Part shown: positions 1 to 64,000 of the stretch, in pieces
How the letters are laid out: each line of letters starts with the position of its first letter
How positions within the stretch are numbered: position 1 is the stretch's first letter
Assembly: GCF_003014495.1 (NCBI RefSeq)
Contig: NZ_PYGC01000004.1
Span: forward strand, 248,001-312,000
From: Prolixibacter denitrificans
GTDB taxonomy: Bacteria > Bacteroidota > Bacteroidia > Bacteroidales > Prolixibacteraceae
Direction of reading: 5' to 3'
Length of the DNA: 64,000 bases
Position numbers and translations under genes: made by a program
The notes under the pieces: model-generated
Seen by the model: the letters and a program-made list of their open reading frames with translations, nothing else
Database searches by the model: none
Told to the model about the DNA's origin: nothing

Positions 1-180
1 GCTTCGCTGATTGGCGGAATGCCTGAAACACAGGAAGTCGTTCATTATTGCGCTGACAACGGCATCAGACCTGAAATCCAAATGATTTCTGCTGAACAAA
101 TTAATGATGCCTGGGAAAAAGTAGTGAACAAAGAAGCACGCTATCGATACGTGATCGATGCAGCTACTTTTGAATCTTAA
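1..180 (+). CDS. Zinc-type alcohol dehydrogenase, C-terminal end (partial)
   Basis: The frame is open from the first base of the window to a TAA at 178-180 and gives the last 59 residues of a protein. The segment IGGMPETQEVVHYCADNGI followed by a region ending YRYVIDA resembles the C-terminal end of the medium-chain NAD(P)-dependent alcohol dehydrogenases of the AdhA/YahK kind, which interconvert aldehydes and alcohols. The catalytic and zinc sites would lie upstream of the window, so the activity cannot be checked here. It precedes an aldo-keto reductase on the same strand by 47 bases, so the two may be co-transcribed. Confidence 0.7.
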   Translation, partial: ASLIGGMPETQEVVHYCADNGIRPEIQMISAEQINDAWEKVVNKEARYRYVIDAATFES

Positions 181-227
181 TAGCATATTATTCACAATCA
201 ATTTTATAATTAAAAGAGATATTAGTT

Positions 228-1094
228 ATGGTTTTAGAAGAAAGGTTTACACTATCAAATGGAGTTGAGATCCCAAAACTAGGTCTCGGAACATGGTTTA
301 TTAGTGACGAAGATGTTGTGCAGGCCGTGAAAGAAGCCACCCAAATGGGTTACCGGCATATCGATACAGCACAGGCTTACCAGAATGAAAACGGCGTTGG
401 AAAAGGTATCAAGGCCTGTGGCGTGAAAAGAGAGGATCTGTTTGTCACTACGAAACTGGCTGCAGAAGTCAAATCATATGACGAAGCAGTTGCCTCCATT
501 GATAATTCACTCAAAACGTTGGGGTTGGATTATATCGACATGATGATCATTCACAGCCCGAAACCATGGATGGAATTCCACGAAGATGATCACTACTTCG
601 AAGGAAACCGCGAGGCATGGAAAGCGCTGGAAGAAGCTTACAAAGCCGGTAAACTTCGGGCGATTGGAGTTTCAAACTTCGAAAAAGAAGACATCGACAA
701 TATCCTGGAATCCTGCACGGTGAAACCGATGGTCAACCAGATTCTGGCACACATCAGCAACACACCCAAAGAGTTGATTGAATATTGCCAGGATAAGGGC
801 ATCCTCGTAGAAGCCTATTCGCCGGTTGCACACGGAGAGCTGATGAAAAATCAGGATGTTATAAAAATGGCTGAGAAATACGGCGTTTCGGTGCCACAGT
901 TGTCTATTCGTTACGTGCTTCAACTTGATCTTCTTCCATTACCGAAAACCGCGAATCCGGCGCATATGAAAAACAATGCAGAGGTCGATTTCGTGATTTC
1001 GGATGACGACATGGAAGTGTTGAAGAATATGAAAACAATTGAAGATTACGGAGAGGCCAGTATGTTCCCGGTATACGGAGGAAAACTGAAATAA
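228..1094 (+). CDS. Aldo/keto reductase (2,5-diketo-D-gluconate reductase-like)
   Basis: A cytoplasmic NADPH-dependent carbonyl reductase of 288 aa, normal length for single-domain AKRs. The N-terminus LSNGVEIPKLGLGTW is the classical AKR start, and the catalytic tetrad is complete: Asp46 (HIDTA), Tyr51 (QAYQNE), Lys76 (TTKL) and His109 (IIHSP). The C-terminal LPLPKTANPAHMKNN segment fits the cofactor-binding loop. The ATG at 228 follows an A/G-rich stretch. It lies between an alcohol dehydrogenase and a cupin/tautomerase group on the same strand, suggesting aldehyde or ketone detoxification; the physiological substrate is not readable from sequence. Confidence 0.9.
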   Translation: MVLEERFTLSNGVEIPKLGLGTWFISDEDVVQAVKEATQMGYRHIDTAQAYQNENGVGKGIKACGVKREDLFVTTKLAAEVKSYDEAVASIDNSLKTLGLDYIDMMIIHSPKPWMEFHEDDHYFEGNREAWKALEEAYKAGKLRAIGVSNFEKEDIDNILESCTVKPMVNQILAHISNTPKELIEYCQDKGILVEAYSPVAHGELMKNQDVIKMAEKYGVSVPQLSIRYVLQLDLLPLPKTANPAHMKNNAEVDFVISDDDMEVLKNMKTIEDYGEASMFPVYGGKLK

Positions 1095-1145
1095 CTCAAC
1101 ACATTTTTTGACGATAATTCATTCGTATCATTTAAAAAAAACAGG

Positions 1146-1225
1146 ACTGTCCGGGGAAAAGCAACGGAAGAACAGGGTTTTCATGTTGAACTTGCCCTTC
1201 CTGACAAAGCTTTTTTCCGGACAGT
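1146..1225. terminator. Long inverted repeat after the aldo-keto reductase
   Basis: Arms at 1146-1162 and 1209-1225 match at 15 of 17 positions (ACTGTCCGG at the base of the left arm, CCGGACAGT in the right arm) with a 46-base loop. It is followed by AATTTTTG. It may act as a terminator for the upstream gene or be the remains of a small mobile repeat; the long loop makes an efficient intrinsic terminator uncertain. Confidence 0.4.
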
Positions 1226-1364
1226 AATTTTTGTGATTAGTTAGCTTGTAAGAGACTAAAAACCAGAAGACAGCTATTTAGCATTCATTCTTCCGACTAA
1301 AACCATTTCAGAAAAGCAATTGTTTACATCTGAACAGATACAAATTGATTAATGAAAAGAGATT

Positions 1365-1763
1365 ATGGAAATTATTAAAAACGGCACGCAGCCATCCGTA
1401 AAAGGACCGGAAGCCTGGTTCACAGGCGAAGTGAGGATTGACCCGTTGTTCTCGAAAAAAGAATCGACACACGGTGGAGGAGCAATGGTTACTTTTGAAG
1501 CGGGCGCCAGAACAGCCTGGCATACTCATCCCGCAGGGCAAACTCTCATCGTAACATCAGGATTGGGTTGGATACAGCGAGAAGGCGGTCCCATCGAGGA
1601 AATCCAGCCCGGAGATGTAGTTTATTTTGAACCGGATGAAAAGCACTGGCACGGTGCTTCGGCCAATAAAGCGATGAGTCACATCGCCATCCAGGAAGAG
1701 GTGAACGGTGAAGCCGTAACGTGGATGGAAAAGGTTTCAGACGAACAATATTCAAAAAGTTGA
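1365..1763 (+). CDS. Cupin protein, hydroxynitrile-lyase type
   Basis: A 132-aa single-domain cupin. Known family: small manganese-dependent cupins of the bacterial (R)-hydroxynitrile lyase type. Seen here: the metal-binding set H53, H55, Q59 (HTHPAGQ) and H94 (EKHWHG), and H106 in MSHIAIQE, the position of the catalytic histidine in characterised members. The start [12 protein letters not shown] is also typical of the family. Most genomic members probably have another natural role, often near aldo-keto reductases and carboxymuconolactone decarboxylases, as here. The tautomerase gene begins 1 base after its stop, so the genes form an operon. Confidence 0.85.
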
Positions 1764-1764
1764 T

Positions 1765-1992
1765 ATGCCACATTTTCAAATTAAGCTGTTAGAAGGCAAA
1801 ACCGAAGAGCAGAAGAAACAGCTGGCCAAAGAAGTGGTCAAAGCTGCCCAAAAAGTTATTGGTTACGGTGATGAATCCTTTTCCGTGACGATTGAAGATT
1901 TTTCTTACGAAGAATGGAAGAATCAGGTGTATCCCAATGACATTATCGGGCGAAAGGATATTCTCTACAAAGAGCCCGGTTATGAAATGTAA
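1765..1992 (+). CDS. Tautomerase family protein (4-oxalocrotonate tautomerase-like)
   Basis: A 75-aa protein of the tautomerase/MIF superfamily. After removal of the initiator Met the N-terminus would be Pro (MPHFQIKLLEGKT), the catalytic base of the family. The LLEGKTEEQKKQLAKEVVKAAQKV helix and the VTIEDF strand are typical of PptA/4-OT-like enzymes that move keto-enol double bonds. It starts 1 base after the cupin stop and ends next to the DUF2255 gene, so it is in the middle of a three-gene operon. Confidence 0.85.
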   Translation: MPHFQIKLLEGKTEEQKKQLAKEVVKAAQKVIGYGDESFSVTIEDFSYEEWKNQVYPNDIIGRKDILYKEPGYEM

Positions 1993-2007
1993 TTGAAACG
2001 AAAGATT

Positions 2008-2382
2008 ATGAGTGTTTCAGAGAATTTATCGAAAGAAGAAATACAGAAAATTGCTGAAGCGGATGATTTTCATATCGCTCCGTTTCGTGAAGACGGTGCA
2101 ACCTGTGGCACGCCAACCTGGATTTGGTCGGTGATGGCAGAGGACCATCTTTATGTGAGAGCGTATAACGGAACACGTTCCCGGTGGTATCAGGCCGCCC
2201 TCAGCCAAAAGGCCGGTAAAATTGAAGCGGCCGGCATGGTAAAGGAAGTGGGCTTTGAGCCTGTAAGCGGAAGTATCAACGAAAAGATAGACGAAGCTTA
2301 CCGGGAAAAATACAGCGATAGTCCTTATCTGGGTTCCATGATCAGTGACAGGGCCAAAGCTGCCACGGTCAGGGTGTTCTAA
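2008..2382 (+). CDS. DUF2255 family protein
   Basis: A soluble protein of 124 aa. The sequence has the pattern of DUF2255 (FHIAPFREDG, GTPTWIWSV, LYVRAYNGTRSRWYQAA, KAATVRV near the end). No enzymatic function is established for this family; it resembles split-barrel proteins that bind flavin or deazaflavin, which is inference. The frame is open from a TTG at 1993, but the ATG at 2008 is preferred because it leaves room for an upstream leader. It is the last gene of the cupin-tautomerase operon. Confidence 0.75.
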   Translation: MSVSENLSKEEIQKIAEADDFHIAPFREDGATCGTPTWIWSVMAEDHLYVRAYNGTRSRWYQAALSQKAGKIEAAGMVKEVGFEPVSGSINEKIDEAYREKYSDSPYLGSMISDRAKAATVRVF

Positions 2383-2441
2383 TATCTGTATTAAAGATAG
2401 TAAACAGAACGTTATCTCATCCGGAAGTGATGCATGCATCA

Positions 2442-2482
2442 ACTATTGAAAACTACCGGGAAAACCGATAGTTTTCAATAGT
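2442..2482. terminator. Bidirectional terminator between convergent genes
   Basis: A perfect 14-base stem, arms at 2442-2455 and 2469-2482, with a 13-base loop. It sits between the plus-strand DUF2255 gene and the minus-strand PPOX-fold gene that end towards each other. The arms are A/T-rich at their ends, so both strands provide short U-rich stretches. Confidence 0.65.
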
Positions 2483-2504
2483 CTCTTTGAATAAGGTAAG
2501 GTAA

Positions 2505-2903
2505 TTAGCCAATCTTCTTACCGGCCATTGGTCCGGGTTTCAGACTGTGAATTTCCTCGATATGTATCAGAATGACGGCCTTCGGCTTAGGCATTCCTGC
2601 CTTCAATGACATTTCCGCCGATTTCTCGTAAATCTCGCCGTCAGTCAATACTTCCGGAGTTCCTATGAATCGGTATCCGTCAAGAATTTCGCGGTTCACA
2701 ACAGCTACGGCTACTTTTGAGCCATCCAGGATATTTTGATAGGTTCTTCCACCTGTTCCCTCACTGAAAATCAACGTTTCATCGTTGAATACACGGGTCG
2801 AACGCTTGGGTGCGTTATTCGGGAGTCCGTCTTTACTGACCGTCGCGTGGAAACACTGGTGGTTCATCACCATCTCTTTCATTTCGGATGTAAGCTGTGA
2901 CAT
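2505..2903 (-). CDS. Pyridoxamine 5'-phosphate oxidase family protein (FMN-binding split barrel)
   Basis: A 132-aa small flavoprotein-like sequence. The pattern (MNHQCFHATVSKDGLPNNAPKR, then TLIFSEGTGGRTYQNIL and VAVAVVN) is that of the PPOX split-barrel fold, in which the RTYQNIL region contacts the FMN phosphate. Such single-domain proteins usually bind FMN and reduce small molecules; it is too short and divergent to be the vitamin B6 enzyme itself. It converges with the DUF2255 gene and is followed upstream by the SufR-like regulator on the same strand. Confidence 0.75.
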   Translation of the reverse strand: MSQLTSEMKEMVMNHQCFHATVSKDGLPNNAPKRSTRVFNDETLIFSEGTGGRTYQNILDGSKVAVAVVNREILDGYRFIGTPEVLTDGEIYEKSAEMSLKAGMPKPKAVILIHIEEIHSLKPGPMAGKKIG

Positions 2904-3055
2904 AATCGATTTTCCTCTTTATTTTATTTGACTTAAGCTTAAAACATCCTACTAAGCTAGCGTTATTATTCGTTTTATTTTTTTACATATGCTAAAAAAT
3001 CCAAACACTTTCCCGCGATGATGAATAACAAGATGTTCAGAAAAGATGCCATTGA

Positions 3056-3682
3056 TTATTTCGACTCCTCAATTTTATAAACGCAGCGGTTTCCATTCTC
3101 AATAATATATTCCACCCTTTCCATTTCGTATCCCAAGCCAATTAACCGTTTAAAATTATTCAGTTCCGAATGGCAAAATCCCTGGCACGCGGTCGCTGCG
3201 GCGCAAATAGGACAATGATTTTCAATCAGATACCAGGCATCCTCTTCTTTTTTCCATTCCGCCATATACCCTTCTTCGGTGCGCTTTTTGCTCAATATCT
3301 CCAGCTTTTCCTCCAGTGTTTCCGAGCCTTCCATTTCCTCTTCATACCTATCGTACACAGCTGTTTCCCGGTCACTAATCAGAAGATTCAAGGCATTGTC
3401 TCCTAAAAGTTTCTTCACCGATCGGAGTAACTGAACCGTAACTTCGGCATGCGTATCCGGAAACCGGGACAAGCCTTTTTTGGTAAGCGAATAATAAGTT
3501 GAAGGACGACCAACGCCTTCACTTTTCACTGTCGCTTTTACCAGGTTTTCCGAAGAAAGATTCAGCAAATGTTTTCGTGCCCCCTCTTTCGTAATCGCCA
3601 GTTCTTTGGCAATCACATACGATGTGGCTTCACCTCTCATCTTTAGGACCATTAAAATACGATCGGATGAATTCTTCTTCAT
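3056..3682 (-). CDS. SufR-type iron-sulfur transcriptional repressor
   Basis: A 208-aa protein. N-terminal winged helix (residues about 5-60: RILMVLKMRGEATSYVIAKEL and a wing GVGRPSTYYSLT), then a linker and a cysteine-rich C-terminus. C157 and C170 are separated by 12 residues and C200 lies in NRCVYKI; this is the C-x12-C plus distal Cys arrangement of SufR, a [4Fe-4S] repressor that senses oxidative damage or iron status. Two extra cysteines (C160, C166) are present. A longer frame starts at 3745, but a -7 box (TAACTTTG at 3723-3716 on this strand) lies inside it, so ATG 3682 is chosen. It is divergent from superoxide dismutase, and CAAC...GTTG sites precede both genes. Confidence 0.8.
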   Translation of the reverse strand: MKKNSSDRILMVLKMRGEATSYVIAKELAITKEGARKHLLNLSSENLVKATVKSEGVGRPSTYYSLTKKGLSRFPDTHAEVTVQLLRSVKKLLGDNALNLLISDRETAVYDRYEEEMEGSETLEEKLEILSKKRTEEGYMAEWKKEEDAWYLIENHCPICAAATACQGFCHSELNNFKRLIGLGYEMERVEYIIENGNRCVYKIEESK

Positions 3683-3687
3683 TTTGA

Positions 3688-3700
3688 CAACAATTAGTTG
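3688..3700. promoter_or_regulatory. SufR-like operator, regulator side (CAAC-N5-GTTG)
   Basis: Inverted repeat CAAC (3688-3691) and GTTG (3697-3700), 5-base spacer, ending 6 bases before the start codon of the SufR-like gene. It would lie just downstream of the transcription start predicted from the -7 box at 3716-3723, a position suited to autorepression. The sequence GTTGTTTTATTG (3697-3708) recurs at 3815-3826. Confidence 0.6.
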
Positions 3701-3715
3701 TTTTATTGACAAATA

Positions 3716-3723
3716 CAAAGTTA
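3716..3723 (-). promoter_or_regulatory. -7 box of the SufR-like regulator
   Basis: On the minus strand this reads TAACTTTG, matching the Bacteroidota consensus TAnnTTTG. It is placed 34 bases upstream of the start codon at 3682 and rules out the longer annotation start. Confidence 0.55.
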
Positions 3724-3804
3724 CCTCTTTTTCTCCAGAAACCAATAATCAACCAAATAGCAAACTAAAAGAAACAAAGACCGAAAATTTCCATCAATTT
3801 AAAA

Positions 3805-3818
3805 CAACCTTTTTGTTG
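3805..3818. promoter_or_regulatory. SufR-like operator, superoxide dismutase side (CAAC-N6-GTTG)
   Basis: CAAC at 3805-3808 and GTTG at 3815-3818 with a 6-base spacer; the inverted repeat extends four further bases on each side (3801-3822). CAAC-N6-GTTG is the site described for cyanobacterial SufR. It overlaps the expected -33 element (TTTG at 3812-3815) of the sod promoter, so binding should block transcription. Confidence 0.65.
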
Positions 3819-3836
3819 TTTTATTGTTCCTGTAGT

Positions 3837-3844
3837 TAGATTTG
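3837..3844 (+). promoter_or_regulatory. -7 box of the superoxide dismutase promoter
   Basis: TAGATTTG fits TAnnTTTG exactly; a TTTG 21 bases upstream (3812-3815) serves as a plausible -33 element. The transcription start would be near 3850, which makes the ATG at 3870, not the one at 3846, the likely start codon. Confidence 0.6.
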
Positions 3845-3869
3845 AATGATAACAATAAAAACAGACATC

Positions 3870-4502
3870 ATGAGCAAATTTCAATTACCGGCTCTCCCAT
3901 ATGCATACGAAGCACTGGAGCCACATTTCGACAAAGAAACAATGACGATTCACCATCAGCGCCACCACCAGGCATATGTAAATAACCTCAACAATGCGCT
4001 GCAAGGAAGTGATGGAGCCAATAAAAGTCTGGAAGAAATCATTAAAGAAGTGAGCAAATACAGTACTGCCGTGCGTAATAACGGAGGCGGTCACTACAAC
4101 CACTCGCTGTTCTGGGAAATTCTGTCTCCCAATCCTCAACTGACACCAGCCGGAAAGTTGGCCGATGAGATTGCAACAGCTTTTGGCGACCTCGATAACC
4201 TGAAAGCAGAAATCAAAAAAGCAGGACTGGGCCAATTTGGTTCCGGATGGGCCTGGCTGTATGCAAAATCGGATGGTTCTGTTGGAGTTACGTCTACTCC
4301 TAACCAGGACAATCCATTAATGGACATCCAGTCAGACAACAAAGGAATCCCCGTGTTGGGCGTAGATGTTTGGGAGCATGCTTATTATCTTAAATATCAA
4401 AACAAAAGAGCCGATTACCTCGACGCATTCTGGTCGGTTTTAGATTGGAATGCTGTAGGCAAAAAATACGAGGAAGCTCTATCAAAATATAACAAGAACT
4501 GA
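3870..4502 (+). CDS. sod: Superoxide dismutase (Mn/Fe family)
   Basis: A 210-aa cytosolic enzyme that converts superoxide to hydrogen peroxide and oxygen. Metal ligands are all present: H28, H78 (NHSLFW), D166 and H170 (DVWEHAYYLKYQN). A glutamine at residue 146 (PNQDNPLM) and glycine at the alternative position in GGGHYNH are the pattern usual in Mn-type or cambialistic members. The upstream in-frame ATG at 3846 is less likely because it lies at the predicted transcription start. Expression is probably repressed by the divergent SufR-like Fe-S protein through the operator at 3805-3818 and released when its cluster is damaged. Confidence 0.95.
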   Translation: MSKFQLPALPYAYEALEPHFDKETMTIHHQRHHQAYVNNLNNALQGSDGANKSLEEIIKEVSKYSTAVRNNGGGHYNHSLFWEILSPNPQLTPAGKLADEIATAFGDLDNLKAEIKKAGLGQFGSGWAWLYAKSDGSVGVTSTPNQDNPLMDIQSDNKGIPVLGVDVWEHAYYLKYQNKRADYLDAFWSVLDWNAVGKKYEEALSKYNKN

Positions 4503-4523
4503 TTGTAGTGAATAAGTAAGGTT

Positions 4524-4573
4524 CGGCCCCGCTCAGGTAAATCAAAACATGAAGCGGAGGCCGGATTTTTTTT
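4524..4573 (+). terminator. Intrinsic terminator after superoxide dismutase
   Basis: Stem CGGCCCCGCT (4524-4533) pairing with AGCGGAGGCCG (4553-4563, one bulged base), then a run of eight T from 4566. The geometry is that of a Rho-independent terminator about 20 bases after the sod stop codon. Confidence 0.75.
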
Positions 4574-4677
4574 GCAAAAAAGCAAGTTAGCCTCCATATC
4601 TAACTGAATTTTAAGACGAAACCGTGCAGACAATTCCTGAAGAAGAAAGTGTAAGTTTTAATAATGTTTGATTTTCG

Positions 4678-4705
4678 TAACTTATGGTTTGAATTTCATA
4701 AGTTA
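4678..4705. promoter_or_regulatory. Inverted repeat TAACTTATG-N10-CATAAGTTA
   Basis: Perfect 9-base arms at 4678-4686 and 4697-4705. It lies about 200 bases upstream of the DUF5916 start and just in front of a -7-like sequence TATATTTA (4723-4730). A dimeric regulator could bind here; no regulator gene is obviously paired with it. Confidence 0.45.
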
Positions 4706-4907
4706 AAAAAGACTTCGTCATCTATATTTACATGACTGTCAGTTGATAATTATGAACGAACCTAACTAACCAACATAACATCAACGGCAATTGCGCAGGG
4801 ATATAATGACCAAACAACCTGCCTAAATCACTACACGATGCTATGCTCCGTTGACGCTGCATGTGAGTGAGAACAGGAATTCGACTAAACTAACAAACCA
4901 AAGACTC

Positions 4908-7106
4908 ATGATCAAAACGATTGGCTTCCTCGCATTCTTTCTTTTTGCTATTTCGGTTTGGGGGCAAAATGCAACCCGGAATATTACAGCAAAATACATT
5001 ACCGGCTCCATTCAGGTGGACGGCGTTATGAAAGAGCCGATATGGCAAACCGCTACTCCATCCGACAACTTTTGGGAGTTTTTCCCCACCGATTCCATCC
5101 GGGCCAAAAATAAAACCGAATTCAGGATACTCTATAACGATCACACCTTGTATGTCGGCATTCGGGCCGAAGTGCAAGGTAATCACTATGTCGTGTCGAG
5201 TCTCAGGCGCGACTTCGGTGGTGCCACCAATGACAATATAACGCTGATGTTCGACACCTTCCGGGATGGTACCAACGCATTCATGTTTGGGGTTACTCCA
5301 TACGGCGTGAAACGCGATGTGTTTGTTTCCGGCGGCGGTTCCGGTGAAAATAGCCTGAATACAGCCTGGGATGTGAAATGGCAGGCTGAAAGCAAAATGT
5401 ATGATGACCATTTTGTGATAGAAGTAGCGATTCCTTTCAGTTCACTAAAATTCAGAGAGGGCGATACCAGCTGGCGGCTGCAGTGCTATCGATGGGATAT
5501 ACAAACGAACGAACAAAGTGCCTGGGGACGGGTTCCGCAAAGTCAGTTACTATCAAGCCTCGCCTTTTCGGGCAATCTGAATTTTGAGAAACCGCTGGGC
5601 AAATCACACACGCCAATTGCTGTTATTCCGTATGTAAACGCCCAGGCCGATAAGGATTACGACTCAGGAGACGCCAACAGCAAACTCAAGATAGGAGGAG
5701 ACGCCAAGTTCGCCATTGGAAACAGCATGAACCTGGATGTGACGGTCAATCCCGATTTCTCAAACGTCGAAGTGGACGATATTTTCACCAACCTGACCCG
5801 GTTTGAGGTTCTCCTTCCGGAAAAACGGCAGTTCTTTATTGATAACAATGACTTATTTGGAAGTTATGGAGATGTGTATAATCAAGCCAACCCATTTTTC
5901 TCAAGAAGAATCGGTCTGGCCAGGGACAAAAACGGAAACCTGATTGAAAACCGCATTTTGGGCGGAGTACGTCTAAGTGGTAAATTAAATGAAGACTGGC
6001 GTCTTGGATTTTTGAATATTCAAACAGCTGAGGATGTTAAAAATGCGATTCCTTCGAATAACAACATGATGTTTACGCTGCAAAAGAAGATGTTTTCCCG
6101 CTCAAGCCTCGGCGTGTTTCTGATCAACCGGCAAACATTTAAAGATTATGATTTTGTACCGGACTCTCAAAAATACAACCGGGTGATTGGTGTTGATTAT
6201 AATCTGGCTTCAGCAGATAATGAGTGGACCGGTAAATTTTACCTGCACAAATCTTTTCAGCCCAATGACACAAAAGGGAATTTCTCGGCGCAAGCCACAA
6301 CCACTTACCTGAAAAGAAACTTGCGATGGATTATCGACATGATGTATGTTGGTGAGGATTTTCATTCTGATCTGGGCTACATTCAACGCACCGGAATATT
6401 CAGATGGGGGAATAACCTTAAATTGATGTTTTACCCCAAAAACGGAAGCGTCAGCCAGCACGGACCGGGTGGCGAGATCCTGCATTACTGGAAGCCCAAT
6501 ATGGATTTCCGGCAGTCGGACCATCGGTATCAATTGTATTACGAGGTGAACTTCACCAATCAGGCGGTCCTGGATGCCAATATCAGCAATCATTACGCTT
6601 ATCTGCCTTTCGATTTCGACCCGACCCGGTCGGGAGGTGTTCCTCTACCCAAAGATCACGGCTATACTTACAATCAATACGAGGTTTCTTACCGGTCAAA
6701 TCCGGCCAAACTGTTTTCGTTTAGTGCAGAATCTTCCGGAGGACAATTCTTTAACGGGCAAAGCTTTATGGCAAGCACCGATCTCATATACCGTATTCAG
6801 CCCTGGGCCGTGCTTAGTCTGAATATGCGTTACGACGCCATCCGCCTGCCTGCCCCCTATTCTGATGCCGACTACTGGCTGCTTACACCCAAAGTGGATA
6901 TCTCTTTCAGCAAATCGGTATTCTGGGCAACCCTGATACAATACAGTAACCAGCGCGATAACCTCGGCATCAACTCCCGGTTGCAATGGCGCTTTGCTCC
7001 GCTGTCGGACCTCTATATCGTTTACAACGATAATTACTTCCTGGACAACTTCGGTCCCCGGTTCCGTTCCATCAACCTGAAACTGACCTACTGGCTGAAT
7101 ATTTAA
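4908..7106 (+). CDS. DUF5916 outer-membrane protein with N-terminal CBM9-like domain
   Basis: A 732-aa exported protein. The chosen ATG gives a signal peptide (MIKTIGFLAFFLFAISVWGQ); the frame also opens from a TTG at 4851 that would bury it. Residues about 25-230 look like a carbohydrate-binding module 9-like sandwich (QVDGVMKEPIWQTA, then NKTEFRILYNDHTLYVGIRA). The rest matches DUF5916: NPDFSNVEVDD, LPEKRQFFIDN, FFSRRIGL, and a beta-strand-rich C-terminus ending LTYWLNI, likely a beta-barrel. The biochemical role of this family is not known. It is transcribed alone between terminators. Confidence 0.85.
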   Translation: MIKTIGFLAFFLFAISVWGQNATRNITAKYITGSIQVDGVMKEPIWQTATPSDNFWEFFPTDSIRAKNKTEFRILYNDHTLYVGIRAEVQGNHYVVSSLRRDFGGATNDNITLMFDTFRDGTNAFMFGVTPYGVKRDVFVSGGGSGENSLNTAWDVKWQAESKMYDDHFVIEVAIPFSSLKFREGDTSWRLQCYRWDIQTNEQSAWGRVPQSQLLSSLAFSGNLNFEKPLGKSHTPIAVIPYVNAQADKDYDSGDANSKLKIGGDAKFAIGNSMNLDVTVNPDFSNVEVDDIFTNLTRFEVLLPEKRQFFIDNNDLFGSYGDVYNQANPFFSRRIGLARDKNGNLIENRILGGVRLSGKLNEDWRLGFLNIQTAEDVKNAIPSNNNMMFTLQKKMFSRSSLGVFLINRQTFKDYDFVPDSQKYNRVIGVDYNLASADNEWTGKFYLHKSFQPNDTKGNFSAQATTTYLKRNLRWIIDMMYVGEDFHSDLGYIQRTGIFRWGNNLKLMFYPKNGSVSQHGPGGEILHYWKPNMDFRQSDHRYQLYYEVNFTNQAVLDANISNHYAYLPFDFDPTRSGGVPLPKDHGYTYNQYEVSYRSNPAKLFSFSAESSGGQFFNGQSFMASTDLIYRIQPWAVLSLNMRYDAIRLPAPYSDADYWLLTPKVDISFSKSVFWATLIQYSNQRDNLGINSRLQWRFAPLSDLYIVYNDNYFLDNFGPRFRSINLKLTYWLNI

Positions 7107-7175
7107 TCGCGCGATAATCTAGTTTCAACTCAAAAGGTATATCTCAAAAGAAGACTACTAGTCATTTGCAAAAAA

Positions 7176-7209
7176 AAAAGAGGCCATCCTTTTGGGGACG
7201 GCCTCTTTT
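7176..7209. terminator. Bidirectional terminator
   Basis: AAAAGAGGCC (7176-7185) and GGCCTCTTTT (7200-7209) form a perfect 10-base stem; preceding A-run and trailing T-run let it work for the DUF5916 gene on plus and the cupin gene on minus. Confidence 0.8.
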
Positions 7210-7244
7210 ATGTTTTCATCAGGAAAACAACTGTATTCTCTCTA

Positions 7245-7643
7245 TCAGCCCAACTTTCTGTACTCTTCATCTGTCACCGGACCGCGCCATTCGGTTGTAG
7301 CACCTTCGGCGGGAACCGACAAAGCAATATGGGCAAACCAGCTGTCTTTTGTGGCACCGTGCCAGTGATTTACCCCGGCCGGAATATTGACCACATCGCC
7401 CGGTTTTAACAACCGTGCCGGCTTTCCTTCTTCCTGATACCAACCTGTTCCGGCGGTACAAAAAAGAATTTGTCCTCCTTTGTGGTGAATGTGCCAATTA
7501 TTGCGGCATCCCGGTTCAAAAGTCACATTAAATGACGGAACACCATCCAAGGTCAATGGAGCTAAATAACTTTGTCCGATAAAGTATTGGGCAAAAGCCT
7601 CGTTCTTTTCTCCTAACGGGAATATTTGCTTAAAATCACTCAT
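7245..7643 (-). CDS. Cupin domain protein, hydroxynitrile-lyase-like
   Basis: A second 132-aa single-domain cupin. The metal site is complete: H51, H53 and Q58 (HIHHKGGQ) and H93 (VNHWHG), with H105 in AHIALS at the position of the catalytic histidine in related lyases. The start differs from the first cupin and is closer to cupins found beside carboxymuconolactone decarboxylase genes. Indeed it lies 24 bases downstream of such a gene on the same strand, which is interrupted by a stop codon. The natural substrate is unknown. Confidence 0.85.
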   Translation of the reverse strand: MSDFKQIFPLGEKNEAFAQYFIGQSYLAPLTLDGVPSFNVTFEPGCRNNWHIHHKGGQILFCTAGTGWYQEEGKPARLLKPGDVVNIPAGVNHWHGATKDSWFAHIALSVPAEGATTEWRGPVTDEEYRKLG

Positions 7644-7667
7644 TTTTAAATCTTTTTATTGTAATGA

Positions 7668-8426
7668 CTATTTGTTTTCCGGTACCACTTCGTTGATTGC
7701 ACTCAATCCATTCAACGTTCTTGGAAAGCCCATGTAAGGTAAGCACTGGGTAACCGCCTCCAGCAGGGTATTCTTGTCATTTCCGACATTCAGGTTTCCA
7801 TATACATGCGATTTCACCTGGCTTTCACAGCCTCCCAGGGCACTCAGGATACACAAGGTCAATAATTCACGGGTTTTCAAATCCAAACCTCCACGTGTAT
7901 AGATGTCACCAAAACAAAATGCCGATAAGTAGTTCTGAATATGTTTCTGATTCTCCGTTGCTTTTTGGTGCATCTGGTCGATCACATCGCCAAATATGCT
8001 TTTCTGCACTTTCAGTCCTTCATCGAAACGGGTTTCTTCAGTTACCTGCTTTTGGCTTCCGACTGGAACTGAAATGTTAGCTGCTTTGAAAACCTCGTTC
8101 ACCTGCTGAATGGCATTCAGGGTTTTAGGAAAACCTAAATAAGGTGCACATTGATAAACAGCTTCATTGATCTCAACAGGCGAAACACCAATGTTTAATG
8201 CAGCAAAAACATGAGCCTTTAGTTGTTCCAACGTTTAGTTCGTCGTCAGCACAACGATGGTGATCAATTCCCGAACCTTGTCGGTCAGTTTTCCATGATA
8301 GAAAACCTCACCAAAAATGAAGCGATTGAGCATCTCCTGCAGGTCCGGATCGGTTTCAGCCAGCGGCCCTGTGTGTTTGCCAAACAGCTCTTCAAATTTC
8401 TCTTTGCTTAATTTTACTCGGTCCAT
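7668..8426 (-). pseudogene. Carboxymuconolactone decarboxylase family gene with in-frame TAA
   Basis: Read through, this frame encodes 252 residues made of two CMD/AhpD-like halves: residues 1-63 (MDRVKLSKEKF...RELITIVVLTTN), a TAA at 8235-8237, then TLEQLKAHVFAALNIG and a full second domain (residues about 150-240, GDIYTRGGLDLKTRELLTLCILSALGG). There is no frameshift. At the stop position the secreted paralogue at 10799-11536 has Gln (CAG), so a CAA-to-TAA change is the simplest explanation. Family members are decarboxylase- or peroxiredoxin-like helical proteins. The downstream 187-aa part could still be translated from a TTG at 8231, so partial function is possible. Confidence 0.75.
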
Positions 8427-8588
8427 ATCGTATATTTTTTGTCAGAATTGCTTTTTCAATCCTTCCGGAAATTCTTACCATACAAATATCACAATACTCC
8501 CGACGATAAAATTACCTCAATAACTGATAGTGTTACCCTTATTACCGAATGTTATAAGAAAGGTTGCCCAGAGAATGAATTGCTACAT

Positions 8589-9551
8589 CTACCGCTTTCG
8601 TAGCTTATTCGCCGAAAATACCCAACTCAGGGCTATTCGGCGCTGTTCTGTTGTTTTCGGAGCAGCTGGTTTCGTCACCAAATAAACTCCTGTTAATACC
8701 AAAACAGCCGCCAACGGCTTTTCCCAGGTTAACGAATCCTGTCCTATAGCAATAGCCACCACTGAGGCTACAATCGGTTGCAAATTCATGAAAATACTAA
8801 CCGTACTCGCCTCCAACCGTCTTAACGCATAAGGCATACAGAAAAATGCCAGCGTAGTGGAAAACAACAGTGCAAACGCCAACAACGCAATTGCCGTCCC
8901 TGTCGTATCTGCCGAGTAAATCTTTTGATTTGGCAATGCAGAAAAACTGAACGGCAACACCATCAATGCGGAAAACAGGAACATCCACTTGGCTACGGTT
9001 ACCGGAGCGTATTTTTGCGAGATTTTCCGGGTTATCGTCAGGTAACCGGCATAGAACAGCACACAAATGATAGTAAACAGAATACCCAGCGCATTATTGG
9101 TTCCATGCTGTCCGTGTGTACTTCCTAACAGGATGATTAAAGCGGCACCGGAAATACTTATCAGGATTCCGATAATCTTTCGGTTGGGAATGGCTTCTCC
9201 CAAAAACACAGAAGAGAGAAGAAGCACAACCACAGGTGTCATCGCTATGAGCAATGAAAAAATAACCGGCGTGGTAAATTCAAGGGCTTGCGAAAACAAA
9301 AACTGTGTCCCCAGAAAGCCCATTAATCCGCCAACAAACACAACGAGCAAATCCTTTCCCTCAACTTTCTCCCGTTTCAGAAACGAACCAATGGCCCAAA
9401 AGATGAGGGCTCCAAATATCATCCGGGTCATGGTATATCCCATAGGAGTCATCCAATTCGCGACCAGTGACTTTGTCACGGGTATATTCAACCCGAAAAT
9501 GACATTGGCTGAAAAAATGGCCACGAGCCCTTGCTGTCTTTCCTTTATCAT
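8589..9551 (-). CDS. EamA/DMT-family transporter
   Basis: A 320-aa inner-membrane protein with ten predicted hydrophobic segments arranged as two EamA repeats (residues about 8-145 and 160-295); the first begins GLVAIFSANVIFGLNIPVTKSLV, the second contains ASTVSIFMNLQPIVASVVAIAI. Members export metabolites or amino-acid-like compounds. The C-terminal tail QRRIALSWVFSANKLRKR is positively charged, consistent with a cytoplasmic end. It is divergent from the AraC gene and could export a compound handled by the neighbouring enzymes. Confidence 0.85.
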   Translation of the reverse strand: MIKERQQGLVAIFSANVIFGLNIPVTKSLVANWMTPMGYTMTRMIFGALIFWAIGSFLKREKVEGKDLLVVFVGGLMGFLGTQFLFSQALEFTTPVIFSLLIAMTPVVVLLLSSVFLGEAIPNRKIIGILISISGAALIILLGSTHGQHGTNNALGILFTIICVLFYAGYLTITRKISQKYAPVTVAKWMFLFSALMVLPFSFSALPNQKIYSADTTGTAIALLAFALLFSTTLAFFCMPYALRRLEASTVSIFMNLQPIVASVVAIAIGQDSLTWEKPLAAVLVLTGVYLVTKPAAPKTTEQRRIALSWVFSANKLRKR

Positions 9552-9905
9552 ATCCTCTCTTTTTCTCCTAAACTAAAAACAGGAATTGCAATTAAACAAA
9601 CAAAACTAAAAACAAGGAAGATTCCCTGTTGAAATTATCCATTGCACTTCAGTTGTAACCCGAAACTTTGCGAAACAATCATACGACTGATTGAGCACTT
9701 TAAAGCTCGTCATTTGTTTCATCTCCGTTTCTCAAATCCTCATTAACCGGCATAAAAACATCCATACAAAATTCCATAGAAAACACTATTGAAGACTACC
9801 TGAATTACGGAAACGTCTACCATTATTACGGAATCTGATTTCCAACCATAACAACCTAAGGGATGTTACTTAAATTTGTAACAGCAATTACATTGAGAAT
9901 GAGTT
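9552..9905. promoter_or_regulatory. Divergent control region with 21-base-spaced direct repeats
   Basis: This 354-base gap separates the EamA transporter from the AraC regulator. It contains ATTACGGAA at 9804-9812 and again at 9825-9833, an offset of exactly 21 bases, i.e. two helical turns on the same face, as is usual for AraC-type half-sites. No protein-coding frame of interest was seen. Confidence 0.45.
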
Positions 9906-10802
9906 ATGAGCAAAGTTACCAGGATAAATTCAGTGACTGAATACAACAATTTAGTGGGGCAGGAAACCTTACATCCGTTGGTCGCCGTGATTGATTTTTC
10001 GAAAACAGAGCCGTTTCACTATTTCAGGGGGCAGATGGACGTATATGCCATCTTTCTAAAAGATATCAAATGTGGCAATATCACCTACGGGATAAAAAAC
10101 TACGACTATGAAGAAGGAACCTTGATATTCATTGCTCCCGGGCAGGTTTATGGTGTAGAAGGAACCGGTGAAAAACAACAGGCGTCAGGCACGGCCATTA
10201 TTTTCCATCCCGATTTAATTCACGGTACTTCACTGGGAAAACACATCGACGATTATACCTTTTTCTCCTACGAGGTAAATGAGGCTTTGCACCTGTCAAA
10301 CAGGGAGCGGGAAATCATCAATGATTGCATTAGTAAGATCAATTACGAACTAGAGCACGCCATCGATTCGCACAGTAAAACGCTCATTGTCTCGTATCTG
10401 GAACTTTTCCTCAACTACAGCAAACGTTTTTACGAGCGCCAGTTTATCACACGTAGCCACGTCAACAAAGATATATTGGTTCGTTTTGAGAATGTCCTGA
10501 AAGACTACTTCTCTTCGGAACAACCTTTAGAGGCAGGATTGCCATCAGTTCGCTATTGCGCCGACAAGCTGTTTATCTCCCCCAATTATTTGGGTGATCT
10601 GTTGAAGAAAGAAACCGGTAAATCGGCCCAGGAACACATTCAACTTCGGTTAATTGATGTGGCTAAAGAAAAGATTTTCGATTCAGAGAAATCCATCAGC
10701 GAAATTGCCTACGAACTGGGATTTAAACATCCGCAGCATTTTACCCGCATGTTTAAAAAGCAGGTGGGCATGTCGCCCAATGAGTACAGGAATATGAATT
10801 AG
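9906..10802 (+). CDS. AraC family transcriptional regulator
   Basis: A 298-aa cytoplasmic regulator. Residues about 20-180 form a cupin-like sensor region (HYFRGQMDVYAIFLK, IFIAPGQVYGVEG). Residues about 200-296 hold the double helix-turn-helix of the AraC/XylS family: CADKLFISPNYLGDLLKKETGKSA for the first and SISEIAYELGFKHPQHFTRMFKK plus VGMSPNEYR for the second. The sensor type is that found in many Bacteroidota AraC proteins next to reductase and CMD genes. It ends convergently on the CMD gene with a 4-base overlap, and its own promoter region carries direct repeats at 9804-9833. Confidence 0.9.
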   Translation: MSKVTRINSVTEYNNLVGQETLHPLVAVIDFSKTEPFHYFRGQMDVYAIFLKDIKCGNITYGIKNYDYEEGTLIFIAPGQVYGVEGTGEKQQASGTAIIFHPDLIHGTSLGKHIDDYTFFSYEVNEALHLSNREREIINDCISKINYELEHAIDSHSKTLIVSYLELFLNYSKRFYERQFITRSHVNKDILVRFENVLKDYFSSEQPLEAGLPSVRYCADKLFISPNYLGDLLKKETGKSAQEHIQLRLIDVAKEKIFDSEKSISEIAYELGFKHPQHFTRMFKKQVGMSPNEYRNMN

Positions 10803-11536
10803 TTACTCCGCACTTTTATCCCTCGCAGGAGGTTTCGACCACTTTCTGCTTCTTTTGTTCCAACGGTCTCTTCAATGATTGATAATAAGTCATTTAGCTG
10901 GTTTTCGGTTACTCCTACATTCATGCCCATACCGATATGCGCCCCCAACTGAGGTTCGACGCCCTGCATAGAAGCCAGTGCAGCAATGGTTACCAGTTCC
11001 CGTTGATGATAGCTGAGAATATCGCTGGCGAAGATGTCCGCAAATAAGTGTTCTTTCAGAAACCTGTCAATACGGGGAGAAAATTGGCCAAAGCCGGAAG
11101 TTGGCTTACTCTGCGGTCTACCGGTCAATACTTCGAGAACTTTCCGGCCCTGTTCGTATTTGTCAGCCACGCCATCGTTGAACTCGATCTCTTTGCCTTG
11201 CTCATCATGGATGCCTCTTTCCTTTCTTTCCTTCACAACTCCCATGAACATGACAATCCCGTTCAAACTCCTGGGAAAACCACAATAAGCATAGAGTTGC
11301 ACCAGCGCTTCATTAATTTCATTGATCGTCAATCCGGCATCAAGTCCTTCATTCAGCACCTTTTTCAATCCGTCAAGTTTTCCCTGCGCCGTATAACTGG
11401 ATATACGGACCAGGCTTTTTTCTTTTTGACTCAGACCTGTGTCTTCTTCCACCGGAGCACTGTTGGCATTCCAACTAACGATTAAACCCAAAATGACGAT
11501 TAGCGTGGTAAGAAATGGTTTGGCTTGTATTTTCAT
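10799..11536 (-). CDS. Secreted carboxymuconolactone decarboxylase family protein
   Basis: A 245-aa protein with two CMD/AhpD-like helical repeats (residues about 45-125, DGLKKVLNEGLDAGLTINEINEALVQLYAYCGFPRSLNG, and 165-235, LFADIFASDILSYHQRELVTIAALASMQG). Unusually for this family it begins with a clear signal peptide (MKIQAKPFLTTLIVILGLIVSWNANSA), so it should act in the periplasm. The CxxC pair of true AhpD is absent; a single Cys lies in AYCGFP. The 3' end overlaps the AraC gene by four bases in convergent orientation. It is the intact paralogue of the broken gene at 7668-8426. Confidence 0.8.
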   Translation of the reverse strand: MKIQAKPFLTTLIVILGLIVSWNANSAPVEEDTGLSQKEKSLVRISSYTAQGKLDGLKKVLNEGLDAGLTINEINEALVQLYAYCGFPRSLNGIVMFMGVVKERKERGIHDEQGKEIEFNDGVADKYEQGRKVLEVLTGRPQSKPTSGFGQFSPRIDRFLKEHLFADIFASDILSYHQRELVTIAALASMQGVEPQLGAHIGMGMNVGVTENQLNDLLSIIEETVGTKEAESGRNLLRGIKVRSN

Positions 11537-11681
11537 AATTCATCGTGCTAAGTTAGTTGTCTGTAAGTTAATAAAAGTAGACCATATTGGAGCAGAGTAT
11601 ATCGGCAAACCTTCCGTATCTGAATAGACATAAAGCCTCCGGTTTACGAAGCAAATCCCAGATACCAAATTACCCGGGAAA

Positions 11682-12788
11682 TCAATCCGGCTCTTTCCAC
11701 CACTTACTGAACGTTTGCGTTGTGTCTCTCAGTAGAACAGGTTCCCCAATCCGTGGTGTTAATACATCAGTGCCGGAACCGATGTGGTTTTCTGTTATTT
11801 TATTCAGCGGTTCATCCCATGGATGGTTGGCCAGTGCAAATTTGGAATGATGAACCGGTAATATCTGATGAGCCCTTAACTCTCTGGCTGCTTCAAAAAC
11901 CTGAGCGGGCATCATGTGAATCAGGTTCCAGTTTTTGTCGTATTGTCCCTGTTCCAGTATGGCCAAATCAAAAGGTCCGTACTTCGAGCCAATTTCTGTG
12001 AAGTGAGAATCATATCCGCCGTCACCTCCTAAAAAAAGATTGCTATCCGGTGTCTGCAAGACGAAAGAAGCCCACAGGGTCTGATTTCCCTTTAGTCCCC
12101 TTCCTGAAAAATGCCGGGCAGGTGTGGCTGTTACCTGCCATCCCTGTGCTAATTCCGTTCCTTCATACCAATCCAGTTCTGTAATGATCGAATGCTCAAA
12201 GCCCCAGGATTCAAAATGCTGGCCGACGCCCAACCCACAAATGACTTGTTTTATCTTCGGTTTTAAATCCAGCACCGTATTATAATCCAAATGGTCCCAG
12301 TGATCGTGGGTTATTATCAAATAATCGATTGGTGGAAAATCGTCAGCCTTATATGCATTGGTACTTTTAAACGCCTGGTTAATAAACGAGAACGGTGACG
12401 CATAGCTATTGAATACCGGATCAACCAAAAACGTTTTTCCTTTTAACTGAATAAAATAGGACGAATGACCAAACCATATTACAACATCTTCGTCCGGACT
12501 TAATGCCCTGATATCCGTCTTAATAACAGGAATCTCCTCTTCCGGCGACAGCCTGATTTTCTTCCGAAACATAAAATCAAGCATGACCTTAAATCTGCTT
12601 TTGTCAGAAGTCATTACCGGCGTTTCATGCTGGTTTCTGAATTCTCCATCTACGTAATTGGGCGATTTCCTGATGCGCTCCAATCTTTCTCCTCTCGGTA
12701 ATTGTCCGAACCGGGGTTGATTTAGTATGGACATACTTGTTAATGTTATGATTAAAACTATTGCGACTAGTATTCCTATTGTTTTCAT
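11682..12788 (-). CDS. Metallo-beta-lactamase-fold hydrolase, NAPE-PLD/RomA-like
   Basis: A 368-aa membrane-anchored protein: a hydrophobic N-terminal segment (IGILVAIVLIITLTSMSIL) without a clear cleavage site is followed by an MBL domain. The zinc motif THDHWDHLDY (HxHxDH) is present, preceded by VWFGHSSYFIQLKGKTFLVDPVF and followed by the second-half histidines in TPARHFSGRG and LPVHHSKFAL. This layout matches the NAPE-phospholipase D/RomA branch, phosphodiesterase-type hydrolases that may act on lipids or cell-envelope compounds. The substrate is unknown. A gap of about 145 bases separates it from the secreted CMD gene downstream on the same strand. Confidence 0.8.
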   Translation of the reverse strand: MKTIGILVAIVLIITLTSMSILNQPRFGQLPRGERLERIRKSPNYVDGEFRNQHETPVMTSDKSRFKVMLDFMFRKKIRLSPEEEIPVIKTDIRALSPDEDVVIWFGHSSYFIQLKGKTFLVDPVFNSYASPFSFINQAFKSTNAYKADDFPPIDYLIITHDHWDHLDYNTVLDLKPKIKQVICGLGVGQHFESWGFEHSIITELDWYEGTELAQGWQVTATPARHFSGRGLKGNQTLWASFVLQTPDSNLFLGGDGGYDSHFTEIGSKYGPFDLAILEQGQYDKNWNLIHMMPAQVFEAARELRAHQILPVHHSKFALANHPWDEPLNKITENHIGSGTDVLTPRIGEPVLLRDTTQTFSKWWKEPD

Positions 12789-13020
12789 CTCATCCGAATT
12801 AAGGTTTATTACCCTGGTTAATTCAGATGTAAATATTGCCAGGATTGTTATTACTTACCTATCCTGTTTACGGATTTACCTACCTAAATTACTGATGGAT
12901 ACGATTTATTGAAGATGAAGTGATTATTATGATTAACAAAATCCGGAAAAGATGAGTGGGAAGCACAGATACTCACCACCAAAAATACATCAGTATATTT
13001 TTTCAGAAGCTATGAACAAA

Positions 13021-13060
13021 AAAAGAGAGAAGAGGGAAATCTCCCCTGCAACTCTCTTTT
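13021..13060. terminator. Terminator in the 12789-13091 gap
   Basis: AAAAGAGAG (13021-13029) pairs with CTCTCTTTT (13052-13060), with an additional inner GGGA/TCCC pairing. An A-run precedes it, so on the minus strand it ends in T-rich sequence directly after the reductase gene. The rest of the 303-base gap shows no gene. Confidence 0.6.
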
Positions 13061-13091
13061 CTAAAAAACCCATTTATTTAAGACTAAAAAT

Positions 13092-13751
13092 TCATGAACA
13101 CACCTTCTTCACTGCCTCTTCAATAGAGTCTTCTCCTCGGCTCATCTCGATGATTTTTCCATAGGTAGCTTTATCTTCGAGAATCGTCAGAATGGTTTCA
13201 GCCACAGCAGCCCGCGGAATTTCCCGCTCCAGTTGACCGGGCTCATTAAGCATTTTCACCTTCCCCGCGTCCGGTTCATCGGTTAGTCGCACCGGCCGCA
13301 AAATGGTATAATCGAGGTCACTTTGCGAAAGCTCTTTGTCGGCGTAATGCTTGGCAATGTAGTAAGGTTTGATACTCGATTGCCCCCAATACGACCGCTC
13401 ATCAGCGTGCGCGGCACTTACCATGACAAAACGCTTCACCTGATGCTTGCTGGCGGCCTGAACAGCTTTTATCGCTCCGTCGAGGTCGATTTCCAGTGTT
13501 TTATCATAACCGGTTTTGCCGCCCGACCCCGCCGTAAAAACAACCGCATCGAAATCTTTTATCACATTCCCAATCACCTCTTCGGATTGTTCCAGGCTTT
13601 CAACAATTGCCGGAACTCCGATTTCGTCGAAATACGCACGCTGCTCTTCATTTCTGATAAAGGCTGTCGGTTCATAATCCTCAGAGGCACTTAACTTCTT
13701 AGAAAGGATTCTTCCAATTTTTCCGTTGGCTCCAATCACTAATACTTTCAT
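13092..13751 (-). CDS. NAD(P)-binding reductase (atypical SDR, NmrA/YwnB-like)
   Basis: A 219-aa Rossmann-fold protein. The dinucleotide-binding motif GANGKIG is at residues 7-13 directly after the start MKVLVIG, which is why the ATG at 13751 is preferred over the longer frame from 13835. Further family marks are AVVFTAGSGG, RFVMVSAAHADE and YYIAKHYADKELSQSDLDYTILRP, where the YxxxK pair occurs. Such enzymes act as NAD(P)H-dependent flavin, quinone or sugar-related reductases or redox-sensor proteins; the exact substrate cannot be told. Confidence 0.8.
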   Translation of the reverse strand: MKVLVIGANGKIGRILSKKLSASEDYEPTAFIRNEEQRAYFDEIGVPAIVESLEQSEEVIGNVIKDFDAVVFTAGSGGKTGYDKTLEIDLDGAIKAVQAASKHQVKRFVMVSAAHADERSYWGQSSIKPYYIAKHYADKELSQSDLDYTILRPVRLTDEPDAGKVKMLNEPGQLEREIPRAAVAETILTILEDKATYGKIIEMSRGEDSIEEAVKKVCS

Positions 13752-13909
13752 ATGATTTTGTCTTTTATGTGTTACTGTTCTTTCTAAGGAGAACAGGTTA
13801 CATCGCGAATATGTTTCTCGCTTTTCTATACACAAATAATGAAAGTAAATCAGTTAAATACTTCCTTCGAGTCATGACGAAAGCACCTCACAGGTATGCT
13901 GATACTGTA

Positions 13910-14164
13910 TCAACCGACCGGTCGTAAATGGCTTATTTTGTAGCCGCCAACTTGAGCTTTGCTTCTCTTTTGCTGTGCCCAATAGCCCATAATACCCATA
14001 AAGCCGCCCATAAAACCGCTAATCGCACCACTAATACCATTACCGAAGGCATTTTCGGTGGCTGTTTCAGGAAGCGAAGAAATGAAGTACACCATCACAA
14101 AACTCATGATAAACCCCATGATTCCGCCCATAAGCCCCTGTTTTAAAAAGTTTTTCATTGCCAT
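13910..14164 (-). CDS. Small glycine/methionine-rich membrane protein
   Basis: An 84-aa protein not recognised as a named family. Two hydrophobic segments are visible, GLMGGIMGFIMSFVMVYFIS (about residues 10-30) and GNGISGAISGFMGGFMGIMGYW (about 42-62), followed by a basic tail QQKRSKAQ. GxxxG-like spacing suggests tight helix packing. Its start codon is 22 bases downstream of the MFS transporter gene on the same strand, so it may be translated from the same message. Confidence 0.6.
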   Translation of the reverse strand: MAMKNFLKQGLMGGIMGFIMSFVMVYFISSLPETATENAFGNGISGAISGFMGGFMGIMGYWAQQKRSKAQVGGYKISHLRPVG

Positions 14165-14186
14165 ATCTTTTTTGGTTTAGTTTCGA

Positions 14187-15353
14187 TTATTCGGTGACAA
14201 CCGCCACTCTTCTTTGCACAAGCAGATACACAACCGACAAAAAGGCCAGAACAGTTCCGGCTACCACGAAACTGGCATCAATGCCAACCACATCCTGTAC
14301 CGGCTGTATAATGATCGGAGAAAGAAACATCCCCAGGAACGTAGCCGTGGTTAAAAAGCCAATGTACTTTCCCCTGACCTGAACCGGTACCAATGAAATC
14401 ATCCACAGGTTGCCATTGGGTATCAAAAGCCCGACACCCAGCCCGGTGATTAACACTCCGGCAATCATCTGCCAGTATGCTTGACTGAAACCGATGACTG
14501 AAAAACCAATGGCCATTGGGATGAAGCCCAAACCATAGATGCTCATAAAACCAAGCCGCTTCTTCACATGCTTGTAAAAGAAAGAGGCAATGGCCTGCGC
14601 AAACGGAAGACATCCGATGGCTAAGCCAACCTGGTTCCCGTCGATTCCTTCCAGTTTTTGCAAGAGAAAAGGCAACTGTACCGGAATCAGGTAAAAACTC
14701 ACCGTTGTCAGAAATGCACTTGCCATGGCCAGCCAAACCAGTGGTGAAACCGATTGCCCGTTTTGACTTCCGGCTGCTGCTTCCTGCCGTATGATTTTGG
14801 GCTCATGCAAAGCAAACGGAACCAACAGAAGCACAACCACCGAAAAACCGTAGATGAGGAAGGTCAGTCGCCAGTTGATATCGGTCAAAACGCCGGCAGC
14901 CGTAATAAAAAGAAGTCCCCCCAAGGCAACAAAGGCTCCCTGCAGGCCCATGAAATGTTCCCGCTTAGCGCCGGAAAAATAATCGCCGATTAACGTAGTT
15001 GAGACAGTCATGATGCCGGCAACGCCCAGTCCGAAGACCATTCGACCGACCAAAATAGAGTAAAGATTTTCCAGCCAGTAGCCTGATGTTCCGGCAACGA
15101 GATAAATCAAAAGAGAAACATACAGCACCTTAATTCGTCCGGCCTTATCAAGCAACCGGCCCGCCAGCGGAGCCGCAATGGCAATGGTAAGTGCCGGAAG
15201 CGTCAGCATCATCTTGGTCAATATCTCAACATCCTTTACCCCGCTAAAAGCGTTGCTGATGAGCGGCAAGGACGGCGCCACGATGGCATTCGCCAAAATC
15301 GTCAACGTACTGGCCAAAAGCAATGTGACCTCTAAGAGCTTCGTATTCTTCAT
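14187..15353 (-). CDS. MFS transporter
   Basis: A 388-aa inner-membrane protein with about twelve hydrophobic segments, typical length for the major facilitator superfamily. The loop between helices 2 and 3 reads GRLLDKAGRIKVLY, the MFS signature GxLxDrxGRk. Helix 5 has GLQGAFVALGGLLF, the antiporter-type motif region. It resembles drug/compound exporters of the Bcr/CynX type and sits in the group of reductases, consistent with efflux of toxic organics; specificity is unknown. Confidence 0.85.
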   Translation of the reverse strand: MKNTKLLEVTLLLASTLTILANAIVAPSLPLISNAFSGVKDVEILTKMMLTLPALTIAIAAPLAGRLLDKAGRIKVLYVSLLIYLVAGTSGYWLENLYSILVGRMVFGLGVAGIMTVSTTLIGDYFSGAKREHFMGLQGAFVALGGLLFITAAGVLTDINWRLTFLIYGFSVVVLLLVPFALHEPKIIRQEAAAGSQNGQSVSPLVWLAMASAFLTTVSFYLIPVQLPFLLQKLEGIDGNQVGLAIGCLPFAQAIASFFYKHVKKRLGFMSIYGLGFIPMAIGFSVIGFSQAYWQMIAGVLITGLGVGLLIPNGNLWMISLVPVQVRGKYIGFLTTATFLGMFLSPIIIQPVQDVVGIDASFVVAGTVLAFLSVVYLLVQRRVAVVTE

Positions 15354-15393
15354 TCGTGTCCCTTTTTAGCTGGGAAAATCTGCTTAACCAACG

Positions 15394-16095
15394 TTATTGC
15401 AAAACCGTACTGATAAAAACTCCGAACTGGTGATTGGATATTTTCATTGGGCCATACCCGTACCAATCATTGTCAAGCGCCAACCCGAACGAAAATGTTT
15501 TATAACTAACACCTAGTCGGCTGTACAAAAAGCTGCGATCGTGTTCGCCAATCTCTGTATTCTGGCTGTACAGACCTTGCACATGAGTATACAATGACCA
15601 GGCACCTTTAATCGTCGGACGATATTCAGCGATAGCCAATGATTCAAAGTTTTTCGTTTCGGTCAGCTGAAATCCGGAGTTAACAACACCCATAAAATTT
15701 TTGCTGTGATAGGCATACTGTGCGCCGGCATACGGTCTGAATCCCCATTGCGAATTAAACTCCGCACCGGAAAGGATGCTCACGTTCTTAAACAAATCAT
15801 ATTTCAGGAAAGCCAGATTGATCGATTCCCTCAGAAATTCAGCGTTATCATAATCGGCTTTCAGGAATGACAATCCGAAGAATCCAAACTTACTGTTGGG
15901 TGTCAACTTCTTGTCAACGATAACCTGGGAGGTCCAACCTTTCGTTCCCAAGAAAATTTCCACCGGGATAGGTGCCGAATGAGGTACATTCGCTACCGGC
16001 TCCTGGGCCTTTACTCCCTGAGCAATAAAAGCTGCAACAAACAGCAGCACGATTCCAAAAACTTTCGTTCTCATTTTCTTTATTTTATCAATCAT
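15394..16095 (-). CDS. Outer-membrane beta-barrel protein, unknown function
   Basis: A 233-aa exported protein with signal peptide MRTKVFGIVLLFVAAFIAQGVKAQ, which begins at the eighth codon; the ATG at 16095 or the one at 16074 could start it. The mature part is rich in alternating aromatic/polar strands (FGFFGLSFLKADYDNAEF, FRPYAGAQYAYHSKNFMG, SFGLALDNDWYGYGPM) and looks like an 8-10 strand barrel. It begins 6 bases after the azoreductase gene on the same strand. No specific family could be named. Confidence 0.65.
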   Translation of the reverse strand: MIDKIKKMRTKVFGIVLLFVAAFIAQGVKAQEPVANVPHSAPIPVEIFLGTKGWTSQVIVDKKLTPNSKFGFFGLSFLKADYDNAEFLRESINLAFLKYDLFKNVSILSGAEFNSQWGFRPYAGAQYAYHSKNFMGVVNSGFQLTETKNFESLAIAEYRPTIKGAWSLYTHVQGLYSQNTEIGEHDRSFLYSRLGVSYKTFSFGLALDNDWYGYGPMKISNHQFGVFISTVLQ

Positions 16096-16101
16096 TCGAT
16101 G

Positions 16102-16707
16102 CTAAAATGCTAACGCTGCTTCTTCAGCTTTTTGAATAGCACCTTCCATCAGTTTATCCGTATCTTCTGTAATGACATCAAGGCGGTCGGTGGCAATCGT
16201 CTCGAAATCGGTAATCCCCATAAACCCGAAGATATTACGCAGGTACCTGTCGGCCATTTCAAGCGTTTCCATCGACTCCGACGAGTAATCGCCTCCCCGT
16301 GTGATAATATTAACTGCCTTTTTATTGTGACATAAACCAACCGGTCCCTTTTCGGTATAAGTAAAGGTAATACCGCCAACAGCCACGTAATCGATATATG
16401 CTTTTAAGATAGCCGGAAGTCCCAAATTCCAGATAGGTTCGGCAATGACATACTTATCGGCTTCGGCAAATTCGTAAGCAAATTTCAGAATCGGGTGATT
16501 CCGGTCATTTTGCTGAACGGCTTCGCGTAATTCATTAATTTTTCCTTTCGGCAAGAAGCCCAAACCGGCTTCATACAAATCGAGTTCCACCACTTCGTCT
16601 GCCGGATATTTCTCTTTATACGCTTTAATGAAACTATCTGAAATCCGGAAAGTTCGTGACTCTCCATCTGCTTTTGCATTCGCTTTTATATACAATAACT
16701 TGCTCAT
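16102..16707 (-). CDS. azoR: FMN-dependent NADH-azoreductase
   Basis: A 201-aa flavodoxin-fold quinone/azo reductase. It starts MSKLLYIKANAKADGESRTFRISDSF, with the phosphate-binding loop around residues 9-20, and contains IAEPIWNLGLPAILKAYIDYV and ITRGGDYSS, both family marks around the FMN site. The frame extends to 16728, but the ATG at 16707 gives the usual N-terminus. These enzymes reduce azo dyes and quinones in two-electron steps and protect against thiol stress. It likely forms an operon with the barrel protein downstream; a Crp-type regulator gene lies upstream on the same strand. Confidence 0.9.
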   Translation of the reverse strand: MSKLLYIKANAKADGESRTFRISDSFIKAYKEKYPADEVVELDLYEAGLGFLPKGKINELREAVQQNDRNHPILKFAYEFAEADKYVIAEPIWNLGLPAILKAYIDYVAVGGITFTYTEKGPVGLCHNKKAVNIITRGGDYSSESMETLEMADRYLRNIFGFMGITDFETIATDRLDVITEDTDKLMEGAIQKAEEAALAF

Positions 16708-16969
16708 TTTAATCTCTTTAAAATCCATTCATTACTGACATTCAGCAAGCCATAAAGCTTGTAGCATCTTCTCTGTTTTTATAAAAAGCACGAGACCTTT
16801 TGGACAATCCGGAGCATAGCAATTCCATGTAAAGCCTGCTATATTTTCAAGCTCCATTACCAATTAACCTTACCAGGGTCTCTCTACTTCAAGCGATATC
16901 GTTTATGAGAAGATGGTGATGCAAATGTATTGTGTGGGTCGCGGAATTCTTTTTACAAATGTTAAAAAG

Positions 16970-17533
16970 TCACTTCTTCGATCGAATCCGGCTGAGCGTC
17001 ACCTGGGATATGCCCAGATAACCCGCTGTATCGCCCAAACTAATACGTTGTTGAAGATGACCGAATTCCTTCAGAAATTTGGCATAGCGCTCTGTTGCAT
17101 CCAGATAGAGTAAGTTCTTTAATTTTGAAATGGCCGTGTAAGCGACCCTGGATATAAACTTCCGGGCAAAGCTTTCAAACGAATGGTATTTTTGGCAGAG
17201 ATGCTCAAAATCGTCATATTTCAAATAACAAATCGTCGTCTCCTCCAGGGCCATGGTCGAATATTCAGCTGGTAAATCATTGAAAAAACTGTCCGTGGCG
17301 ATAAAGAAATTATTCTCATCAAAAAATCGCAGGACATACTGGTTGTCATGGTGATAATAAAAATGTTTCACCAACCCTGACTTCACAAAAAACAAGTGCT
17401 TGCAAACGTTTCCCTGGGTATGGATTAACGCTCCTTTCGGGTAAGTTTTCGTCCGAACACATTGCAACAGTTCTTCTGCTGCTTCCTCCGACAACGGCGA
17501 AATCTGATTGACGCTTCTTAAATATTCACTCAT
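16970..17533 (-). CDS. Crp/Fnr family transcriptional regulator
   Basis: A 187-aa regulator: cyclic-nucleotide-binding-like beta roll (residues about 20-115; GALIHTQGNVCKHLFFVKSGLVKHFY, FFIATDSFFNDLPAEYS) and a C-terminal helix-turn-helix (GDTAGYLGISQVTLSRIRSKK). The arrangement is the short Bacteroidota type that often binds no known nucleotide, and there is no N-terminal Fe-S cysteine cluster. A -7 box TATTTTTG (17559-17552 on the minus strand) lies just upstream. It precedes the azoreductase gene by about 260 bases on the same strand and could control it. Confidence 0.85.
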   Translation of the reverse strand: MSEYLRSVNQISPLSEEAAEELLQCVRTKTYPKGALIHTQGNVCKHLFFVKSGLVKHFYYHHDNQYVLRFFDENNFFIATDSFFNDLPAEYSTMALEETTICYLKYDDFEHLCQKYHSFESFARKFISRVAYTAISKLKNLLYLDATERYAKFLKEFGHLQQRISLGDTAGYLGISQVTLSRIRSKK

Positions 17534-17684
17534 GCCTGTTTCCTTTCACATCAAAAATAAGAACATTATGAAACAATGCTCCCCCGATTTTCTTTCGAAT
17601 GGTGAGTTTGCCAGGTATTGTCATCGTTCAGTCAGATGATCGTCACACCACACTTGCTAAAATGCAGGACATCTAATGTTCCAC

Positions 17685-18629
17685 TCATTGTATATCCAAT
17701 GTCCCAGTGTCGTTTGGGTCTTCAGGAGCTCTTTCACTGTACGGTTCAATATGAATCCCGATATGGGTCTGGCGCCCGAATTTCGCCCGAATCGACTTTT
17801 CGATGGCCGTGGCAATATGGTGCGATTCGACCACCGTCAACGTTTTGTCAACCTTGACGTGTGCCTCGATGGCGATGATATCACCAATCTTGCGGGTCCG
17901 TACCTGGTGAAAATCCTTCACACCGGGGGTCGTCCGGATAATCCCGGAAATCACCTCCTCCGTCTCGTCAGGCAAAGCCTCCTCCAGTAGCTCCCGGATA
18001 CTGGGATGGGCAATGTCCCAGGCCACCTTCAGAATAAAGAAACTAACAATGACTCCTGCAATCGGATCGAGAACCCGCCACTTTTCCCCCAGCAGGATAG
18101 CCCCCGAAATGCCCAACGCGGTTCCCACCGAAGAAAACGCATCCGACCGGTGATGCCAGGCATTGGCAACCACGGCCCGACTGTTGACCCTTGAACCGAT
18201 GATCTTTGTATACCAATACAAGCCTTCCTTGCTAACAATGGAAATCAGCGCTGCATATAACGCAATATAACCCGGTTGTTCGATGACGACGCCATGAAAC
18301 GACGCCACTATTTTTCTGGCTCCGGTCCATAAAATCCCGATGCCCACAAACAGCAACGCGAAACTGATAAGCATTGTGGCAAAGGTTTCGTATTTCCCGT
18401 GTCCGTACCGATGATTCTTGTCTCTCTTCTTCCCGGAAATCCTGACAAAAACCAGCACGATTACATCGGTTATGAGGTCCGATAACGAATGGACGCCATC
18501 GGCCAGCATCGCTGAACTCTTACCAACAACTCCCGCCACGATCTTTCCTAAGGTCAGCAGAAGATTGACTGCCGACCCAACCAATGTGACGTGCTGAATG
18601 GTTCTTACCCTGTTCTGTTCACCCATCAT
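17685..18629 (-). CDS. Cation diffusion facilitator family transporter
   Basis: A 314-aa inner-membrane metal/proton antiporter. Six hydrophobic segments occupy residues about 10-210. Metal-site motifs are present: MLADGVHSLSD (helix 2) and NAWHHRSDAFSS (helix 5), giving the DD and HD pairs of zinc/iron/manganese exporters. Residues 215-300 form the cytoplasmic ferredoxin-like domain (GVKDFHQVRTRKIGDIIAIEAHVKVD). Metal preference cannot be assigned safely; HD at helix 5 is compatible with zinc. Confidence 0.9.
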   Translation of the reverse strand: MMGEQNRVRTIQHVTLVGSAVNLLLTLGKIVAGVVGKSSAMLADGVHSLSDLITDVIVLVFVRISGKKRDKNHRYGHGKYETFATMLISFALLFVGIGILWTGARKIVASFHGVVIEQPGYIALYAALISIVSKEGLYWYTKIIGSRVNSRAVVANAWHHRSDAFSSVGTALGISGAILLGEKWRVLDPIAGVIVSFFILKVAWDIAHPSIRELLEEALPDETEEVISGIIRTTPGVKDFHQVRTRKIGDIIAIEAHVKVDKTLTVVESHHIATAIEKSIRAKFGRQTHIGIHIEPYSERAPEDPNDTGTLDIQ

Positions 18630-18795
18630 AAACTAGCAAGTTTTTTTATTCCATCGGACCTGAGAGACAAATGACGTACGTACCTTGACGCCTCAACCGG
18701 ACGATCCGGCTCTCTGCCAAATATAACACTTTTGATGTAAATTTACGCTTTTTTGGCTGTGGGGTGCCGTACGCAAGCAGTGAGTCTGCATACAT

Positions 18796-20238
18796 TTAAA
18801 TCCTCTTCGTCAAATCCTTCAGCACCTTCCGGGCCTGCGCTTTCTTGCTTTGGCGGCCATTCAGCCGGTAGCGGGCTGCCACCACCGGTCCGGTCAGTAA
18901 TTGGAGGAGGCTGCCTGGGTTGCGCCAAACTTTCGGCGCTACGTCGATGATTTGGGCGATGGTATCGAGGTACGTCAGCGTTTGCACCCGCATCGGATTG
19001 ACTTTTCGTTCCTCGCACAAAACACGGTGCTTCTCCACTTCCTGTTCCATTATCTCTGCAGAGGGAAGCTGTGTATGCCCGGCAATCACTTCGGCAATGT
19101 ACCTTCCCTGCATCTCGAGAGCCGGCAAAATCGGCCCCACAATATAGCACATGCCGCACATGGCTAAGTTGGGTGTAACCGGAGAGAATATCTGCTGATA
19201 CAAGGGAATGTAGTTGTTCTCCACTCCTGTGAAAGATGATTCCATAAAGGGAATGTCAATCTGGTAGCCGGTGGCAAAAATGATAGTATCAATTGTTTCG
19301 CTACTTCCATCTTCAAACGTGACCTGGTCTCTTGAAATGGATTGAATCACCGGCTTGACCTTCAGCTTCCCCTGTTCCAGCCGTTTCAGCAGCAAATCAT
19401 TTGGCACAAACCGTTGCTTCTCCAAATCAAGAGAGTGGTCGGGTTTTCCAAAATATTGCCGGATAGCCTCATCGTCATATTGTTTGTACGCTTTCATCAG
19501 CTTGCTGCGGAAAGCCTTTTCCCGAACTACCTTGGGCAGACTTGCTGACAATTTCGTGAGTAGCAGGTCGTACGCCTTGTCATCGATAAACCGGGGTACC
19601 AGCCACGACGGGCTTCGCATAGAGAGAAACGTGCCCGGGGCGACCTCCGCGACTTCCGAAGCAATATCGATGGCACTGCTCCCCGCTCCCACGACCAGCA
19701 CTTTCGTGCCTTCGAAGCTTTCCGGCGAGAAATAGTCGCGGCTGTGCAAAACCGTTCCGGGAAACGTTACCAGACCATCGATTTCTGGGATGGATGTTTT
19801 CTCGTGGCGGCCATTGGCTACAATCAGCCAGTCGAAGGTATGTGTTTCTTTACTTCCACCCGATTCCACCTCCACAACAAACCGTCCGTCAGTTTCTTTA
19901 TCGGCCCGGATAACGCTCGTATTGAATTGAATGTATTGGGCCAGATTGAATTGTTCCGTGTAGTTTTTCAGGTACTCCGAAACTACTTCCCGCGAGGGAA
20001 AATCGGCCACCTCCTTTTCAAACGGGAAATCAGAAAATGCCATCATCTGTTTCGAGGTATTGGTGATCAACGACCGGTAAGCTGCAGTGTCGCATTCCCG
20101 CTCATTTTGATTGAGCTTCCACAATCCCCCGGACCGGTCACTTCGTTCAAAAACGACCGGCTGAATACCGTATTCCAATAAGCTTTTCAAACAGGTCAGA
20201 CCGGCCGCTCCGGCCCCGATGATGGCCACACTTTTCAT
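18796..20238 (-). CDS. Flavin-containing monooxygenase
   Basis: A 480-aa NADPH- and FAD-dependent oxygenase. FAD motif GAGAAG at residues 7-12; the FMO identifying motif FPGTVLHSRDYF in the middle; NADPH motif GAGSSAIDIASEVA; and FATGYQ near residue 340. These order and spacing features match FMO/Baeyer-Villiger-like enzymes that oxygenate soft nucleophiles or ketones. The C-terminal tail after about residue 450 is basic and helical. It is monocistronic as far as can be seen. Confidence 0.85.
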   Translation of the reverse strand: MKSVAIIGAGAAGLTCLKSLLEYGIQPVVFERSDRSGGLWKLNQNERECDTAAYRSLITNTSKQMMAFSDFPFEKEVADFPSREVVSEYLKNYTEQFNLAQYIQFNTSVIRADKETDGRFVVEVESGGSKETHTFDWLIVANGRHEKTSIPEIDGLVTFPGTVLHSRDYFSPESFEGTKVLVVGAGSSAIDIASEVAEVAPGTFLSMRSPSWLVPRFIDDKAYDLLLTKLSASLPKVVREKAFRSKLMKAYKQYDDEAIRQYFGKPDHSLDLEKQRFVPNDLLLKRLEQGKLKVKPVIQSISRDQVTFEDGSSETIDTIIFATGYQIDIPFMESSFTGVENNYIPLYQQIFSPVTPNLAMCGMCYIVGPILPALEMQGRYIAEVIAGHTQLPSAEIMEQEVEKHRVLCEERKVNPMRVQTLTYLDTIAQIIDVAPKVWRNPGSLLQLLTGPVVAARYRLNGRQSKKAQARKVLKDLTKRI

Positions 20239-20559
20239 CCTCTCCTTGTCACAGATTTGGTGCCCGACAAATATAGAAAAATCAGATAAAGGAGTTTGGC
20301 CTCTGAATTACGGTTTCAATCGACCACCAAAATCACGCTGTCTTCCTTTAAAATGTGCAAGCAAATAGTGTCCTTTGAGTTTTCGTTGTGCCCCTGGTGG
20401 TTATATTCTCTTACTACTAAGAGCACTAAGTTTTTCGCAAGGCACACAAAGATGAAAGGCCGAACAGCGTTTAAATTGACTACCGGTAGTTTCAGCCTCA
20501 GCAGTCATACACCGGTATCTTCTTGTATCTTTATCCTGAAATAACCAAACCAACCAACA
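20239..20559. other. Gene-free gap before the AbiE island
   Basis: No convincing coding frame was found. It holds low-complexity intergenic sequence and the upstream region of the truncated gene at 20560. Confidence 0.5.
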
Positions 20560-20660
20560 TGTCCATTCAGTCTGAACTGACTCGTAAGCTATACCATCGG
20601 GGCATCGATTTCCTGCAATTTGTCGATGTTTCGGCTTTGCCGGAAGAACAAAACATTGCA
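20560..20660 (+). pseudogene. Truncated gene start, possibly epoxyqueuosine reductase-like
   Basis: An ATG at 20560 opens a frame whose first 32 residues (including GIDFLQFVDVSALPEEQN) look like the N-terminus of a conserved protein; the pattern resembles Bacteroidota/Firmicutes proteins annotated as epoxyqueuosine reductase or 4Fe-4S proteins. Around 20661 the similarity stops and the frame continues into the 50-bp repeat described next (up to a stop at 20751-20753). The simplest reading is a gene cut by insertion or deletion at the edge of the AbiE island. The family assignment is tentative. Confidence 0.4.
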
Positions 20661-20672
20661 CACTGCACCACT

Positions 20673-20722
20673 TGCCTGCGCTGTTTGGTGATGTGCCCGT
20701 GGACGCAGCGGTATGCACAACA
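20673..20722. repeat. 50-bp direct repeat, left copy
   Basis: Identical at 48 of 50 positions to 22504-22553, in the same orientation. The two copies flank a 1781-base segment with the AbiEi/AbiEii genes. It begins TGCCTGCG and ends GCACAACA. Confidence 0.8.
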
Positions 20723-20860
20723 CTCTAATCCCGTCAACCAAGTGGTGAGCTAACTACCAGTATTTATAACGAATTATTTATTACCTCCGCACAAACAAAT
20801 CTTAGTAATAATTTGAGAATATCACCTAAAAAAGGTACTTTTCTCTAAATTTTACTAAAA

Positions 20861-21652
20861 TTGACAATTGCAGCCTACATAAAGAAACTTTTATCAGAAG
20901 AAGTATACTCTTTTTCATTGGAGGAGATTCGCCGGGTTATCGGAAAAACAGAAATTCCTCTAAAAAAAGAGCTCGAACGTTTAACGGAAAAAGGAGAAAT
21001 CGTCAACCTCCGCAAAGGATTTTATTTAATCATAACTCCGAGATATTCTTCAGCCAAGAAACTACCCATTCAGCTCTATTGCAATAAGCTTTTTAACTAT
21101 CTGAAAAGAAATTACTATGTAGGTTTATTCTCAGCAGCCAGGTTTCACGGTGCCAGTCATCAACAGATTCAACGGGATTACCTGATGACTGAAAAACCAA
21201 AATTGAACGATATATCAAAAAAAAATATTGACATCCGTTTTTTTACGACAAGTAATTGGTCTGACAAGAATATTCAAATAAAAAAATCAGATGCTGGAAT
21301 TTATAAAATATCAAGTCCTGCCCTGACCATTGTCGATTTAATACATCACCAAACAAAATTAGGCGGAATCAACAGGATGCTTGCCACCATTGAGGAGCTG
21401 ACAGAGGAGTTAACCCAAGATGATGTAGCGGAACTTTTAAGCTGGTATCCAAACAAAAGTACATTGCAAAGATTGGGGTTCCTCTTTGAGGAGCTCGAAA
21501 TGCATGAGAACTATCAGGAATTGATATTTAACCACTTAAAACAAAAGAACTTTTTCCCGGTATTGTTAATTCCCGGGTCAAAAAAAAAGCCGGGTGCCGT
21601 GTATAATAAGTGGAAAGTAGACGTCAATGTGAAATTGGAAAGCGATTTATGA
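20861..21652 (+). CDS. abiEi: Type IV toxin-antitoxin system antitoxin AbiEi
   Basis: A 263-aa protein. The N-terminal winged helix (about 1-60; SFSLEEIRRVIGKTEIPLKKELERLTEKGEIVNLRKGFYLI) is the transcriptional autorepressor domain of AbiEi; the remainder has the domain that neutralises the toxin (YYVGLFSAARFHGASHQQIQ, SPALTIVDLIHH). No ATG is available: an in-frame stop is at 20846, so translation should begin at TTG 20861. The stop codon overlaps the start of abiEii (ATGA), as usual for this bicistron. The DNA is more A/T-rich than the surrounding genes, and the pair lies between direct repeats, consistent with acquisition. Confidence 0.85.
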   Translation: MTIAAYIKKLLSEEVYSFSLEEIRRVIGKTEIPLKKELERLTEKGEIVNLRKGFYLIITPRYSSAKKLPIQLYCNKLFNYLKRNYYVGLFSAARFHGASHQQIQRDYLMTEKPKLNDISKKNIDIRFFTTSNWSDKNIQIKKSDAGIYKISSPALTIVDLIHHQTKLGGINRMLATIEELTEELTQDDVAELLSWYPNKSTLQRLGFLFEELEMHENYQELIFNHLKQKNFFPVLLIPGSKKKPGAVYNKWKVDVNVKLESDL

Positions 21653-22440
21653 TACCCAAGCCCTATATCGCCCAATGGCAGGAGCAGGCACCATGGACTG
21701 AATTTTCGCAGGTCGAACAGGATTTGATTATTTCCCGAACGTTAGTGGAAATATTCTCGGATGATTTCTTACACGATAATTTGGCATTCAGAGGAGGAAC
21801 TGCGTTGCACAAGTTGTACCTTCATCCTGCACCAAGATATTCTGAAGACATTGACCTGGTTCAAATCAAACCAGGCCCGGTAAAACCAATAATGGAACGG
21901 CTCAATAAAGTGATTACGTTTTTTGACGAGCCGAGAAACACACAGGTGCGGGGACATGGAGCAAGGGCTTTATACCGTTTTACATCTGAATATGAAGAAA
22001 TAAGGATGCGGTTAAAGTTAGAAATCAACTGCAAGGAGCATTTGAATATATTAGGCTGGATCGATTTTCCCTTTGAAGTAGAAAGTGAATGGTTCTCGGG
22101 TAAGGCCAGGATACGGACCTATTCAATCAATGAATTACTGGGAACCAAGTTGCGTGCATTGTACCAGCGAAGCAAAGGCCGTGACTTATTTGATTTGGAT
22201 TATTCAAGACGAAATGTCGACCTGAATTATGAGGAAATCATCACTTGTTTTAAGGAATACACGTCATTTGCAACTGGCAAAAGGCCTCCGAGTAGGAAGG
22301 AGTTTTTACTCAATATCGAAGAAAAAGAAAATAGTGCGGTGTTTACAGGTGACATGGAAGGCCTTTTGCGACCTGGAATTACGTACAATCAAAGTGAAGC
22401 TTTTAACTGGTTAAAAACAGAATTATTAGCACGCATTTAA
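21649..22440 (+). CDS. abiEii: Type IV toxin AbiEii, nucleotidyltransferase
   Basis: A 263-aa nucleotidyltransferase-fold toxin. The active-site signature is visible: FRGGTALHKLY (GG-S/T motif, about residues 44-54) followed by YSEDIDL, the DxD metal-binding pair. AbiEii-family toxins stop growth by modifying RNA targets or nucleotides and can abort phage infection. The ATG at 21649 overlaps the antitoxin stop by four bases; the longer frame from 21610 overlaps the antitoxin gene more and is not used. Confidence 0.85.
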   Translation: MIPKPYIAQWQEQAPWTEFSQVEQDLIISRTLVEIFSDDFLHDNLAFRGGTALHKLYLHPAPRYSEDIDLVQIKPGPVKPIMERLNKVITFFDEPRNTQVRGHGARALYRFTSEYEEIRMRLKLEINCKEHLNILGWIDFPFEVESEWFSGKARIRTYSINELLGTKLRALYQRSKGRDLFDLDYSRRNVDLNYEEIITCFKEYTSFATGKRPPSRKEFLLNIEEKENSAVFTGDMEGLLRPGITYNQSEAFNWLKTELLARI

Positions 22441-22503
22441 TTGTGCTCACTAGTGAATGACAAGGCTTTCACACAGCCATTAAGCCACTATTCATAGTAC
22501 CTC

Positions 22504-22553
22504 TGCCTGCGCTGTTCGGTAATGTGCCCGTGGACGCAGCGGTATGCACAACA
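22504..22553. repeat. 50-bp direct repeat, right copy
   Basis: Same sequence and orientation as 20673-20722, with two transition differences. It ends 8 bases before the tandem array at 22561. Confidence 0.8.
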
Positions 22554-22560
22554 GCCGGTA

Positions 22561-22784
22561 AAGGTATGTATGCCGTAAGAAAAAGTATGTCCCCCGAACA
22601 TATTTCAGGGTGCGCCGCACCAAAAAGTATGTCCCCCGAACATGTTTTAGGGTGTGCCGTACAAAAAGTATGTATGCTTAACATGTTTGGGGCTTCACTG
22701 CAAAGAAAAGTATGCCTGCCCAACATATTTCAGCCATCCCTGCGGGGAAAAGTATGTATGCTTAACATGTTTTAGCTACTGCTG
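22561..22784. repeat. Degenerate 41-42 bp tandem repeat array, five units
   Basis: Five consecutive units begin AAAAGTATG, their G residues lying at 22585, 22627, 22668, 22710 and 22752 (spacing 42, 41, 42, 42). A partial unit precedes them. Most units contain ATGT-N7-ACAT, a small inverted repeat, then TTT and a variable G/C-rich spacer. Open frames exist on both strands, but the encoded 14-residue repeats change frame between units, so the array is not regarded as coding. Confidence 0.75.
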
Positions 22785-23016
22785 TGTGGCTATTCGGGTC
22801 TATTCAATGAACTGTGCGAAGGCTTGATGAACCAACCACTGTCAGGGTACAAGACCACTGACAGGGATTTGGCTCACCGGTGTGGATCGTTCGCTGACTG
22901 GTGCTGACTATCCGCTGGGTGATGGGCGGACTTCGCTATCGCAATCTTTTGTTTTCCGGGAGAAAAAGTTACTTTAAGCGGTGCAAAACGAATCACGACA
23001 CAGAAAACAAAGCAAG
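22785..23016. other. Gap after the tandem array
   Basis: No gene was recognised. A short near-duplicate (ACCACTGTCAGGG and ACCACTGACAGGG) lies around 22836-22866. Nothing else stands out. Confidence 0.4.
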
Positions 23017-23577
23017 ATGAGAGCCTCCCACCGAACGACGATGAAGATATGTTTTTGTCTTTTGATACCACTCTTTTCGATTCATGCGGCCCGGGCACAG
23101 GAACGGGTGGAAGCTGGCGTTGAACTGGATGTGCTGCCCTATTTGACCGGCGGGTACTTTGGTGCCGCCTGGGTGGGTAAAGGACATCTACGCACGCGGG
23201 CGCTTTTTGCCAGGGTGCATATGCCCGACTTTATCGTTCGGGATGGATTTACGAACAATACCATCCGTTCTTATGCCCTGCTGGAAGATTATTTTCTGAA
23301 AAAAGAACAGACCGGTTTTTGGCTGGGTGGCGGCCTCGTTTTGTGGGACGGGAAAATTCAAACCGACCAACAGCTCGAAACAGCATCGTACCAAACTTTT
23401 CTGTTGAACGGAAGTATGGGGTATATCTTCAATCTTTCACAGCGGTTTTATCTCAGTTCGTGGGCCGGCCTGAGCCTTCGCGTGGGAGGCGACCGCCATA
23501 TCCCGGTCGATACTAAAACCTTTGACCCGCCGCTCCTGGACCCGGAATTGTCGGTGAAGTTTGGATATCGATTTTGA
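23017..23577 (+). CDS. Outer-membrane beta-barrel protein, unknown function
   Basis: A 186-aa exported protein. A signal peptide (MKICFCLLIPLFSIHAARAQ) begins at a second ATG, 23041, so either 23017 or 23041 may be the start; the frame also opens at a non-ATG codon at 22981. The mature part has alternating strands with aromatic ends (GVELDVLPYLTGGYFGAAWVG, FWLGGGLVLWDG, YLSSWAGLSLRVGG) and ends SVKFGYRF, a typical barrel terminus with final Phe. It is not assigned to a family. It stands alone between the repeat array and the AT-rich orphan gene. Confidence 0.6.
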   Translation: MRASHRTTMKICFCLLIPLFSIHAARAQERVEAGVELDVLPYLTGGYFGAAWVGKGHLRTRALFARVHMPDFIVRDGFTNNTIRSYALLEDYFLKKEQTGFWLGGGLVLWDGKIQTDQQLETASYQTFLLNGSMGYIFNLSQRFYLSSWAGLSLRVGGDRHIPVDTKTFDPPLLDPELSVKFGYRF

Positions 23578-23921
23578 TTGTTCTGAATATCGATTAAAAA
23601 CTGCCGGCAGTCAAGAAACTATAGACAAGCGCATTGTCTCTCTCCGAATACACGAGCAATAAATCTCCCTTCATCTGCGTTTTATTTATGATAACAAACA
23701 TTACTTTCATAAATGAAAACTATACTACTAAATCAAAACCAAGAAGATAAATGCCTGACCAAATAGAATAGGTGCACTATACATCCTTATTTGGGCATAT
23801 ACGAACAATGTACAGACATATTATTGACGTACAAAAGCCTTTGCCTGGCTTTCGTGGCTTTTGAAAACATAGAGACTGTCGATAGAAAAATGAGGCTAAT
23901 AAACCTATAACAATCTATAAC
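23578..23921. other. Gene-free gap
   Basis: A/T-rich sequence with no supported gene, RNA or repeat; base composition shifts here towards the AT-rich orphan gene that follows. Confidence 0.4.
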
Positions 23922-25577
23922 ATGAAAAAAACCATTTTAGTAATAATATCAATAATCAGTCTAACACAGTATATCAACGGGCAAAATATCAACATTGAAA
24001 AAAGTGATGGAAAAATTGAACAAAAAAAACCGAGAAATCAAATATACAGACATACAGGCGTTGCTAATTTCGACAGTACGTACCTATTCTTAACATCAGG
24101 TCCACTTATGGCTTATATTTTTGGGGTAGGATATAGTGTAGAGAAATACGATTCTAACTTGAATCTCGTTACACGGGAAAAAATCAGTTTTAACAAAGAA
24201 GATGATTTTAAATTTTTAAATGAACTTATTTATTTTCAATCAAAACTTGTTGTTTTTAGCTCGTCATATGATAAGCATAACAATAAGAACTATCTGTATA
24301 TCCAAACCATGAATAAGTCATCATTAAAGTTAAATGACGATCTCAAAAAAATAGCTGAGTTTGAAGGTGAAGATAAAAATGTAAGGTATGGGATTAAAAC
24401 AAAGTACGTAATATCTGAAGACAGCACAAAACTATTGATCTACCTCACTTTTTTCGATAAAAAAAATATTATTGTTCAAAGTAGTTCTAAAGAAAAAACT
24501 TTTAACAAAAACAGCTTATATCTTTTAGCGTTTGACAAACACTTAAATCTCCTTTGGAAAAAGAAAGCAAACAGTGCAATAAATTCCGGAACCTATGTTT
24601 ACGAAAATTTCTTTGTCGATAATAAAGCGAATGCATACATAACAGCAAAAAAGTATATCAATACTGAAGCGGCACAAAAAAGGATTCTATATGAAAGCTC
24701 CAAAACTTTTGTAGACAAGTATTTTACTTTTGTTGAACCGTCTAATTATAAACAAAGTATATTAGTTTTCAGAAATAATGGGAATGAAACGAAAGAAATA
24801 GTAGTTAACCTGAAGAATCTTTTCGCAAAAAACATTTCGATTAAAAACCATGATGATAACATATTATGCGCTGGAATATATTCGGAGTTAAATTCAATTA
24901 GTGCGAAAGGAATATTTACATGTCAACTGAATCTAGGAAACGGAAGAACTGAAAACGAAAGAGTATTACCATTTAATAAAATAGATTGCACAAATAATAT
25001 TGACCACAATGAATTAAAAGGCTTTAAAGGTGCAACTAAAGAAAATGAATGGGATCCCTTTAACTATTCTTTAAGTAAAATAGAAAGATTATCTAATGGG
25101 GATTATTTTGTTATTGCCGAACAGCAATTATTCGGACAACTCGATTCTGGGGGAGGAATACGAGAGCAATATTATTCAATATATAATTATGGAAGTTTAT
25201 ATGTTATAAGGGTTAAAGAAAATGGAGAAATAATCAATTACGGGAAGGTAAAGAAGACACAATTTGGACTAGATAATCCCTTCCATTCCTATTCCTACTT
25301 ATGCGAAGCTAACAAAGTATATGTTCTATACAATGAAATGGTACCCAAAAAAGGCCTCGTACAAGTAGCCAAAATGCAAAACACTTCACTTGCTAGAGTT
25401 AATGAAAATGGGCAGGTTGTAAAGAAATTAGTTTCAACTTTCGCTGATTACAACAACAAAACATTATTTATGCACACAAAAGGAATATTACCATTTGCAA
25501 ATAAAAAAGGCTTTGTTTATCCGTTGCAATCAATGAATATGAAATACAATTCAATAGAAAAAATTGACATACGTTAA
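23922..25577 (+). CDS. AT-rich hypothetical secreted protein
   Basis: A 551-aa protein with an N-terminal signal peptide (MKKTILVIISIISLTQYINGQ) and no recognised family. The mature part is rich in Lys and Asn and consists largely of beta-like segments (TYLFLTSGPLMAYIFGVGYSVEKYDSNLNL, KLLIYLTFFDKKN, LYLLAFDKHLNLLWKKK), suggestive of repeated propeller-like blades (YLxAFDxxLNLLW is reminiscent of such repeats), which is inference. The gene is clearly more A/T-rich and uses more AAA/AAT codons than both neighbours, a sign of recent acquisition. Confidence 0.6.
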   Translation: MKKTILVIISIISLTQYINGQNINIEKSDGKIEQKKPRNQIYRHTGVANFDSTYLFLTSGPLMAYIFGVGYSVEKYDSNLNLVTREKISFNKEDDFKFLNELIYFQSKLVVFSSSYDKHNNKNYLYIQTMNKSSLKLNDDLKKIAEFEGEDKNVRYGIKTKYVISEDSTKLLIYLTFFDKKNIIVQSSSKEKTFNKNSLYLLAFDKHLNLLWKKKANSAINSGTYVYENFFVDNKANAYITAKKYINTEAAQKRILYESSKTFVDKYFTFVEPSNYKQSILVFRNNGNETKEIVVNLKNLFAKNISIKNHDDNILCAGIYSELNSISAKGIFTCQLNLGNGRTENERVLPFNKIDCTNNIDHNELKGFKGATKENEWDPFNYSLSKIERLSNGDYFVIAEQQLFGQLDSGGGIREQYYSIYNYGSLYVIRVKENGEIINYGKVKKTQFGLDNPFHSYSYLCEANKVYVLYNEMVPKKGLVQVAKMQNTSLARVNENGQVVKKLVSTFADYNNKTLFMHTKGILPFANKKGFVYPLQSMNMKYNSIEKIDIR

Positions 25578-25777
25578 ATTCAAATAGAAATCCAATTTGT
25601 TTCGCCCGTATAGTATTGACAACAAAAAATACGAGCTTATGCTGGAAATAAGATTGGAAAGAACAACTATAGAACTCAACATAGGAATTGTTTAGAGACT
25701 AAAAAACAACACCTTACACTCGATCATAATGTATACCAGGGTGCAACGCATGCATTACGGGCAGAATCATTTCGGGT

Positions 25778-25834
25778 TTACAACAGTCGCTGGTTATCAT
25801 CCGAGTAACTAAACTCCCGCATCAACCGGAAACC
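25778..25834 (-). pseudogene. Relic of the 3' end of an nspC gene
   Basis: Read on the minus strand, 18 codons give GFRLMREFSYSDDNQRLL followed by TAA. The intact nspC at 26813-27955 ends GFHLMREFSYSDYKQRLS; 14 of 18 residues agree and the stop codons coincide. No similarity was seen beyond 25834. It is therefore a decayed fragment of a second or former nspC copy, about 1 kb from the intact gene. The flanking gap 25578-25952 holds no other supported gene. Confidence 0.7.
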
Positions 25835-25952
25835 GTGTCACTAAGCTTTACCGATTAAGTTTCTTTAACAAAAGAGTTGTGATGGGAACTCAACTTTTTA
25901 CCGGGTCATATGTCTCATTATTATCATTCAGAACAATCTTGAGGAGACGAAT

Positions 25953-26501
25953 ATGAAAAGATTTTCAATGCCTGGTCAACTGAAAACTGTTTTTGCCATT
26001 GTATTTATAATGAGTCCGTTTCTTTCCGGCAATGTACTGGCCCGGGATAACCATCACCATCCATGTCTGCAGATGAAGGATTCCACCCTGATGAAGCGGC
26101 AGGAGATGATACATTCCCGGAGTCATATGGTGATGCCTTTCGATATGAGCAAAGTCACCCACTATTTTATCAAAACCAGCAATGGTGGCATTTTACGAAT
26201 CAAGGCGAAAGACCCGACAGATACGTTGCAAATTTCGATGATTAGGAAACACCTTCACAAAGAGGGAATCTTGTTTTCGAAGGCCGATTTTAAAGACCCC
26301 AAAACCCTCCACGGGATGCATATGCCGGGACTCAAAACACTTTCGGAATCAAAGGGTAAGTTTACGGCTGACTATCAGCAATTACCGAATGGAGCAAAGC
26401 TCACATTTGCTTCGAAAGATGCTGCCGTCATCGATGCGCTTCATGTATGGTTTGATGCCCAGTTGAGAGACCACGGCAACGATGCCAAAAGTAAGGAATA
26501 G
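25953..26501 (+). CDS. His/Met-rich exported protein, unknown function
   Basis: A 182-aa protein. A long N-terminal signal peptide (residues 1-30, ending GNVLARD) is followed by DNHHHPCLQMKDSTLMKRQEM and a stretch MVMPFDMSKVTHYF; later GMHMPG and KTLHGMHM. The clusters of His, Met and one Cys near the mature N-terminus suggest binding of copper or another soft metal (inference). The rest (ILRIKAKDPTDTLQISMIRKHLHKEG, ADYQQLPNGAKLTFASKDAAVIDALHVWFDAQLRDHG) matches a conserved periplasmic family sometimes mislabelled aspartate carbamoyltransferase; it lacks that enzyme's active-site motifs. Confidence 0.65.
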   Translation: MKRFSMPGQLKTVFAIVFIMSPFLSGNVLARDNHHHPCLQMKDSTLMKRQEMIHSRSHMVMPFDMSKVTHYFIKTSNGGILRIKAKDPTDTLQISMIRKHLHKEGILFSKADFKDPKTLHGMHMPGLKTLSESKGKFTADYQQLPNGAKLTFASKDAAVIDALHVWFDAQLRDHGNDAKSKE

Positions 26502-26662
26502 ATGCGGCTAAGGACGCATCAGGCCAGCGTCTTAGGATGTCAAAATCTATTGCGGTTTAAATGGAATGTTCAACTACAGGTTGGTGACTACGTGCGGCGC
26601 AGGGACATTCATATTCTAATCCACGACAAGGCGTGCGCCTCTTTCCCTAGCTACGTTCTTAT

Positions 26663-26737
26663 CCCGGGGTGGCGTCGTACCTCCTTACCCCGGGCTATGA
26701 AGATTTTACCCCTCGGGGGCGAAAAGCATTTCGCCCC
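26663..26737. repeat. REP-like pair of hairpins
   Basis: Two adjacent G/C-rich hairpins in the gap 26502-26812: arms CCCGGGGT (26663-26670) and ACCCCGGG (26687-26694), then GGGGCGAAA (26716-26724) and TTTCGCCCC (26729-26737) with a 4-base loop. This is the architecture of REP/BIME-like elements in Bacteroidota intergenic DNA. The second could also help end transcription. Confidence 0.55.
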
Positions 26738-26812
26738 TTCGTCTTTCCCGGCAACAACAAAGTCTATCTGTGTAAATCAGTGAAAGCAATCCGTGTGTAT
26801 CCGTGGAAAATA

Positions 26813-27955
26813 TTACGACAACCGCTGTTTGTAATCCGAATAGCTGAACTCCCGCATCAAGTGGAAACCGGTTTCGTCGTTCCAGATGCCGATGGCAGGA
26901 TGGGCCACGCCGTTGAACATGGTGGTTTTCACCATTGTGTAGTGAATCATATCTTCAAAGACAATCGAATCGCCGGGTTGCAGCTCGTCGTCGAATGACC
27001 AATAGCCGACAAAGTCACCGGCCAGACAGGAATTGCCGCCCATGCGGTAGGTTGGTTTGCCATCCAACGGGTCGAAGTGTGCGCCCTGGATGCGGGGTTT
27101 GTAAGGCATTTCGAGGCAGTCGGGCATGTGGGCCGTAAACGACACGTTGAGCACCGCCGTGCGGATGCCTTTGTTCTCCACCACATCCACCACGGTCGAT
27201 TTCAGCACGCCGGTTTCCCAGGCAAACGCACTGCCCGGTTCGAGGATTACCTGCACATCCCACTTTTTGCGGAACGCTTTCAGGAGATTGATCAAATGTT
27301 GTGTATCGTACCCTTTGCGGGTCATCAAGTGGCCGCCGCCCATGTTCACCCATTTTGCACTGGGCAGGAAACGGGCAAAACGCTCTTCAAACGCCGCCAG
27401 TGTTTTCTCCAAATCAACAGAATTTGATTCGCACAGCGTATGAAAATGGAGTCCTTCAACGCCTTCGGGTAGTTCGTCGCCCAGTTGCGAGGATAAGATG
27501 CCCAGACGCGTTCCCGGCGAACAGGGATTATACAAATCGGTATTTACTTCCGAGAATTCGGGATTGACCCGGAGACCCACAGAAATCTTGCGCGAATAGT
27601 TTTTCACGGCCGGCAGAAACCGCTCCAATTGCGAAAGGGAATTGAAGGTGATATGCGAGGAACATTCCAGTACTTCATCGAAATCATCCTCGGTATAAGC
27701 CGGCGAATAGGTATGCGCCAGCGACTTCATCTCCTCCACTGCCAGACGGGCCTCATACGCTCCGCTGGCCGTTGCCCCGCTGATGTATTCGCGGACAATG
27801 GGGAAAGCGCTCCACATGGCAAAGCCTTTAAACGCGAGAATGATATCCACACCCGCCGCGTCTTTCACGCCCCGGATGAGTTCGAGATTTTTCCGCAATA
27901 AACCTTCGTCGAGCACATAACAGGGCGAAGGAACTTTACTCAGATCAATAGCCAT
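26813..27955 (-). CDS. nspC: Carboxynorspermidine decarboxylase
   Basis: A 380-aa PLP enzyme of the alanine racemase-like fold III group. It decarboxylates carboxy(nor)spermidine to (nor)spermidine, the final step of the alternative polyamine pathway. The PLP lysine is in ILAFKGFAMWS (K43); HFHTLCESN and GGGHLMTRKGYD form the phosphate and substrate regions; the C-terminal half contributes GNSCLAGDFVGYWSFD with the catalytic Cys. Length is normal. The partner synthase is at 46981-48174, about 19 kb away, instead of next to it. A -7 box at 27989-27996 lies in front. Confidence 0.92.
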   Translation of the reverse strand: MAIDLSKVPSPCYVLDEGLLRKNLELIRGVKDAAGVDIILAFKGFAMWSAFPIVREYISGATASGAYEARLAVEEMKSLAHTYSPAYTEDDFDEVLECSSHITFNSLSQLERFLPAVKNYSRKISVGLRVNPEFSEVNTDLYNPCSPGTRLGILSSQLGDELPEGVEGLHFHTLCESNSVDLEKTLAAFEERFARFLPSAKWVNMGGGHLMTRKGYDTQHLINLLKAFRKKWDVQVILEPGSAFAWETGVLKSTVVDVVENKGIRTAVLNVSFTAHMPDCLEMPYKPRIQGAHFDPLDGKPTYRMGGNSCLAGDFVGYWSFDDELQPGDSIVFEDMIHYTMVKTTMFNGVAHPAIGIWNDETGFHLMREFSYSDYKQRLS

Positions 27956-27988
27956 AACTTAACTGCCGTAATTATTCAAGTGAAGCAG

Positions 27989-27996
27989 CAAAGTTA
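27989..27996 (-). promoter_or_regulatory. Putative -7 box of nspC
   Basis: Minus-strand TAACTTTG, matching TAnnTTTG, 34 bases upstream of the nspC start codon. The -33 element is not obvious. Confidence 0.45.
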
Positions 27997-28178
27997 CGTT
28001 TTTCCCGGTAGGATAGAACAGGAAGGGAATAGATAAAAACAAACCGGGCACCAGCAACGACAGAGAGTAACGTTATAAAGCAGGAAGTCGTTGCGGCACC
28101 CGGTAGTATTGAATAGGCCTTTCGTAAAATCGGGGTTGTGTTTTGATCAGAACGGTCAAATTGTAGCAGTCACTTTTT

Positions 28179-28241
28179 TCCCCTCCAAACCTCCCCGAAA
28201 GGGGACTTTAAGTCTCCCTTCAGGAATGGTTTTTAGGGGTC
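28179..28241. repeat. Degenerate intergenic repeat, copy A
   Basis: Contains CCCCTCCAAACCTCC and AAAGGGGACTTTAAG; both blocks recur (the first reverse-complemented, the second direct) at 29381-29455. It lies in the 27956-28312 gap, which shows no gene otherwise. Confidence 0.5.
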
Positions 28242-28312
28242 TAATCCAGGTTACTGTTAAATTCTCAATTCCAATCTTTTCAACCAGATTTTACAGAAAG
28301 TCCCAGGTGGTT

Positions 28313-29296
28313 CTATTTTACATCCGAAAAGTACTTCATGAACTGGGCACGTTCGTAAATCATCGGTTTGTGTACGCTCTCCTGGCTCAGTTTGCCAATG
28401 AGTTCATTTACCGAGTTGTAGTTGTGTGCCTTCATCCAGTTGGTCATATCGGTCAGCATTTGGGGAATAATGCCCATGCCATTTTTGTAGATGGCCGAAG
28501 CCACTTCTACCGCGTTGGCACCTACCAGCAGGTTCTTCAGGATGGTTTCTCCATCGTGAATACCGGTTGAAGCCGCCATGTCGCAAGCCAGTTTTCCCTT
28601 CAGGATGCCAATCCAGCGAAGGACCATGGCATTCTCGTCGGGGTTGCTGTAAATGTGCGACGAGGTGATTTTCATCTTCTCGAGGTCCACATCCGGGCGA
28701 TAAAAACGGTTGAACAGTACCAGCGATGAAATTCCGGTTTCCGACAGTTTGATGGCAAAATTCGCCATACCCGAGAAGAAATTGCTAATCTTCAGGGCCA
28801 CCGGAATGGTGATGTGCTGTTTAATGGCTGCCACAATATCAAAGTAAATCTGCTCGATATCGGCACCTTCATAATTACCGTCCGACGGCATGATGAACAT
28901 GTTCAGTTCGAGTGCATCGGCACCCGCTTCCTGGATGCGGCTGGCAAACTCGGTCCACTCCGATGCTGACACACAGTTGATGCTGGCGATGATCGGTATG
29001 GAAGTCTTCTTTTTGCTTTCGCGAATCAATTCCAGGTAATGGTCGATGCGGTGTTTTTTAGTGTAGAAACCGATGTAGTTTTCCACATCGTCGTACGAGC
29101 CATACATGTTGTTCATGCGCTGTTCGTCGATGTCCATCATGATCTGCTCTTCGAAAAGCGACTTGAGCACGACAGCACCTGCGCCGTTGATTTCCAGTTT
29201 CACGACATTCTCAACCGAATCGGTCAGGCCGGAACTGGCAGCGATAATGGGATTTCTCAAATCCAATCCCATGTATTTTGTCGAAAGATCGGTCAT
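28313..29296 (-). CDS. Dihydroorotate dehydrogenase-like flavoprotein
   Basis: A 327-aa TIM-barrel flavoprotein resembling class 1 DHODH (LSTKYMGLDLRNPIIAASSGLTDSVENV, IPIIASINCVSASEW, GADALELNMF, ITIPVALKISNFF, STGIHDGETILKNLLVGANAVEVASAIYKNG). The strand that in true PyrD carries NxSCPN with the catalytic base reads ELNMFIMPSD here, so it is unlikely to oxidise dihydroorotate in the normal way. It may serve as an FMN electron-transfer protein. It follows the Mbx-like operon on the same strand but has its own -7 box at 29338-29345. Confidence 0.8.
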   Translation of the reverse strand: MTDLSTKYMGLDLRNPIIAASSGLTDSVENVVKLEINGAGAVVLKSLFEEQIMMDIDEQRMNNMYGSYDDVENYIGFYTKKHRIDHYLELIRESKKKTSIPIIASINCVSASEWTEFASRIQEAGADALELNMFIMPSDGNYEGADIEQIYFDIVAAIKQHITIPVALKISNFFSGMANFAIKLSETGISSLVLFNRFYRPDVDLEKMKITSSHIYSNPDENAMVLRWIGILKGKLACDMAASTGIHDGETILKNLLVGANAVEVASAIYKNGMGIIPQMLTDMTNWMKAHNYNSVNELIGKLSQESVHKPMIYERAQFMKYFSDVK

Positions 29297-29337
29297 TGTC
29301 TTAAGTTTTTATAAGGTTGCGTTAGAACTAACATATT

Positions 29338-29345
29338 CAAATTTA
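29338..29345 (-). promoter_or_regulatory. Putative -7 box of the DHODH-like gene
   Basis: Minus-strand TAAATTTG fits TAnnTTTG and lies 42 bases upstream of the start codon, suggesting transcription separate from the operon above it. Confidence 0.45.
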
Positions 29346-29380
29346 GTATTTCGAAAGCTGCATATAACGCCTCCGTTTGC

Positions 29381-29455
29381 TCACCCCTATCCCGAAATTT
29401 CGGGACCCTAAAGGGGACTTTAAGCCGCCCCTTTAGTGGAGGTTTGGAGGGGTGA
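29381..29455. mobile_element. MITE-like element, copy B
   Basis: A 75-base element bounded by TCACCCCT and AGGGGTGA (8-base terminal inverted repeats). Inside are a 16-base palindrome TCCCGAAATTTCGGGA (29390-29405), AAAGGGGACTTTAAG and GGAGGTTTGGAGGGG. Shared blocks with 28179-28241 suggest a dispersed family. It sits between the operon and the DHODH-like gene. Confidence 0.5.
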
Positions 29456-29521
29456 TTCACTCGGAGTTACCAATCGAAATTGTGATTTAAATGCTTCATT
29501 CTTCACAACCCCGGGTTAACA

Positions 29522-31318
29522 TTATTTTTCAGACAAATATTTATCGATGCCCATGGCCGCTTTATGACCGTTGGCAATACCGTGAATTACATCAGGTCCC
29601 TGGATGATGTCACCACCGGCGAACAGCCATCCGGCACTGGTTTGGAAATCGTCGTTTACCAGGATTCGTCCGCGTTGGTCCATATCCAGCTGCTCTTTGA
29701 ACGCTTCCGGCAGGTACGAAAGATCCATTCCCTGACCGATGGACTCAACCACCATGTCAGCCGGGAAGAACTTCTTCTGCTCTTCGTCAAACTTCGGAGC
29801 GAAACGACGGTTTTCGTCGAATACCGACAGGCATTTCACCACGTGCAAACCTTTCACTTTATCACCTTCGGTTTCGATTTCAACTGGTCCCCATCCCGGA
29901 TCGATAACGGCGTTCTCTTCGCGGGCTTCAATTACCTCTTCACGGTCGGCCGGCATAATGTCTTCCGATTCGAGTGAAGTGGCCAACACACCCACTTTGC
30001 CGTATTTCTGTTTCTGCAAACGAGCCAGTGAACGGGTGATGTCCATTGCCACGTTACCACCACCAATCACCACGATATTCTCTTCCAGCGGTATCTCTTT
30101 ACCCAGCACGATGTCACGCAGCAAATCGACTGCCTGGTATACTTTCGGATGGTCGGTTCCGGGTACACGAGTACTACGGCCCATGTGCAAACCGGTTCCT
30201 GAGAAGACTGCGTCATACTGGTTGTGCAACTCTTCCAGTGTGATATCCTTACCGATGGTCACATTGTATTTAATTTCAACGCCCAATGAAAGGATGTAGT
30301 TGATATCCTTGTCGAGCTGGTCGTACGGCAGACGATATTCCGGAATACCGAAACGCATCATACCACCGGCAGCCGGTAATTTTTCGTAGATGGTACACTG
30401 GTAACCCATGAGGGCCAGATAATGTGCAGCGGACAAGCCGGAAGGTCCTGAACCGATAATAGCGACTTTCTTCCCGGTAGGTTGCAAGTTCTCGGTATTG
30501 AGGATTTTCTTGTACTCCTCTGCCGGATTCTGGTCAGCGATGTAACGCTTCAGCCAGCGAATTGACAACGGATCACCATGGTGACCAACGGAACAAACGG
30601 TTTCACACTTGTGGGTACAGATACGACCGCAAATTTCAGGCAGCGGGTTGGTGTCGTACAGCACGCGCAAACCTTCGTTCAAATCGTCGTTACGAATGGC
30701 TTTGATGTACTCCGGAATACCCATGTGAGCAGGACAGGTAGCCACACAGATACCACATTCCACACAACGGTCGGCTTCCTGCTCAGCCTGCTCTTTCGAG
30801 TATCCCTGTACGATTTCGATGAATGACTGGTCGCGTTTTTCCGGTTCCAGCTCTTCCATCGCTTCACGCTTCGGATTGTAAAGCTCATAGCCGTTACCCG
30901 GTTTTTTGTAACCTTTTTCGCGGCTGTCCCACGACTTGTTCTCAGCACCGGGAACGAAGCGGAAGTTATCCGGGTCTTCGTCCACCCAGGTATATTCATT
31001 ACTCAGCGAAAGCGAATTGGTGGTACAAACATCCACACACAGACCGCACCAGCAGCAGCGTCCGTAGTCTACACGGGGACGCAGACCACTGTCGCCATCC
31101 TTTGTTTCGACGCCGTCCACCGGCACCAGGTCGATGGCAGCATTCTGACAAATGGACTCGCAGGTACCGCAACCAATACATTCACTGATATCGTTTTTAT
31201 GAAATCCCCGGTACCGGTCGGCAGCCTCACGGTTCAGCGGATCCTTGATGGTCACGGGTTCGCGGACCACATGTTTCCATGCTGTGAACGGGGACAGTAT
31301 ATCATTTAACTTTGCCAT
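29522..31318 (-). CDS. Ferredoxin/GltD-like NAD(P)H oxidoreductase fusion subunit of the Mbx-like complex
   Basis: A 598-aa fusion. Residues about 1-125 are NuoI/MbxN-like, with two [4Fe-4S] motifs: C47-C50-C53-C57 and C88-C91-C94-C98. Residues about 165-265 form the Fer4_20 domain of GltD-type proteins, with C185-C188-C191-C195 and C230, C234, C238, C242. Residues about 283-598 are the FAD/NAD(P)H part: FAD motif GSGPSG (289-294), GG-type loop AAGGMMRFGIPEYRLP, and second dinucleotide motif VVIGGGNVAMD (417-425). This would accept or donate electrons from NAD(P)H at the peripheral arm. It is the last gene of the 12-gene operon, 2 bases after the large subunit. Confidence 0.88.
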   Translation of the reverse strand: MAKLNDILSPFTAWKHVVREPVTIKDPLNREAADRYRGFHKNDISECIGCGTCESICQNAAIDLVPVDGVETKDGDSGLRPRVDYGRCCWCGLCVDVCTTNSLSLSNEYTWVDEDPDNFRFVPGAENKSWDSREKGYKKPGNGYELYNPKREAMEELEPEKRDQSFIEIVQGYSKEQAEQEADRCVECGICVATCPAHMGIPEYIKAIRNDDLNEGLRVLYDTNPLPEICGRICTHKCETVCSVGHHGDPLSIRWLKRYIADQNPAEEYKKILNTENLQPTGKKVAIIGSGPSGLSAAHYLALMGYQCTIYEKLPAAGGMMRFGIPEYRLPYDQLDKDINYILSLGVEIKYNVTIGKDITLEELHNQYDAVFSGTGLHMGRSTRVPGTDHPKVYQAVDLLRDIVLGKEIPLEENIVVIGGGNVAMDITRSLARLQKQKYGKVGVLATSLESEDIMPADREEVIEAREENAVIDPGWGPVEIETEGDKVKGLHVVKCLSVFDENRRFAPKFDEEQKKFFPADMVVESIGQGMDLSYLPEAFKEQLDMDQRGRILVNDDFQTSAGWLFAGGDIIQGPDVIHGIANGHKAAMGIDKYLSEK

Positions 31319-31320
31319 AA

Positions 31321-32511
31321 TTATCGTTCAATTTCAGGTGGATACGTATGCAATGAAACCATTAATCCGGCCACATCGGCGATGTTGGCGTTTACAATCA
31401 TCTTCTCGAGAAGGGCCACAGCGTGCGTATAGCTCGGTCCGCGTACGTTGATTCTGCGCGGGTATTCGGTTCCGTCGGAAACCATGTAATAACCGTACTC
31501 ACCGCGGGTACATTCAGCACGCGAATAAGTCTCGCCGGCTGGCACTTTCCAGTGCAGGACGTTCGGAGTTTTCGCGCGGATATCGCCTTTATCCGGAATT
31601 TTCGCCATGATCTGACGAATCAAATCAACCGTCATCAGCAAATCGCGGCGACGAACATCGGCACGGGTGTAGATATCAGAATCTTTTCCTACAACCGGTT
31701 CGAAATCCAGCTCCGGATATTTCAGATACGGATTGTCCTTGCGGACATCTTTGGCCACACCCGCTGCACGAGCATTAGGGCCGGTAATACCGAAGGGATG
31801 AATCCAGGCCGGGTCGATAACGCCCATACCAACGGTCCGTTTCTTGAACACGGCGTTGTCGAACATCACCTTCTTCACGTCCTTCATGAATCTATCAATT
31901 TCGTCGAGGTTCTCAGTCATCCGCTGGCGGAAACCGTCAGGCAGCAAACCGCGAACACCACCGGGCAGCATATACATGTGATAAATACGGCCTCCGGTCA
32001 GTTCCTCGAAACGATCGAGAATCAGGTCACGCAGGTAAATCGTCCATTGTCCGATGATACCCTGTCCGAGAGAACCGGCCTGTCCGCCCATCCACGCGAG
32101 GAAGCTTTGCAGACGAGACATTTCCAGTACGAGAGTACGCAACCACTCGGCAGCTTCCGGCACTTCGATGCCGGCCAGCTCTTCCATCGCGGAAGCGAAA
32201 CAGTACTCGTTAAAATCAGGTTCGGGAACCGCTACACGGCATACAATCGGGAAACACTGAATGTATTTCCGGCGCTCCATCAGCTTTTCGAAACCACGGT
32301 GCAGATAGCCCACGTGTGTTTCGCAATCCATTACTTCATCGCCCAGCAAAGTCAGCTCCAGCGACATATTTCCGGTGATACCGGGGTGCTGAGGGCCATG
32401 CCAGATTTTCATGAACTTGTGCGAATCGTAATCCACGTCAATCTTGCCCTCGCTATTTTTTTCGGGGAAGAGGGTTCTGTCCTCGTTCCATTTCAGCAGC
32501 TTCTTACTCAT
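31321..32511 (-). CDS. NuoD/hydrogenase-large-subunit-like protein of the Mbx-like complex
   Basis: A 396-aa homologue of complex I 49-kDa subunit and of group 4 hydrogenase large subunits (GPQHPGITGNMSLELTLLGDEV, VGYLHRGFEKLMERRKYIQ). A [NiFe] enzyme would need two CxxC motifs. Here the N-terminal site is C86-x4-C91 and the C-terminal site reads DVAGLMVSLH without any cysteine. It therefore cannot bind [NiFe] in the usual way and should work like NuoD/MbxL, coupling electron flow near the last cluster to ion pumping. It overlaps the NuoC-like gene by 8 bases. Confidence 0.88.
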   Translation of the reverse strand: MSKKLLKWNEDRTLFPEKNSEGKIDVDYDSHKFMKIWHGPQHPGITGNMSLELTLLGDEVMDCETHVGYLHRGFEKLMERRKYIQCFPIVCRVAVPEPDFNEYCFASAMEELAGIEVPEAAEWLRTLVLEMSRLQSFLAWMGGQAGSLGQGIIGQWTIYLRDLILDRFEELTGGRIYHMYMLPGGVRGLLPDGFRQRMTENLDEIDRFMKDVKKVMFDNAVFKKRTVGMGVIDPAWIHPFGITGPNARAAGVAKDVRKDNPYLKYPELDFEPVVGKDSDIYTRADVRRRDLLMTVDLIRQIMAKIPDKGDIRAKTPNVLHWKVPAGETYSRAECTRGEYGYYMVSDGTEYPRRINVRGPSYTHAVALLEKMIVNANIADVAGLMVSLHTYPPEIER

Positions 32512-33031
32512 TGGGATAAAGCTTTTTCTTCATGTATTCCGCCGGATCGTGTGTTTCGCGTCCCGGACGGGGGAAATACGTTTTCTCCGAATACTCTTTG
32601 GTATCGAAATCGCGCCGGTAAGGTGGAATTTCTTCCCACCCCTCGAGGATGAACGGCTTGTCCACGTCCGGACTGCCGGGGAAGTTGATACCAAACATTT
32701 CGCGCAGCTCACGCTGATAAGTGCGAGCCTGCTCCCACAAGTGGTGGATGGAGTACATCTCAGCGTTCTCGCGGCTAATCATCACGCGAACACCCAAATC
32801 CACTTTCTTTTCAGGATGGTGAAGCAGGTAGGTCAGCTGAAAATGCTCGTCTTCAATCCAGTCGACTGCCGTCAGCAGCACCAGGTGAGCGAAACCTTCA
32901 TAGTCTCTCAGGTGTGTAATCAAACCAACAGCCACCTCTTTTGAGGCAATCAGAAAACCCAGGTTTTCCCGTTGCTGGTGATAGCTGACCACCTGAAAGT
33001 GCTTTTGCAGATTTTCTATAATCGTTTGCAT
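32504..33031 (-). CDS. NuoC-like 30-kDa subunit of the Mbx-like complex
   Basis: A 175-aa protein matching the NADH dehydrogenase 30-kDa family. The family motif is visible as REMFGINFPGSPDVDKPFILEGWEEIPPYRRDFD (residues about 110-145), which contacts the large subunit. The C-terminal tail is short. It is separate from the NuoD-like subunit, as in Mbx/Ech-type complexes, and its 3' end overlaps that gene by 8 bases. It has no redox centre of its own and is a structural part of the peripheral arm. Confidence 0.88.
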   Translation of the reverse strand: MQTIIENLQKHFQVVSYHQQRENLGFLIASKEVAVGLITHLRDYEGFAHLVLLTAVDWIEDEHFQLTYLLHHPEKKVDLGVRVMISRENAEMYSIHHLWEQARTYQRELREMFGINFPGSPDVDKPFILEGWEEIPPYRRDFDTKEYSEKTYFPRPGRETHDPAEYMKKKLYPNE

Positions 33032-33060
33032 AATCTTCTTTTTTACAGGTTCAAACCAGT

Positions 33061-33702
33061 TTACCAGTTATAATCGGGCATATCCCAGTCCTTGATAATT
33101 TTCTTCTGGTTGCCTTTGTACCAGTCGAAGTTCTCGGCGTACTTGTTGGCGCCCTCTCCTCTTCCTTCACGGATGATATGCTTCAGTTTGTCGAAACCGG
33201 CCAGGAGTGCTTCCGGGCGCGGCATACAACCGGCAATGTATACGTCAACCGGCATGTAATGATCGAGACGGTTAATGGTGTTGTAACTGTCCCAGTACAT
33301 TCCGCCGTTGATGGTACAGCTTCCGAGCGCTACCACAAATTTGGGGTTCTGCATTTGTTCGTAACTGCGAACCACGCGTTTCAGCGTTTTCACCGAAAGG
33401 TAACCAGAGATAACGAACACCGAAGCCTGACGGGGCGTTGGCCGCCACTGGATACCAAAACGGTAAGCATCGAAACGGGGCGTCATGAGCGGGCGCATTT
33501 CAATCGCACCACACCCGGTTCCGAAACCAAGCACCCAGAGTGATTCGCTTCGGGCCCAGTTGGCGAACTTTTCGATGATGCCACTGGCCGATTTGCATGA
33601 TTTAGGAGCGGCATCGCAGAAGTAATCCTTCAACGGATCCACCTCAATTGGATTACCTTCCGGTGAGATGACGGTCCTCTTTTCTATATATTCTTTACCC
33701 AT
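33061..33702 (-). CDS. NuoB/hydrogenase-small-subunit-like protein of the Mbx-like complex
   Basis: A 213-aa homologue of NuoB, the protein that carries the terminal [4Fe-4S] cluster (N2 position). The family's tandem cysteine site reads TGCGAIEM: C64 is present but the second position is Gly65 (codon GGT). The other two ligands are at C129 (ALGSCTINGGMY) and C159 (IAGCMPRPEALL). Additional cysteines, C29 and C36, lie near the N-terminus and could replace the missing ligand. Whether this is typical of the Mbx branch could not be checked. It lies between the NuoH-like and NuoC-like genes, 12 bases after the former. Confidence 0.87.
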   Translation of the reverse strand: MGKEYIEKRTVISPEGNPIEVDPLKDYFCDAAPKSCKSASGIIEKFANWARSESLWVLGFGTGCGAIEMRPLMTPRFDAYRFGIQWRPTPRQASVFVISGYLSVKTLKRVVRSYEQMQNPKFVVALGSCTINGGMYWDSYNTINRLDHYMPVDVYIAGCMPRPEALLAGFDKLKHIIREGRGEGANKYAENFDWYKGNQKKIIKDWDMPDYNW

Positions 33703-33714
33703 GTCAACTAAGCT

Positions 33715-34629
33715 TTAAAAGTATTTGACTACCAGGATGGCGGCCACCCCGATTAACAGCGGGATACCCAGGTACCACCGCACCGACTGGTCGACCCGGA
33801 AACGCGGGTAAGCGATTCCAACAAACACCGACCACATGTATATGAAGAAGGTTTTGATAATCAGTTCGCCCCAATTGGTAGCGCCACCAAACAGCAGGTT
33901 CATGAAAAGGATGAGCTTGGCTGCCGGGAAAATAGCGCGGTTGAGCTGAAGTACACCCAGCAAGGCTGAATGGTACTCGGTTGGCGGGCCAATCGGAATT
34001 TCCTGCGGTGCCAGTACCACGTCGAATGGCGAGCGTCCCATCATTGCCAGGAACGACAACATCATCGCGATAGCAGCCAGCGGGTTGGTAAAGAGCGTCC
34101 AGTGGAGGATGCTTCCCTGCTGTGCAGCTACGATATCGTGAATATTCAAGGTATGATACTGAACAGCCAGTGCCAGAACACCCAGCGTCAGCGGAAGCTC
34201 CATGGCGGTGGTCTGAGCCAGACCGCGTGAAACACCCAGTGCCGAATACGGGTGACCGCTTTCACCTGCTCCCAGTGCCATTCCCAGTACACCAAAGAAC
34301 TGGAAGTAGAGCACGAAGGTTAAGTCCCCGGCGAACGAGAAGTTATCGAATACCGGTGAACCGTAAATCACGGGCAGGAACAGCAGCAAGCCAATTCCTC
34401 CGGTTAACCGGAAAACCGGGCCAATGTAGTACATGATGCCGTGAGTAATCCGGGTACGGAATGTATAGTTCTTGATTAAGTCGATGTATGGCTGGTAAAA
34501 CCGAATGCCATGCCGGCGCCCTACCCTTGCTCCAATCTTGTGAACCACACCCGAAAGAATCAATCCGTAGTTGGTCACAATAAACAGGGTGAGCAGCGCG
34601 TATAGTATTTTCGTTACAATAGTTCCCAT
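33715..34629 (-). CDS. NuoH-like membrane subunit of the Mbx-like complex
   Basis: A 304-aa membrane protein with about eight hydrophobic helices, homologous to NuoH/MbxM, which anchors the hydrophilic arm. Marks: GESGHPYSALGVSRGLAQTTAMELPL, GRSPFDVVLAPQEIPIGPPTEYHSALLG and a helix ending RFRVDQSVRWYLGIPLL. The conserved acidic loop of NuoH, needed to link the cluster region to the antiporters, is represented by these E residues. Its start codon directly follows the stop of the fused antiporter gene with no gap. Confidence 0.88.
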   Translation of the reverse strand: MGTIVTKILYALLTLFIVTNYGLILSGVVHKIGARVGRRHGIRFYQPYIDLIKNYTFRTRITHGIMYYIGPVFRLTGGIGLLLFLPVIYGSPVFDNFSFAGDLTFVLYFQFFGVLGMALGAGESGHPYSALGVSRGLAQTTAMELPLTLGVLALAVQYHTLNIHDIVAAQQGSILHWTLFTNPLAAIAMMLSFLAMMGRSPFDVVLAPQEIPIGPPTEYHSALLGVLQLNRAIFPAAKLILFMNLLFGGATNWGELIIKTFFIYMWSVFVGIAYPRFRVDQSVRWYLGIPLLIGVAAILVVKYF

Positions 34630-37600
34630 TTAAAAACCTCCAAATGAAATTAGGTAGATGATAACGATGAATGCCATAATGTGTATCACATAAGACTGTC
34701 CGTCGCCGTTGTAGATTTTCCGGATTTTATCGCCCATGGCATGCGCCCATTCAGCAACACCTTCCCACCATCCGGTGATTTTCGGTTCAACCAGAATACC
34801 GATGGCTTTACGGTAATGTGCATAGAAGTTATAGGCGTAATGTGTCGTTTCGGGTTTGAACGGACGCTCAGCGGCAAACACAATGTTGAACTGTTTTACC
34901 TTCTGTGCCCTGCGGTTGTTGATGATTAACCAAACCAGTACCACCAGGAAGATGCTAACCACGATGTAGAAAATCACCAAACCGTTCCAGTAACCAAACG
35001 GACTAACAGCGTGCTGTCCGGTCCAGTCCAAAGCTCCTACCGGGAAGTAAGGAGTGATGATCTTGCCAATCGGTTTCAGCAGTGAATTCGGAACAGCCGA
35101 AAAGAACAACAATACGCCGATAATCAGGTACTGTGGAACGAGAATCCAAAACGGAGCCTCTTTTACTTCGCGGTGCTCGTCCTTCAACTGACCGAGGAAA
35201 ACCGAGTGAATCAACCGGAAGGTATAGAGGAATGCCACAATTCCGGAGAAGAAAATCAAGGCTCCCTGCAGGTACCACTGTTTCATCATGATGGCGTTGT
35301 AGAAAATCCATTTTCCGGAGAAACCGGACAATGGTGGCAAACCAGCCAACACAATGATTCCGATCAGAACAGAGAAGAATGAGAACGGCATCCGTTTGAT
35401 GAGTCCTCCCATGCGGTACATCTCTTTCGTCTTCACCCGCCATACGACTCCACCGATAGCAAGGAAGAGCAATGCTTTAAACATGAAGTGAGTGACCGAA
35501 ATGGAAATGGCCGATAACCATCCTAAGTGCGACATCAGCGACAGGCCGAACAGGATGTAACCCAGCACGCCCACACTGGAATAAGCCAGCAAACGCTTGG
35601 CATCTTCCTGGAAAGCTGCCATCAGGTTTCCCATTACTGCGGTGATGGCACCCAGCCAACCCAACAGGTAAATCACACTCACTTCTCCGCCAATCAACTG
35701 GTCGCCCATAGCCAGGAACAGCGTTACCAAACCGAAAACACCAGCTTTCAGCAGGATGGCAGACACCATCGGAGAGACATCGGTCTCTGCTTCGGCGTGT
35801 GCACCCGGCAGCCAGATGTGCAATCCAAGCGACGCGGTTTTCGTCATAAAACCAACCGCCAGCAGGATGAACACCCAGGTCGGATAAACCAGCACATGTG
35901 AAAGCGTGCTCATATCGAGGTTAAACTGTCCAACCGACGCGATGGCGAAACCAGCCAGCATCAGGTAAGCCCCTCCCATCGAGAAGATCATGTAACTCAA
36001 TGCGTGCGGCATCGATTTCTTACCCCTAATAATCAGGAAATAAGAACCAACGGTCATTACTTCCCAGGCATAGAAGAATGCGATGGTGGTTTTTGCTTCA
36101 ATCAGACCAATCAGGCCGGCAAACATCATCAGGGCAAACGGATAGAAACCGCGGCGCTGACCTTTGTAAGCATAGCCGGCAATCAGGGTTACAATACCTC
36201 CCACCATGAAGATGGCTCCGAACACGGCTCCAAAGCTGGAAAGTGTTGGGTAGAGATAATAATAGTAGTAAGCCATGGCCAGAATAGCCAGGGTATTTTT
36301 CACATACGCCGGAAGGAAGTCAATCAGCACGAATGCCAGTGCAACTGCCAACGGGATGTAGTTAATCACTTTTGCGTAAGGGTGAATCGAGCTAACGAAA
36401 TAGCCAATCACGAAGGTCGCAGCTCCGAAGACAACTACCGGCAATACCTTGTTCCATTTCACTTCGAAAGAAGGCAGTTCCGTATTGTCCAGTTTCAGTG
36501 CGTAGCCCAACCAGCGGAAAAGATAAACACCTTCGAGCAGTGAGCCGAGTAATACGCCAATGATCCAAAAATACTGGTTAGAGGCAGCCAACTGCAGCAT
36601 CATGTCCCATTTTCCGAAGAAAGAAGGGAAAGGAGGAAAACCAATCAGCGTAAAAACAAACACGCCGAAAAGAATCATCAACAGGCGGCTGTTGCGCAGT
36701 ACAGCCCACTCTTTGATTGTGGAGCGCTTCACGATTCCGGAAATCCAAAACAATCCGGCTTTCGCCAGGAAGTGACTAATCAGAATGCTGTAGGCAATGA
36801 ATGTCGTGCGCTCGCCCAGAAACTCAGAAAGTCCCAGGATAGTCACCAGCAAACCAACCTGTCCGATGGATGAATAACCCAACAAACGATTCGGGTTGGT
36901 TTGTTTCAGGCCCATCAGGTTGGAACCGATGAAGGTAGCCAGACCAATACCGGCCAGTACCATATGGAACTGCGGAGTTCCCAGCGGCAACAGTTTGTAC
37001 ATCACGAAGAATGATGCAGTGGCTGTTCCGGCGGAAATCAGAGCAGCGATGCCCGAATCGGCACTTTCGTATACATCCAGTCCCCAACCGTTAGCCGGAA
37101 AAGGTTTCAATTCGAGTACAATGGCAATCAGCACAAAGAAGACAGCCACGCCAAATCCTTTCACCGCAAGGGAATGAACGGCCAGGAAATCATCGATATT
37201 CAGGGTACCGGTAAAATAGTACATGAAAACGATTCCCAGCAACAGGATTCCGGAGATAATTCCGGTGGCCAGCATGTATTTAAAACCGGCGGCGATAGTT
37301 CTCAGGTTTTGACTGAAGATAATCAGACCAGCCGTTGCAATGCTGCTGATTTCAAGAAACACAAACAGGTTGAACAAGTCGCGGGTCATGATGATCACGT
37401 TCAGACCGAGAATCATTCCCATCAGGGTGACGTAACCGTTCGAACCAATTTTCTTTAACTTATCCCAGAGATAAACTGCTCCGAAAAATCCGGCTATGTT
37501 TATCAGGGACGTAAACAGTGCTTCCTCTTTTCCCATCAACAGGTTGATGGAGAATGGCGGTTGAAAGCCTGCGGTATAAATATACTCGGCAGCCCTGTCG

Positions 37601-37761
37601 TACAACCAGAAACCGGCCAGCCATTCGAGGGAAATGAAGGATGCAAAACCGAGCGCCAGCAGTGAGAGGAAGCCAGCCGATGAGTTCATTTTCTTTCCAA
37701 ATAAACCCAGGCCGAATGCAACTCCCAGCAACGTAGCGATGATGTAGATAGGTGCTACCAT
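34630..37761 (-). CDS. Fused double MnhD/NuoL-type antiporter subunit
   Basis: A 1043-aa membrane protein made of two antiporter-like modules. First module, residues about 1-480: E137 in NLFVFLEISS and K161 in GFKYML are the TM5 Glu and TM7-type Lys pair, with K219 in LELKPFPANGW. Second, about 490-1000: E567 in FFYAWEVMTVG and K641 in MTKTASLGLHIWLPGAHAEAETDVSP. Archaeal Mbx/Mbs has two separate genes at this spot (H and H'); here they are one polypeptide. It should move Na+ or H+. About 28 helices are expected. The C-terminal tail (about 960-1043) is partly hydrophilic and ends with one more helix. Confidence 0.9.
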   Translation of the reverse strand: MVAPIYIIATLLGVAFGLGLFGKKMNSSAGFLSLLALGFASFISLEWLAGFWLYDRAAEYIYTAGFQPPFSINLLMGKEEALFTSLINIAGFFGAVYLWDKLKKIGSNGYVTLMGMILGLNVIIMTRDLFNLFVFLEISSIATAGLIIFSQNLRTIAAGFKYMLATGIISGILLLGIVFMYYFTGTLNIDDFLAVHSLAVKGFGVAVFFVLIAIVLELKPFPANGWGLDVYESADSGIAALISAGTATASFFVMYKLLPLGTPQFHMVLAGIGLATFIGSNLMGLKQTNPNRLLGYSSIGQVGLLVTILGLSEFLGERTTFIAYSILISHFLAKAGLFWISGIVKRSTIKEWAVLRNSRLLMILFGVFVFTLIGFPPFPSFFGKWDMMLQLAASNQYFWIIGVLLGSLLEGVYLFRWLGYALKLDNTELPSFEVKWNKVLPVVVFGAATFVIGYFVSSIHPYAKVINYIPLAVALAFVLIDFLPAYVKNTLAILAMAYYYYYLYPTLSSFGAVFGAIFMVGGIVTLIAGYAYKGQRRGFYPFALMMFAGLIGLIEAKTTIAFFYAWEVMTVGSYFLIIRGKKSMPHALSYMIFSMGGAYLMLAGFAIASVGQFNLDMSTLSHVLVYPTWVFILLAVGFMTKTASLGLHIWLPGAHAEAETDVSPMVSAILLKAGVFGLVTLFLAMGDQLIGGEVSVIYLLGWLGAITAVMGNLMAAFQEDAKRLLAYSSVGVLGYILFGLSLMSHLGWLSAISISVTHFMFKALLFLAIGGVVWRVKTKEMYRMGGLIKRMPFSFFSVLIGIIVLAGLPPLSGFSGKWIFYNAIMMKQWYLQGALIFFSGIVAFLYTFRLIHSVFLGQLKDEHREVKEAPFWILVPQYLIIGVLLFFSAVPNSLLKPIGKIITPYFPVGALDWTGQHAVSPFGYWNGLVIFYIVVSIFLVVLVWLIINNRRAQKVKQFNIVFAAERPFKPETTHYAYNFYAHYRKAIGILVEPKITGWWEGVAEWAHAMGDKIRKIYNGDGQSYVIHIMAFIVIIYLISFGGF

Positions 37762-38126
37762 TTCAAGTCTTTATAATTTTGAATGTTCAACGTTTTCTTT
37801 TCGTTATGAAGCTTCATGGCGTAAACCAGCATCAAAGCGGTTACACCCAGGCCAATCACGATAGCTGTCAATACCAGCGCCTGTGGCACCGGGTCAACAA
37901 TCTTATGTGCGGTATCGGTTTGCAGATCGGGCTGGTTCAGAATCGGAGCGGTTTTGTTTTTCACATAACCGAGCGCCACAATAATAATGTGTGTGCCCGT
38001 GTCGAACAGTGAGAAACCAATCACCATCTTCAGGATATTCTTCCGGGTGAGAATGCCCCAGATTCCGATCAGCAGAATCAGGAAACCAACGACCAGACTG
38101 ATATATTCTATACTAAAGAGTTGCAT
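37755..38126 (-). CDS. mnhC: MnhC/NuoK-like antiporter subunit
   Basis: A 123-aa membrane protein with three helices, the normal size of MnhC/MrpC and NuoK. Helix 1 LVVGFLILLIGIWGILTRKN, helix 2 VIGFSLFDTGTHIIIVALGY, helix 3 ALVLTAIVIGLGVTALMLVYAMKL; the phrase VPQALVLTAIVIG is diagnostic. The hydrophilic loop KNKTAPILNQPDLQTD is typical of Mrp members. It overlaps the fused antiporter gene by 7 bases. Confidence 0.9.
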   Translation of the reverse strand: MQLFSIEYISLVVGFLILLIGIWGILTRKNILKMVIGFSLFDTGTHIIIVALGYVKNKTAPILNQPDLQTDTAHKIVDPVPQALVLTAIVIGLGVTALMLVYAMKLHNEKKTLNIQNYKDLKW

Positions 38127-38831
38127 TTATCCTTCTTTTTGAGATTCTTTCAGATTACGGACAATACCGGTCAGTTCGGAACCAACTTTCAGTCCGATAA
38201 GAATGTAGATAATCGGGATGGCGCCGGCACTCAACAGCGTACCGAATTTTCCCATCGCCAGGATATGGTTATCAAGAAATCCGCCGGCCAGCAAAACACC
38301 TAACAGGCCGATGAAAACAAAGGAAATTCCCGAAATCGATTCAACCACCGAAATCACTTTGTGGCTGAAATGTTTCTGCGGACGCGACAACAGCAGGAGT
38401 GCAAATGCCGACGCAATGACTGCACCTCCCTGGAAACCTCCACCCGGAGTTAAGTGTCCGTTGATGAAGATGTACACGCCCAACAGCAGAATCATGGGAA
38501 CCAGCAACCGTGAAGCCGTTACCAGAATTTCTGTCGATTTGAAGAAAACCGACCGGGTATCCTTGGTATAGGTTTCCGAAGCCTTCAGAAAAAGGCCGAT
38601 AACCGCAGAGGCCAGAAACAGGATGGTCACCTCACCCAGCGTATCGAAACCACGGTAGGTAACTACCACCGCCGATACGAGGTTGGCTGCTCCCACCTCT
38701 TCTTTTCCGTAGTTGGCATAATGCTCAGCAACACCGGTCAACGCATCTTTCGCTTCGTACGAGTGCAGAAGTGGAAAAATCGCTGCGGCAAATCCGAGCA
38801 ATACCAGCAGTATTAAACTATTCCTGAGCAT
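38127..38831 (-). CDS. MbhE/MnhB-like antiporter subunit
   Basis: A 234-aa membrane protein joining an MbhE-type N-terminus (about 1-95: NLVSAVVVTYRGFDTLGEVTILFLASAVIGLFLKASE) to an MnhB domain (about 100-225: LLVPMILLLGVYIFINGHLTPGGGFQGGAVIASAFALLLL). GHxTPGGGFQGG is the MnhB signature. In Mrp proper the first piece belongs to the end of MnhA; in Mbh/Mbx it is separate. Its first 14 bases overlap the preceding gene, and its stop touches mnhC. Confidence 0.88.
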   Translation of the reverse strand: MLRNSLILLVLLGFAAAIFPLLHSYEAKDALTGVAEHYANYGKEEVGAANLVSAVVVTYRGFDTLGEVTILFLASAVIGLFLKASETYTKDTRSVFFKSTEILVTASRLLVPMILLLGVYIFINGHLTPGGGFQGGAVIASAFALLLLSRPQKHFSHKVISVVESISGISFVFIGLLGVLLAGGFLDNHILAMGKFGTLLSAGAIPIIYILIGLKVGSELTGIVRNLKESQKEG

Positions 38832-39069
38832 TATTTCGTCTTATTTTATTATACACATAGAAGAAAATGAGGGTCGTCAAACCACTTCCAATCGACGCTT
38901 CCGTCAACGCCACATCAGGAGCGGCCAGCAGCACATACAGCACCGATGCAAACAGACTGGTAACACCTGCCGCAATGATGGCTGTTTTCAGGTCCTTATT
39001 ATACACCGCGATGACCGCAGCCACCAGCATAATAATTCCCAGTACAATGGCTATAATCAGATAAATCAT
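38818..39069 (-). CDS. MbhD-like (DUF4040) subunit
   Basis: An 83-aa protein with three hydrophobic helices. The sequence LKTAIIAAGVTSLFASVLYVLLAAPDVALTEASIGSGLTTLIFFYVYNKI is the DUF4040/MbhD pattern, with the conserved APDVALTEA that includes a membrane-embedded Asp and Glu. It corresponds to a C-terminal piece of MnhA. It overlaps mnhG by 4 bases and the next gene by 14. Confidence 0.88.
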   Translation of the reverse strand: MIYLIIAIVLGIIMLVAAVIAVYNKDLKTAIIAAGVTSLFASVLYVLLAAPDVALTEASIGSGLTTLIFFYVYNKIRRNNAQE

Positions 39070-39425
39070 AGGGCGTTGTTTACAGGTTCAACTTCTTTAT
39101 TTTCGATATCCTCTGCCAAACGGTCAACCGTTGTTTTATCCGAAAGCGGGACTCCGTAGCGGTAAGCATTGCGCGCCAACACGTGCGATGAAACCGGGTT
39201 GGAGATACCTACAAACAGCATCAGGATGAACAGTTTTCCGACCCATCCGGGGAAAATGAAAATCAATCCCAGCAGGGTGAGAACAGTTCCGAAGGTTGAC
39301 GCTTTGGTTCCCGTTTGGATGCGATTGTATAAATCGGGCATCCTGACCAGACCGAGCGCTCCAAGGAACAGAGCAATCGAGCCCATCAGGGTAATCACGG
39401 CGCCAATTATTTTCAGTATTTCCAT
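39066..39425 (-). CDS. mnhG: MnhG-like antiporter subunit
   Basis: A 119-aa membrane protein with three helices. MEILKIIGAVITLMGSIALFLGALGLVRMPDLYNRIQTGTKASTFGTVL is the typical MnhG start, with RMPDxYxRxQxxTKAsT. The frame is open to 39461, but ATG 39425 lies one base after the mnhF stop and gives the expected N-terminus. The C-terminal tail is charged and cytoplasmic. Confidence 0.88.
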   Translation of the reverse strand: MEILKIIGAVITLMGSIALFLGALGLVRMPDLYNRIQTGTKASTFGTVLTLLGLIFIFPGWVGKLFILMLFVGISNPVSSHVLARNAYRYGVPLSDKTTVDRLAEDIENKEVEPVNNAL

Positions 39426-39426
39426 A

Positions 39427-39687
39427 TCACAAGCTTTTTTCAAGGAATTTTGCCACAACAATCACCCCGATGAAACTCAGCAGGCCGTAAACGACAGCCA
39501 CATCAAGGTATATCAGCCGGTTGGCGAAATAGGATATCAGGGCAATCAGCCCGATGGACGCAATGGTCATTACATCGAAGGCAATCACGCGATCGGCGGT
39601 ATTCGGACCTTTGATGAAACGGTAGAGCGAAAGCAGTACCGAAAGCAGGATCAGCACGACGCTGATAGTAAGAACTGTATTAACCAT
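39427..39687 (-). CDS. mnhF: MnhF-like antiporter subunit
   Basis: An 86-aa protein with three helices, usual size for MnhF. The motif LYRFIKGPNTADRVIAFDVMTIASIGLIAL contains the conserved GPxxxDRVxAxD. Its start overlaps the end of mnhE by 8 bases, indicating translational coupling. Confidence 0.9.
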   Translation of the reverse strand: MVNTVLTISVVLILLSVLLSLYRFIKGPNTADRVIAFDVMTIASIGLIALISYFANRLIYLDVAVVYGLLSFIGVIVVAKFLEKSL

Positions 39688-40174
39688 AAATCACCTCCAG
39701 GTATTTTTCGAATTTCTGAACGATCTCTTTCGTAGCTGCCTCAACATCCTTATCTTGTACATCGATCCAGTGGATGTAGAGGTACTTCTTCTCGATAGCC
39801 AGAGTAAAGGTACCAGGCGTAAGTGTGATGGAATTGGCCAGAATCATCCGGGCCATTTTTGATTTCAGTTTGGTCTTTACCTTCACAATCCCGGGGTTGA
39901 TGGGAAGCTTTGGGGAAATCACCCGGCGGGTAACATCCAGGTTCGCTTTCACCAACTCAAACGCAAAAACGAAGAGATAAATGAAGGTGTAAAGAAACGC
40001 TTTGGGGGTAAGCCGCATATCGGCAAACACGTCACAACGCGCACAGAAAAACATCGGAATAATCAGCGAAACAATTAAACCGGTGACGATAATGGGCGTC
40101 GTAAAAGTGCCGTTTAGCAACAACCAAAATCCAAACAGAATCACGAAAGAAATTCCTATGTTCTTAACATTCAT
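39680..40174 (-). CDS. mnhE: MnhE-like antiporter subunit
   Basis: A 164-aa protein: two N-terminal hydrophobic segments (FVILFGFWLLLNG, TPIIVTGLIVSLIIPMFFC), a third around YTFIYLFVFAFELVKANLDVTRRVI, then a cytoplasmic domain with MARMILANSITLTPGTFTLAIE, the classical MnhE pattern. It is the first gene of the 12-gene operon; a -7-like box (40286-40279) lies about 105 bases upstream. Confidence 0.9.
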   Translation of the reverse strand: MNVKNIGISFVILFGFWLLLNGTFTTPIIVTGLIVSLIIPMFFCARCDVFADMRLTPKAFLYTFIYLFVFAFELVKANLDVTRRVISPKLPINPGIVKVKTKLKSKMARMILANSITLTPGTFTLAIEKKYLYIHWIDVQDKDVEAATKEIVQKFEKYLEVIYG

Positions 40175-40278
40175 TGGTTTGTTGTTTTATTTAATAACCT
40201 AAATATCTTGATGTAATAATACCTACATATATGGATGCTTACAGGAAATCGAATATGACATTCGGAAAGTCAAAAAAC

Positions 40279-40286
40279 CAAACATA
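40279..40286 (-). promoter_or_regulatory. Putative -7 box of the Mbx-like operon
   Basis: Minus-strand TATGTTTG matches TAnnTTTG. It would give a leader of about 100 bases before mnhE. The -33 element is weak. Confidence 0.4.
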
Positions 40287-40308
40287 CATATGTTGAAATA
40301 GCCTTGTG

Positions 40309-40328
40309 TACATCTGTAAATAGATGTA
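40309..40328. promoter_or_regulatory. Operator-like inverted repeat TACATCT-N6-AGATGTA
   Basis: Perfect 7-base arms with a 6-base spacer between the FNR-type gene and the Mbx-like operon. For the plus-strand gene it lies between a TTG (-33-like, 40304-40306) and TATGTTTA (40327-40334, -7-like), so a bound protein would affect its promoter; it is 23 bases upstream of the operon -7 box. Confidence 0.5.
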
Positions 40329-40377
40329 TGTTTACGCGCGAATTATCACAAGAAACGGAGAAATTGTAAGGAGCTGA

Positions 40378-41073
40378 ATGATTGACAATAGCACAAAAAC
40401 ATCATGCCTTTTATGCCAGAATAAATCGGCTTGTTTTGAAAAATTATCGGAAGAGGAGTTGCTTTCGGTAGATGAAAGACGGGTTGAATTGCACTATCGC
40501 AAAGGGGAAGTTATCGCCAAACAGGGCTCATTTGTCACCCATATATTATTCCTGAAAAAAGGACTGACCAAAATCTATCGTGAAATTGACAAGGATAATA
40601 ACCTCATCCTAAACTTTTACCCGAGTGGCAAACTGATGGGGCTTTCGTCATTGTACATGAACAGTATTCTGCAGTTCTCGATTGCAGCTGTCGAAGATTC
40701 CGTGATTTGTGCCATGGATATCCACATTTTTGAGAAGTTCGTGCGCCAAAACGGTCAATTTGCGGCATCCATCATTCATGCCATCAACCAACACTTTGCA
40801 CACCGTACCGAAAAACTGGTCTCGCTGACACAGAAGCAGATGAACGGCCGTTTGGCAGAAGCATTTCTTTTCTTCGCCGACCAACTTTACAGAAGCGATT
40901 CATTTCACCTCTCGCTTACACGGAAAGATATCGCTGAGTTTACAGGAATGTCCGTGATGAGTGTGGTGCGAGGTATCAAGGACTTCAAAGAGAACGGAAT
41001 TCTGGAAGACAGCAATGGCGATATTACCTTGCTGAAACGCGACATGCTGGAAAAAATCAGCCAAACCGGCTAG
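40378..41073 (+). CDS. FNR-type oxygen-sensing transcriptional regulator
   Basis: A 231-aa Crp/Fnr protein. The N-terminus has C10, C13 and C19, the C-x2-C-x5-C spacing of FNR, and C111 (SVICAMD) 92 residues later, matching the fourth FNR ligand. A [4Fe-4S] oxygen sensor is therefore likely. The nucleotide-binding-like roll covers about 25-145 and the helix-turn-helix about 185-210 (LTRKDIAEFTGMSVMSVVRGIKDFKENGIL). It is divergent from the Mbx-like operon across 203 bases and is the natural candidate for its anaerobic control. It ends 4 bases from the tamB stop, convergently. Confidence 0.88.
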   Translation: MIDNSTKTSCLLCQNKSACFEKLSEEELLSVDERRVELHYRKGEVIAKQGSFVTHILFLKKGLTKIYREIDKDNNLILNFYPSGKLMGLSSLYMNSILQFSIAAVEDSVICAMDIHIFEKFVRQNGQFAASIIHAINQHFAHRTEKLVSLTQKQMNGRLAEAFLFFADQLYRSDSFHLSLTRKDIAEFTGMSVMSVVRGIKDFKENGILEDSNGDITLLKRDMLEKISQTG

Positions 41074-41077
41074 TCCA

Positions 41078-44000
41078 CTATTTCCACGACTTTTTAATAA
41101 TTAAATCAAATCCTGAGTTGGTCGCCTGGTTGGTTGCCTGCAAGTACAGCCAGCGCAGGATTTGGTATTCCAGGGTAATCTTTTCCGGCGCAATAATTTT
41201 GGTCTTCTTATCGAGAGCAAAAGTTCGCTGATATCCCAGGTACAGGTTCCTGGTAATGTATTTTCCAACGGTAACACTGCTGGATGACCAGCTTTCTCCG
41301 CCCGAAATCTCCAGCACATCGAGGTTAAGTGTCGACTGCAACGCATCTTTCAACACCGACGACACCTGCCCGAGCGCCAAATTCTTTGCTACACCGGATG
41401 CACTGTTCACGCTCGAATTCTGCGCAGAAGTAAGTTGATTGGAAGAACGTCCAAACAGAATATACGACAGAGCATCCTGCTCGGTAATTTGCTGGCCATC
41501 GAGACGAAACTCAAAGTTTGGTTCAAGCGCTCTTCCGGTTATGTGCAGGGTAATTTTCCTCAGTTGCTTTTCGACGTCGCGGAAGGAATAGGCAATGGTA
41601 AAATCAACCATCGGGTTAATCTCATCGCTTCCCGTGAAGGTTAAGCTGCCTGATTCAAAATCGAATCGTTTGCCATACATCTTATAAAACCCGCGCTGCA
41701 CATTCAATGTACCAAAAAGATCAACCGGTTTACCTTCCTTCACGGCACGCAAATCTCCTTTCAGCTCAAAGTTCATGTCCTTCCCCTTGATCCAGAAGTT
41801 TCCGGGAATGCGGACCGTAAAAGTTCCACTCAGTTGACGATAAAAATCAACTGACTGGAAAGCTGAAATCGTATCATTTACAGTCACCTGTTTCTTACCG
41901 GTTGTATCCGTTACCGACGCATCGTTTATGGCCTGCACTAACAACGGCGGATTTGGATCGTTCGACTTTACCGCCATTCGGGCACGCAAGGCATCCGCAT
42001 TCAAGTGTGCCTCTTCAACAGTCAGTTTTCCGGAGAATTTGGGCTGCTGCGGAGTTCCCTCCAAAAGCATATTTGTATTGATAACCGCATCCAGCAGGTC
42101 GGAATTGGCCACTGAGAATTTTTCACCACTGATATTCAAATGAATGTATTCCGGCTCAGCCCCCAATTGCGATTTCAGCTTCACATAACCATGCATCCCC
42201 AAGTATCCTTTTCCGGATTTCATCCCAAGGGTATCAATGGAGAACCGGTTTCCCTGAAGCCCGCTTCGTAGTATAATATTCCGATAGCTCAACCCGTACT
42301 CTTTATCGTCAAACTGCCCGTTATCAAGATGTACGTGCCCACCAATCTTGACATCGTCGATGGTATTCGAGAGCTGCACATTGGCCGAAAACAGTCCGCC
42401 AACTTTCATGCCCTGCTGAGCAATAAACCGGTTAAAACGGGCGATTTCCAAACTATCAATCCGCAGGTAACCATGCACCGGTTCGGTTTTCCGAAGCAGA
42501 TAAATGCTGTCGGCAAATGAAAGATGCAACGGGAGATCCAACTCCGCGGTCAGGAGAGAATCCTTTTCACCCAGCACACCCAACTGCAATTTCAATCTCT
42601 CATCCTGAAAATTCACATCAGCTGCAATTTGTTTCAGACTGATGGTGTCGAGCGCCGGCTTTTGAATATCCAGGAAACCCTGTATTTCCGGTTTGGTGCC
42701 ACTACCAGTTAACCGGATTCCGGACGAAACAATTCCTTTTAAGTTTTGCGGAACACCTTTGAAAGGAGGAATTTGCGACAAATCAACATTATCGAGAGAC
42801 AGGTTTAAATCTTCATTACCATGAAAAGCGAAACGGCCATCCAGCGCGATTTTTTGCTTAGCCGACGCCAATACCAGGTTCCTCACCACAATGGAATCAC
42901 CGGACGGAATTATCGAAGTCGAATCGCTTCCTCCATTCCATTCCGAGTGGATCAAACTCAAATGGAGTCGCTTCAAATCAACCCGGAGAGCATTCTTAAA
43001 AAAGACGTTTGCTGCCAAATTTGCCTTTAGCGAATCATTCATCACCAAATCAACCTGATTATCCAAGCGTCCATTTTTGAATTGGGTCTTCAGCCCCAAC
43101 GATTGCATAGCGATGCCGTTGATATCCATTGAACCTGCCTGCAAATCGGCTTCCCCGCTGTAAAGACTTTTCTGAAGTACGGCCTGTACATTTCCTGCCA
43201 GCGCCCCCACTGTAATGGAATCATACCGGAGATGTTGCAGATCGATATTTCCCGCAAACCGGAGCGAATCAGCCGGACCGATTATTCTTCCGGAAATGGT
43301 ACCGGTCATTTTCGATGGCGGCAATCCGAGTGGTTTGGCCAGACTATTAATATCACGAGCCTGAACAGTCAACGAAAAGTCGTTACTCAAATGAATGTTC
43401 CCCTTCCCCTTCGCGAACAGATGAAAGGCCGGAACCTCGAAGAGCAAGCTATCCAATTGGTAATTGCCAGCATTGTAACGCATCCGGGTATGAAAATCCG
43501 TCACCGGTTGCCCTAACAGAATCGTATTGTTTGACCGTATTTCCGCCTGTGCTTTCAAATCGTTCAATTTCATCCCTGAGCCCTTCAACCGAAGATCCAG
43601 ATTCACATCTGATTTCAAGGAATCTTTCGGCAGGAAATCAGCCAGGTCGACATGCCTCAACCGGGCATTAATTTGGTAAGCAGGATGGGTAAACAGCTCT
43701 TTAAGATGAGCTGTACTCTCTATCTTTCCAAGCCATGCATCCGCATTCAAACGAGCATCTACATTCCCGGCTCGTTTGTCCAAATTCACGGAGAAATTTT
43801 TCACGGTATAACCGGAATAGTGAGCATCGTTTAACTGTCCATCCAGCTTAACACGATTGGTTTTTATGTCAAAGCCATCACCATCGACGGCAAAACGTCC
43901 GGAAATCAATGAATTCAACGTGCTATCTCGCGTCCAGGTTGCTGCATTGATACTGTCGATATTTAGGTGAAAGTTGTACTGCGGATTCGTGCGCAAATCT

Positions 44001-44926
44001 TTGAACCAGCCCTCGAGGGCAAGACGCTGCTGTGCCTCTTGAACCTTGAGTTGCATCTGGTTTTGCTGCATGCCTCCTTTCAGCAAAAGCTGAATATTAG
44101 GCTTACCGTAAAGAGGCTGCTTAATAAACGGCTGCAAATCCGCCAAATCAAGCGGTTGAAAAGCCAGCTGCAAATCAGCTAAATTGAGTGAATCGAGCGG
44201 CAGTATTCCGTTACTGGTCATCCGCGAACGAGTGGTTTGAAAGTGCAGATCGCTCCACTTCAACCGCCGTTTCACCATCTCCAGTTTTCCCGTCAGGCTG
44301 TCGATAACTGCATCCGGTTGTTGCGTTTGCAGGTGAAACTGATTTAGATTTAGCGCCAGGTCTTCCGGTTCGAACCGGAAAGATAATGCTAAGCTGAGGG
44401 CCAACCTGCGCGGAATAATCGCAGCCGTGTCAATCGGGACGACCGTTCCCTGAAAGTCTTTCAGACGAAAGTCGGATATGTTGACCTTCCAACTACTTCC
44501 GCTTTTCGATGTCGAATCCGGCTGCACTTTTGTGGTGTCAGCCGGAAAAATGTGCTCCAGGTTCCAGGTCGAATCTCTTTCCTGGACAGCCAAAACACGC
44601 AGTTGTCCCAGCCCGACATAGTCAACGTTCACGTTTTTTCTAAGGACAGATGCCAGGGAATATTTTACATCCAGCTTCTGAAAAGCCAACAAAATTGTAT
44701 CATTCCGCGAAAGCGAGAAATTCTTCAGGTAAAAATTTCCCAACAGGTTCCCCCGGATGGAATCGAGTTTCACTTCGGCATGCAACATCTCACTCCCTCT
44801 CGACGACACGACAGATGCCAGCCATTGATTCAGCATTCCGGTACGGAGCATCAGCAGCACAGCGAGAATCAGAATGATGATTCCGCCAACCAGCCAGCTT
44901 ACTATGTTGATGATTCTCCTTACCAT
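41078..44926 (-). CDS. tamB: Translocation/assembly module TamB
   Basis: A 1282-aa inner-membrane-anchored periplasmic protein. A single N-terminal helix (IINIVSWLVGGIIILILAVLLML) is followed by a very long beta-rich region of repeated groove-forming strands, and the C-terminal DUF490 domain (about 950-1282: FWIKGKDMNFELKGDLRAVKEGKPVDLFGTLNVQRGFYKMYGKRFDFESGSLTF, ... ALSYILFGRSSNQLTSAQ). TamB bridges inner and outer membranes and helps phospholipid transport and barrel insertion. ATG 44926 is one base after the tamA stop; the longer frame to 44980 overlaps tamA and is not used. Confidence 0.92.
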   Translation of the reverse strand: MVRRIINIVSWLVGGIIILILAVLLMLRTGMLNQWLASVVSSRGSEMLHAEVKLDSIRGNLLGNFYLKNFSLSRNDTILLAFQKLDVKYSLASVLRKNVNVDYVGLGQLRVLAVQERDSTWNLEHIFPADTTKVQPDSTSKSGSSWKVNISDFRLKDFQGTVVPIDTAAIIPRRLALSLALSFRFEPEDLALNLNQFHLQTQQPDAVIDSLTGKLEMVKRRLKWSDLHFQTTRSRMTSNGILPLDSLNLADLQLAFQPLDLADLQPFIKQPLYGKPNIQLLLKGGMQQNQMQLKVQEAQQRLALEGWFKDLRTNPQYNFHLNIDSINAATWTRDSTLNSLISGRFAVDGDGFDIKTNRVKLDGQLNDAHYSGYTVKNFSVNLDKRAGNVDARLNADAWLGKIESTAHLKELFTHPAYQINARLRHVDLADFLPKDSLKSDVNLDLRLKGSGMKLNDLKAQAEIRSNNTILLGQPVTDFHTRMRYNAGNYQLDSLLFEVPAFHLFAKGKGNIHLSNDFSLTVQARDINSLAKPLGLPPSKMTGTISGRIIGPADSLRFAGNIDLQHLRYDSITVGALAGNVQAVLQKSLYSGEADLQAGSMDINGIAMQSLGLKTQFKNGRLDNQVDLVMNDSLKANLAANVFFKNALRVDLKRLHLSLIHSEWNGGSDSTSIIPSGDSIVVRNLVLASAKQKIALDGRFAFHGNEDLNLSLDNVDLSQIPPFKGVPQNLKGIVSSGIRLTGSGTKPEIQGFLDIQKPALDTISLKQIAADVNFQDERLKLQLGVLGEKDSLLTAELDLPLHLSFADSIYLLRKTEPVHGYLRIDSLEIARFNRFIAQQGMKVGGLFSANVQLSNTIDDVKIGGHVHLDNGQFDDKEYGLSYRNIILRSGLQGNRFSIDTLGMKSGKGYLGMHGYVKLKSQLGAEPEYIHLNISGEKFSVANSDLLDAVINTNMLLEGTPQQPKFSGKLTVEEAHLNADALRARMAVKSNDPNPPLLVQAINDASVTDTTGKKQVTVNDTISAFQSVDFYRQLSGTFTVRIPGNFWIKGKDMNFELKGDLRAVKEGKPVDLFGTLNVQRGFYKMYGKRFDFESGSLTFTGSDEINPMVDFTIAYSFRDVEKQLRKITLHITGRALEPNFEFRLDGQQITEQDALSYILFGRSSNQLTSAQNSSVNSASGVAKNLALGQVSSVLKDALQSTLNLDVLEISGGESWSSSSVTVGKYITRNLYLGYQRTFALDKKTKIIAPEKITLEYQILRWLYLQATNQATNSGFDLIIKKSWK

Positions 44927-44927
44927 A

Positions 44928-46745
44928 CTAAAATGCCTGTCCGATAGAAATGAAAAACTGCGTTCGAAACTTATTCTCAAACACCGGTGTCGCTAAATCC
45001 AACCGAATCGGGCCGATAGGCGTCTTCACCCGAACTCCCAACCCAACATCATATTTAAGACGTTCCAAGTTGTAGTTAAATGCTTTGGGCCAGACATTTC
45101 CAAAATCCATGAAAGCGGCTCCTCCAAAAATTTCGTATACCGGGAAACGAACTTCAGCGCTTCCTTCCAGCACACTGTTACCACCGATGGGCACCCCGTT
45201 CTCGTTTACCGGCGAAACCTGATTCCGGCCCCAACCCCTCAATGAGTTCGCACCTCCAAGCAAAAAACGGTCTTCCAACGGACTTTGCCTGTCTCCCTTT
45301 ATCGGTCGAATGACACCGGCCCGCAACCGGGCCGCAAAAACCCAATTCACGTTGAACGGAATATAGTGCCGGACGTCTGATTCTACTTTGATGTAGTGAT
45401 ATTTCGACTGAAAACCAACGCCCATGTACGTCACGTACGTGTCAAGCTTCCAGCCGTCGGTCGGATCGAAAACGTCGTTGGTTGTATTTCGGCTAACACC
45501 TACGGTGATTCCTGATTTATTGTGAATCGAATCCTGCGGATTGACCGTTGAATCGATTGCTGCCGCAGCTTTATTGGTCAGCCGGTCTTTTTCGAGCGAA
45601 TACATCAAATAGCCGGCAGTACCGGAAGAAAATGTTTGCTGAAATGTGACGCCGGTTCCCAGTCGGTCGACTTCGAAACCGGTTTCATTCTCCCGGATAT
45701 AAAACGGGTTCAGGATAAAATCGAGATTATCGCGAAAAATATCAGGCTGAATGAACTTAGTGTCAAAACTGAACGGGAGAAAATGAGAGTGCTTCCCATT
45801 GAAAATCAATCGCCGGGCACCACCCAGAAAATGTAAACGGGTAACTTCAGCCGATACCCGAACGCGGTCTTCTGTACCATATCCCACACCCGCCTGCAAC
45901 GACCAACGCGGCTTTTCCTTCAGATAAACAGTAATCGGAATACTATCGCCCTGAATGCTATCGGTCTGTGCGCGCACAACCACATAGCTAAACAACTCGG
46001 TATTGAAAAGCTTTTGTTGTGTTAGCTGTAGCTGCTTTTGCGAAAAGCGGTCTCCCGGAGAAAACCGGAGTTTGTTACGGATAAACTTCACCGGAACCAA
46101 AGAATCACCATTAAAGGTTACTTTACCGAACCACGCTTTTGGGCCCGGCTTTACCTGAAACTGCAAATCGACTGAATGTGCCGAAGTATCGACCTGAATA
46201 TCACGTTTGACATTCACCAATGGAAAACCTTTATTGGTATAAGCACTGGTCAGTTTGTCTTCCGACTGGTAAACATCCTGATCGACAAAACGTTTTCCCA
46301 CCTTCACCGGGAACTCCTTCTTTGCCTCATTTACGATCGCAGAATCCAGCCGTAACGTGTCATCGTATATCTTTATCCGGTTAACGAGGTAAGGTCTTCC
46401 CTCTTTTACATGAATCAAAACAGAAATTCGTCTACCCACCCGATTGGAGTCGAGGGAATAATGAATCGCCGGATGCAAAAAGCCATTCCGCTGATAGTAG
46501 CTTTTCAACCGATCGATATCATTGTCCAACGTATACTTAGAGAAAGTCGGACCCGGCTTCCAGAATTGTAACTTATCGAGAAATGTAGGGCTTTCCGTAT
46601 TCATCTGTCCGGCGAGGTCTTCGTCGCTCAACGTGGCATTTCCTTCGAATACCACCTTCTTAATCACCGGTTTCTTTTGAGCGAATGACTCAAACGGCAA
46701 GAGAAGAATAAACGCCAATAAAATAATCCTGAAGACTCCCGGCAT
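44928..46745 (-). CDS. tamA: TamA/BamA-family outer-membrane protein
   Basis: A 605-aa Omp85 protein. Signal peptide MPGVFRIILLAFILLLPFESFAQ, then POTRA domains at about 25-260 (VIKKVVFEGNATLSDEDLAGQMN, AWFGKVTFNGDSLVPVKFIRNKLRFSPGDRF), then a 16-strand barrel with the Omp85 motif at about 500-520 (EDRFLLGGANSLRGWGRNQVSP) and terminal FRTQFFISIGQAF. The frame extends to 46820, but the ATG at 46745 places the signal peptide first. Together with tamB one base downstream it forms the TAM complex. Confidence 0.9.
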   Translation of the reverse strand: MPGVFRIILLAFILLLPFESFAQKKPVIKKVVFEGNATLSDEDLAGQMNTESPTFLDKLQFWKPGPTFSKYTLDNDIDRLKSYYQRNGFLHPAIHYSLDSNRVGRRISVLIHVKEGRPYLVNRIKIYDDTLRLDSAIVNEAKKEFPVKVGKRFVDQDVYQSEDKLTSAYTNKGFPLVNVKRDIQVDTSAHSVDLQFQVKPGPKAWFGKVTFNGDSLVPVKFIRNKLRFSPGDRFSQKQLQLTQQKLFNTELFSYVVVRAQTDSIQGDSIPITVYLKEKPRWSLQAGVGYGTEDRVRVSAEVTRLHFLGGARRLIFNGKHSHFLPFSFDTKFIQPDIFRDNLDFILNPFYIRENETGFEVDRLGTGVTFQQTFSSGTAGYLMYSLEKDRLTNKAAAAIDSTVNPQDSIHNKSGITVGVSRNTTNDVFDPTDGWKLDTYVTYMGVGFQSKYHYIKVESDVRHYIPFNVNWVFAARLRAGVIRPIKGDRQSPLEDRFLLGGANSLRGWGRNQVSPVNENGVPIGGNSVLEGSAEVRFPVYEIFGGAAFMDFGNVWPKAFNYNLERLKYDVGLGVRVKTPIGPIRLDLATPVFENKFRTQFFISIGQAF

Positions 46746-46923
46746 ACAAGTGATTTTGATCGATTTCGAAAGAGTGAACCAATCGCTGAAGTGAAGACAG
46801 TGAAACACTGCTGTAATCACCCATTTTAAACGGTTGAAACACTAATTTAGTTCAAAAAGTGCCAATCAGGAAATGGGTTTGAGAAGACTTGCGGAAAAAT
46901 GAATGATGGAGTCAAAACCAGCA

Positions 46924-46956
46924 CAAAAAAAGAGCCGCCTCAAAATGAGACAGCTC
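46924..46956 (-). terminator. Terminator after carboxynorspermidine synthase
   Basis: On the minus strand GAGC-N3-CTC, loop ATTTT, GAG-N3-GCTC followed by a run of seven T. It lies 25 bases after the stop of the synthase gene. Confidence 0.65.
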
Positions 46957-46980
46957 CTTGTTCGTATTATCGTCGAATTT

Positions 46981-48174
46981 TTACAACTCCAAATCAACGT
47001 TATGCAACTCATTCCATGGTAACCCATGTTGGTTCAGTTCTTCCAGGAACGGATCCGGATCGAATTGCTCAACGTTGTAGACGCCGGGCTTTTTCCATTT
47101 TTCCTGCATAAACATCATCGCGCCAATCATCGCCGGAACACCCGTGGTATAACTAACAGCCTGCATCCCAGTTTCCTTGTAAGCTGCTTCGTGGCTACAA
47201 TTATTGTAAATGTAATAAGTCTGCTCCTTGCCGTCTTTCAATCCGCGGATGCGACAACCGATGGAGGTTTCTCCATGGTAATTTTCACCCAAATCACCCG
47301 GATCGGGCAATACAGCTTTCAGGAACTGAATCGGGACAATCTCCTTCCCTTCGTACATGATGGGCTCAATACCAGCCATACCGATATTCTGAATCACCCT
47401 CAGGTGAGTCAGGTATTCCTGTCCAAAGGTCATCCAGAAGCGAGCCCGTTTGATGGTCGGGAAATTTTTCACCAACGATTCCAGCTCTTCATGGTAAATC
47501 AAATAGGATTCTTTCGGGCCAATATTCGGATAATTCAACGGCTTATGAATTTCGTGTGGTTCGGTCAACTGCCAATCGTCATTCTCCCAGTATTTTCCTT
47601 TCTGGGTCACCTCACGAATATTGATTTCGGGATTGAAATTAGTAGCAAACGCTTTCCCGTGATCGCCGGCGTTACAATCGACAATGTCGAGATACTGGAT
47701 TTCGTCGAACACGTTTTTAGCCGCATGCGCAGTGAAGATACTGGTCACACCCGGATCGAAACCACATCCCAGAATAGCAGTCAGACCTGCTTCCTTGAAA
47801 CGATCGTGATAAGCCCACTGCCACTTATACTCAAATTTGGCTTCATCCTTCGGCTCATAATTGGCGGTATCCAGATAGGAAACACCCGTTTCGAGACAGG
47901 CATCCATGATCGTTAAATCCTGGTAAGGAAGAGCGACATTTACCACCAAATCGGGCTGAAACGAACGAATCAGTTTCACCAATTGCGGTACACTGTCGGC
48001 ATCCACCTGAGCCGTTTGGATCCGGTTTCCACCAATTTTTTCAGCAATCGCATCACATTTTGCTTTGGTGCGGCTTGCCAGCATAATTTCCGAAAATACC
48101 TTTGGAAGTCCGGCCATTTTGTGAGCAACCACTGTTCCTACACCTCCGGCGCCAATGATCAACACTTTACCCAT
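46981..48174 (-). CDS. Carboxynorspermidine synthase (saccharopine dehydrogenase family)
   Basis: A 397-aa NADPH-dependent enzyme joining aspartate-semialdehyde with a diamine to make carboxy(nor)spermidine. Rossmann motif GAGGVGTVVAHKMA at residues 8-21 right after MGKVLII, so ATG 48174 is chosen over the frame from 48237. Family marks: DLVVNVALPYQDLTIMDACLETGVSYLDTANYE, ILGCGFDPGVTSIFTAHA, and C-terminal TGVPAMIGAMMF. The SDH family includes lysine-pathway enzymes, but the presence of nspC in the same window favours the polyamine role. Confidence 0.88.
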   Translation of the reverse strand: MGKVLIIGAGGVGTVVAHKMAGLPKVFSEIMLASRTKAKCDAIAEKIGGNRIQTAQVDADSVPQLVKLIRSFQPDLVVNVALPYQDLTIMDACLETGVSYLDTANYEPKDEAKFEYKWQWAYHDRFKEAGLTAILGCGFDPGVTSIFTAHAAKNVFDEIQYLDIVDCNAGDHGKAFATNFNPEINIREVTQKGKYWENDDWQLTEPHEIHKPLNYPNIGPKESYLIYHEELESLVKNFPTIKRARFWMTFGQEYLTHLRVIQNIGMAGIEPIMYEGKEIVPIQFLKAVLPDPGDLGENYHGETSIGCRIRGLKDGKEQTYYIYNNCSHEAAYKETGMQAVSYTTGVPAMIGAMMFMQEKWKKPGVYNVEQFDPDPFLEELNQHGLPWNELHNVDLEL

Positions 48175-48450
48175 CAAAAATATCTGTTTATTCAGGTTCA
48201 ACAATTCTAAAGCAGCGCAAAGTACGCATTTTTTCAAGGCAAAAAGATAGGGAATTTAAAACAAGAATGAAACCGCAGTATCCGGAACATCGACAGAAAA
48301 TTGAACAAACAAAGAAAGGCAACTGTCACGATTATTACCAGACAGTTACAATTTGTTAAATAGTCACTGAATTTTAATCAGTTAAAATATCATATAATCG
48401 AAAAAGTTACGTTGTAATGAAACACACCCTTTCAATTTAGTACGAAGTTT

Positions 48451-51400
48451 ATGGATGTCGGAGTGAGCAAAATGTTGGAAGAATGGAAGAATTTTCTGGA
48501 TCATTCCCGTGACCCTGAGTTCCTGTTAACCAGTCGCGGAGAGTTGGTCTATTGCTCTCCGTCTGCCTTTCAAATTGCGAATCTACGTTCGTTTGATTTA
48601 CCGGCAACGGCCGACAACTGGCTGCAACTTATCCATCGTTCAGAGCGTGAAATCTTGCTATCGAAAGTTAAAAGCGCTTTTGAGACTACTTATGTTCCCA
48701 TTCCGAAAACTATAACAATCACCAACTCCAAAGGGGACACCGAGAAATATTTTGCTGTTTCCCAGCTCATCTCATCAGCCGATGCTGATATGAATTTGCT
48801 GCGGGTCACCTTGCGGGAAGATAAAACCCGGCAAAACCAATCGGATGAAAAGCAAGAACTGCTGGATAAAATTATCGAACTGGTCAACGGCGACACTTCC
48901 CTCGACAGAAAATTAAATGAATTTCTCCGCCTGACGTGTCCTCAACCGAATATCAAAAATCTCTTCATATACTTTAATCGAAAGGATACTGACACCCCGG
49001 TTTATACCTGCGCGTCGGAAAAAGAGCAGTTTCAGATTGTGACAGAGCAAAACAGAGCGTTCATCAATATCTGGAACGAGTTGCTATATCACCTGGAGCC
49101 GGCAAAAGACAAACTCCATGTCCAACGCCAGGAATTGCCGGAAAACATTGCTTCCAAGTTAAAGGACAAGGGGATTGACGAACTTTACATTTTCCCTATT
49201 GTACCACAAAACAACGTGGCTGCCTACCTGGGGATTATACCCCATAAATCGCTCACTTTCGAAGAATCACTTTGGGAAGAAATCAGTCGCGTGCTTTCAC
49301 TAGCGTGGTTAATCGACAACAAGCGGAAGCGACTTATTCATTATAAAGAGAAACTGGATTGGCTGCTGGACACTTCCGGACAGTGGTATTGGGAATTCAA
49401 TCCGTCTAAATCAAAGTTTGTCATCGACAGGCACTGGATGATAAAGTGCGGTTATACACAGAATCATTGGCCGAAAGAAGAGTTTATCCGCTATGTCCAT
49501 CCCAACGACCGCGATGCATTCGTCAGTCAGTTGGACGTTGCTTCCGAAACCCGGAACCAGTTTTTCGAAACCGAGTTCCGCTTTCAAAAATCGAACGGAG
49601 AATACCAGGCAATTTCCTGCAAGGGGAAAACCATGTTCAGTCACCACTCGGGTCGCCCCCGGATTGTGGGCGTATTAAACGAAGTTATTCCGTTGGAAAC
49701 TATACAGGAACGCTTTGAGCAGGTTTTTCAACTCAGTCCATCCTATATGGTCATAACACAAATGGCCACCGGGACTATCGTCGATGTCAACCAACGCTTT
49801 CTCGACCTTATTAGGAAAAAGAAAGAGGAAATAGTGAATACCGACTTTTTTAAACTGGGATTCATTTCGAAGGAAACCCGCGAAAATATTCGGGAAAAAC
49901 TGCTGCGTGAGAAAAAGGTTATCAATGAAGAGATTACCATCGAAGTTGGAGAGCAAAAAAGATTTGGTTTGTATAGTGCTTCAATCTTCATGAGCGATGA
50001 AGAAATGCTGGTACTTTCTTCTGTCCAAGACTTTACCGAACAAAAAAACACGAGCAATGAACTCAAACAACACCGGGAAAACCTGAATGAATTAATACAG
50101 CACAGAACCGTTGAACTGAACAAAAGCAAACTTTATTACGAAACGCTCATACAGGAGATGACTGACTACATTTGTCACTCTCTCCCCGATACTACGATAC
50201 TGTTTGTCAACGATGCCTATTGCCGGTACCTCGGTCAGCCCCGGGAAAACCTGATAGGAAAACGGTGGATCAACTTCATCCCAGATGCTTCACAGGATTA
50301 CATCCATGAACAAATCAGAATAATTACAGAAACCCAAAAGGTCCACACATTCGAAATCAATGTACCGGCAAGGAATGGGAAACCGGAAACCTGGGTGCAG
50401 TGGATCAACGTCCCGATTCGGAATGAGAATGGTGAAATCACCGAGATTCAGTCCAGTGGTCGTGACATCACCAACATCAAACTGATACAAGCCGAATTAA
50501 ATGAAGCCAAAGAGAAAGCTGAAGCATCTGGAAGGCTCAAATCAGCATTTCTGGCCAACATCTCGCATGAGATCCGCACGCCGATGAATGTGATCCTCGG
50601 CTTCACCAATCTACTTATAGACAACGATCTGAACGAAGAGGAACGCGAAGAATTTGCGGGTCACATCACCAATAATGCCAACTTATTGCTCCGAGTGCTG
50701 GACAACATCCTGGAAATTTCACGAATAGAAGCCGGATCTACCGCAATTGAGAAAGCTCCGTGCGATATCAATAAAATGCTGGAAAATCTTTGCCAGGAAT
50801 ATGAAAACCTGGCGCAACCGGGCGTAAAAATATATAACCGTCCGGCACTCAAAGGCCCTTTCTCGTACATGACCGACAAAAGACGAATGAAACAGTTGCT
50901 CACCAACTTAATGGATAACGCTGTTAAATTTACCAGCGAAGGACATATCGAATGCGGATACAAACTACATCCAACTAATCATAATTTCGACAAAATTGAG
51001 TTTTACATCAAAGATACCGGAATAGGTGTCGCTTCCGACATGATTCCTTTAATCTTTGAACCATTTCGGCAAGCCGACAACGGCCTTACCAGGCAATTTG
51101 GTGGAACCGGACTGGGATTATCTATCGCTAAAAAATTAGCCGAACTACTGGGCGGAACCATGAATGTCAATTCAGTTCCGGGCAAGCAAACAATTTTTTC
51201 CGTTACTTTTCCGTTTCAACCTTCAAATCAGGAAACAACAAAAAAGATGATACATAATACTGCCGACAATAAGTATCACTTTGTGCCCGATTGGCAACAG
51301 CACAAAGTATTAATTGTGGAAGATGTGGAGTCGAATTACCAATACATTTACAGTGTTCTTGGTAAAACCGGAATCCAAATTGTATGGGCTTCAGATGGCA

Positions 51401-51669
51401 AAGAAGCAATTGAATATTATAAGCAGAATCCGGATATCGACATGATTCTGATGGACATCAAACTTCCGATTATGAACGGTCTTGATGCAACGCAAACGCT
51501 CAAAAGATTAAATCCCGACATACCCGTGATTGCCGTTACAGCCTATGCCATGGCCGAGGATAAGGAGAAATGCCTGGAAGCCGGTTGCGATGATTTCATT
51601 GTCAAGCCCGTCAACCGCTTTGAGTTGCTGGCCAAGATTGAGAATTACTTCGAATCTCAGGAATCATAA
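48451..51669 (+). CDS. Multi-PAS hybrid sensor histidine kinase
   Basis: A 1072-aa cytoplasmic-looking hybrid kinase with no clear membrane helix. PAS-like segments at about 10-120, 305-415, 415-535 and 565-685 (FQLSPSYMVITQMATGTIVDVNQRFLDL; EMTDYICHSLPDTTILFVNDAYCRYLGQPRENLIGKRW); a possible GAF-like part at 150-300; a coiled-coil at 535-560. HisKA with the phospho-acceptor H706 (FLANISHEIRTPMN), HATPase at about 810-930 (DTGIGVASDMIPLIFEPFRQAD, GGTGLGLSIAKKLAELLGG), and a C-terminal receiver with D1002 (MILMDIKLPIMNG). No output regulator gene is adjacent. Confidence 0.92.
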   Translation: MDVGVSKMLEEWKNFLDHSRDPEFLLTSRGELVYCSPSAFQIANLRSFDLPATADNWLQLIHRSEREILLSKVKSAFETTYVPIPKTITITNSKGDTEKYFAVSQLISSADADMNLLRVTLREDKTRQNQSDEKQELLDKIIELVNGDTSLDRKLNEFLRLTCPQPNIKNLFIYFNRKDTDTPVYTCASEKEQFQIVTEQNRAFINIWNELLYHLEPAKDKLHVQRQELPENIASKLKDKGIDELYIFPIVPQNNVAAYLGIIPHKSLTFEESLWEEISRVLSLAWLIDNKRKRLIHYKEKLDWLLDTSGQWYWEFNPSKSKFVIDRHWMIKCGYTQNHWPKEEFIRYVHPNDRDAFVSQLDVASETRNQFFETEFRFQKSNGEYQAISCKGKTMFSHHSGRPRIVGVLNEVIPLETIQERFEQVFQLSPSYMVITQMATGTIVDVNQRFLDLIRKKKEEIVNTDFFKLGFISKETRENIREKLLREKKVINEEITIEVGEQKRFGLYSASIFMSDEEMLVLSSVQDFTEQKNTSNELKQHRENLNELIQHRTVELNKSKLYYETLIQEMTDYICHSLPDTTILFVNDAYCRYLGQPRENLIGKRWINFIPDASQDYIHEQIRIITETQKVHTFEINVPARNGKPETWVQWINVPIRNENGEITEIQSSGRDITNIKLIQAELNEAKEKAEASGRLKSAFLANISHEIRTPMNVILGFTNLLIDNDLNEEEREEFAGHITNNANLLLRVLDNILEISRIEAGSTAIEKAPCDINKMLENLCQEYENLAQPGVKIYNRPALKGPFSYMTDKRRMKQLLTNLMDNAVKFTSEGHIECGYKLHPTNHNFDKIEFYIKDTGIGVASDMIPLIFEPFRQADNGLTRQFGGTGLGLSIAKKLAELLGGTMNVNSVPGKQTIFSVTFPFQPSNQETTKKMIHNTADNKYHFVPDWQQHKVLIVEDVESNYQYIYSVLGKTGIQIVWASDGKEAIEYYKQNPDIDMILMDIKLPIMNGLDATQTLKRLNPDIPVIAVTAYAMAEDKEKCLEAGCDDFIVKPVNRFELLAKIENYFESQES

Positions 51670-51824
51670 CCGGCGTTTGCAGTGTTGGAACACTAAAAAT
51701 AATCAAATAAAGAGTTGACCTAAACCAAAACAAGACAACCTAAAGGCATCCGAATGGTGTGATATACACAAAGCTTTTGATTGAGGAAAAAGCATTTTAT
51801 TTCAAAAACACTGAAAATAAACGT

Positions 51825-52134
51825 TATATTTGCACTGATTCTGATTTGAGATTAAGCGCACATATACTAATTCCACATTCGCATTAGTTATTCACTGCTC
51901 TTTTTAAGATCCCGTTTCGGCACCGTTTTGCACAATCCGGCAGTAGTCTGCTGGAAACCGATCAATTTAACGAACCGAATTTCAGCAATCAACATACATC
52001 TGAAGATTCCCGTGTAACGGAAAAGACTTATGAAACAAAGTCAACTGTTGCAATCGGAATACAACTAACCGAATTATTCGGCGTTACGAAAGGAAAATAC
52101 AAACAGTCAGGTATATTATCAATTAAATTTATTT
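51825..52134 (+). promoter_or_regulatory. Promoter and long leader of the cold-shock gene
   Basis: TATATTTG at 51825-51832 (continuing CAC) is a good match to the Bacteroidota -7 box. Transcription would begin near 51839, leaving a leader of about 295 bases before the ATG at 52135. Long structured leaders are known for cold-shock mRNAs (cspA type); whether this one folds likewise is inference. The gap 51670-52134 contains no other gene. Confidence 0.5.
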
Positions 52135-52590
52135 ATGGGTAGATCACAAGAAACTTTCAACAAAAAAGAAGTACGAAACAAAAAAGAGAAGAAGAGAAAA
52201 GAAAAAGAAGCACGTAGGCAAGCCAGGAAAGAGAACGATAAAAAGAACAGTCTCGACGATATGATTGCTTACGTTGATGAAAACGGTATGATTACGGATA
52301 CTCCTCCGGATCCGGACAAGAAAACCAAGACGAAAGCCGAAGACATTGAGATTAGCATTCCTAAGAAAGAGGAAATGGAACAGCTCGATCCGATAAGAAA
52401 AGGAAAAGTGACCTATTATAACGATTCCAAAGGTTATGGTTTTATCAGGGATACCGAAACACAGGAGAGTGTATTTGTCCATGTAAACAATGCACTGGAC
52501 GAGATCAATGAAGGCAGCAAAGTTACCTTCGAAGTAGAACCTGGACCGAAAGGCCCGGTTGCCGTCAGGGTAAAATTGCTCGATCAGTAA
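52135..52590 (+). CDS. Cold-shock domain protein with charged N-terminal extension
   Basis: A 151-aa protein. The first half is a Lys/Glu/Arg-rich helical extension (residues 5-40, EVRNKKEKKRKEKEARRQ) and an acidic linker; the second, residues about 86-151, is a cold-shock OB fold: KGKVTYYNDSKGYGFIRD and SVFVHVNN carry the RNP1- and RNP2-like motifs. This layout is common in Bacteroidota, where such proteins bind single-stranded RNA and help translation at low temperature. A strong terminator follows at 52706-52751. Confidence 0.9.
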   Translation: MGRSQETFNKKEVRNKKEKKRKEKEARRQARKENDKKNSLDDMIAYVDENGMITDTPPDPDKKTKTKAEDIEISIPKKEEMEQLDPIRKGKVTYYNDSKGYGFIRDTETQESVFVHVNNALDEINEGSKVTFEVEPGPKGPVAVRVKLLDQ

Positions 52591-52705
52591 TTTACTGTAA
52601 CACTCGTTAGTCGGAACAAAGCATTATGGCTGGTTCACTGACTGTTTCCCGGCAAATAACTTCGTTTCTGACAACAGAAGATAACAAAACAACTTCAAAA
52701 AATAA

Positions 52706-52751
52706 GCCGTCACCCGAAAGACAATTCGTACCAGGTGACGGCATTTTTTTT
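52706..52751 (+). terminator. Terminator after the cold-shock gene
   Basis: GCCGTCACC (52706-52714) and GGTGACGGC (52734-52742) form a perfect 9-base stem followed by eight T. Confidence 0.85.
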
Positions 52752-52866
52752 GCGCTAAACCTGACTGTTCCCGGTTCGCCAAATTACAAAGCCCACTTAT
52801 TTCCGATAAAAGCGAACTTTCCGTAAATTCCTTCGTAATATTTTTCACGATTGGAAACGTTGTTCA

Positions 52867-53937
52867 ATGGAAAAACATGAGATTGCTGCGGCCCGACTAA
52901 AAAATCAACAAATCACTTCTCCAACTGAAACATCTCCCTCTGAGATAGTGAAATGGCTTGGAGCCATCCAGGCACAGGATCTGCCCATGGCATTATGGGC
53001 AATCGGGCTAAGAACATTTGATTCAACTCATGAGTCAGTGCGAGAAGCATTCAATAAAGGAGAAATAATCCGCACTCACCTGATGCGCCCAACCTGGCAT
53101 TGCGTTTCAGCTGACGATATTTACTGGATGCTTGAGTTGACCGGTCCTCAAATAAAAACAGCACTCAATGGACGCCACAAATCTTTAGGCATAACCCATG
53201 GGATGCTGAAGAAAGCGAAAAACATCTTCATCAAACACCTGGAGAAAAACGGCTCGTCGCCCCGCACCGAACTGGTGTCTCTACTGGAGAAGGCAGGCAT
53301 TCCGAACGAAGATAACCGAGCAGCACACCTCCTGATCCATGCTGAGCTGGATGCAATTATCTGCAGCGGTCCCCTGAAAGGTAACAAGCAAACCTATTCT
53401 TTGCTGGAAGAAAGGGTTCCCAATAAAAAGAGACTTTCGTACGAAGAAGCTTTATCAGAACTCGCCATTAGATATTTTACCAGCCACGGCCCGGCAACGT
53501 TGCATGATTTCGTTTGGTGGTCAGGATTGAAAAAAAAACAGGCAAGTCTCGCACTTGAATTGACTAAAAGCCAATTACATTCAGCAACAATCCATTCGAA
53601 GGATTACTGGTTTTCCCAAAATCAGACGTTTTCCCAACCAGACAACGAATCTGTTTTTCTCCTTCCTGCATTCGATGAATTCATTATCAGCTATCGCGAC
53701 CGAAGTGCCGTCATCCCTTCAGAACATTATAAAAAGGCCATTTCCCGAAACGGCTTATTCTGGCCTGTGATTGTAGTAAACGGACAAGTTGAAGGTTTAT
53801 GGAAAAGGACGATTAAGAGAAACAGCATCGACATCGCAACCGATTTCTTTCAGCCAGTCAACCAATTTGTTATGTCACAAACAGAGAAACAGAAACTAGC
53901 TTTAGCTGATTTTATCGGAAAAGAAATGAACAGCTAA
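52867..53937 (+). CDS. Winged-helix DNA glycosylase-like protein (AlkZ/HTH_42 family)
   Basis: A 356-aa protein of the HTH_42 (DUF1006) family. Residues 35-38 read QAQD in LGAIQAQDLPMALWAIGLR, equivalent to the QxQ catalytic motif of Streptomyces AlkZ, a glycosylase that unhooks interstrand crosslinks; related YcaQ/AlkX proteins have QxD instead. Three winged-helix units are expected; RTHLMRPTWHCVSADDIYWML and SHGPATLHDFVWWSGL are family segments. The likely role is repair of alkylated or crosslinked bases. Confidence 0.82.
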   Translation: MEKHEIAAARLKNQQITSPTETSPSEIVKWLGAIQAQDLPMALWAIGLRTFDSTHESVREAFNKGEIIRTHLMRPTWHCVSADDIYWMLELTGPQIKTALNGRHKSLGITHGMLKKAKNIFIKHLEKNGSSPRTELVSLLEKAGIPNEDNRAAHLLIHAELDAIICSGPLKGNKQTYSLLEERVPNKKRLSYEEALSELAIRYFTSHGPATLHDFVWWSGLKKKQASLALELTKSQLHSATIHSKDYWFSQNQTFSQPDNESVFLLPAFDEFIISYRDRSAVIPSEHYKKAISRNGLFWPVIVVNGQVEGLWKRTIKRNSIDIATDFFQPVNQFVMSQTEKQKLALADFIGKEMNS

Positions 53938-54078
53938 ACGATTTTTTTACACTACCCATCTTAAAATTCAAGAAGCTGAAAAACTTTATTTATAAAGGAG
54001 TTGTTTTTTCATCAGGAGACCTGCCTACCCCCACGCTGACCGAAAATTAACATTCAGTACTAATTAAAATTCAACGAG

Positions 54079-54654
54079 ATGAAGAAAATTCTTTTTTTAA
54101 CCGGTGATTTCGCAGAGGATTACGAAACCATGGTCCCTTTCCAAATGCTAGTCATGGTAGGATATGAAGTTCACGCTGTTTGCCCCGGCAAGAAAAAGGG
54201 CGAAACGGTTAAAACAGCCATCCACGATTTCGAAGGCGACCAAACCTATTCAGAGAAACCCGGACACAATTTCGCCCTGAATTACAGTTTCAAAGATGTT
54301 AAGGCTGAACAGTACGATGGATTGGTAATTGCCGGAGGAAGAGCCCCGGAATACCTGCGCTTGAATAAAGATCTGCTGGAAGTTGTGAAGCATTTCTTTA
54401 CCACTGACAAACCCGTAGCTGCCATCTGCCACGGAGCTCAGATTTTAACAGCTGCCAATGTTGTAAAAGGAAGAAAGCTGACTTGCTATCCGGCCGTTGG
54501 CCCCGAAGTGAATCTGGCAGGAGGAGAATACCAGGACATCCCGGTAACCGATGCTTACGTCGATGGTAATCTGGTCACATCGCCGGCATGGCCCGGTCAC
54601 CCGGCATTCATCCGCGAGTTTTTGAAAGTAATGGGCGCGAAGATTGAAATCTAA
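54079..54654 (+). CDS. DJ-1/PfpI family protein
   Basis: A 191-aa flavodoxin-like protein. The nucleophile elbow is [10 protein letters not shown] with Cys at about residue 117 and an adjacent His; a conserved Glu may be supplied by the region FAEDYE near residue 14. Such proteins act as glyoxalase-/deglycase-like or chaperone enzymes against carbonyl stress; protease activity is doubtful for many members. It stands alone, upstream of the YciI gene on the same strand with its own spacing. Confidence 0.88.
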
Positions 54655-54752
54655 ACCGCTCAACATAATAAATTTGAGAGGAGACCGGTGAGATTAGGTG
54701 GTTCTTGCCGGTCTTGTCATTCCCCGGAAATAAATCAATGCCGGACATTGCC

Positions 54753-54760
54753 TATCTTTG
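54753..54760 (+). promoter_or_regulatory. Putative -7 box of the YciI-like gene
   Basis: TATCTTTG, exact match to TAnnTTTG, 25 bases before the ATG at 54785. The -33 element is not clear. Confidence 0.45.
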
Positions 54761-54784
54761 AGCCGGTAATTAAAATAGAATGTT

Positions 54785-55075
54785 ATGTTTGTTGCAGTCT
54801 TAACATACAAAGTGGCAATTGAAGGGGTGGAAAAACACCTCAACGAACATGTTGAATTTCTGAAAGAACAATACGAGGCAGGAAATTTCATTGCTTCCGG
54901 AAGAAAGGTACCACGTACCGGCGGAGTGATCCTCTCAAACATGAAAAGCAAGAAAGAACTTGAAGAAGTACTAGCAAAGGACCCGTTCAAAATCAATGAT
55001 GTGGCTGACTACGAAATCGTCGAATTTGTCCCTACCATGACAAGTAAAGAACTCGAATTCCTGAAACAGCGATAA
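54785..55075 (+). CDS. YciI family protein
   Basis: A 96-aa ferredoxin-like dimeric protein. MFVAVLTYKVAIEGVEKHLNEHVEFLKEQYEAGNFIASGRKVPRTGGVIL fits YciI, including the His-Asp-type pair region (H19/H22 in KHLNEHVEFL) and the SGR loop. KDPFKINDVADYEIVEF is the C-terminal family motif. The function of YciI proteins is mostly unknown, though some act as small dehalogenase- or lactone-related enzymes. Confidence 0.88.
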   Translation: MFVAVLTYKVAIEGVEKHLNEHVEFLKEQYEAGNFIASGRKVPRTGGVILSNMKSKKELEEVLAKDPFKINDVADYEIVEFVPTMTSKELEFLKQR

Positions 55076-55091
55076 AATGAATAAAAAAGAC

Positions 55092-55135
55092 CAGAGTTGT
55101 TTGATCCGGATTAACATCCGGCCCAAACAACTCTG
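55092..55135. terminator. Inverted repeat between convergent genes
   Basis: CAGAGTTGTTTG (55092-55103) and CAAACAACTCTG (55124-55135) form a 12-base stem; the loop contains a further CCGGAT/ATCCGG hairpin. An A-run precedes it. It separates the YciI gene from the convergent esterase gene and is probably a terminator for one or both. Confidence 0.6.
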
Positions 55136-55177
55136 AAGTCTATCTTTGGAAAAAAATATTATTCAGTCAAGCCATTT

Positions 55178-56116
55178 CTACCTTCCCAATAAAAATGTAA
55201 CCGGAACATCCAGTCGTTTGTGCCAGGAACGTTCCGAATGATCTGCACCATCAAATTTCAACGTCTCCCAATTCGATTTGGAATATCCCCGCTCCCGCAT
55301 GACACTATCCACTTTCTGTTGAAGAGGTCCATACATCGCATCGAGGGTTTCAGTACCATAATCGAAATAAATACGATGTGAATCCGGCGATGGCAGATGC
55401 TGTCTCATGTAGTCAACAAACGCATCGGGAATGGGATTATCTTTCAACGAAAATGTTCCAGGCCAATGTGTCGACATACAAGCTGCCCCACCAAACACAT
55501 CCGGGTACTCACAAATTGCATACATCGAAATAAGCCCTCCCATGCTAGATCCCATCACGAAAGTATGTTGTGGATCGGTATAAGTAGAATACGTACCGTC
55601 GATGTACGGTTTCAGCTCCTTAACCAGAAATTTCAGGTAGTTATCTGACTGTAATCCGATCGGGAATAAGGGTATGTTTTTTGCCTGCCACACTTTATGA
55701 AGCAATGAATCCTGGAAAGAAACCGGTAAAGACTCAAAAGGTTTCTGCGGAAAATAATCACCGTGACGGTCCTGTCCTGTATTCCAAATACCCACCACGA
55801 TGCATGGTTCTATCTTTTTCTCACTCATCAGCTTGCTCACAACCTCGTCAACGCACCACGCTTGTTTATTCCAGGTCGTTGTCGAATCGAACAGCATCTG
55901 ACCATCGTGCATATATAGCACGGCGTACTTTTGATGCTTGTTGTATCCTTTCGGAAGCCAAATATCGACATTGCGGGCTGCAATATACTTTGATGGAAAC
56001 TTTGCGACCCGTTCCACTTGTCCACTGCAAACTTTGGGCATCGGATCTGAAGTGCCTTTGGCTTTACAGCCGACTATTAGGAACACAAAAAGTAAAACAA
56101 CAATGTTATTTTTCAT
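55178..56116 (-). CDS. Esterase-family alpha/beta hydrolase lipoprotein
   Basis: A 312-aa esterase-D-like hydrolase. It begins with a lipoprotein signal peptide (NNIVVLLFVFLIVGC), so it should be attached to a membrane in the periplasm. The nucleophile elbow is GSSMGG (about residue 185) and a late His in GADHSERSWHKRL would complete the triad; YAVLYMHDGQMLFD is the oxyanion-strand region of the family. It starts 5 bases after the stop of the GH13 gene, suggesting a joint role in carbohydrate breakdown, for example removal of ester groups. Confidence 0.85.
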   Translation of the reverse strand: MKNNIVVLLFVFLIVGCKAKGTSDPMPKVCSGQVERVAKFPSKYIAARNVDIWLPKGYNKHQKYAVLYMHDGQMLFDSTTTWNKQAWCVDEVVSKLMSEKKIEPCIVVGIWNTGQDRHGDYFPQKPFESLPVSFQDSLLHKVWQAKNIPLFPIGLQSDNYLKFLVKELKPYIDGTYSTYTDPQHTFVMGSSMGGLISMYAICEYPDVFGGAACMSTHWPGTFSLKDNPIPDAFVDYMRQHLPSPDSHRIYFDYGTETLDAMYGPLQQKVDSVMRERGYSKSNWETLKFDGADHSERSWHKRLDVPVTFLLGR

Positions 56117-56121
56117 CTCAT

Positions 56122-57945
56122 TTACAACTTAATAATGTACGGAGTTAATGCAGGAATATTCAACGAAGACTCAAAATCAATTTTGTTTCCTGTTAAGATG
56201 TTCGTTCCCGTCCGCACTCCTTTCAGAACTTCATCAAACCGCGTTACGTCCAGTGACTGAGCTTCCGTATTGTTGTTTAGAACGACCATCACCTTTTCAT
56301 TTCCGGCAATTCGGAAATAAACGTATACATTATTCTCCGGAACAAAATGCACCAGCTTTCCCAATGCGATGGCTTTGCTGTTTCTCCGCCAGTTCAGTAA
56401 CCGCGTTGAAAAGTCCAGCGCATTCTGCTGTTCAGGTGACAAGTTCATATCTTTAAAAACATTCACAGTATCGCTGGCCCATCCTCCGGGCATATCTTCT
56501 CTGATAACTCCGTCGGGTTTCAATCCCTTCATCAAAATCTCGGTACCGTAATACCACTGCAGGATGCCGCGTGTGGTCGCCATAAAACTCAGCGCCAGTT
56601 TTAACCGGTTGTAATCACCATTCAAGTCTCCTAAAATCCGGTCAACATCATGGTTATCCGGAAAAATCATGTTCAATTCGGGGTGGCCGTATAAATAATC
56701 CTTCGTCAACGTATTAAAAACCTCACTTACATTGCCTCCTTTTTTAAAAGCACGAAGGGTAGCATAGTAAATAGGAAAGTCGATGATACTTTCCAAATGC
56801 GACTGATACCCATCCGGATTCGTTCCTTTTCTGTTCCAGTAAATTTCGTGCGAAACATCCGTCGCCCAAACCTCTCCAACAACAAACATTCCGTGATATT
56901 CTTGGTCAATACGTTGTTTCCATTGGGCAGAAAATGTTTTGGAAAAATAAGGATAAGTATCGATTCGCAGACCATCCAAATTGGCGTATTCCACCCACCA
57001 AATCGAATTCTGAATCATGTATTTTGCCAGAATTGGATCGTCCATATTCAAATCAGGCATATTGGTGTCAAAGTAACCACGAACCTGCCTTTTCATATCC
57101 GATTTAGAGGCGTAAGGATCGGAAATTGTAGCATTGCTGAAAATGCATCGTCCGATGCTGTCCATACTGTTAATCCAGTTTGGAGAAGGCATATCTTTCA
57201 TCCAGTAATGTGCCGAACCACAGTGATTAAACACCTGATCCATGATGACTTTCAATCCCTTCTGATGAGCTGCGTTGACAAACGCTTTGTAATCGTCATT
57301 AGAGCCATAACGTTTATCCGTCTGGTAAAAATTCGAAATGGCATAACCATGGTACGTATAAGCCGCCTGGTTGTTCTCCAACAAAGGCATAGGCCAAATG
57401 GCTGTCATCCCCAATTTCTTGATGTAATCGAGATGTTCAGTCATTCCTTTCAAGTCGCCACCATGACGGCCGTAATTGATCGAACGATTGGCTTTTTCGG
57501 CATATCCGGCCATCGTATCATTCGTTGTATCGCCATTCGCGAACCTATCGGGTGTGAGCAGGTAAATGGCATCATTTTCCCGAAAGGGAGTCTTAACGTC
57601 AGCATGCTCACGACGTTTTTTCAGTTCATACGTTCGTTCAATATTCCCGCTTTTTGTTCGAAACACAATGGGAAACTTACCAGGCTCAGCCGCCTTTGAT
57701 ACCTTCAGGTTGATAACCAGGTAATCTTTGTTCGGCATCGGTTTTACAGTAACCAGCTCAACTCCGGGCTTATTGATAGTGACCGACGCTGAAGCGATAT
57801 CTTTTCCGTAAACCAGTAATTGCAGTGTCGGATCATGCATGCCTGTCCACCAGAAAGGCGGCTCAATTTTATCGACTCGTGCCTGTTGGGCAAAAAGGAC
57901 AAACGAAGAAAATAAGAAAACGAAAAACAGTGCTGTTCTTTTCAT
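56122..57945 (-). CDS. GH13 alpha-amylase family enzyme (cyclomaltodextrinase/neopullulanase type)
   Basis: A 607-aa exported glycoside hydrolase. Signal peptide KRTALFFVFLFSSFVLFAQ; N-terminal cyclomaltodextrinase-type immunoglobulin domain (about 22-105, VDKIEPPFWWTGMHDPTLQLLVYG); catalytic barrel with D329 (DGLRIDTYPY), E358 (VVGEVWA) and the third acid in FPDNHDVDR; C-terminal beta domain from about 530. GH13 enzymes with this N-terminal domain cut alpha-1,4 glucans, cyclodextrins or pullulan. There is no SusC/SusD pair nearby. The esterase gene follows after 5 bases. Confidence 0.92.
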   Translation of the reverse strand: MKRTALFFVFLFSSFVLFAQQARVDKIEPPFWWTGMHDPTLQLLVYGKDIASASVTINKPGVELVTVKPMPNKDYLVINLKVSKAAEPGKFPIVFRTKSGNIERTYELKKRREHADVKTPFRENDAIYLLTPDRFANGDTTNDTMAGYAEKANRSINYGRHGGDLKGMTEHLDYIKKLGMTAIWPMPLLENNQAAYTYHGYAISNFYQTDKRYGSNDDYKAFVNAAHQKGLKVIMDQVFNHCGSAHYWMKDMPSPNWINSMDSIGRCIFSNATISDPYASKSDMKRQVRGYFDTNMPDLNMDDPILAKYMIQNSIWWVEYANLDGLRIDTYPYFSKTFSAQWKQRIDQEYHGMFVVGEVWATDVSHEIYWNRKGTNPDGYQSHLESIIDFPIYYATLRAFKKGGNVSEVFNTLTKDYLYGHPELNMIFPDNHDVDRILGDLNGDYNRLKLALSFMATTRGILQWYYGTEILMKGLKPDGVIREDMPGGWASDTVNVFKDMNLSPEQQNALDFSTRLLNWRRNSKAIALGKLVHFVPENNVYVYFRIAGNEKVMVVLNNNTEAQSLDVTRFDEVLKGVRTGTNILTGNKIDFESSLNIPALTPYIIKL

Positions 57946-58195
57946 TGGTTTAAAATTTGGAATTCGTTATTCATTTTTATTGAATTCAATCCTGCTACTG
58001 ATCTGCAGTTCTCAAATACGAATAAACGACAACCAAAGAACAAAATGAACTCATTTTCACAGACAACCATCCTCACAACCTGAACGACAATCAGGCCTAA
58101 AAACCGGTTATTTATGCAATATTCCTGTTGTTCGTGAAAAACAGAAAGACACACTGACCTTTTTGCCTAATTTTATCATTCTGAAAACTGAGTCA

Positions 58196-59275
58196 ATGAA
58201 ATTTTACTCAATTACTCAAAATATTGCCCGAAGAACCGGAATTCCCCGATGGGGACTGCATGTCATTTACTGGGTGCTGTGGGTTTGTTTCTGGGGTGTT
58301 ATGTGGGGCACCTTCGACAACAATTACGAAAAGACTTTCTATATCCAGCTGCTGGAACTTCCCTACAAACTTATCTTCGTTTACAGCATTCTCTATTATT
58401 TCATGCCCGTTTTCCTGGAACGTCAGCGCTACGTGCTTTTCATTTTTTATTACCTGCTGATTTTGGCCTTCTTAAGCATCCTGGTAAAATTCACCTGGTA
58501 CTTCTTCATCGAATCCATTTATTTCCCGGACCGCCCACACAGCTTAATCCGGTTGACCGATCAGTTGAACATCATTCTGACCCTCAACACGGCAATGGTG
58601 ATTCCCTTTGGAATAAAATTGACTGAATACTGGCTGTTTCAGCAACAGAAAAGCAATCAACTGGAAAAAGAAAAGCTCCAGGCAGAGTTGAAATTTCTGA
58701 GGACACAGGTCAATCCTCATTTCCTGTTCAATTCCTTAAACAGTATTTATGCGCTTTCGCTGATGAAATCAGAACTGACTTCAGATACGATTGCCCGGCT
58801 ATCGGAAATTATGCGTTACCTAATTTATGAAGCAGACGCCCCGAAAGTGAGCATTGACAACGAAGTGGAATTCATCAAAAGTTATATCGAGTTTGAAAAA
58901 ATCAGGTTAAACGAAGAAGTTGATATTTCCTTCTCCCTGGTAAACCATCGCAATGGCACAATTCCTCCTCTCCTCTTTATCCCACTCATCGAAAATGCCT
59001 TCAAACATTTAAAAGCTTTTGGAGCAGAGAAACCCTGGATTGTTGTCCAAATGGAGTTAAGCAACGAACGAATGAAGCTTCTGGTCGAAAACAGTTCGGG
59101 GGATACTTCTAGACAAAAAAGAAATGGTGGTATCGGTATCAGTAACCTGAAGAAAAGACTGGAATTGCTTTACCCAAATCACTATGAACTTTCGCTAAAG
59201 AATGAAGATGAAGTTCACTATGCTACGCTAACCATTTTTGATAAAGCGCTTTCTCATCCCCAAACGAAAATGTAA
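58196..59275 (+). CDS. LytS-type sensor histidine kinase
   Basis: A 359-aa membrane kinase. Four hydrophobic segments in the first 150 residues (WGLHVIYWVLWVCFWGVMWG, YVLFIFYYLLILAFLSILV and others), then the His_kinase domain with the motif QVNPHFLFNSLNSIYAL, whose His is phosphorylated, and a HATPase_c region (PPLLFIPLIENAFKHLKAFG, GGIGISNLKKRLELLYP). The frame opens from a TTG at 58163; the ATG at 58196 is used. The response regulator begins 11 bases downstream. Confidence 0.92.
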   Translation: MKFYSITQNIARRTGIPRWGLHVIYWVLWVCFWGVMWGTFDNNYEKTFYIQLLELPYKLIFVYSILYYFMPVFLERQRYVLFIFYYLLILAFLSILVKFTWYFFIESIYFPDRPHSLIRLTDQLNIILTLNTAMVIPFGIKLTEYWLFQQQKSNQLEKEKLQAELKFLRTQVNPHFLFNSLNSIYALSLMKSELTSDTIARLSEIMRYLIYEADAPKVSIDNEVEFIKSYIEFEKIRLNEEVDISFSLVNHRNGTIPPLLFIPLIENAFKHLKAFGAEKPWIVVQMELSNERMKLLVENSSGDTSRQKRNGGIGISNLKKRLELLYPNHYELSLKNEDEVHYATLTIFDKALSHPQTKM

Positions 59276-59286
59276 ATTACCATTGA

Positions 59287-60012
59287 ATGAAGATCAAATG
59301 CCTCATAGTAGATGACGAACCACTGGCCCGAACGGTGCTCCGTGATCACATCGGGAAAATTGATTCTCTCGAACTCGTTGGTGAGTGCAGAAATGCGCTG
59401 GAAGCTAATACCGAAATACTGAAGGGAGGAATCGATCTGGTCTTTCTCGACATCAATATGCCTCTCATGTCAGGGATTGAATTGGCCAAACAAATCAAGG
59501 AAATGCCAGCGCTGATTTTTACGACGGCTTATTCAGAACATGCATTGGAAGGTTTTGAGCTGGATGCCGTCGATTACCTCGTTAAACCCATTACCTTCAA
59601 TCGTTTTGTTCGTGCAGTCAATAAAGCTACCAAATGGCTTTCCAAGAATGATAATAGTTTGAAGGAGATGGAAGAGATAAGAGAATCTGCCGTACAAGCA
59701 GACGAGAGCTTTGCCTATTTCAAAGTCGAAAACAAAATGGTTCGTCTTATGCTGTCCGACATCGTCGCGGCCGAAAGCCAGGGGCACTATGTGAAGATCT
59801 ACACAGCAAAAGAGAATCACCTGGTTTATCAAAGCATCAGTCAACTGGAAGATCGTTTACCTTCCGGTATTTTCGTTCGCTGCCATCGCTCCTTCATCAT
59901 TAACATTCGGCACATCAGGGCAATGACCTATCATCATATCGAAACAGATATCTTGAAAGTTCCTATCGGAAGAAGCTACAAAGCTTCAATTCATCACATT
60001 ATCGAGAAATAG
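59287..60012 (+). CDS. LytTR-family response regulator
   Basis: A 241-aa DNA-binding response regulator. Receiver domain residues 1-120 with phospho-acceptor D55 (LVFLDINMPLMSG), T81-type switch in IFTTAYSEH and conserved K in YLVKPI. LytTR DNA-binding domain at about 140-241 (YFKVENKMVRLMLSDIVAAESQGHYVKIYTAKE, RCHRSFIINIRHIRAM, LKVPIGRSYKASIHHII). Works with the LytS kinase immediately upstream. Regulated genes are not identifiable from here. Confidence 0.93.
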   Translation: MKIKCLIVDDEPLARTVLRDHIGKIDSLELVGECRNALEANTEILKGGIDLVFLDINMPLMSGIELAKQIKEMPALIFTTAYSEHALEGFELDAVDYLVKPITFNRFVRAVNKATKWLSKNDNSLKEMEEIRESAVQADESFAYFKVENKMVRLMLSDIVAAESQGHYVKIYTAKENHLVYQSISQLEDRLPSGIFVRCHRSFIINIRHIRAMTYHHIETDILKVPIGRSYKASIHHIIEK

Positions 60013-60091
60013 GAAGTATACACTACCTTGATGTTTACAAATCAACGTTCTACCTTAGTTTAATAATAGACTTTTACACGAACTTCTGGTC

Positions 60092-60535
60092 ATGAAAACC
60101 ATGCGAAATCTGCTCATTTCACTAATGATATTCCTGGGCATTGGTGCCGTCGCCGGTGGTTTAGGACTGATTATTTCACCATCGGGTGAAGCTCTTGGAA
60201 TGTCGGTTTCTCTCATAGAAAATTCACCTTTTAACAGCTTTTTAATCCCCTGAATCATACTATTTACCGTACTTGGAATCTTTCCACTTTTGCTCGCCTT
60301 TGCTTTGGCTAAAAAACCTAAATCGCCCCTGGCCTCTAAAATCAATTTCTTCACCGACATGCACTGGACATGGTCATTCTGCATTTATATCGGCTTTACA
60401 CTCATCATATGGATACAGGTCGAAATGGTCATCATGCAGTCTGTTCATTGGTTACACACTTTTTATATGCTTTATGCTGTCATCATTTTGTTTGTCGCTC
60501 TTCTACCACCTGTTAGAAGCAACTATAAACTTTAG
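60092..60535 (+). pseudogene. Small membrane protein gene interrupted by an in-frame TGA
   Basis: From ATG 60092 the frame encodes MKTMRNLLISLMIFLG and continues to ENSPFNSFLIP, then TGA at 60251-60253, then without frameshift IILFTVLGIFPLLLAFALAKK and two more helices to TAG at 60533-60535. The whole would be a 146-residue, four-helix protein; FLIP-Gly-IILF is the expected context, so GGA-to-TGA is likely. Translation as selenocysteine is conceivable because selU and selD follow, but there is no visible SECIS hairpin just after the TGA, and a Sec in a helix start has no obvious use. Confidence 0.65.
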
Positions 60536-60596
60536 CAAACAAAAATCATCGTCTTCCCTTTTAACACATTTTGGTTTCTCTTCATACATCATCCCC

Positions 60597-60626
60597 TTGT
60601 TTTCCACTCCGAAAAGCATAATTTTG
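60597..60626 (+). promoter_or_regulatory. Promoter of selU-selD
   Basis: TAATTTTG at 60619-60626 matches TAnnTTTG, and TTGT at 60597-60600 lies at -33 spacing (18 bases). It ends 16 bases before the selU start codon, so the leader is very short. Confidence 0.55.
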
Positions 60627-60642
60627 TGCCAAATTTCACTCG

Positions 60643-61668
60643 ATGCAAATACTGTCTCCCAACGAATTTCTTAGCAAAGCAGAAAATACTCCGGTAGTTG
60701 ATGTTCGCTCTCCAGCCGAATACACCGAAGGCCATATTCCGGAGGCGGTAAACATTGCTCTCTTTTCAAATGAAGAGCGGGCAGAAATCGGGACGATATA
60801 CAAGCAACAAGGGAGAACGGAAGCCATCGAGCGCGGTTTGGACATTATCGGTCCGAAGATGTCCCGATTTGTGAAGGAGGCGCAAGCGTTGGCGGGAAAT
60901 GGAGAATTATTGGTTCATTGCTGGCGCGGCGGCATGCGTTCGGAAAGTATGGCCTGGCTGTTTGAGCGTGTCGGCATCCGGTGCTTCACGCTTAAAGGAG
61001 GCTACAAGGCCTACCGCAATTTACTGCTGGAAGAATTCGCCTCAATTCCAAACTTAATTGTGTTGGAAGGCTTTACCGGTAGTGGAAAAACAGAAATTAT
61101 ACAGGAACTGGCCCGCCAGGGAGAGCAGATTCTTGATCTGGAAGGCTTGGCGAATCATCGGGGTTCAGTGTTTGGTGGTGTTGGGCAAGGTGACCAGCCT
61201 ACTACTCAGCAATTCCAGAATATCCTTTTGGCAGCTTTACGAAAACTCGACAAGGAAAAACGCATTTGGGTCGAAGGGGAAAGCAAAAGCATTGGTCATG
61301 TTTTCTTGCCTGATCCTTTCTGGAAAGCCATGAACCAGGCCCGAATCATCGAAATAGAGGTTCCTGTTGAACAGCGCGTTAAACGAGTTGTCAAAGACTA
61401 CGGACAATTGGAAAGGTCCAGAATGACAGACGCCATTATGTCGTTGCACAAACGCCTTGGAGAACAGCGAACCAACCTGATTCTTGATTTATACCAAAAC
61501 AATGAGTTGGAACAGGTTGCAGAATTACTGCTGAGTTATTACGATAAAGCCTACCGATACAGTCGTGATAAATACAAAAAGAGCTACGCAAGCATCGATT
61601 TGAGCGGAAAGGATATTCGTGAAGATGCAGTGAAGCTGGTTAAGAAAGCAAACGAATTAAAATTATAG
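60643..61668 (+). CDS. selU: tRNA 2-selenouridine synthase
   Basis: A 341-aa protein (also called mnmH or ybbB). It changes 2-thiouridine at the wobble position of certain tRNAs to 2-selenouridine through a geranylated intermediate, using selenophosphate. N-terminal rhodanese domain (about 1-130) with the active-site Cys93 in [18 protein letters not shown]-loop GFTGSGKT at 143-150; C-terminal HKRLGEQRT region. Full length. selD starts 7 bases after its stop, giving a two-gene selenium-modification operon. Confidence 0.95.
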
Positions 61669-61675
61669 AAGGAAA

Positions 61676-62737
61676 ATGGAAAAAGGTTCAGATAACAAAA
61701 TACCTGTTGAACCCCTTAGGCTCACTCAATATTCGCATGGAGCGGGATGTGGTTGCAAGATTTCGCCAAAGGTTCTTCGGAACATTTTAGCTGAAACAAA
61801 AACGGAAGTTGACGATCCCAATCTTTTGGTTGGCAACGGAACGCTTGATGATGCGGCGGTGTATGCCATCGATGATGAAAAAGTGCTCATATCTACCACC
61901 GATTTCTTTACGCCTATTGTTGACGATCCTTATGATTTTGGCGGCATTGCATCGGTGAATGCTATCAGCGACATTTATGCTATGGGTGGCAAACCATTGA
62001 TGGCTATTGCCATTTTGGTTTGGCCGGTAGATAAGCTTCCTGCCGAAACAGCAGGCAAAGTTCTCGAAGGAGCCAAACGAGCCTGTGCACAAGCTGGTAT
62101 CGCCATTGCAGGCGGGCACAGCATCGACGGCCCGGAGCCTGTCTTTGGATTGGCCGTAACCGGAATCGCTTCGCGTGATCACGTTAAAAAGAACAGTTCA
62201 GCGAAAGCCGGATGTGAACTGTACCTTACCAAGCCATTGGGTGTTGGCATTTTAACGACCGCACAAAAACAAGGCCTTCTGAAAGAAGAAGATTTGAATG
62301 TCGCCCGCAATTCCATGATTACGCTGAACAAAATTGGTCAGGAACTGGGAGAATTAGAGGGAGTTTCGGCCATTACCGACGTAACCGGATTTGGATTGCT
62401 GGGACACCTCTCTGAAATTTGTGAAGGAAGTAATCTGAGTGCCACTGTAGAATTGGCTAAAGTTCCGGTGCTGAACAATCTTGATTTCTATATCGAACAC
62501 AAAACCTTCCCGGGAGGAACATTCCGGAATTTCGATAGCTACGGACACAAAATTTCGCCCCTCACGGAAGAACAAAAAGTAGTGTTGTGCGATCCTCAAA
62601 CCAGCGGAGGACTTTTAGTAGCGGTTGATCCGGCCCACCGGGATAAATTCCACGAAGTGACCGCACGATATGGAATGCAGCTGGAATCATTCGGAGTTTT
62701 AACCGAACCGAAGGAATTTGTTGTGGAGGTAAAATAA
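61676..62737 (+). CDS. selD: Selenide, water dikinase (selenophosphate synthetase)
   Basis: A 353-aa ATP-dependent enzyme making selenophosphate. The active site [19 protein letters not shown] is present, with Cys25 (E. coli Cys17) and Lys28 (Lys20); the Cys version, not a Sec one, is encoded. [33 protein letters not shown] and [16 protein letters not shown] form the AIRS-like ATP site. It would supply selU just upstream. No selA, selB or selC is seen in the window, so only selenouridine use is supported here. Confidence 0.95.
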
Positions 62738-62762
62738 GCCGGCGAAACAGTCACAACCAGAA

Positions 62763-63701
62763 CTAGCAACAGCCATTTCCATCTGCCAATACGCCCGGAT
62801 GGTGATGGCTGTTGTATTCAAACTGCAATGTGACATGCTCAATGCCATATTCATGATGCAGCAGTTCTTCGATTGTATGTCGTACTTCAATGGTTTGGCT
62901 GGTTGGAAGATCATTTTGCAGATTGACATGCGCTTCAAAATACAGACTGCCTTCGGATAACGCCCATGAATGAAGATGATGCACGTTATTTATTTCCGGC
63001 AACGTTTCCAGTTTCTGCTTTGCTTCCACCAAATCAACTTCCGAAGGCGTAAACTGCATCAGCACGGAGGTCGACTCTTTCAGCAGACCAATTGTATGAT
63101 ACAGAATGTACAGGCTGATAATCACCGTAACCAACGGGTCAATCCAGTAAATCTGCCAAACCTCAATCACAATGGCACCAATAATAACAGCCAGCGAGGT
63201 AAGCGCATCGCCTAACAAATGCAAATAAGCAGCCCGAACGTTGATATTATTTCCCTTGTCTTTTTGCAGAAGAAGCACCGAAATGGTATTCGCTACCAAT
63301 CCAATAATTCCGAGCCACAACATAATGCCACCATCCACAGGAGTCGTGTCAGCAAAACGCTGAGCTGCTTCCACTATCAGGTAAACCGAAATGGCAATCA
63401 AGGCGACCGAATTGATGAACGCTGCCAAAATCTCGCTTCGGCGAAAGCCAAACGTCTGACGGGGAGTACCCGGCTTTTTTCCAAGTCGGTAAGCAATCCA
63501 TGCAAGCAACACAGCCACACCATCACTCAAATTGTGTAATGCGTCCGAAATCAGCGCCAAACTGTTCGAAAGAATTCCTCCCACAATTTGGGCAGCTGTT
63601 ATGAGGAAATTCAAAATAATCGTTAAAAAAAGCTTCTTTCCGGTCATATTATCAACCGAAGCATGCTCATGGTGATGATGGCTATGATGATGTGAACTCA
63701 T
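62763..63701 (-). CDS. CDF family zinc exporter with His-rich N-terminus
   Basis: A 312-aa metal/proton antiporter (CzcD/ZitB-like). N-terminus MSSHHHSHHHHEH could collect zinc; six helices cover residues about 25-215; motifs ALISDALHNLSDGVAVLLAW and HLLGDALTSLAVIIGA give the HD/HD zinc site. The cytoplasmic domain spans 220-295 and the C-terminus ends HHHPGVLADGNGCC, another metal-binding tail. A terminator-shaped hairpin lies 18 bases upstream of the start codon. A second possible start is Met19 (63647). Confidence 0.92.
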   Translation of the reverse strand: MSSHHHSHHHHEHASVDNMTGKKLFLTIILNFLITAAQIVGGILSNSLALISDALHNLSDGVAVLLAWIAYRLGKKPGTPRQTFGFRRSEILAAFINSVALIAISVYLIVEAAQRFADTTPVDGGIMLWLGIIGLVANTISVLLLQKDKGNNINVRAAYLHLLGDALTSLAVIIGAIVIEVWQIYWIDPLVTVIISLYILYHTIGLLKESTSVLMQFTPSEVDLVEAKQKLETLPEINNVHHLHSWALSEGSLYFEAHVNLQNDLPTSQTIEVRHTIEELLHHEYGIEHVTLQFEYNSHHHPGVLADGNGCC

Positions 63702-63708
63702 ATGAATG

Positions 63709-63716
63709 CAAATTTA
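63709..63716 (-). promoter_or_regulatory. -7-like box directly before the CDF start
   Basis: Minus-strand TAAATTTG fits TAnnTTTG but lies only 7 bases upstream of the annotated ATG at 63701, which would make the mRNA nearly leaderless or imply use of Met19. It overlaps the T-run of the hairpin. Confidence 0.35.
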
Positions 63717-63719
63717 AAA

Positions 63720-63745
63720 AACCCCGGTTCCATCGAACCGGGGTT
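63720..63745 (-). terminator. Terminator-like hairpin in front of the CDF gene
   Basis: AACCCCGGTTC (63720-63730) and GAACCGGGGTT (63735-63745) form a perfect 11-base stem with a 4-base loop; on the minus strand it is followed by a T-run. No minus-strand gene precedes it in the window, so it is either an attenuator or the terminator of an unseen transcript. Confidence 0.6.
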
Positions 63746-63918
63746 GTAACCCTTAAAACACCAACGCAAAGGAAATCAATCAAGAATTAAACCAACTAAC
63801 CTAACTTAACTAAACAAACCATAGAAAAAACTACTGTACTCATTCTCTGTAACGTAACGGGGGTGAAAATGTTTATAGATTAGCATGAAATTTGCACCTG
63901 GGACCTAAAAATTTTTCC

Positions 63919-64000
63919 ATGGCGAAAACTTCAACGAAAGTGAAAAACCGAGCTTGGGAAAACTTCAAAAGAACCATGCATAATCCTTCGATTTTTTCTA
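63919..64000 (+). CDS. Start of an unidentified gene (partial)
   Basis: ATG at 63919 opens a frame of 27 complete codons running off the window: MAKTSTKVKNRAWENFKRTM then HNPSIFS. It begins with a basic stretch as in cytoplasmic or membrane proteins. A sequence GAAATTTGCAC at 63889-63899 resembles a -7 box (one mismatch to TAnnTTTG). No family can be assigned from so short a piece. Confidence 0.45.
   Translation, partial: MAKTSTKVKNRAWENFKRTMHNPSIFS

Follow-up and report, generated by a model that had tools for sequence, protein, structure and literature searches.

A widespread bacterial variant of the Mbx/MBS complex with its N subunit fused to a GltD/NfnL-like flavin module

The archaeal MBS operon has the order A-B-C-D-E-G-H-H'-M-J-K-L-N, and reviews of Mbx by Schut and others may mention bacterial forms. 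The complex, a membrane-bound sulfane reductase formerly called Mbx that couples polysulfide reduction to Na+/H+ pumping, has been solved from Pyrococcus furiosus (PDB 6u8y). According to PMC7684303, MBS reduces polysulfide at a cluster of the three-cysteine type, and MbsJ C25, MbsL C85 and MbsL C385 are uninvolved. For the MBX of Thermotoga maritima, PMC9431562 reports a 4.36-fold rise of mbxA with S0 and takes ferredoxin as the donor; a term search of its text returned neither "gltD" nor "TM1217." We found no description of a fusion between the N subunit and a GltD-like protein in the accessible parts of the literature on Mbx/MBS and relatives, with subscription journals mostly outside the scope of the survey (PMC7684303, PMC9431562, PMC4053972, PMC6349859, PMC10451490, PMC6085437, PMC3608648, PMC6405883). 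Here we describe an operon in Prolixibacter denitrificans that encodes such a fusion; "the window" below denotes the whole 64,000-nucleotide stretch of DNA that was analyzed.

Gene content and order of the operon

Positions 29522-40174 of the window carry, on the minus strand, a 12-gene operon with the order MnhE-F-G-MbhD-MbhE/B-C-HH'-M-J-K-L-N. Each of the twelve ORFs matches the expected Pfam family, with best E values from 5e-17 to 5e-76, so that chance is ruled out:

39680..40174, minus: MnhE/MbsA-like subunit, 164 aa (PF01899, 4.6e-43)
39427..39687, minus: MrpF/MbsB-like subunit, 86 aa (PF04066, 5.3e-17)
39066..39461, minus: MnhG/MbsC-like subunit, likely ATG near 39425 (PF03334, 1.6e-21)
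38818..39069, minus: MbhD-like subunit, 83 aa (PF13244, 5.3e-20)
38127..38831, minus: MbhE + MnhB fused subunit, 234 aa (PF20501, 7.9e-8; PF04039, 1.6e-24)
37755..38126, minus: MnhC/MbsG (NuoK-like) subunit, 123 aa (PF00420, 9.8e-25)
34630..37761, minus: H + H' antiporter-like fusion, 1043 aa (PF00361 in two stretches; H' by comparison with 6u8y_X)
33715..34629, minus: M (NuoH-like) anchor, 304 aa (PF00146, 4e-43)
33061..33702, minus: J (NuoB-like), 213 aa, motif TGCG (MbsJ, 218 bits)
32504..33031, minus: K (NuoC-like), 175 aa (PF00329, 6.6e-26)
31321..32511, minus: L (NuoD-like), 396 aa (MbsL, 317.6 bits)
29522..31318, minus: N + GltD/NfnL fusion, 598 aa (NCBIfam PRK13984, Cys ligands, AF2 fold)

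A preliminary description of this DNA had recognized the Mbx/Mbs gene order, and its gene set and limits hold; the twelve genes match the archaeal order, with H-H' and MbhE-MnhB each present as one gene. H and H', listed there as H+H', are a single reading frame. The tight overlaps described for the cluster apply to five junctions (E/F, G/D, D/EB, C/HH' and K/L; 4 to 14 bases), and the others are gaps of 0 to 29 bases, provided that G begins at the in-frame ATG near 39425. The G ORF as listed begins at a TTG, and this ATG is the likely start.

Relationship to MBS, complex I, and hydrogenases

For the M, J and L subunits, for the H' half and, within the complex I-type chains, for the N domain, the Pyrococcus MBS structure is the closest solved relative, ahead of complex I and hydrogenase. 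L scores 317.6 bits against MbsL and 200.2 against Nqo4, J scores 218 against MbsJ and 130 against NDH, and M scores 149 against MbsM, with 57 for MbhM and 52 for NDH. Among solved complex I-type chains the N domain matches that of MBS best (82.4 versus 48.5 bits), and the H' half matches chain 6u8y_X (199.5 bits). K has no preference (53.8 bits for complex I C/D, 52.8 for MbsK).

The residues around the active site of MBS point in the same direction. In all 65 J sequences aligned, the window included, cysteines occupy the positions of MbsJ C28, C93 and C123 (ligand positions taken from sequence), and a glycine replaces the second cysteine of the complex I CC tandem. As read from these alignments, the proximal cluster of J would be one with three cysteine ligands only, the catalytic signature of MBS. 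The quinone residues, likewise missing from MBS, are lost from L: Tyr87 in 78/78 sequences and His38 in 77/78 (Nqo4 numbering), the one exception for His38 being the Thermotogaceae locus L088. The window has Thr and Val at the His38 and Tyr87 positions. It differs from the Pyrococcus complex in lacking MbsJ C25, MbsL C85 and MbsL C385, the last two positions being Ala and Tyr, as well as in its gene fusions and in the H half.

In the fused HH' protein, the H' half of the window keeps its key residues. The H half has lost the lysine of TM8 (MbsH K250) in 51/51 fused proteins, the window included, and the same 51 have a lysine in TM7. The TM8 loss could mean weaker coupling. Since it is accompanied by the TM7 lysine and is also found in NADPH-type members, we claim neither a dead pump in the H half nor a tie to NADH.

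In a phylogeny of L, complex I/NDH separated from MBS plus the present family with SH-aLRT 100, in a tree with four non-family rows, no MBH, flagged long branches, and SH-aLRT without bootstrap; the host's own complex I also fell apart from the family. The preliminary description had held that this is not ordinary complex I and had named subunit phylogeny as a check. The tree, the quinone residues and the three-cysteine cluster agree with it, and the tree together with the missing His38/Tyr87 and CC tandem rules out a canonical complex I. Its argument from the absence of nuoEFG did not hold up: the canonical complex I cluster of the host (L020, 11 genes) likewise has no nuoEFG beside it, with two NuoF-type genes (PF10589) elsewhere, at G000:C1:110824-115609, so the absence is not diagnostic. 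These two genes could be part of a hydrogenase. L020 shares with the window complex the core families B, C, D, H, I and K and the antiporter-like L/M/N (identity 35% for L and 49% for J), but nothing in it matches the Mrp-type genes (E/F/G/MbhD/MnhB), and it has the CC tandem, His38 and Tyr87, all missing in the window.

A [NiFe] hydrogenase (group 4, MBH or Ech) was also rejected. The L of the window has five cysteines and zero CxxC pairs, and no HypD was found in the 99.7%-complete host genome. The hydrogenase check named in the preliminary description, like the one by phylogeny, came out in its favor.

The fused N subunit and its nucleotide

The last ORF is a single continuous frame comprising an MbsN-like 2x[4Fe-4S] domain (residues 6-150), a two-cluster Fer4_20 domain (164-266) and an FAD/NAD(P) domain (283-579). 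Sixteen cysteines and the FAD glycines are invariant in an alignment of 36 fusion sequences, which also retain both cluster motifs of the MbsN domain. An AF2 model of the protein (pLDDT 88.6) has as its top fold match 5jca_L, the NADP(H)-bound NfnI. The fusion of an MbxN-like ferredoxin to a GltD/NfnB-like oxidoreductase, as first described, is thus borne out by the frame, the domain matches and the fold. MbsN of MBS proper stands alone and takes its electrons from ferredoxin. Here N has an FAD/NAD(P)H-type module fused to it, and we therefore class the complex as a variant of MBS. The protein scores 897.8 bits against NCBIfam PRK13984, under the cut-off of 946. This family, the hallmark protein of the complex, is named merely "putative oxidoreductase" in NCBIfam.

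The module shares its fold with NfnL/GltD-type modules (5jca_L and others), as well as the FAD site and an N-terminal domain with two clusters. It is unlike them in its fused MbsN domain, in the absence of an NfnS-type neighbor, and in the replacement of the NADPH-type YRR motif by ATSLE. YRR is present in 13/86 relatives. Its loss, the sole basis for the assignment, suggests that the window's module probably uses NADH rather than NADPH. We dropped YRR as a general NADPH marker, since one of two in-genome GltD controls lacks it (L006 has the motif, L007 does not).

No gene for an NfnS-type protein, the FAD- and [2Fe-2S]-bearing partner in bifurcating Nfn, was found among the nearest neighbors (DHOD-like, Crp/Fnr-like, decarboxylase-like and TamB), so that, within the locus neighborhood, bifurcation is unsupported. 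Of the interpretation first offered, then, the Mbx/MBS kinship, the NAD(P)H-type module and the exclusion of complex I and [NiFe] hydrogenase stand, and the bifurcating machine has no support. Two of the neighbors deserve description:

28313..29296, minus: DHOD-like flavoprotein (PRK07565, 425.8 bits, cut-off 303), downstream, a probable accessory
40378..41073, plus: Crp/Fnr-family regulator, divergent, N-terminal C-x2-C-x5-C, FNR-like by eye

The DHOD-like neighbor is similar in 11 loci, the window included. The regulator falls under the cut-off of the NCBIfam Fnr model; similar genes occur in L022 and L023, with partial look-alikes in L024, L035 and L046, and no FNR box was found in 40175-40377 at ≤2 mismatches. 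The neighbor families common to at least three loci are ferritin-like, CBS-domain, DHOD-like, regulator and one ABC-like, with no sulfur gene among them; a sulfur-transport gene (YeeE/YedE-type, PF04143) lies downstream in two loci, L035 and L036.

Distribution and proposed function

The complex is a new, widespread variant of Mbx/MBS. All 12 parts are present in 48 of the 52 related loci with room for them, and the complete operon is spread over many phyla, among them the Proteobacteria, so the "anaerobic Bacteroidota" of the preliminary description was too narrow; the host itself has a cytochrome bd oxidase gene. The fusion family is found in Magnetovibrio blakemorei MV-1, Thiothrix caldifontis, Celeribacter persicus and Thermotoga maritima, which encodes a member of PRK13984. 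Thermotoga has a relative, and the Thermotogaceae locus L088 has a fusion over the PRK13984 cut-off (1161 bits) in an operon with all 12 gene types. It differs from the window in its separate H and H' genes and in having C25 and His38, and its L is 38% identical.

The reading we prefer, with a probability of about 0.5, is that of an MBS-type NAD(P)H:sulfane-sulfur (or disulfide) oxidoreductase, bound to the membrane and coupled to ion movement, with the fused flavin module as its electron input. We infer ion movement, electron path and direction as follows. Electrons from NAD(P)H, which for the window is probably NADH, would reach FAD first, then the Fer4_20 domain with its two [4Fe-4S] clusters, then the two MbsN-domain clusters and finally the J cluster. 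The fourth iron of the J cluster, without a cysteine, would cleave S-S bonds inside the L/J/M chamber, and the energy released would drive the antiporter-like pair HH' together with the Mrp-type module. The sulfane or disulfide substrate is suggested by analogy with MBS. From NADH to polysulfide the potential goes from about -0.3 to -0.26 V, a drop so small that the machine should work near equilibrium, and the complex is probably reversible. It would reduce sulfur species in anaerobes and possibly run in reverse to make NADH in sulfur oxidizers. For this reading we count the MBS kinship, the three-Cys J, the missing quinone residues, the invariant FAD glycines and cysteines of the fusion and its Nfn-type fold, the S0-induced mbxA in a species that encodes the fusion family, the SoxB count given below and the PF04143 neighbors. 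Against it we count the weakness of NADH as an electron donor to polysulfide, the His38 retained in L088, the chance that the donor is really ferredoxin, as it is for MBS, the weak SoxB link, the lack of sulfur genes among the shared neighbor families, the many hosts that are not known to be sulfur users, and the lost TM8 lysine of the H half.

A rather unlikely alternative is that ferredoxin is the main donor and the flavin module joins it to NAD(P)H, both feeding the sulfur site or the whole acting as an ion-coupled ferredoxin:NAD(P)+ oxidoreductase. The retained cluster motifs of the MbsN domain would suit this, as would four POR_N matches in the host, a family of ferredoxin-linked oxidoreductases, and an RnfC-type gene. 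A ferredoxin:NAD(P)+ role was proposed earlier for Mbx (PMC6349859, PMC3608648), and ferredoxin is assumed for T. maritima in PMC9431562. However, electrons passing between ferredoxin and NAD(P) within subunit N would never enter the membrane part, leaving unexplained the three-Cys J motif kept in 65/65, and the RnfC homolog (RnfC alone was searched) suggests that Rnf already fills that role.

We consider it less probable still that the complex runs mainly in reverse, with ion influx used to reduce NAD+ at the expense of sulfide or thiols and so to supply sulfur oxidizers with NADH. The small redox span favors reversibility, and carriers include Thiothrix, Thiohalocapsa, Lamprobacter, Thiosymbion, Sedimenticola and Magnetovibrio, sulfur oxidizers by lifestyle. 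SoxB is over cut-off in 23/30 proteobacterial carriers versus 42/299 phylum genomes, a count with carriers taken as best hits and confounded by kinship; in an even phylum sample it is found in 2/5 carriers, the center left out (p = 0.14), and we regard the sulfur link through SoxB as weak, strong in the chosen 30 and not significant in the even sample. Many other carriers (Bacteroidota, Spirochaetes, Cloacimonadota) are not known as sulfur oxidizers, and mbxA of T. maritima is up when S0 is supplied (PMC9431562). An alternative NADH:quinone oxidoreductase with a quinone site of different build, for which the overall complex I architecture and the His of L088 might speak, is very unlikely given the loss of Tyr87 (78/78), His38 (77/78) and the second Cys of the N2 tandem (65/65), all of which the host's complex I has.

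Beyond the preferred reading of an NAD(P)H:sulfane-sulfur oxidoreductase, we put forward tentatively, as a possibility we doubt more than we believe, a second, independent way of building an NADH-driven relative of complex I. In it an MBS core would have an Nfn-type NADH module in place of NuoEFG. It would have reached many phyla, presumably by horizontal transfer, with NADH-type and NADPH-type modules replacing each other along the way, and its first pump would be rewired, having lost the lysine of TM8 and gained one in TM7. Electrons would flow in either direction between NAD(P)H and the persulfide or polysulfide of the cell, with reverse flow supplying NADH in sulfur oxidizers. The named carriers T. 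maritima, M. blakemorei MV-1, T. caldifontis and C. persicus make the preferred reading testable. If that reading is right, bacteria of many phyla have an unrecognized enzyme that connects NAD(P)H with sulfane sulfur and is coupled to ions. Its subunits match generic complex I or antiporter families. MBS chemistry would then reach beyond hyperthermophiles, and the assumed electron donor of Thermotoga MBX would be called into question. Sulfur oxidizers would have a possible source of NADH, and the complex would offer a point of comparison for how complex I gained its NADH input.

Operon content and relationship to MBS

The twelve-gene Mbx-type order with a terminal ferredoxin-flavin fusion, proposed in the preliminary description, was confirmed, since each of the twelve ORFs matches the expected Pfam family.

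29522-40174, minus strand: operon with, along the transcript, MnhE, MrpF, MnhG, MbhD, MbhE+MnhB, MnhC, H+H', M, J, K, L and the N-GltD fusion (Pfam)

H+H' is a single gene (window 34630-37761; 1043 aa), and the 598-aa fusion joins a ferredoxin domain resembling NuoI/MbsN to a GltD/NfnL-like flavin module. Its nearest NCBIfam model is PRK13984 ("putative oxidoreductase"), at 897.8 bits, under the curated cut-off of 946. The host genome measures 4.73 Mb and is 99.7% complete.

Solved relatives were ranked by sequence comparison with PDB entries. L is closest to the archaeal MBS (6u8y; 317.6 bits versus 200.2 for Thermus complex I), and so are J (218 versus 130 for plant NDH), M (149 versus 57 for MBH and 52 for NDH), and the H' half (199.5 versus 148.8 for MBH H, the latter for the whole query). 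For the N domain, MBS likewise ranks first within the complex I-type chains (82.4 bits; runner-up, 48.5). The H half matches MbsH weakly (126.7 bits, no single stretch passing by itself), and K prefers neither side (53.8 bits for complex I C/D versus 52.8 for MbsK). The GltD part of the fusion matches NfnL-type proteins; an AlphaFold2 model of the fusion, built from 36 sequences (mean pLDDT, 88.6; pTM, 0.84; residues 1 to 30 weakest), gave NfnI of Pyrococcus furiosus (5jca_L; TM 0.89 by target) as the top result of a fold search.

A quick maximum-likelihood tree of 82 L proteins (78 family members and four non-family rows, with no MBH, no bootstrap, and long branches flagged) splits complex I/NDH (three rows, the host's own copy among them) from MBS and the 78 family members with an SH-aLRT of 100. 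The kinship with Mbx/MBS suggested earlier is thus borne out by both the PDB ranking and the L tree. A 74-row clade (SH-aLRT 100) contains the window and the fused-H loci; outside it are L019, L021, L071 (Halanaerobiales), and L088 (Thermotogaceae).

Catalytic-site and pump residues

Among 65 J proteins (those below 55% coverage dropped), the positions of MbsJ C28, C93, and C123 are all invariably Cys, and Gly always replaces the second tandem cysteine of complex I; at the C25 position, 63 have Gly and only L071 and L088 have Cys. Among 78 L proteins (those below 80% coverage dropped), the Tyr87 position is Val throughout, and His38 is replaced by Thr in 76 and by Pro in 1, with L088 alone keeping His. 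The C85 position is Cys in 60 (Ala in the window), and the C385 position is Tyr in 50, as in the window, and Cys in the other 28. In the complex I of the host, a good internal control, the tandem cysteines, His38, and Tyr87 are all kept. Because of this difference in J and L residues, the window site fits the MBS type rather than the quinone type; the absent tandem Cys and Tyr87, together with the split in the L tree, uphold the view that this is not ordinary complex I. As for a [NiFe]-hydrogenase, which had been raised as an alternative, no CxxC was found along the whole window L and no HypD match in the host genome.

The earlier argument from the absence of nuoEFG is weakened further by two NuoF-type genes elsewhere in the host genome. 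These ORFs (L114 and L115; 607 and 415 aa) lie near each other at G000:C1:110824-115609, apart from both complexes, and possibly belong to a multimeric hydrogenase or formate dehydrogenase. The host also encodes an RnfC-type gene, cytochrome bd, four POR_N matches, and its own complex I.

Fused H-H' proteins of >900 aa number 51, the window counted; the two halves are separate genes in L021, L071, and L088; L056 has two overlapping ORFs, and the remaining loci are interrupted by contig ends. The TM8 lysine present in MbsH (K250) is replaced by Thr, Ala, Ser, or Gly in the H half of all 51 fused proteins, which all have a lysine two residues past the TM7 Glu. In the H' half, the corresponding Lys is kept in 50 of the 51 and other key residues are near-constant, with K399 being Arg in 21. 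Unfused H keeps the TM8 lysine in L021 and has lost it in L071 and L088. These residues suggest that the first pump has been rewired.

The NAD(P)H module

Across 36 fusion sequences, all 16 cluster cysteines are conserved without exception, as are the FAD glycines. After the second Rossmann strand, the Nfn-type relatives 4ylf, 8oh5, and 9n5u, which we take to be NADPH-using, carry YRR, as does the host GltD-like protein L006. The host's other GltD, L007, lacks YRR, and the motif is therefore not universal. YRR occurs in 13 of 86 fusions (those below 75% coverage dropped); T-(S/A/C)-L-E or a near form takes its place in most of the others, the window among them. An acidic residue at this position often denotes NADH. 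Based on YRR versus the acidic form, we predict, with modest confidence, that the window enzyme uses NADH and the 13 YRR fusions NADPH; the L007 result slightly weakens the NADH call. In L087 (Chlorobiota), an L inside the Bacteroidota/Chlorobi group is paired with a YRR (NADPH-type) module, which suggests module exchange.

Distribution, neighbors, and proposed mechanism

At E ≤ 1e-150, the fusion family is scarce in the phylum (2/296 genomes, the host's own counted) and patchy among close relatives (7/61, own counted; 2 of the 3 other members of the genus); Thermotoga maritima is the one carrier among 14 control genomes. The best 80 of at least 190 confirmed loci from a species-genome scan name Bacteroidota, Chlorobiota, Neomarinimicrobiota, Cloacimonadota, Spirochaetes, Aminicenantes, Delongbacteria, Fermentibacteraceae, Halanaerobiales, Thermotogaceae, and Alpha-, Beta-, Gamma-, and Deltaproteobacteria in their record titles. 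The nearest named carriers among the matches listed are Bacteroidales and Draconibacterium MAGs. The same fusion and gene set, looked for in other Bacteroidota and in Thermotogae, is present in both (in the latter, L088; T. maritima has the fusion). Among L021 to L101, 52 loci extend 8.6 kb or more upstream of the fusion, and 48 of these contain all 12 gene types; the exceptions are L023 (J not found), L055 (E and G not found), L097 (fusion alone), and L101 (8 types missing). In L097 (Thiotrichaceae), the fusion at 10001-11782 stands without any other subunit within its 21.8-kb stretch.

Two genes flank the window operon.

40378-41073: Crp/Fnr-family regulator with N-terminal C-x2-C-x5-C, divergent, upstream
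28313-29296: DHOD-like flavoprotein (PRK07565), downstream

Between operon and regulator, the short inverted repeats AACATA-N2-TATGTT and TACATCT-N6-AGATGTA (window 40281-40328) are possible operators; no classical FNR box was found across the intergenic region (40175-40377) at up to 2 mismatches. Flanking genes, present in 77 of 82 loci, were compared, contig ends cutting many loci. A DHOD-like gene adjoins 11, including the window. PreA is the electron partner of PreT, and by analogy the DHOD-like flavoprotein could possibly be such a partner for the GltD module. A rubrerythrin/ferritin-like gene lies directly downstream of the operon in 25 proteobacterial loci and a second ferritin-like type in 7 (L082:11791-12282 and L051:3510-3947 are examples from the two sets taken together), and a CBS-domain gene adjoins 15; these types were confirmed by Pfam in one member per family (two ferritin-like, one CBS). 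The ferritin-like neighbor might guard an oxygen-sensitive cluster.

In loci L035 and L036, a sulfur-transport gene (PF04143, YeeE/YedE-type) follows the operon at a distance of 2 to 3.5 kb (L036:5437-6441 copy Pfam-checked). Of the 30 genomes carrying proteobacterial loci, which are mutually related best hits, one (L097) without the rest of the operon, 23 have SoxB above the cut-off, versus 42/299 in an even phylum sample. The fusion family matched in 6 of those 299, one (G675) only at part length; with the center genome left out, 2 of 5 carriers have SoxB (p = 0.14), and the association is suggestive only. In the window, a rhodanese-domain protein and then an AIRS-family protein (Pfam) occupy 60643-62734, a SelU-SelD-like pair as named by eye. 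PMC9431562 gives a 4.36-fold rise of T. maritima mbxA with S0 and takes ferredoxin as the donor for its MBX. From the L088 arrangement, we infer that the T. maritima MBX operon would contain its fusion gene.

Taken from sequence, the results support a putative MBS-type complex with NAD(P)H input, a widespread variant of the Mbx/MBS kind and not a categorically separate system. The odds of an ion-coupled NAD(P)H:sulfane-sulfur (or disulfide) oxidoreductase are unchanged by L007 and the NuoF-type genes, because neither touches the MBS-type site. Electrons would most likely pass from NADH to FAD, through four clusters, to the open-iron J cluster, with a sulfane or disulfide the most likely substrate. 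Judged by potentials, NADH as donor provides a small driving force, and for this reason the complex would be expected to be a reversible machine, its direction set by the host.
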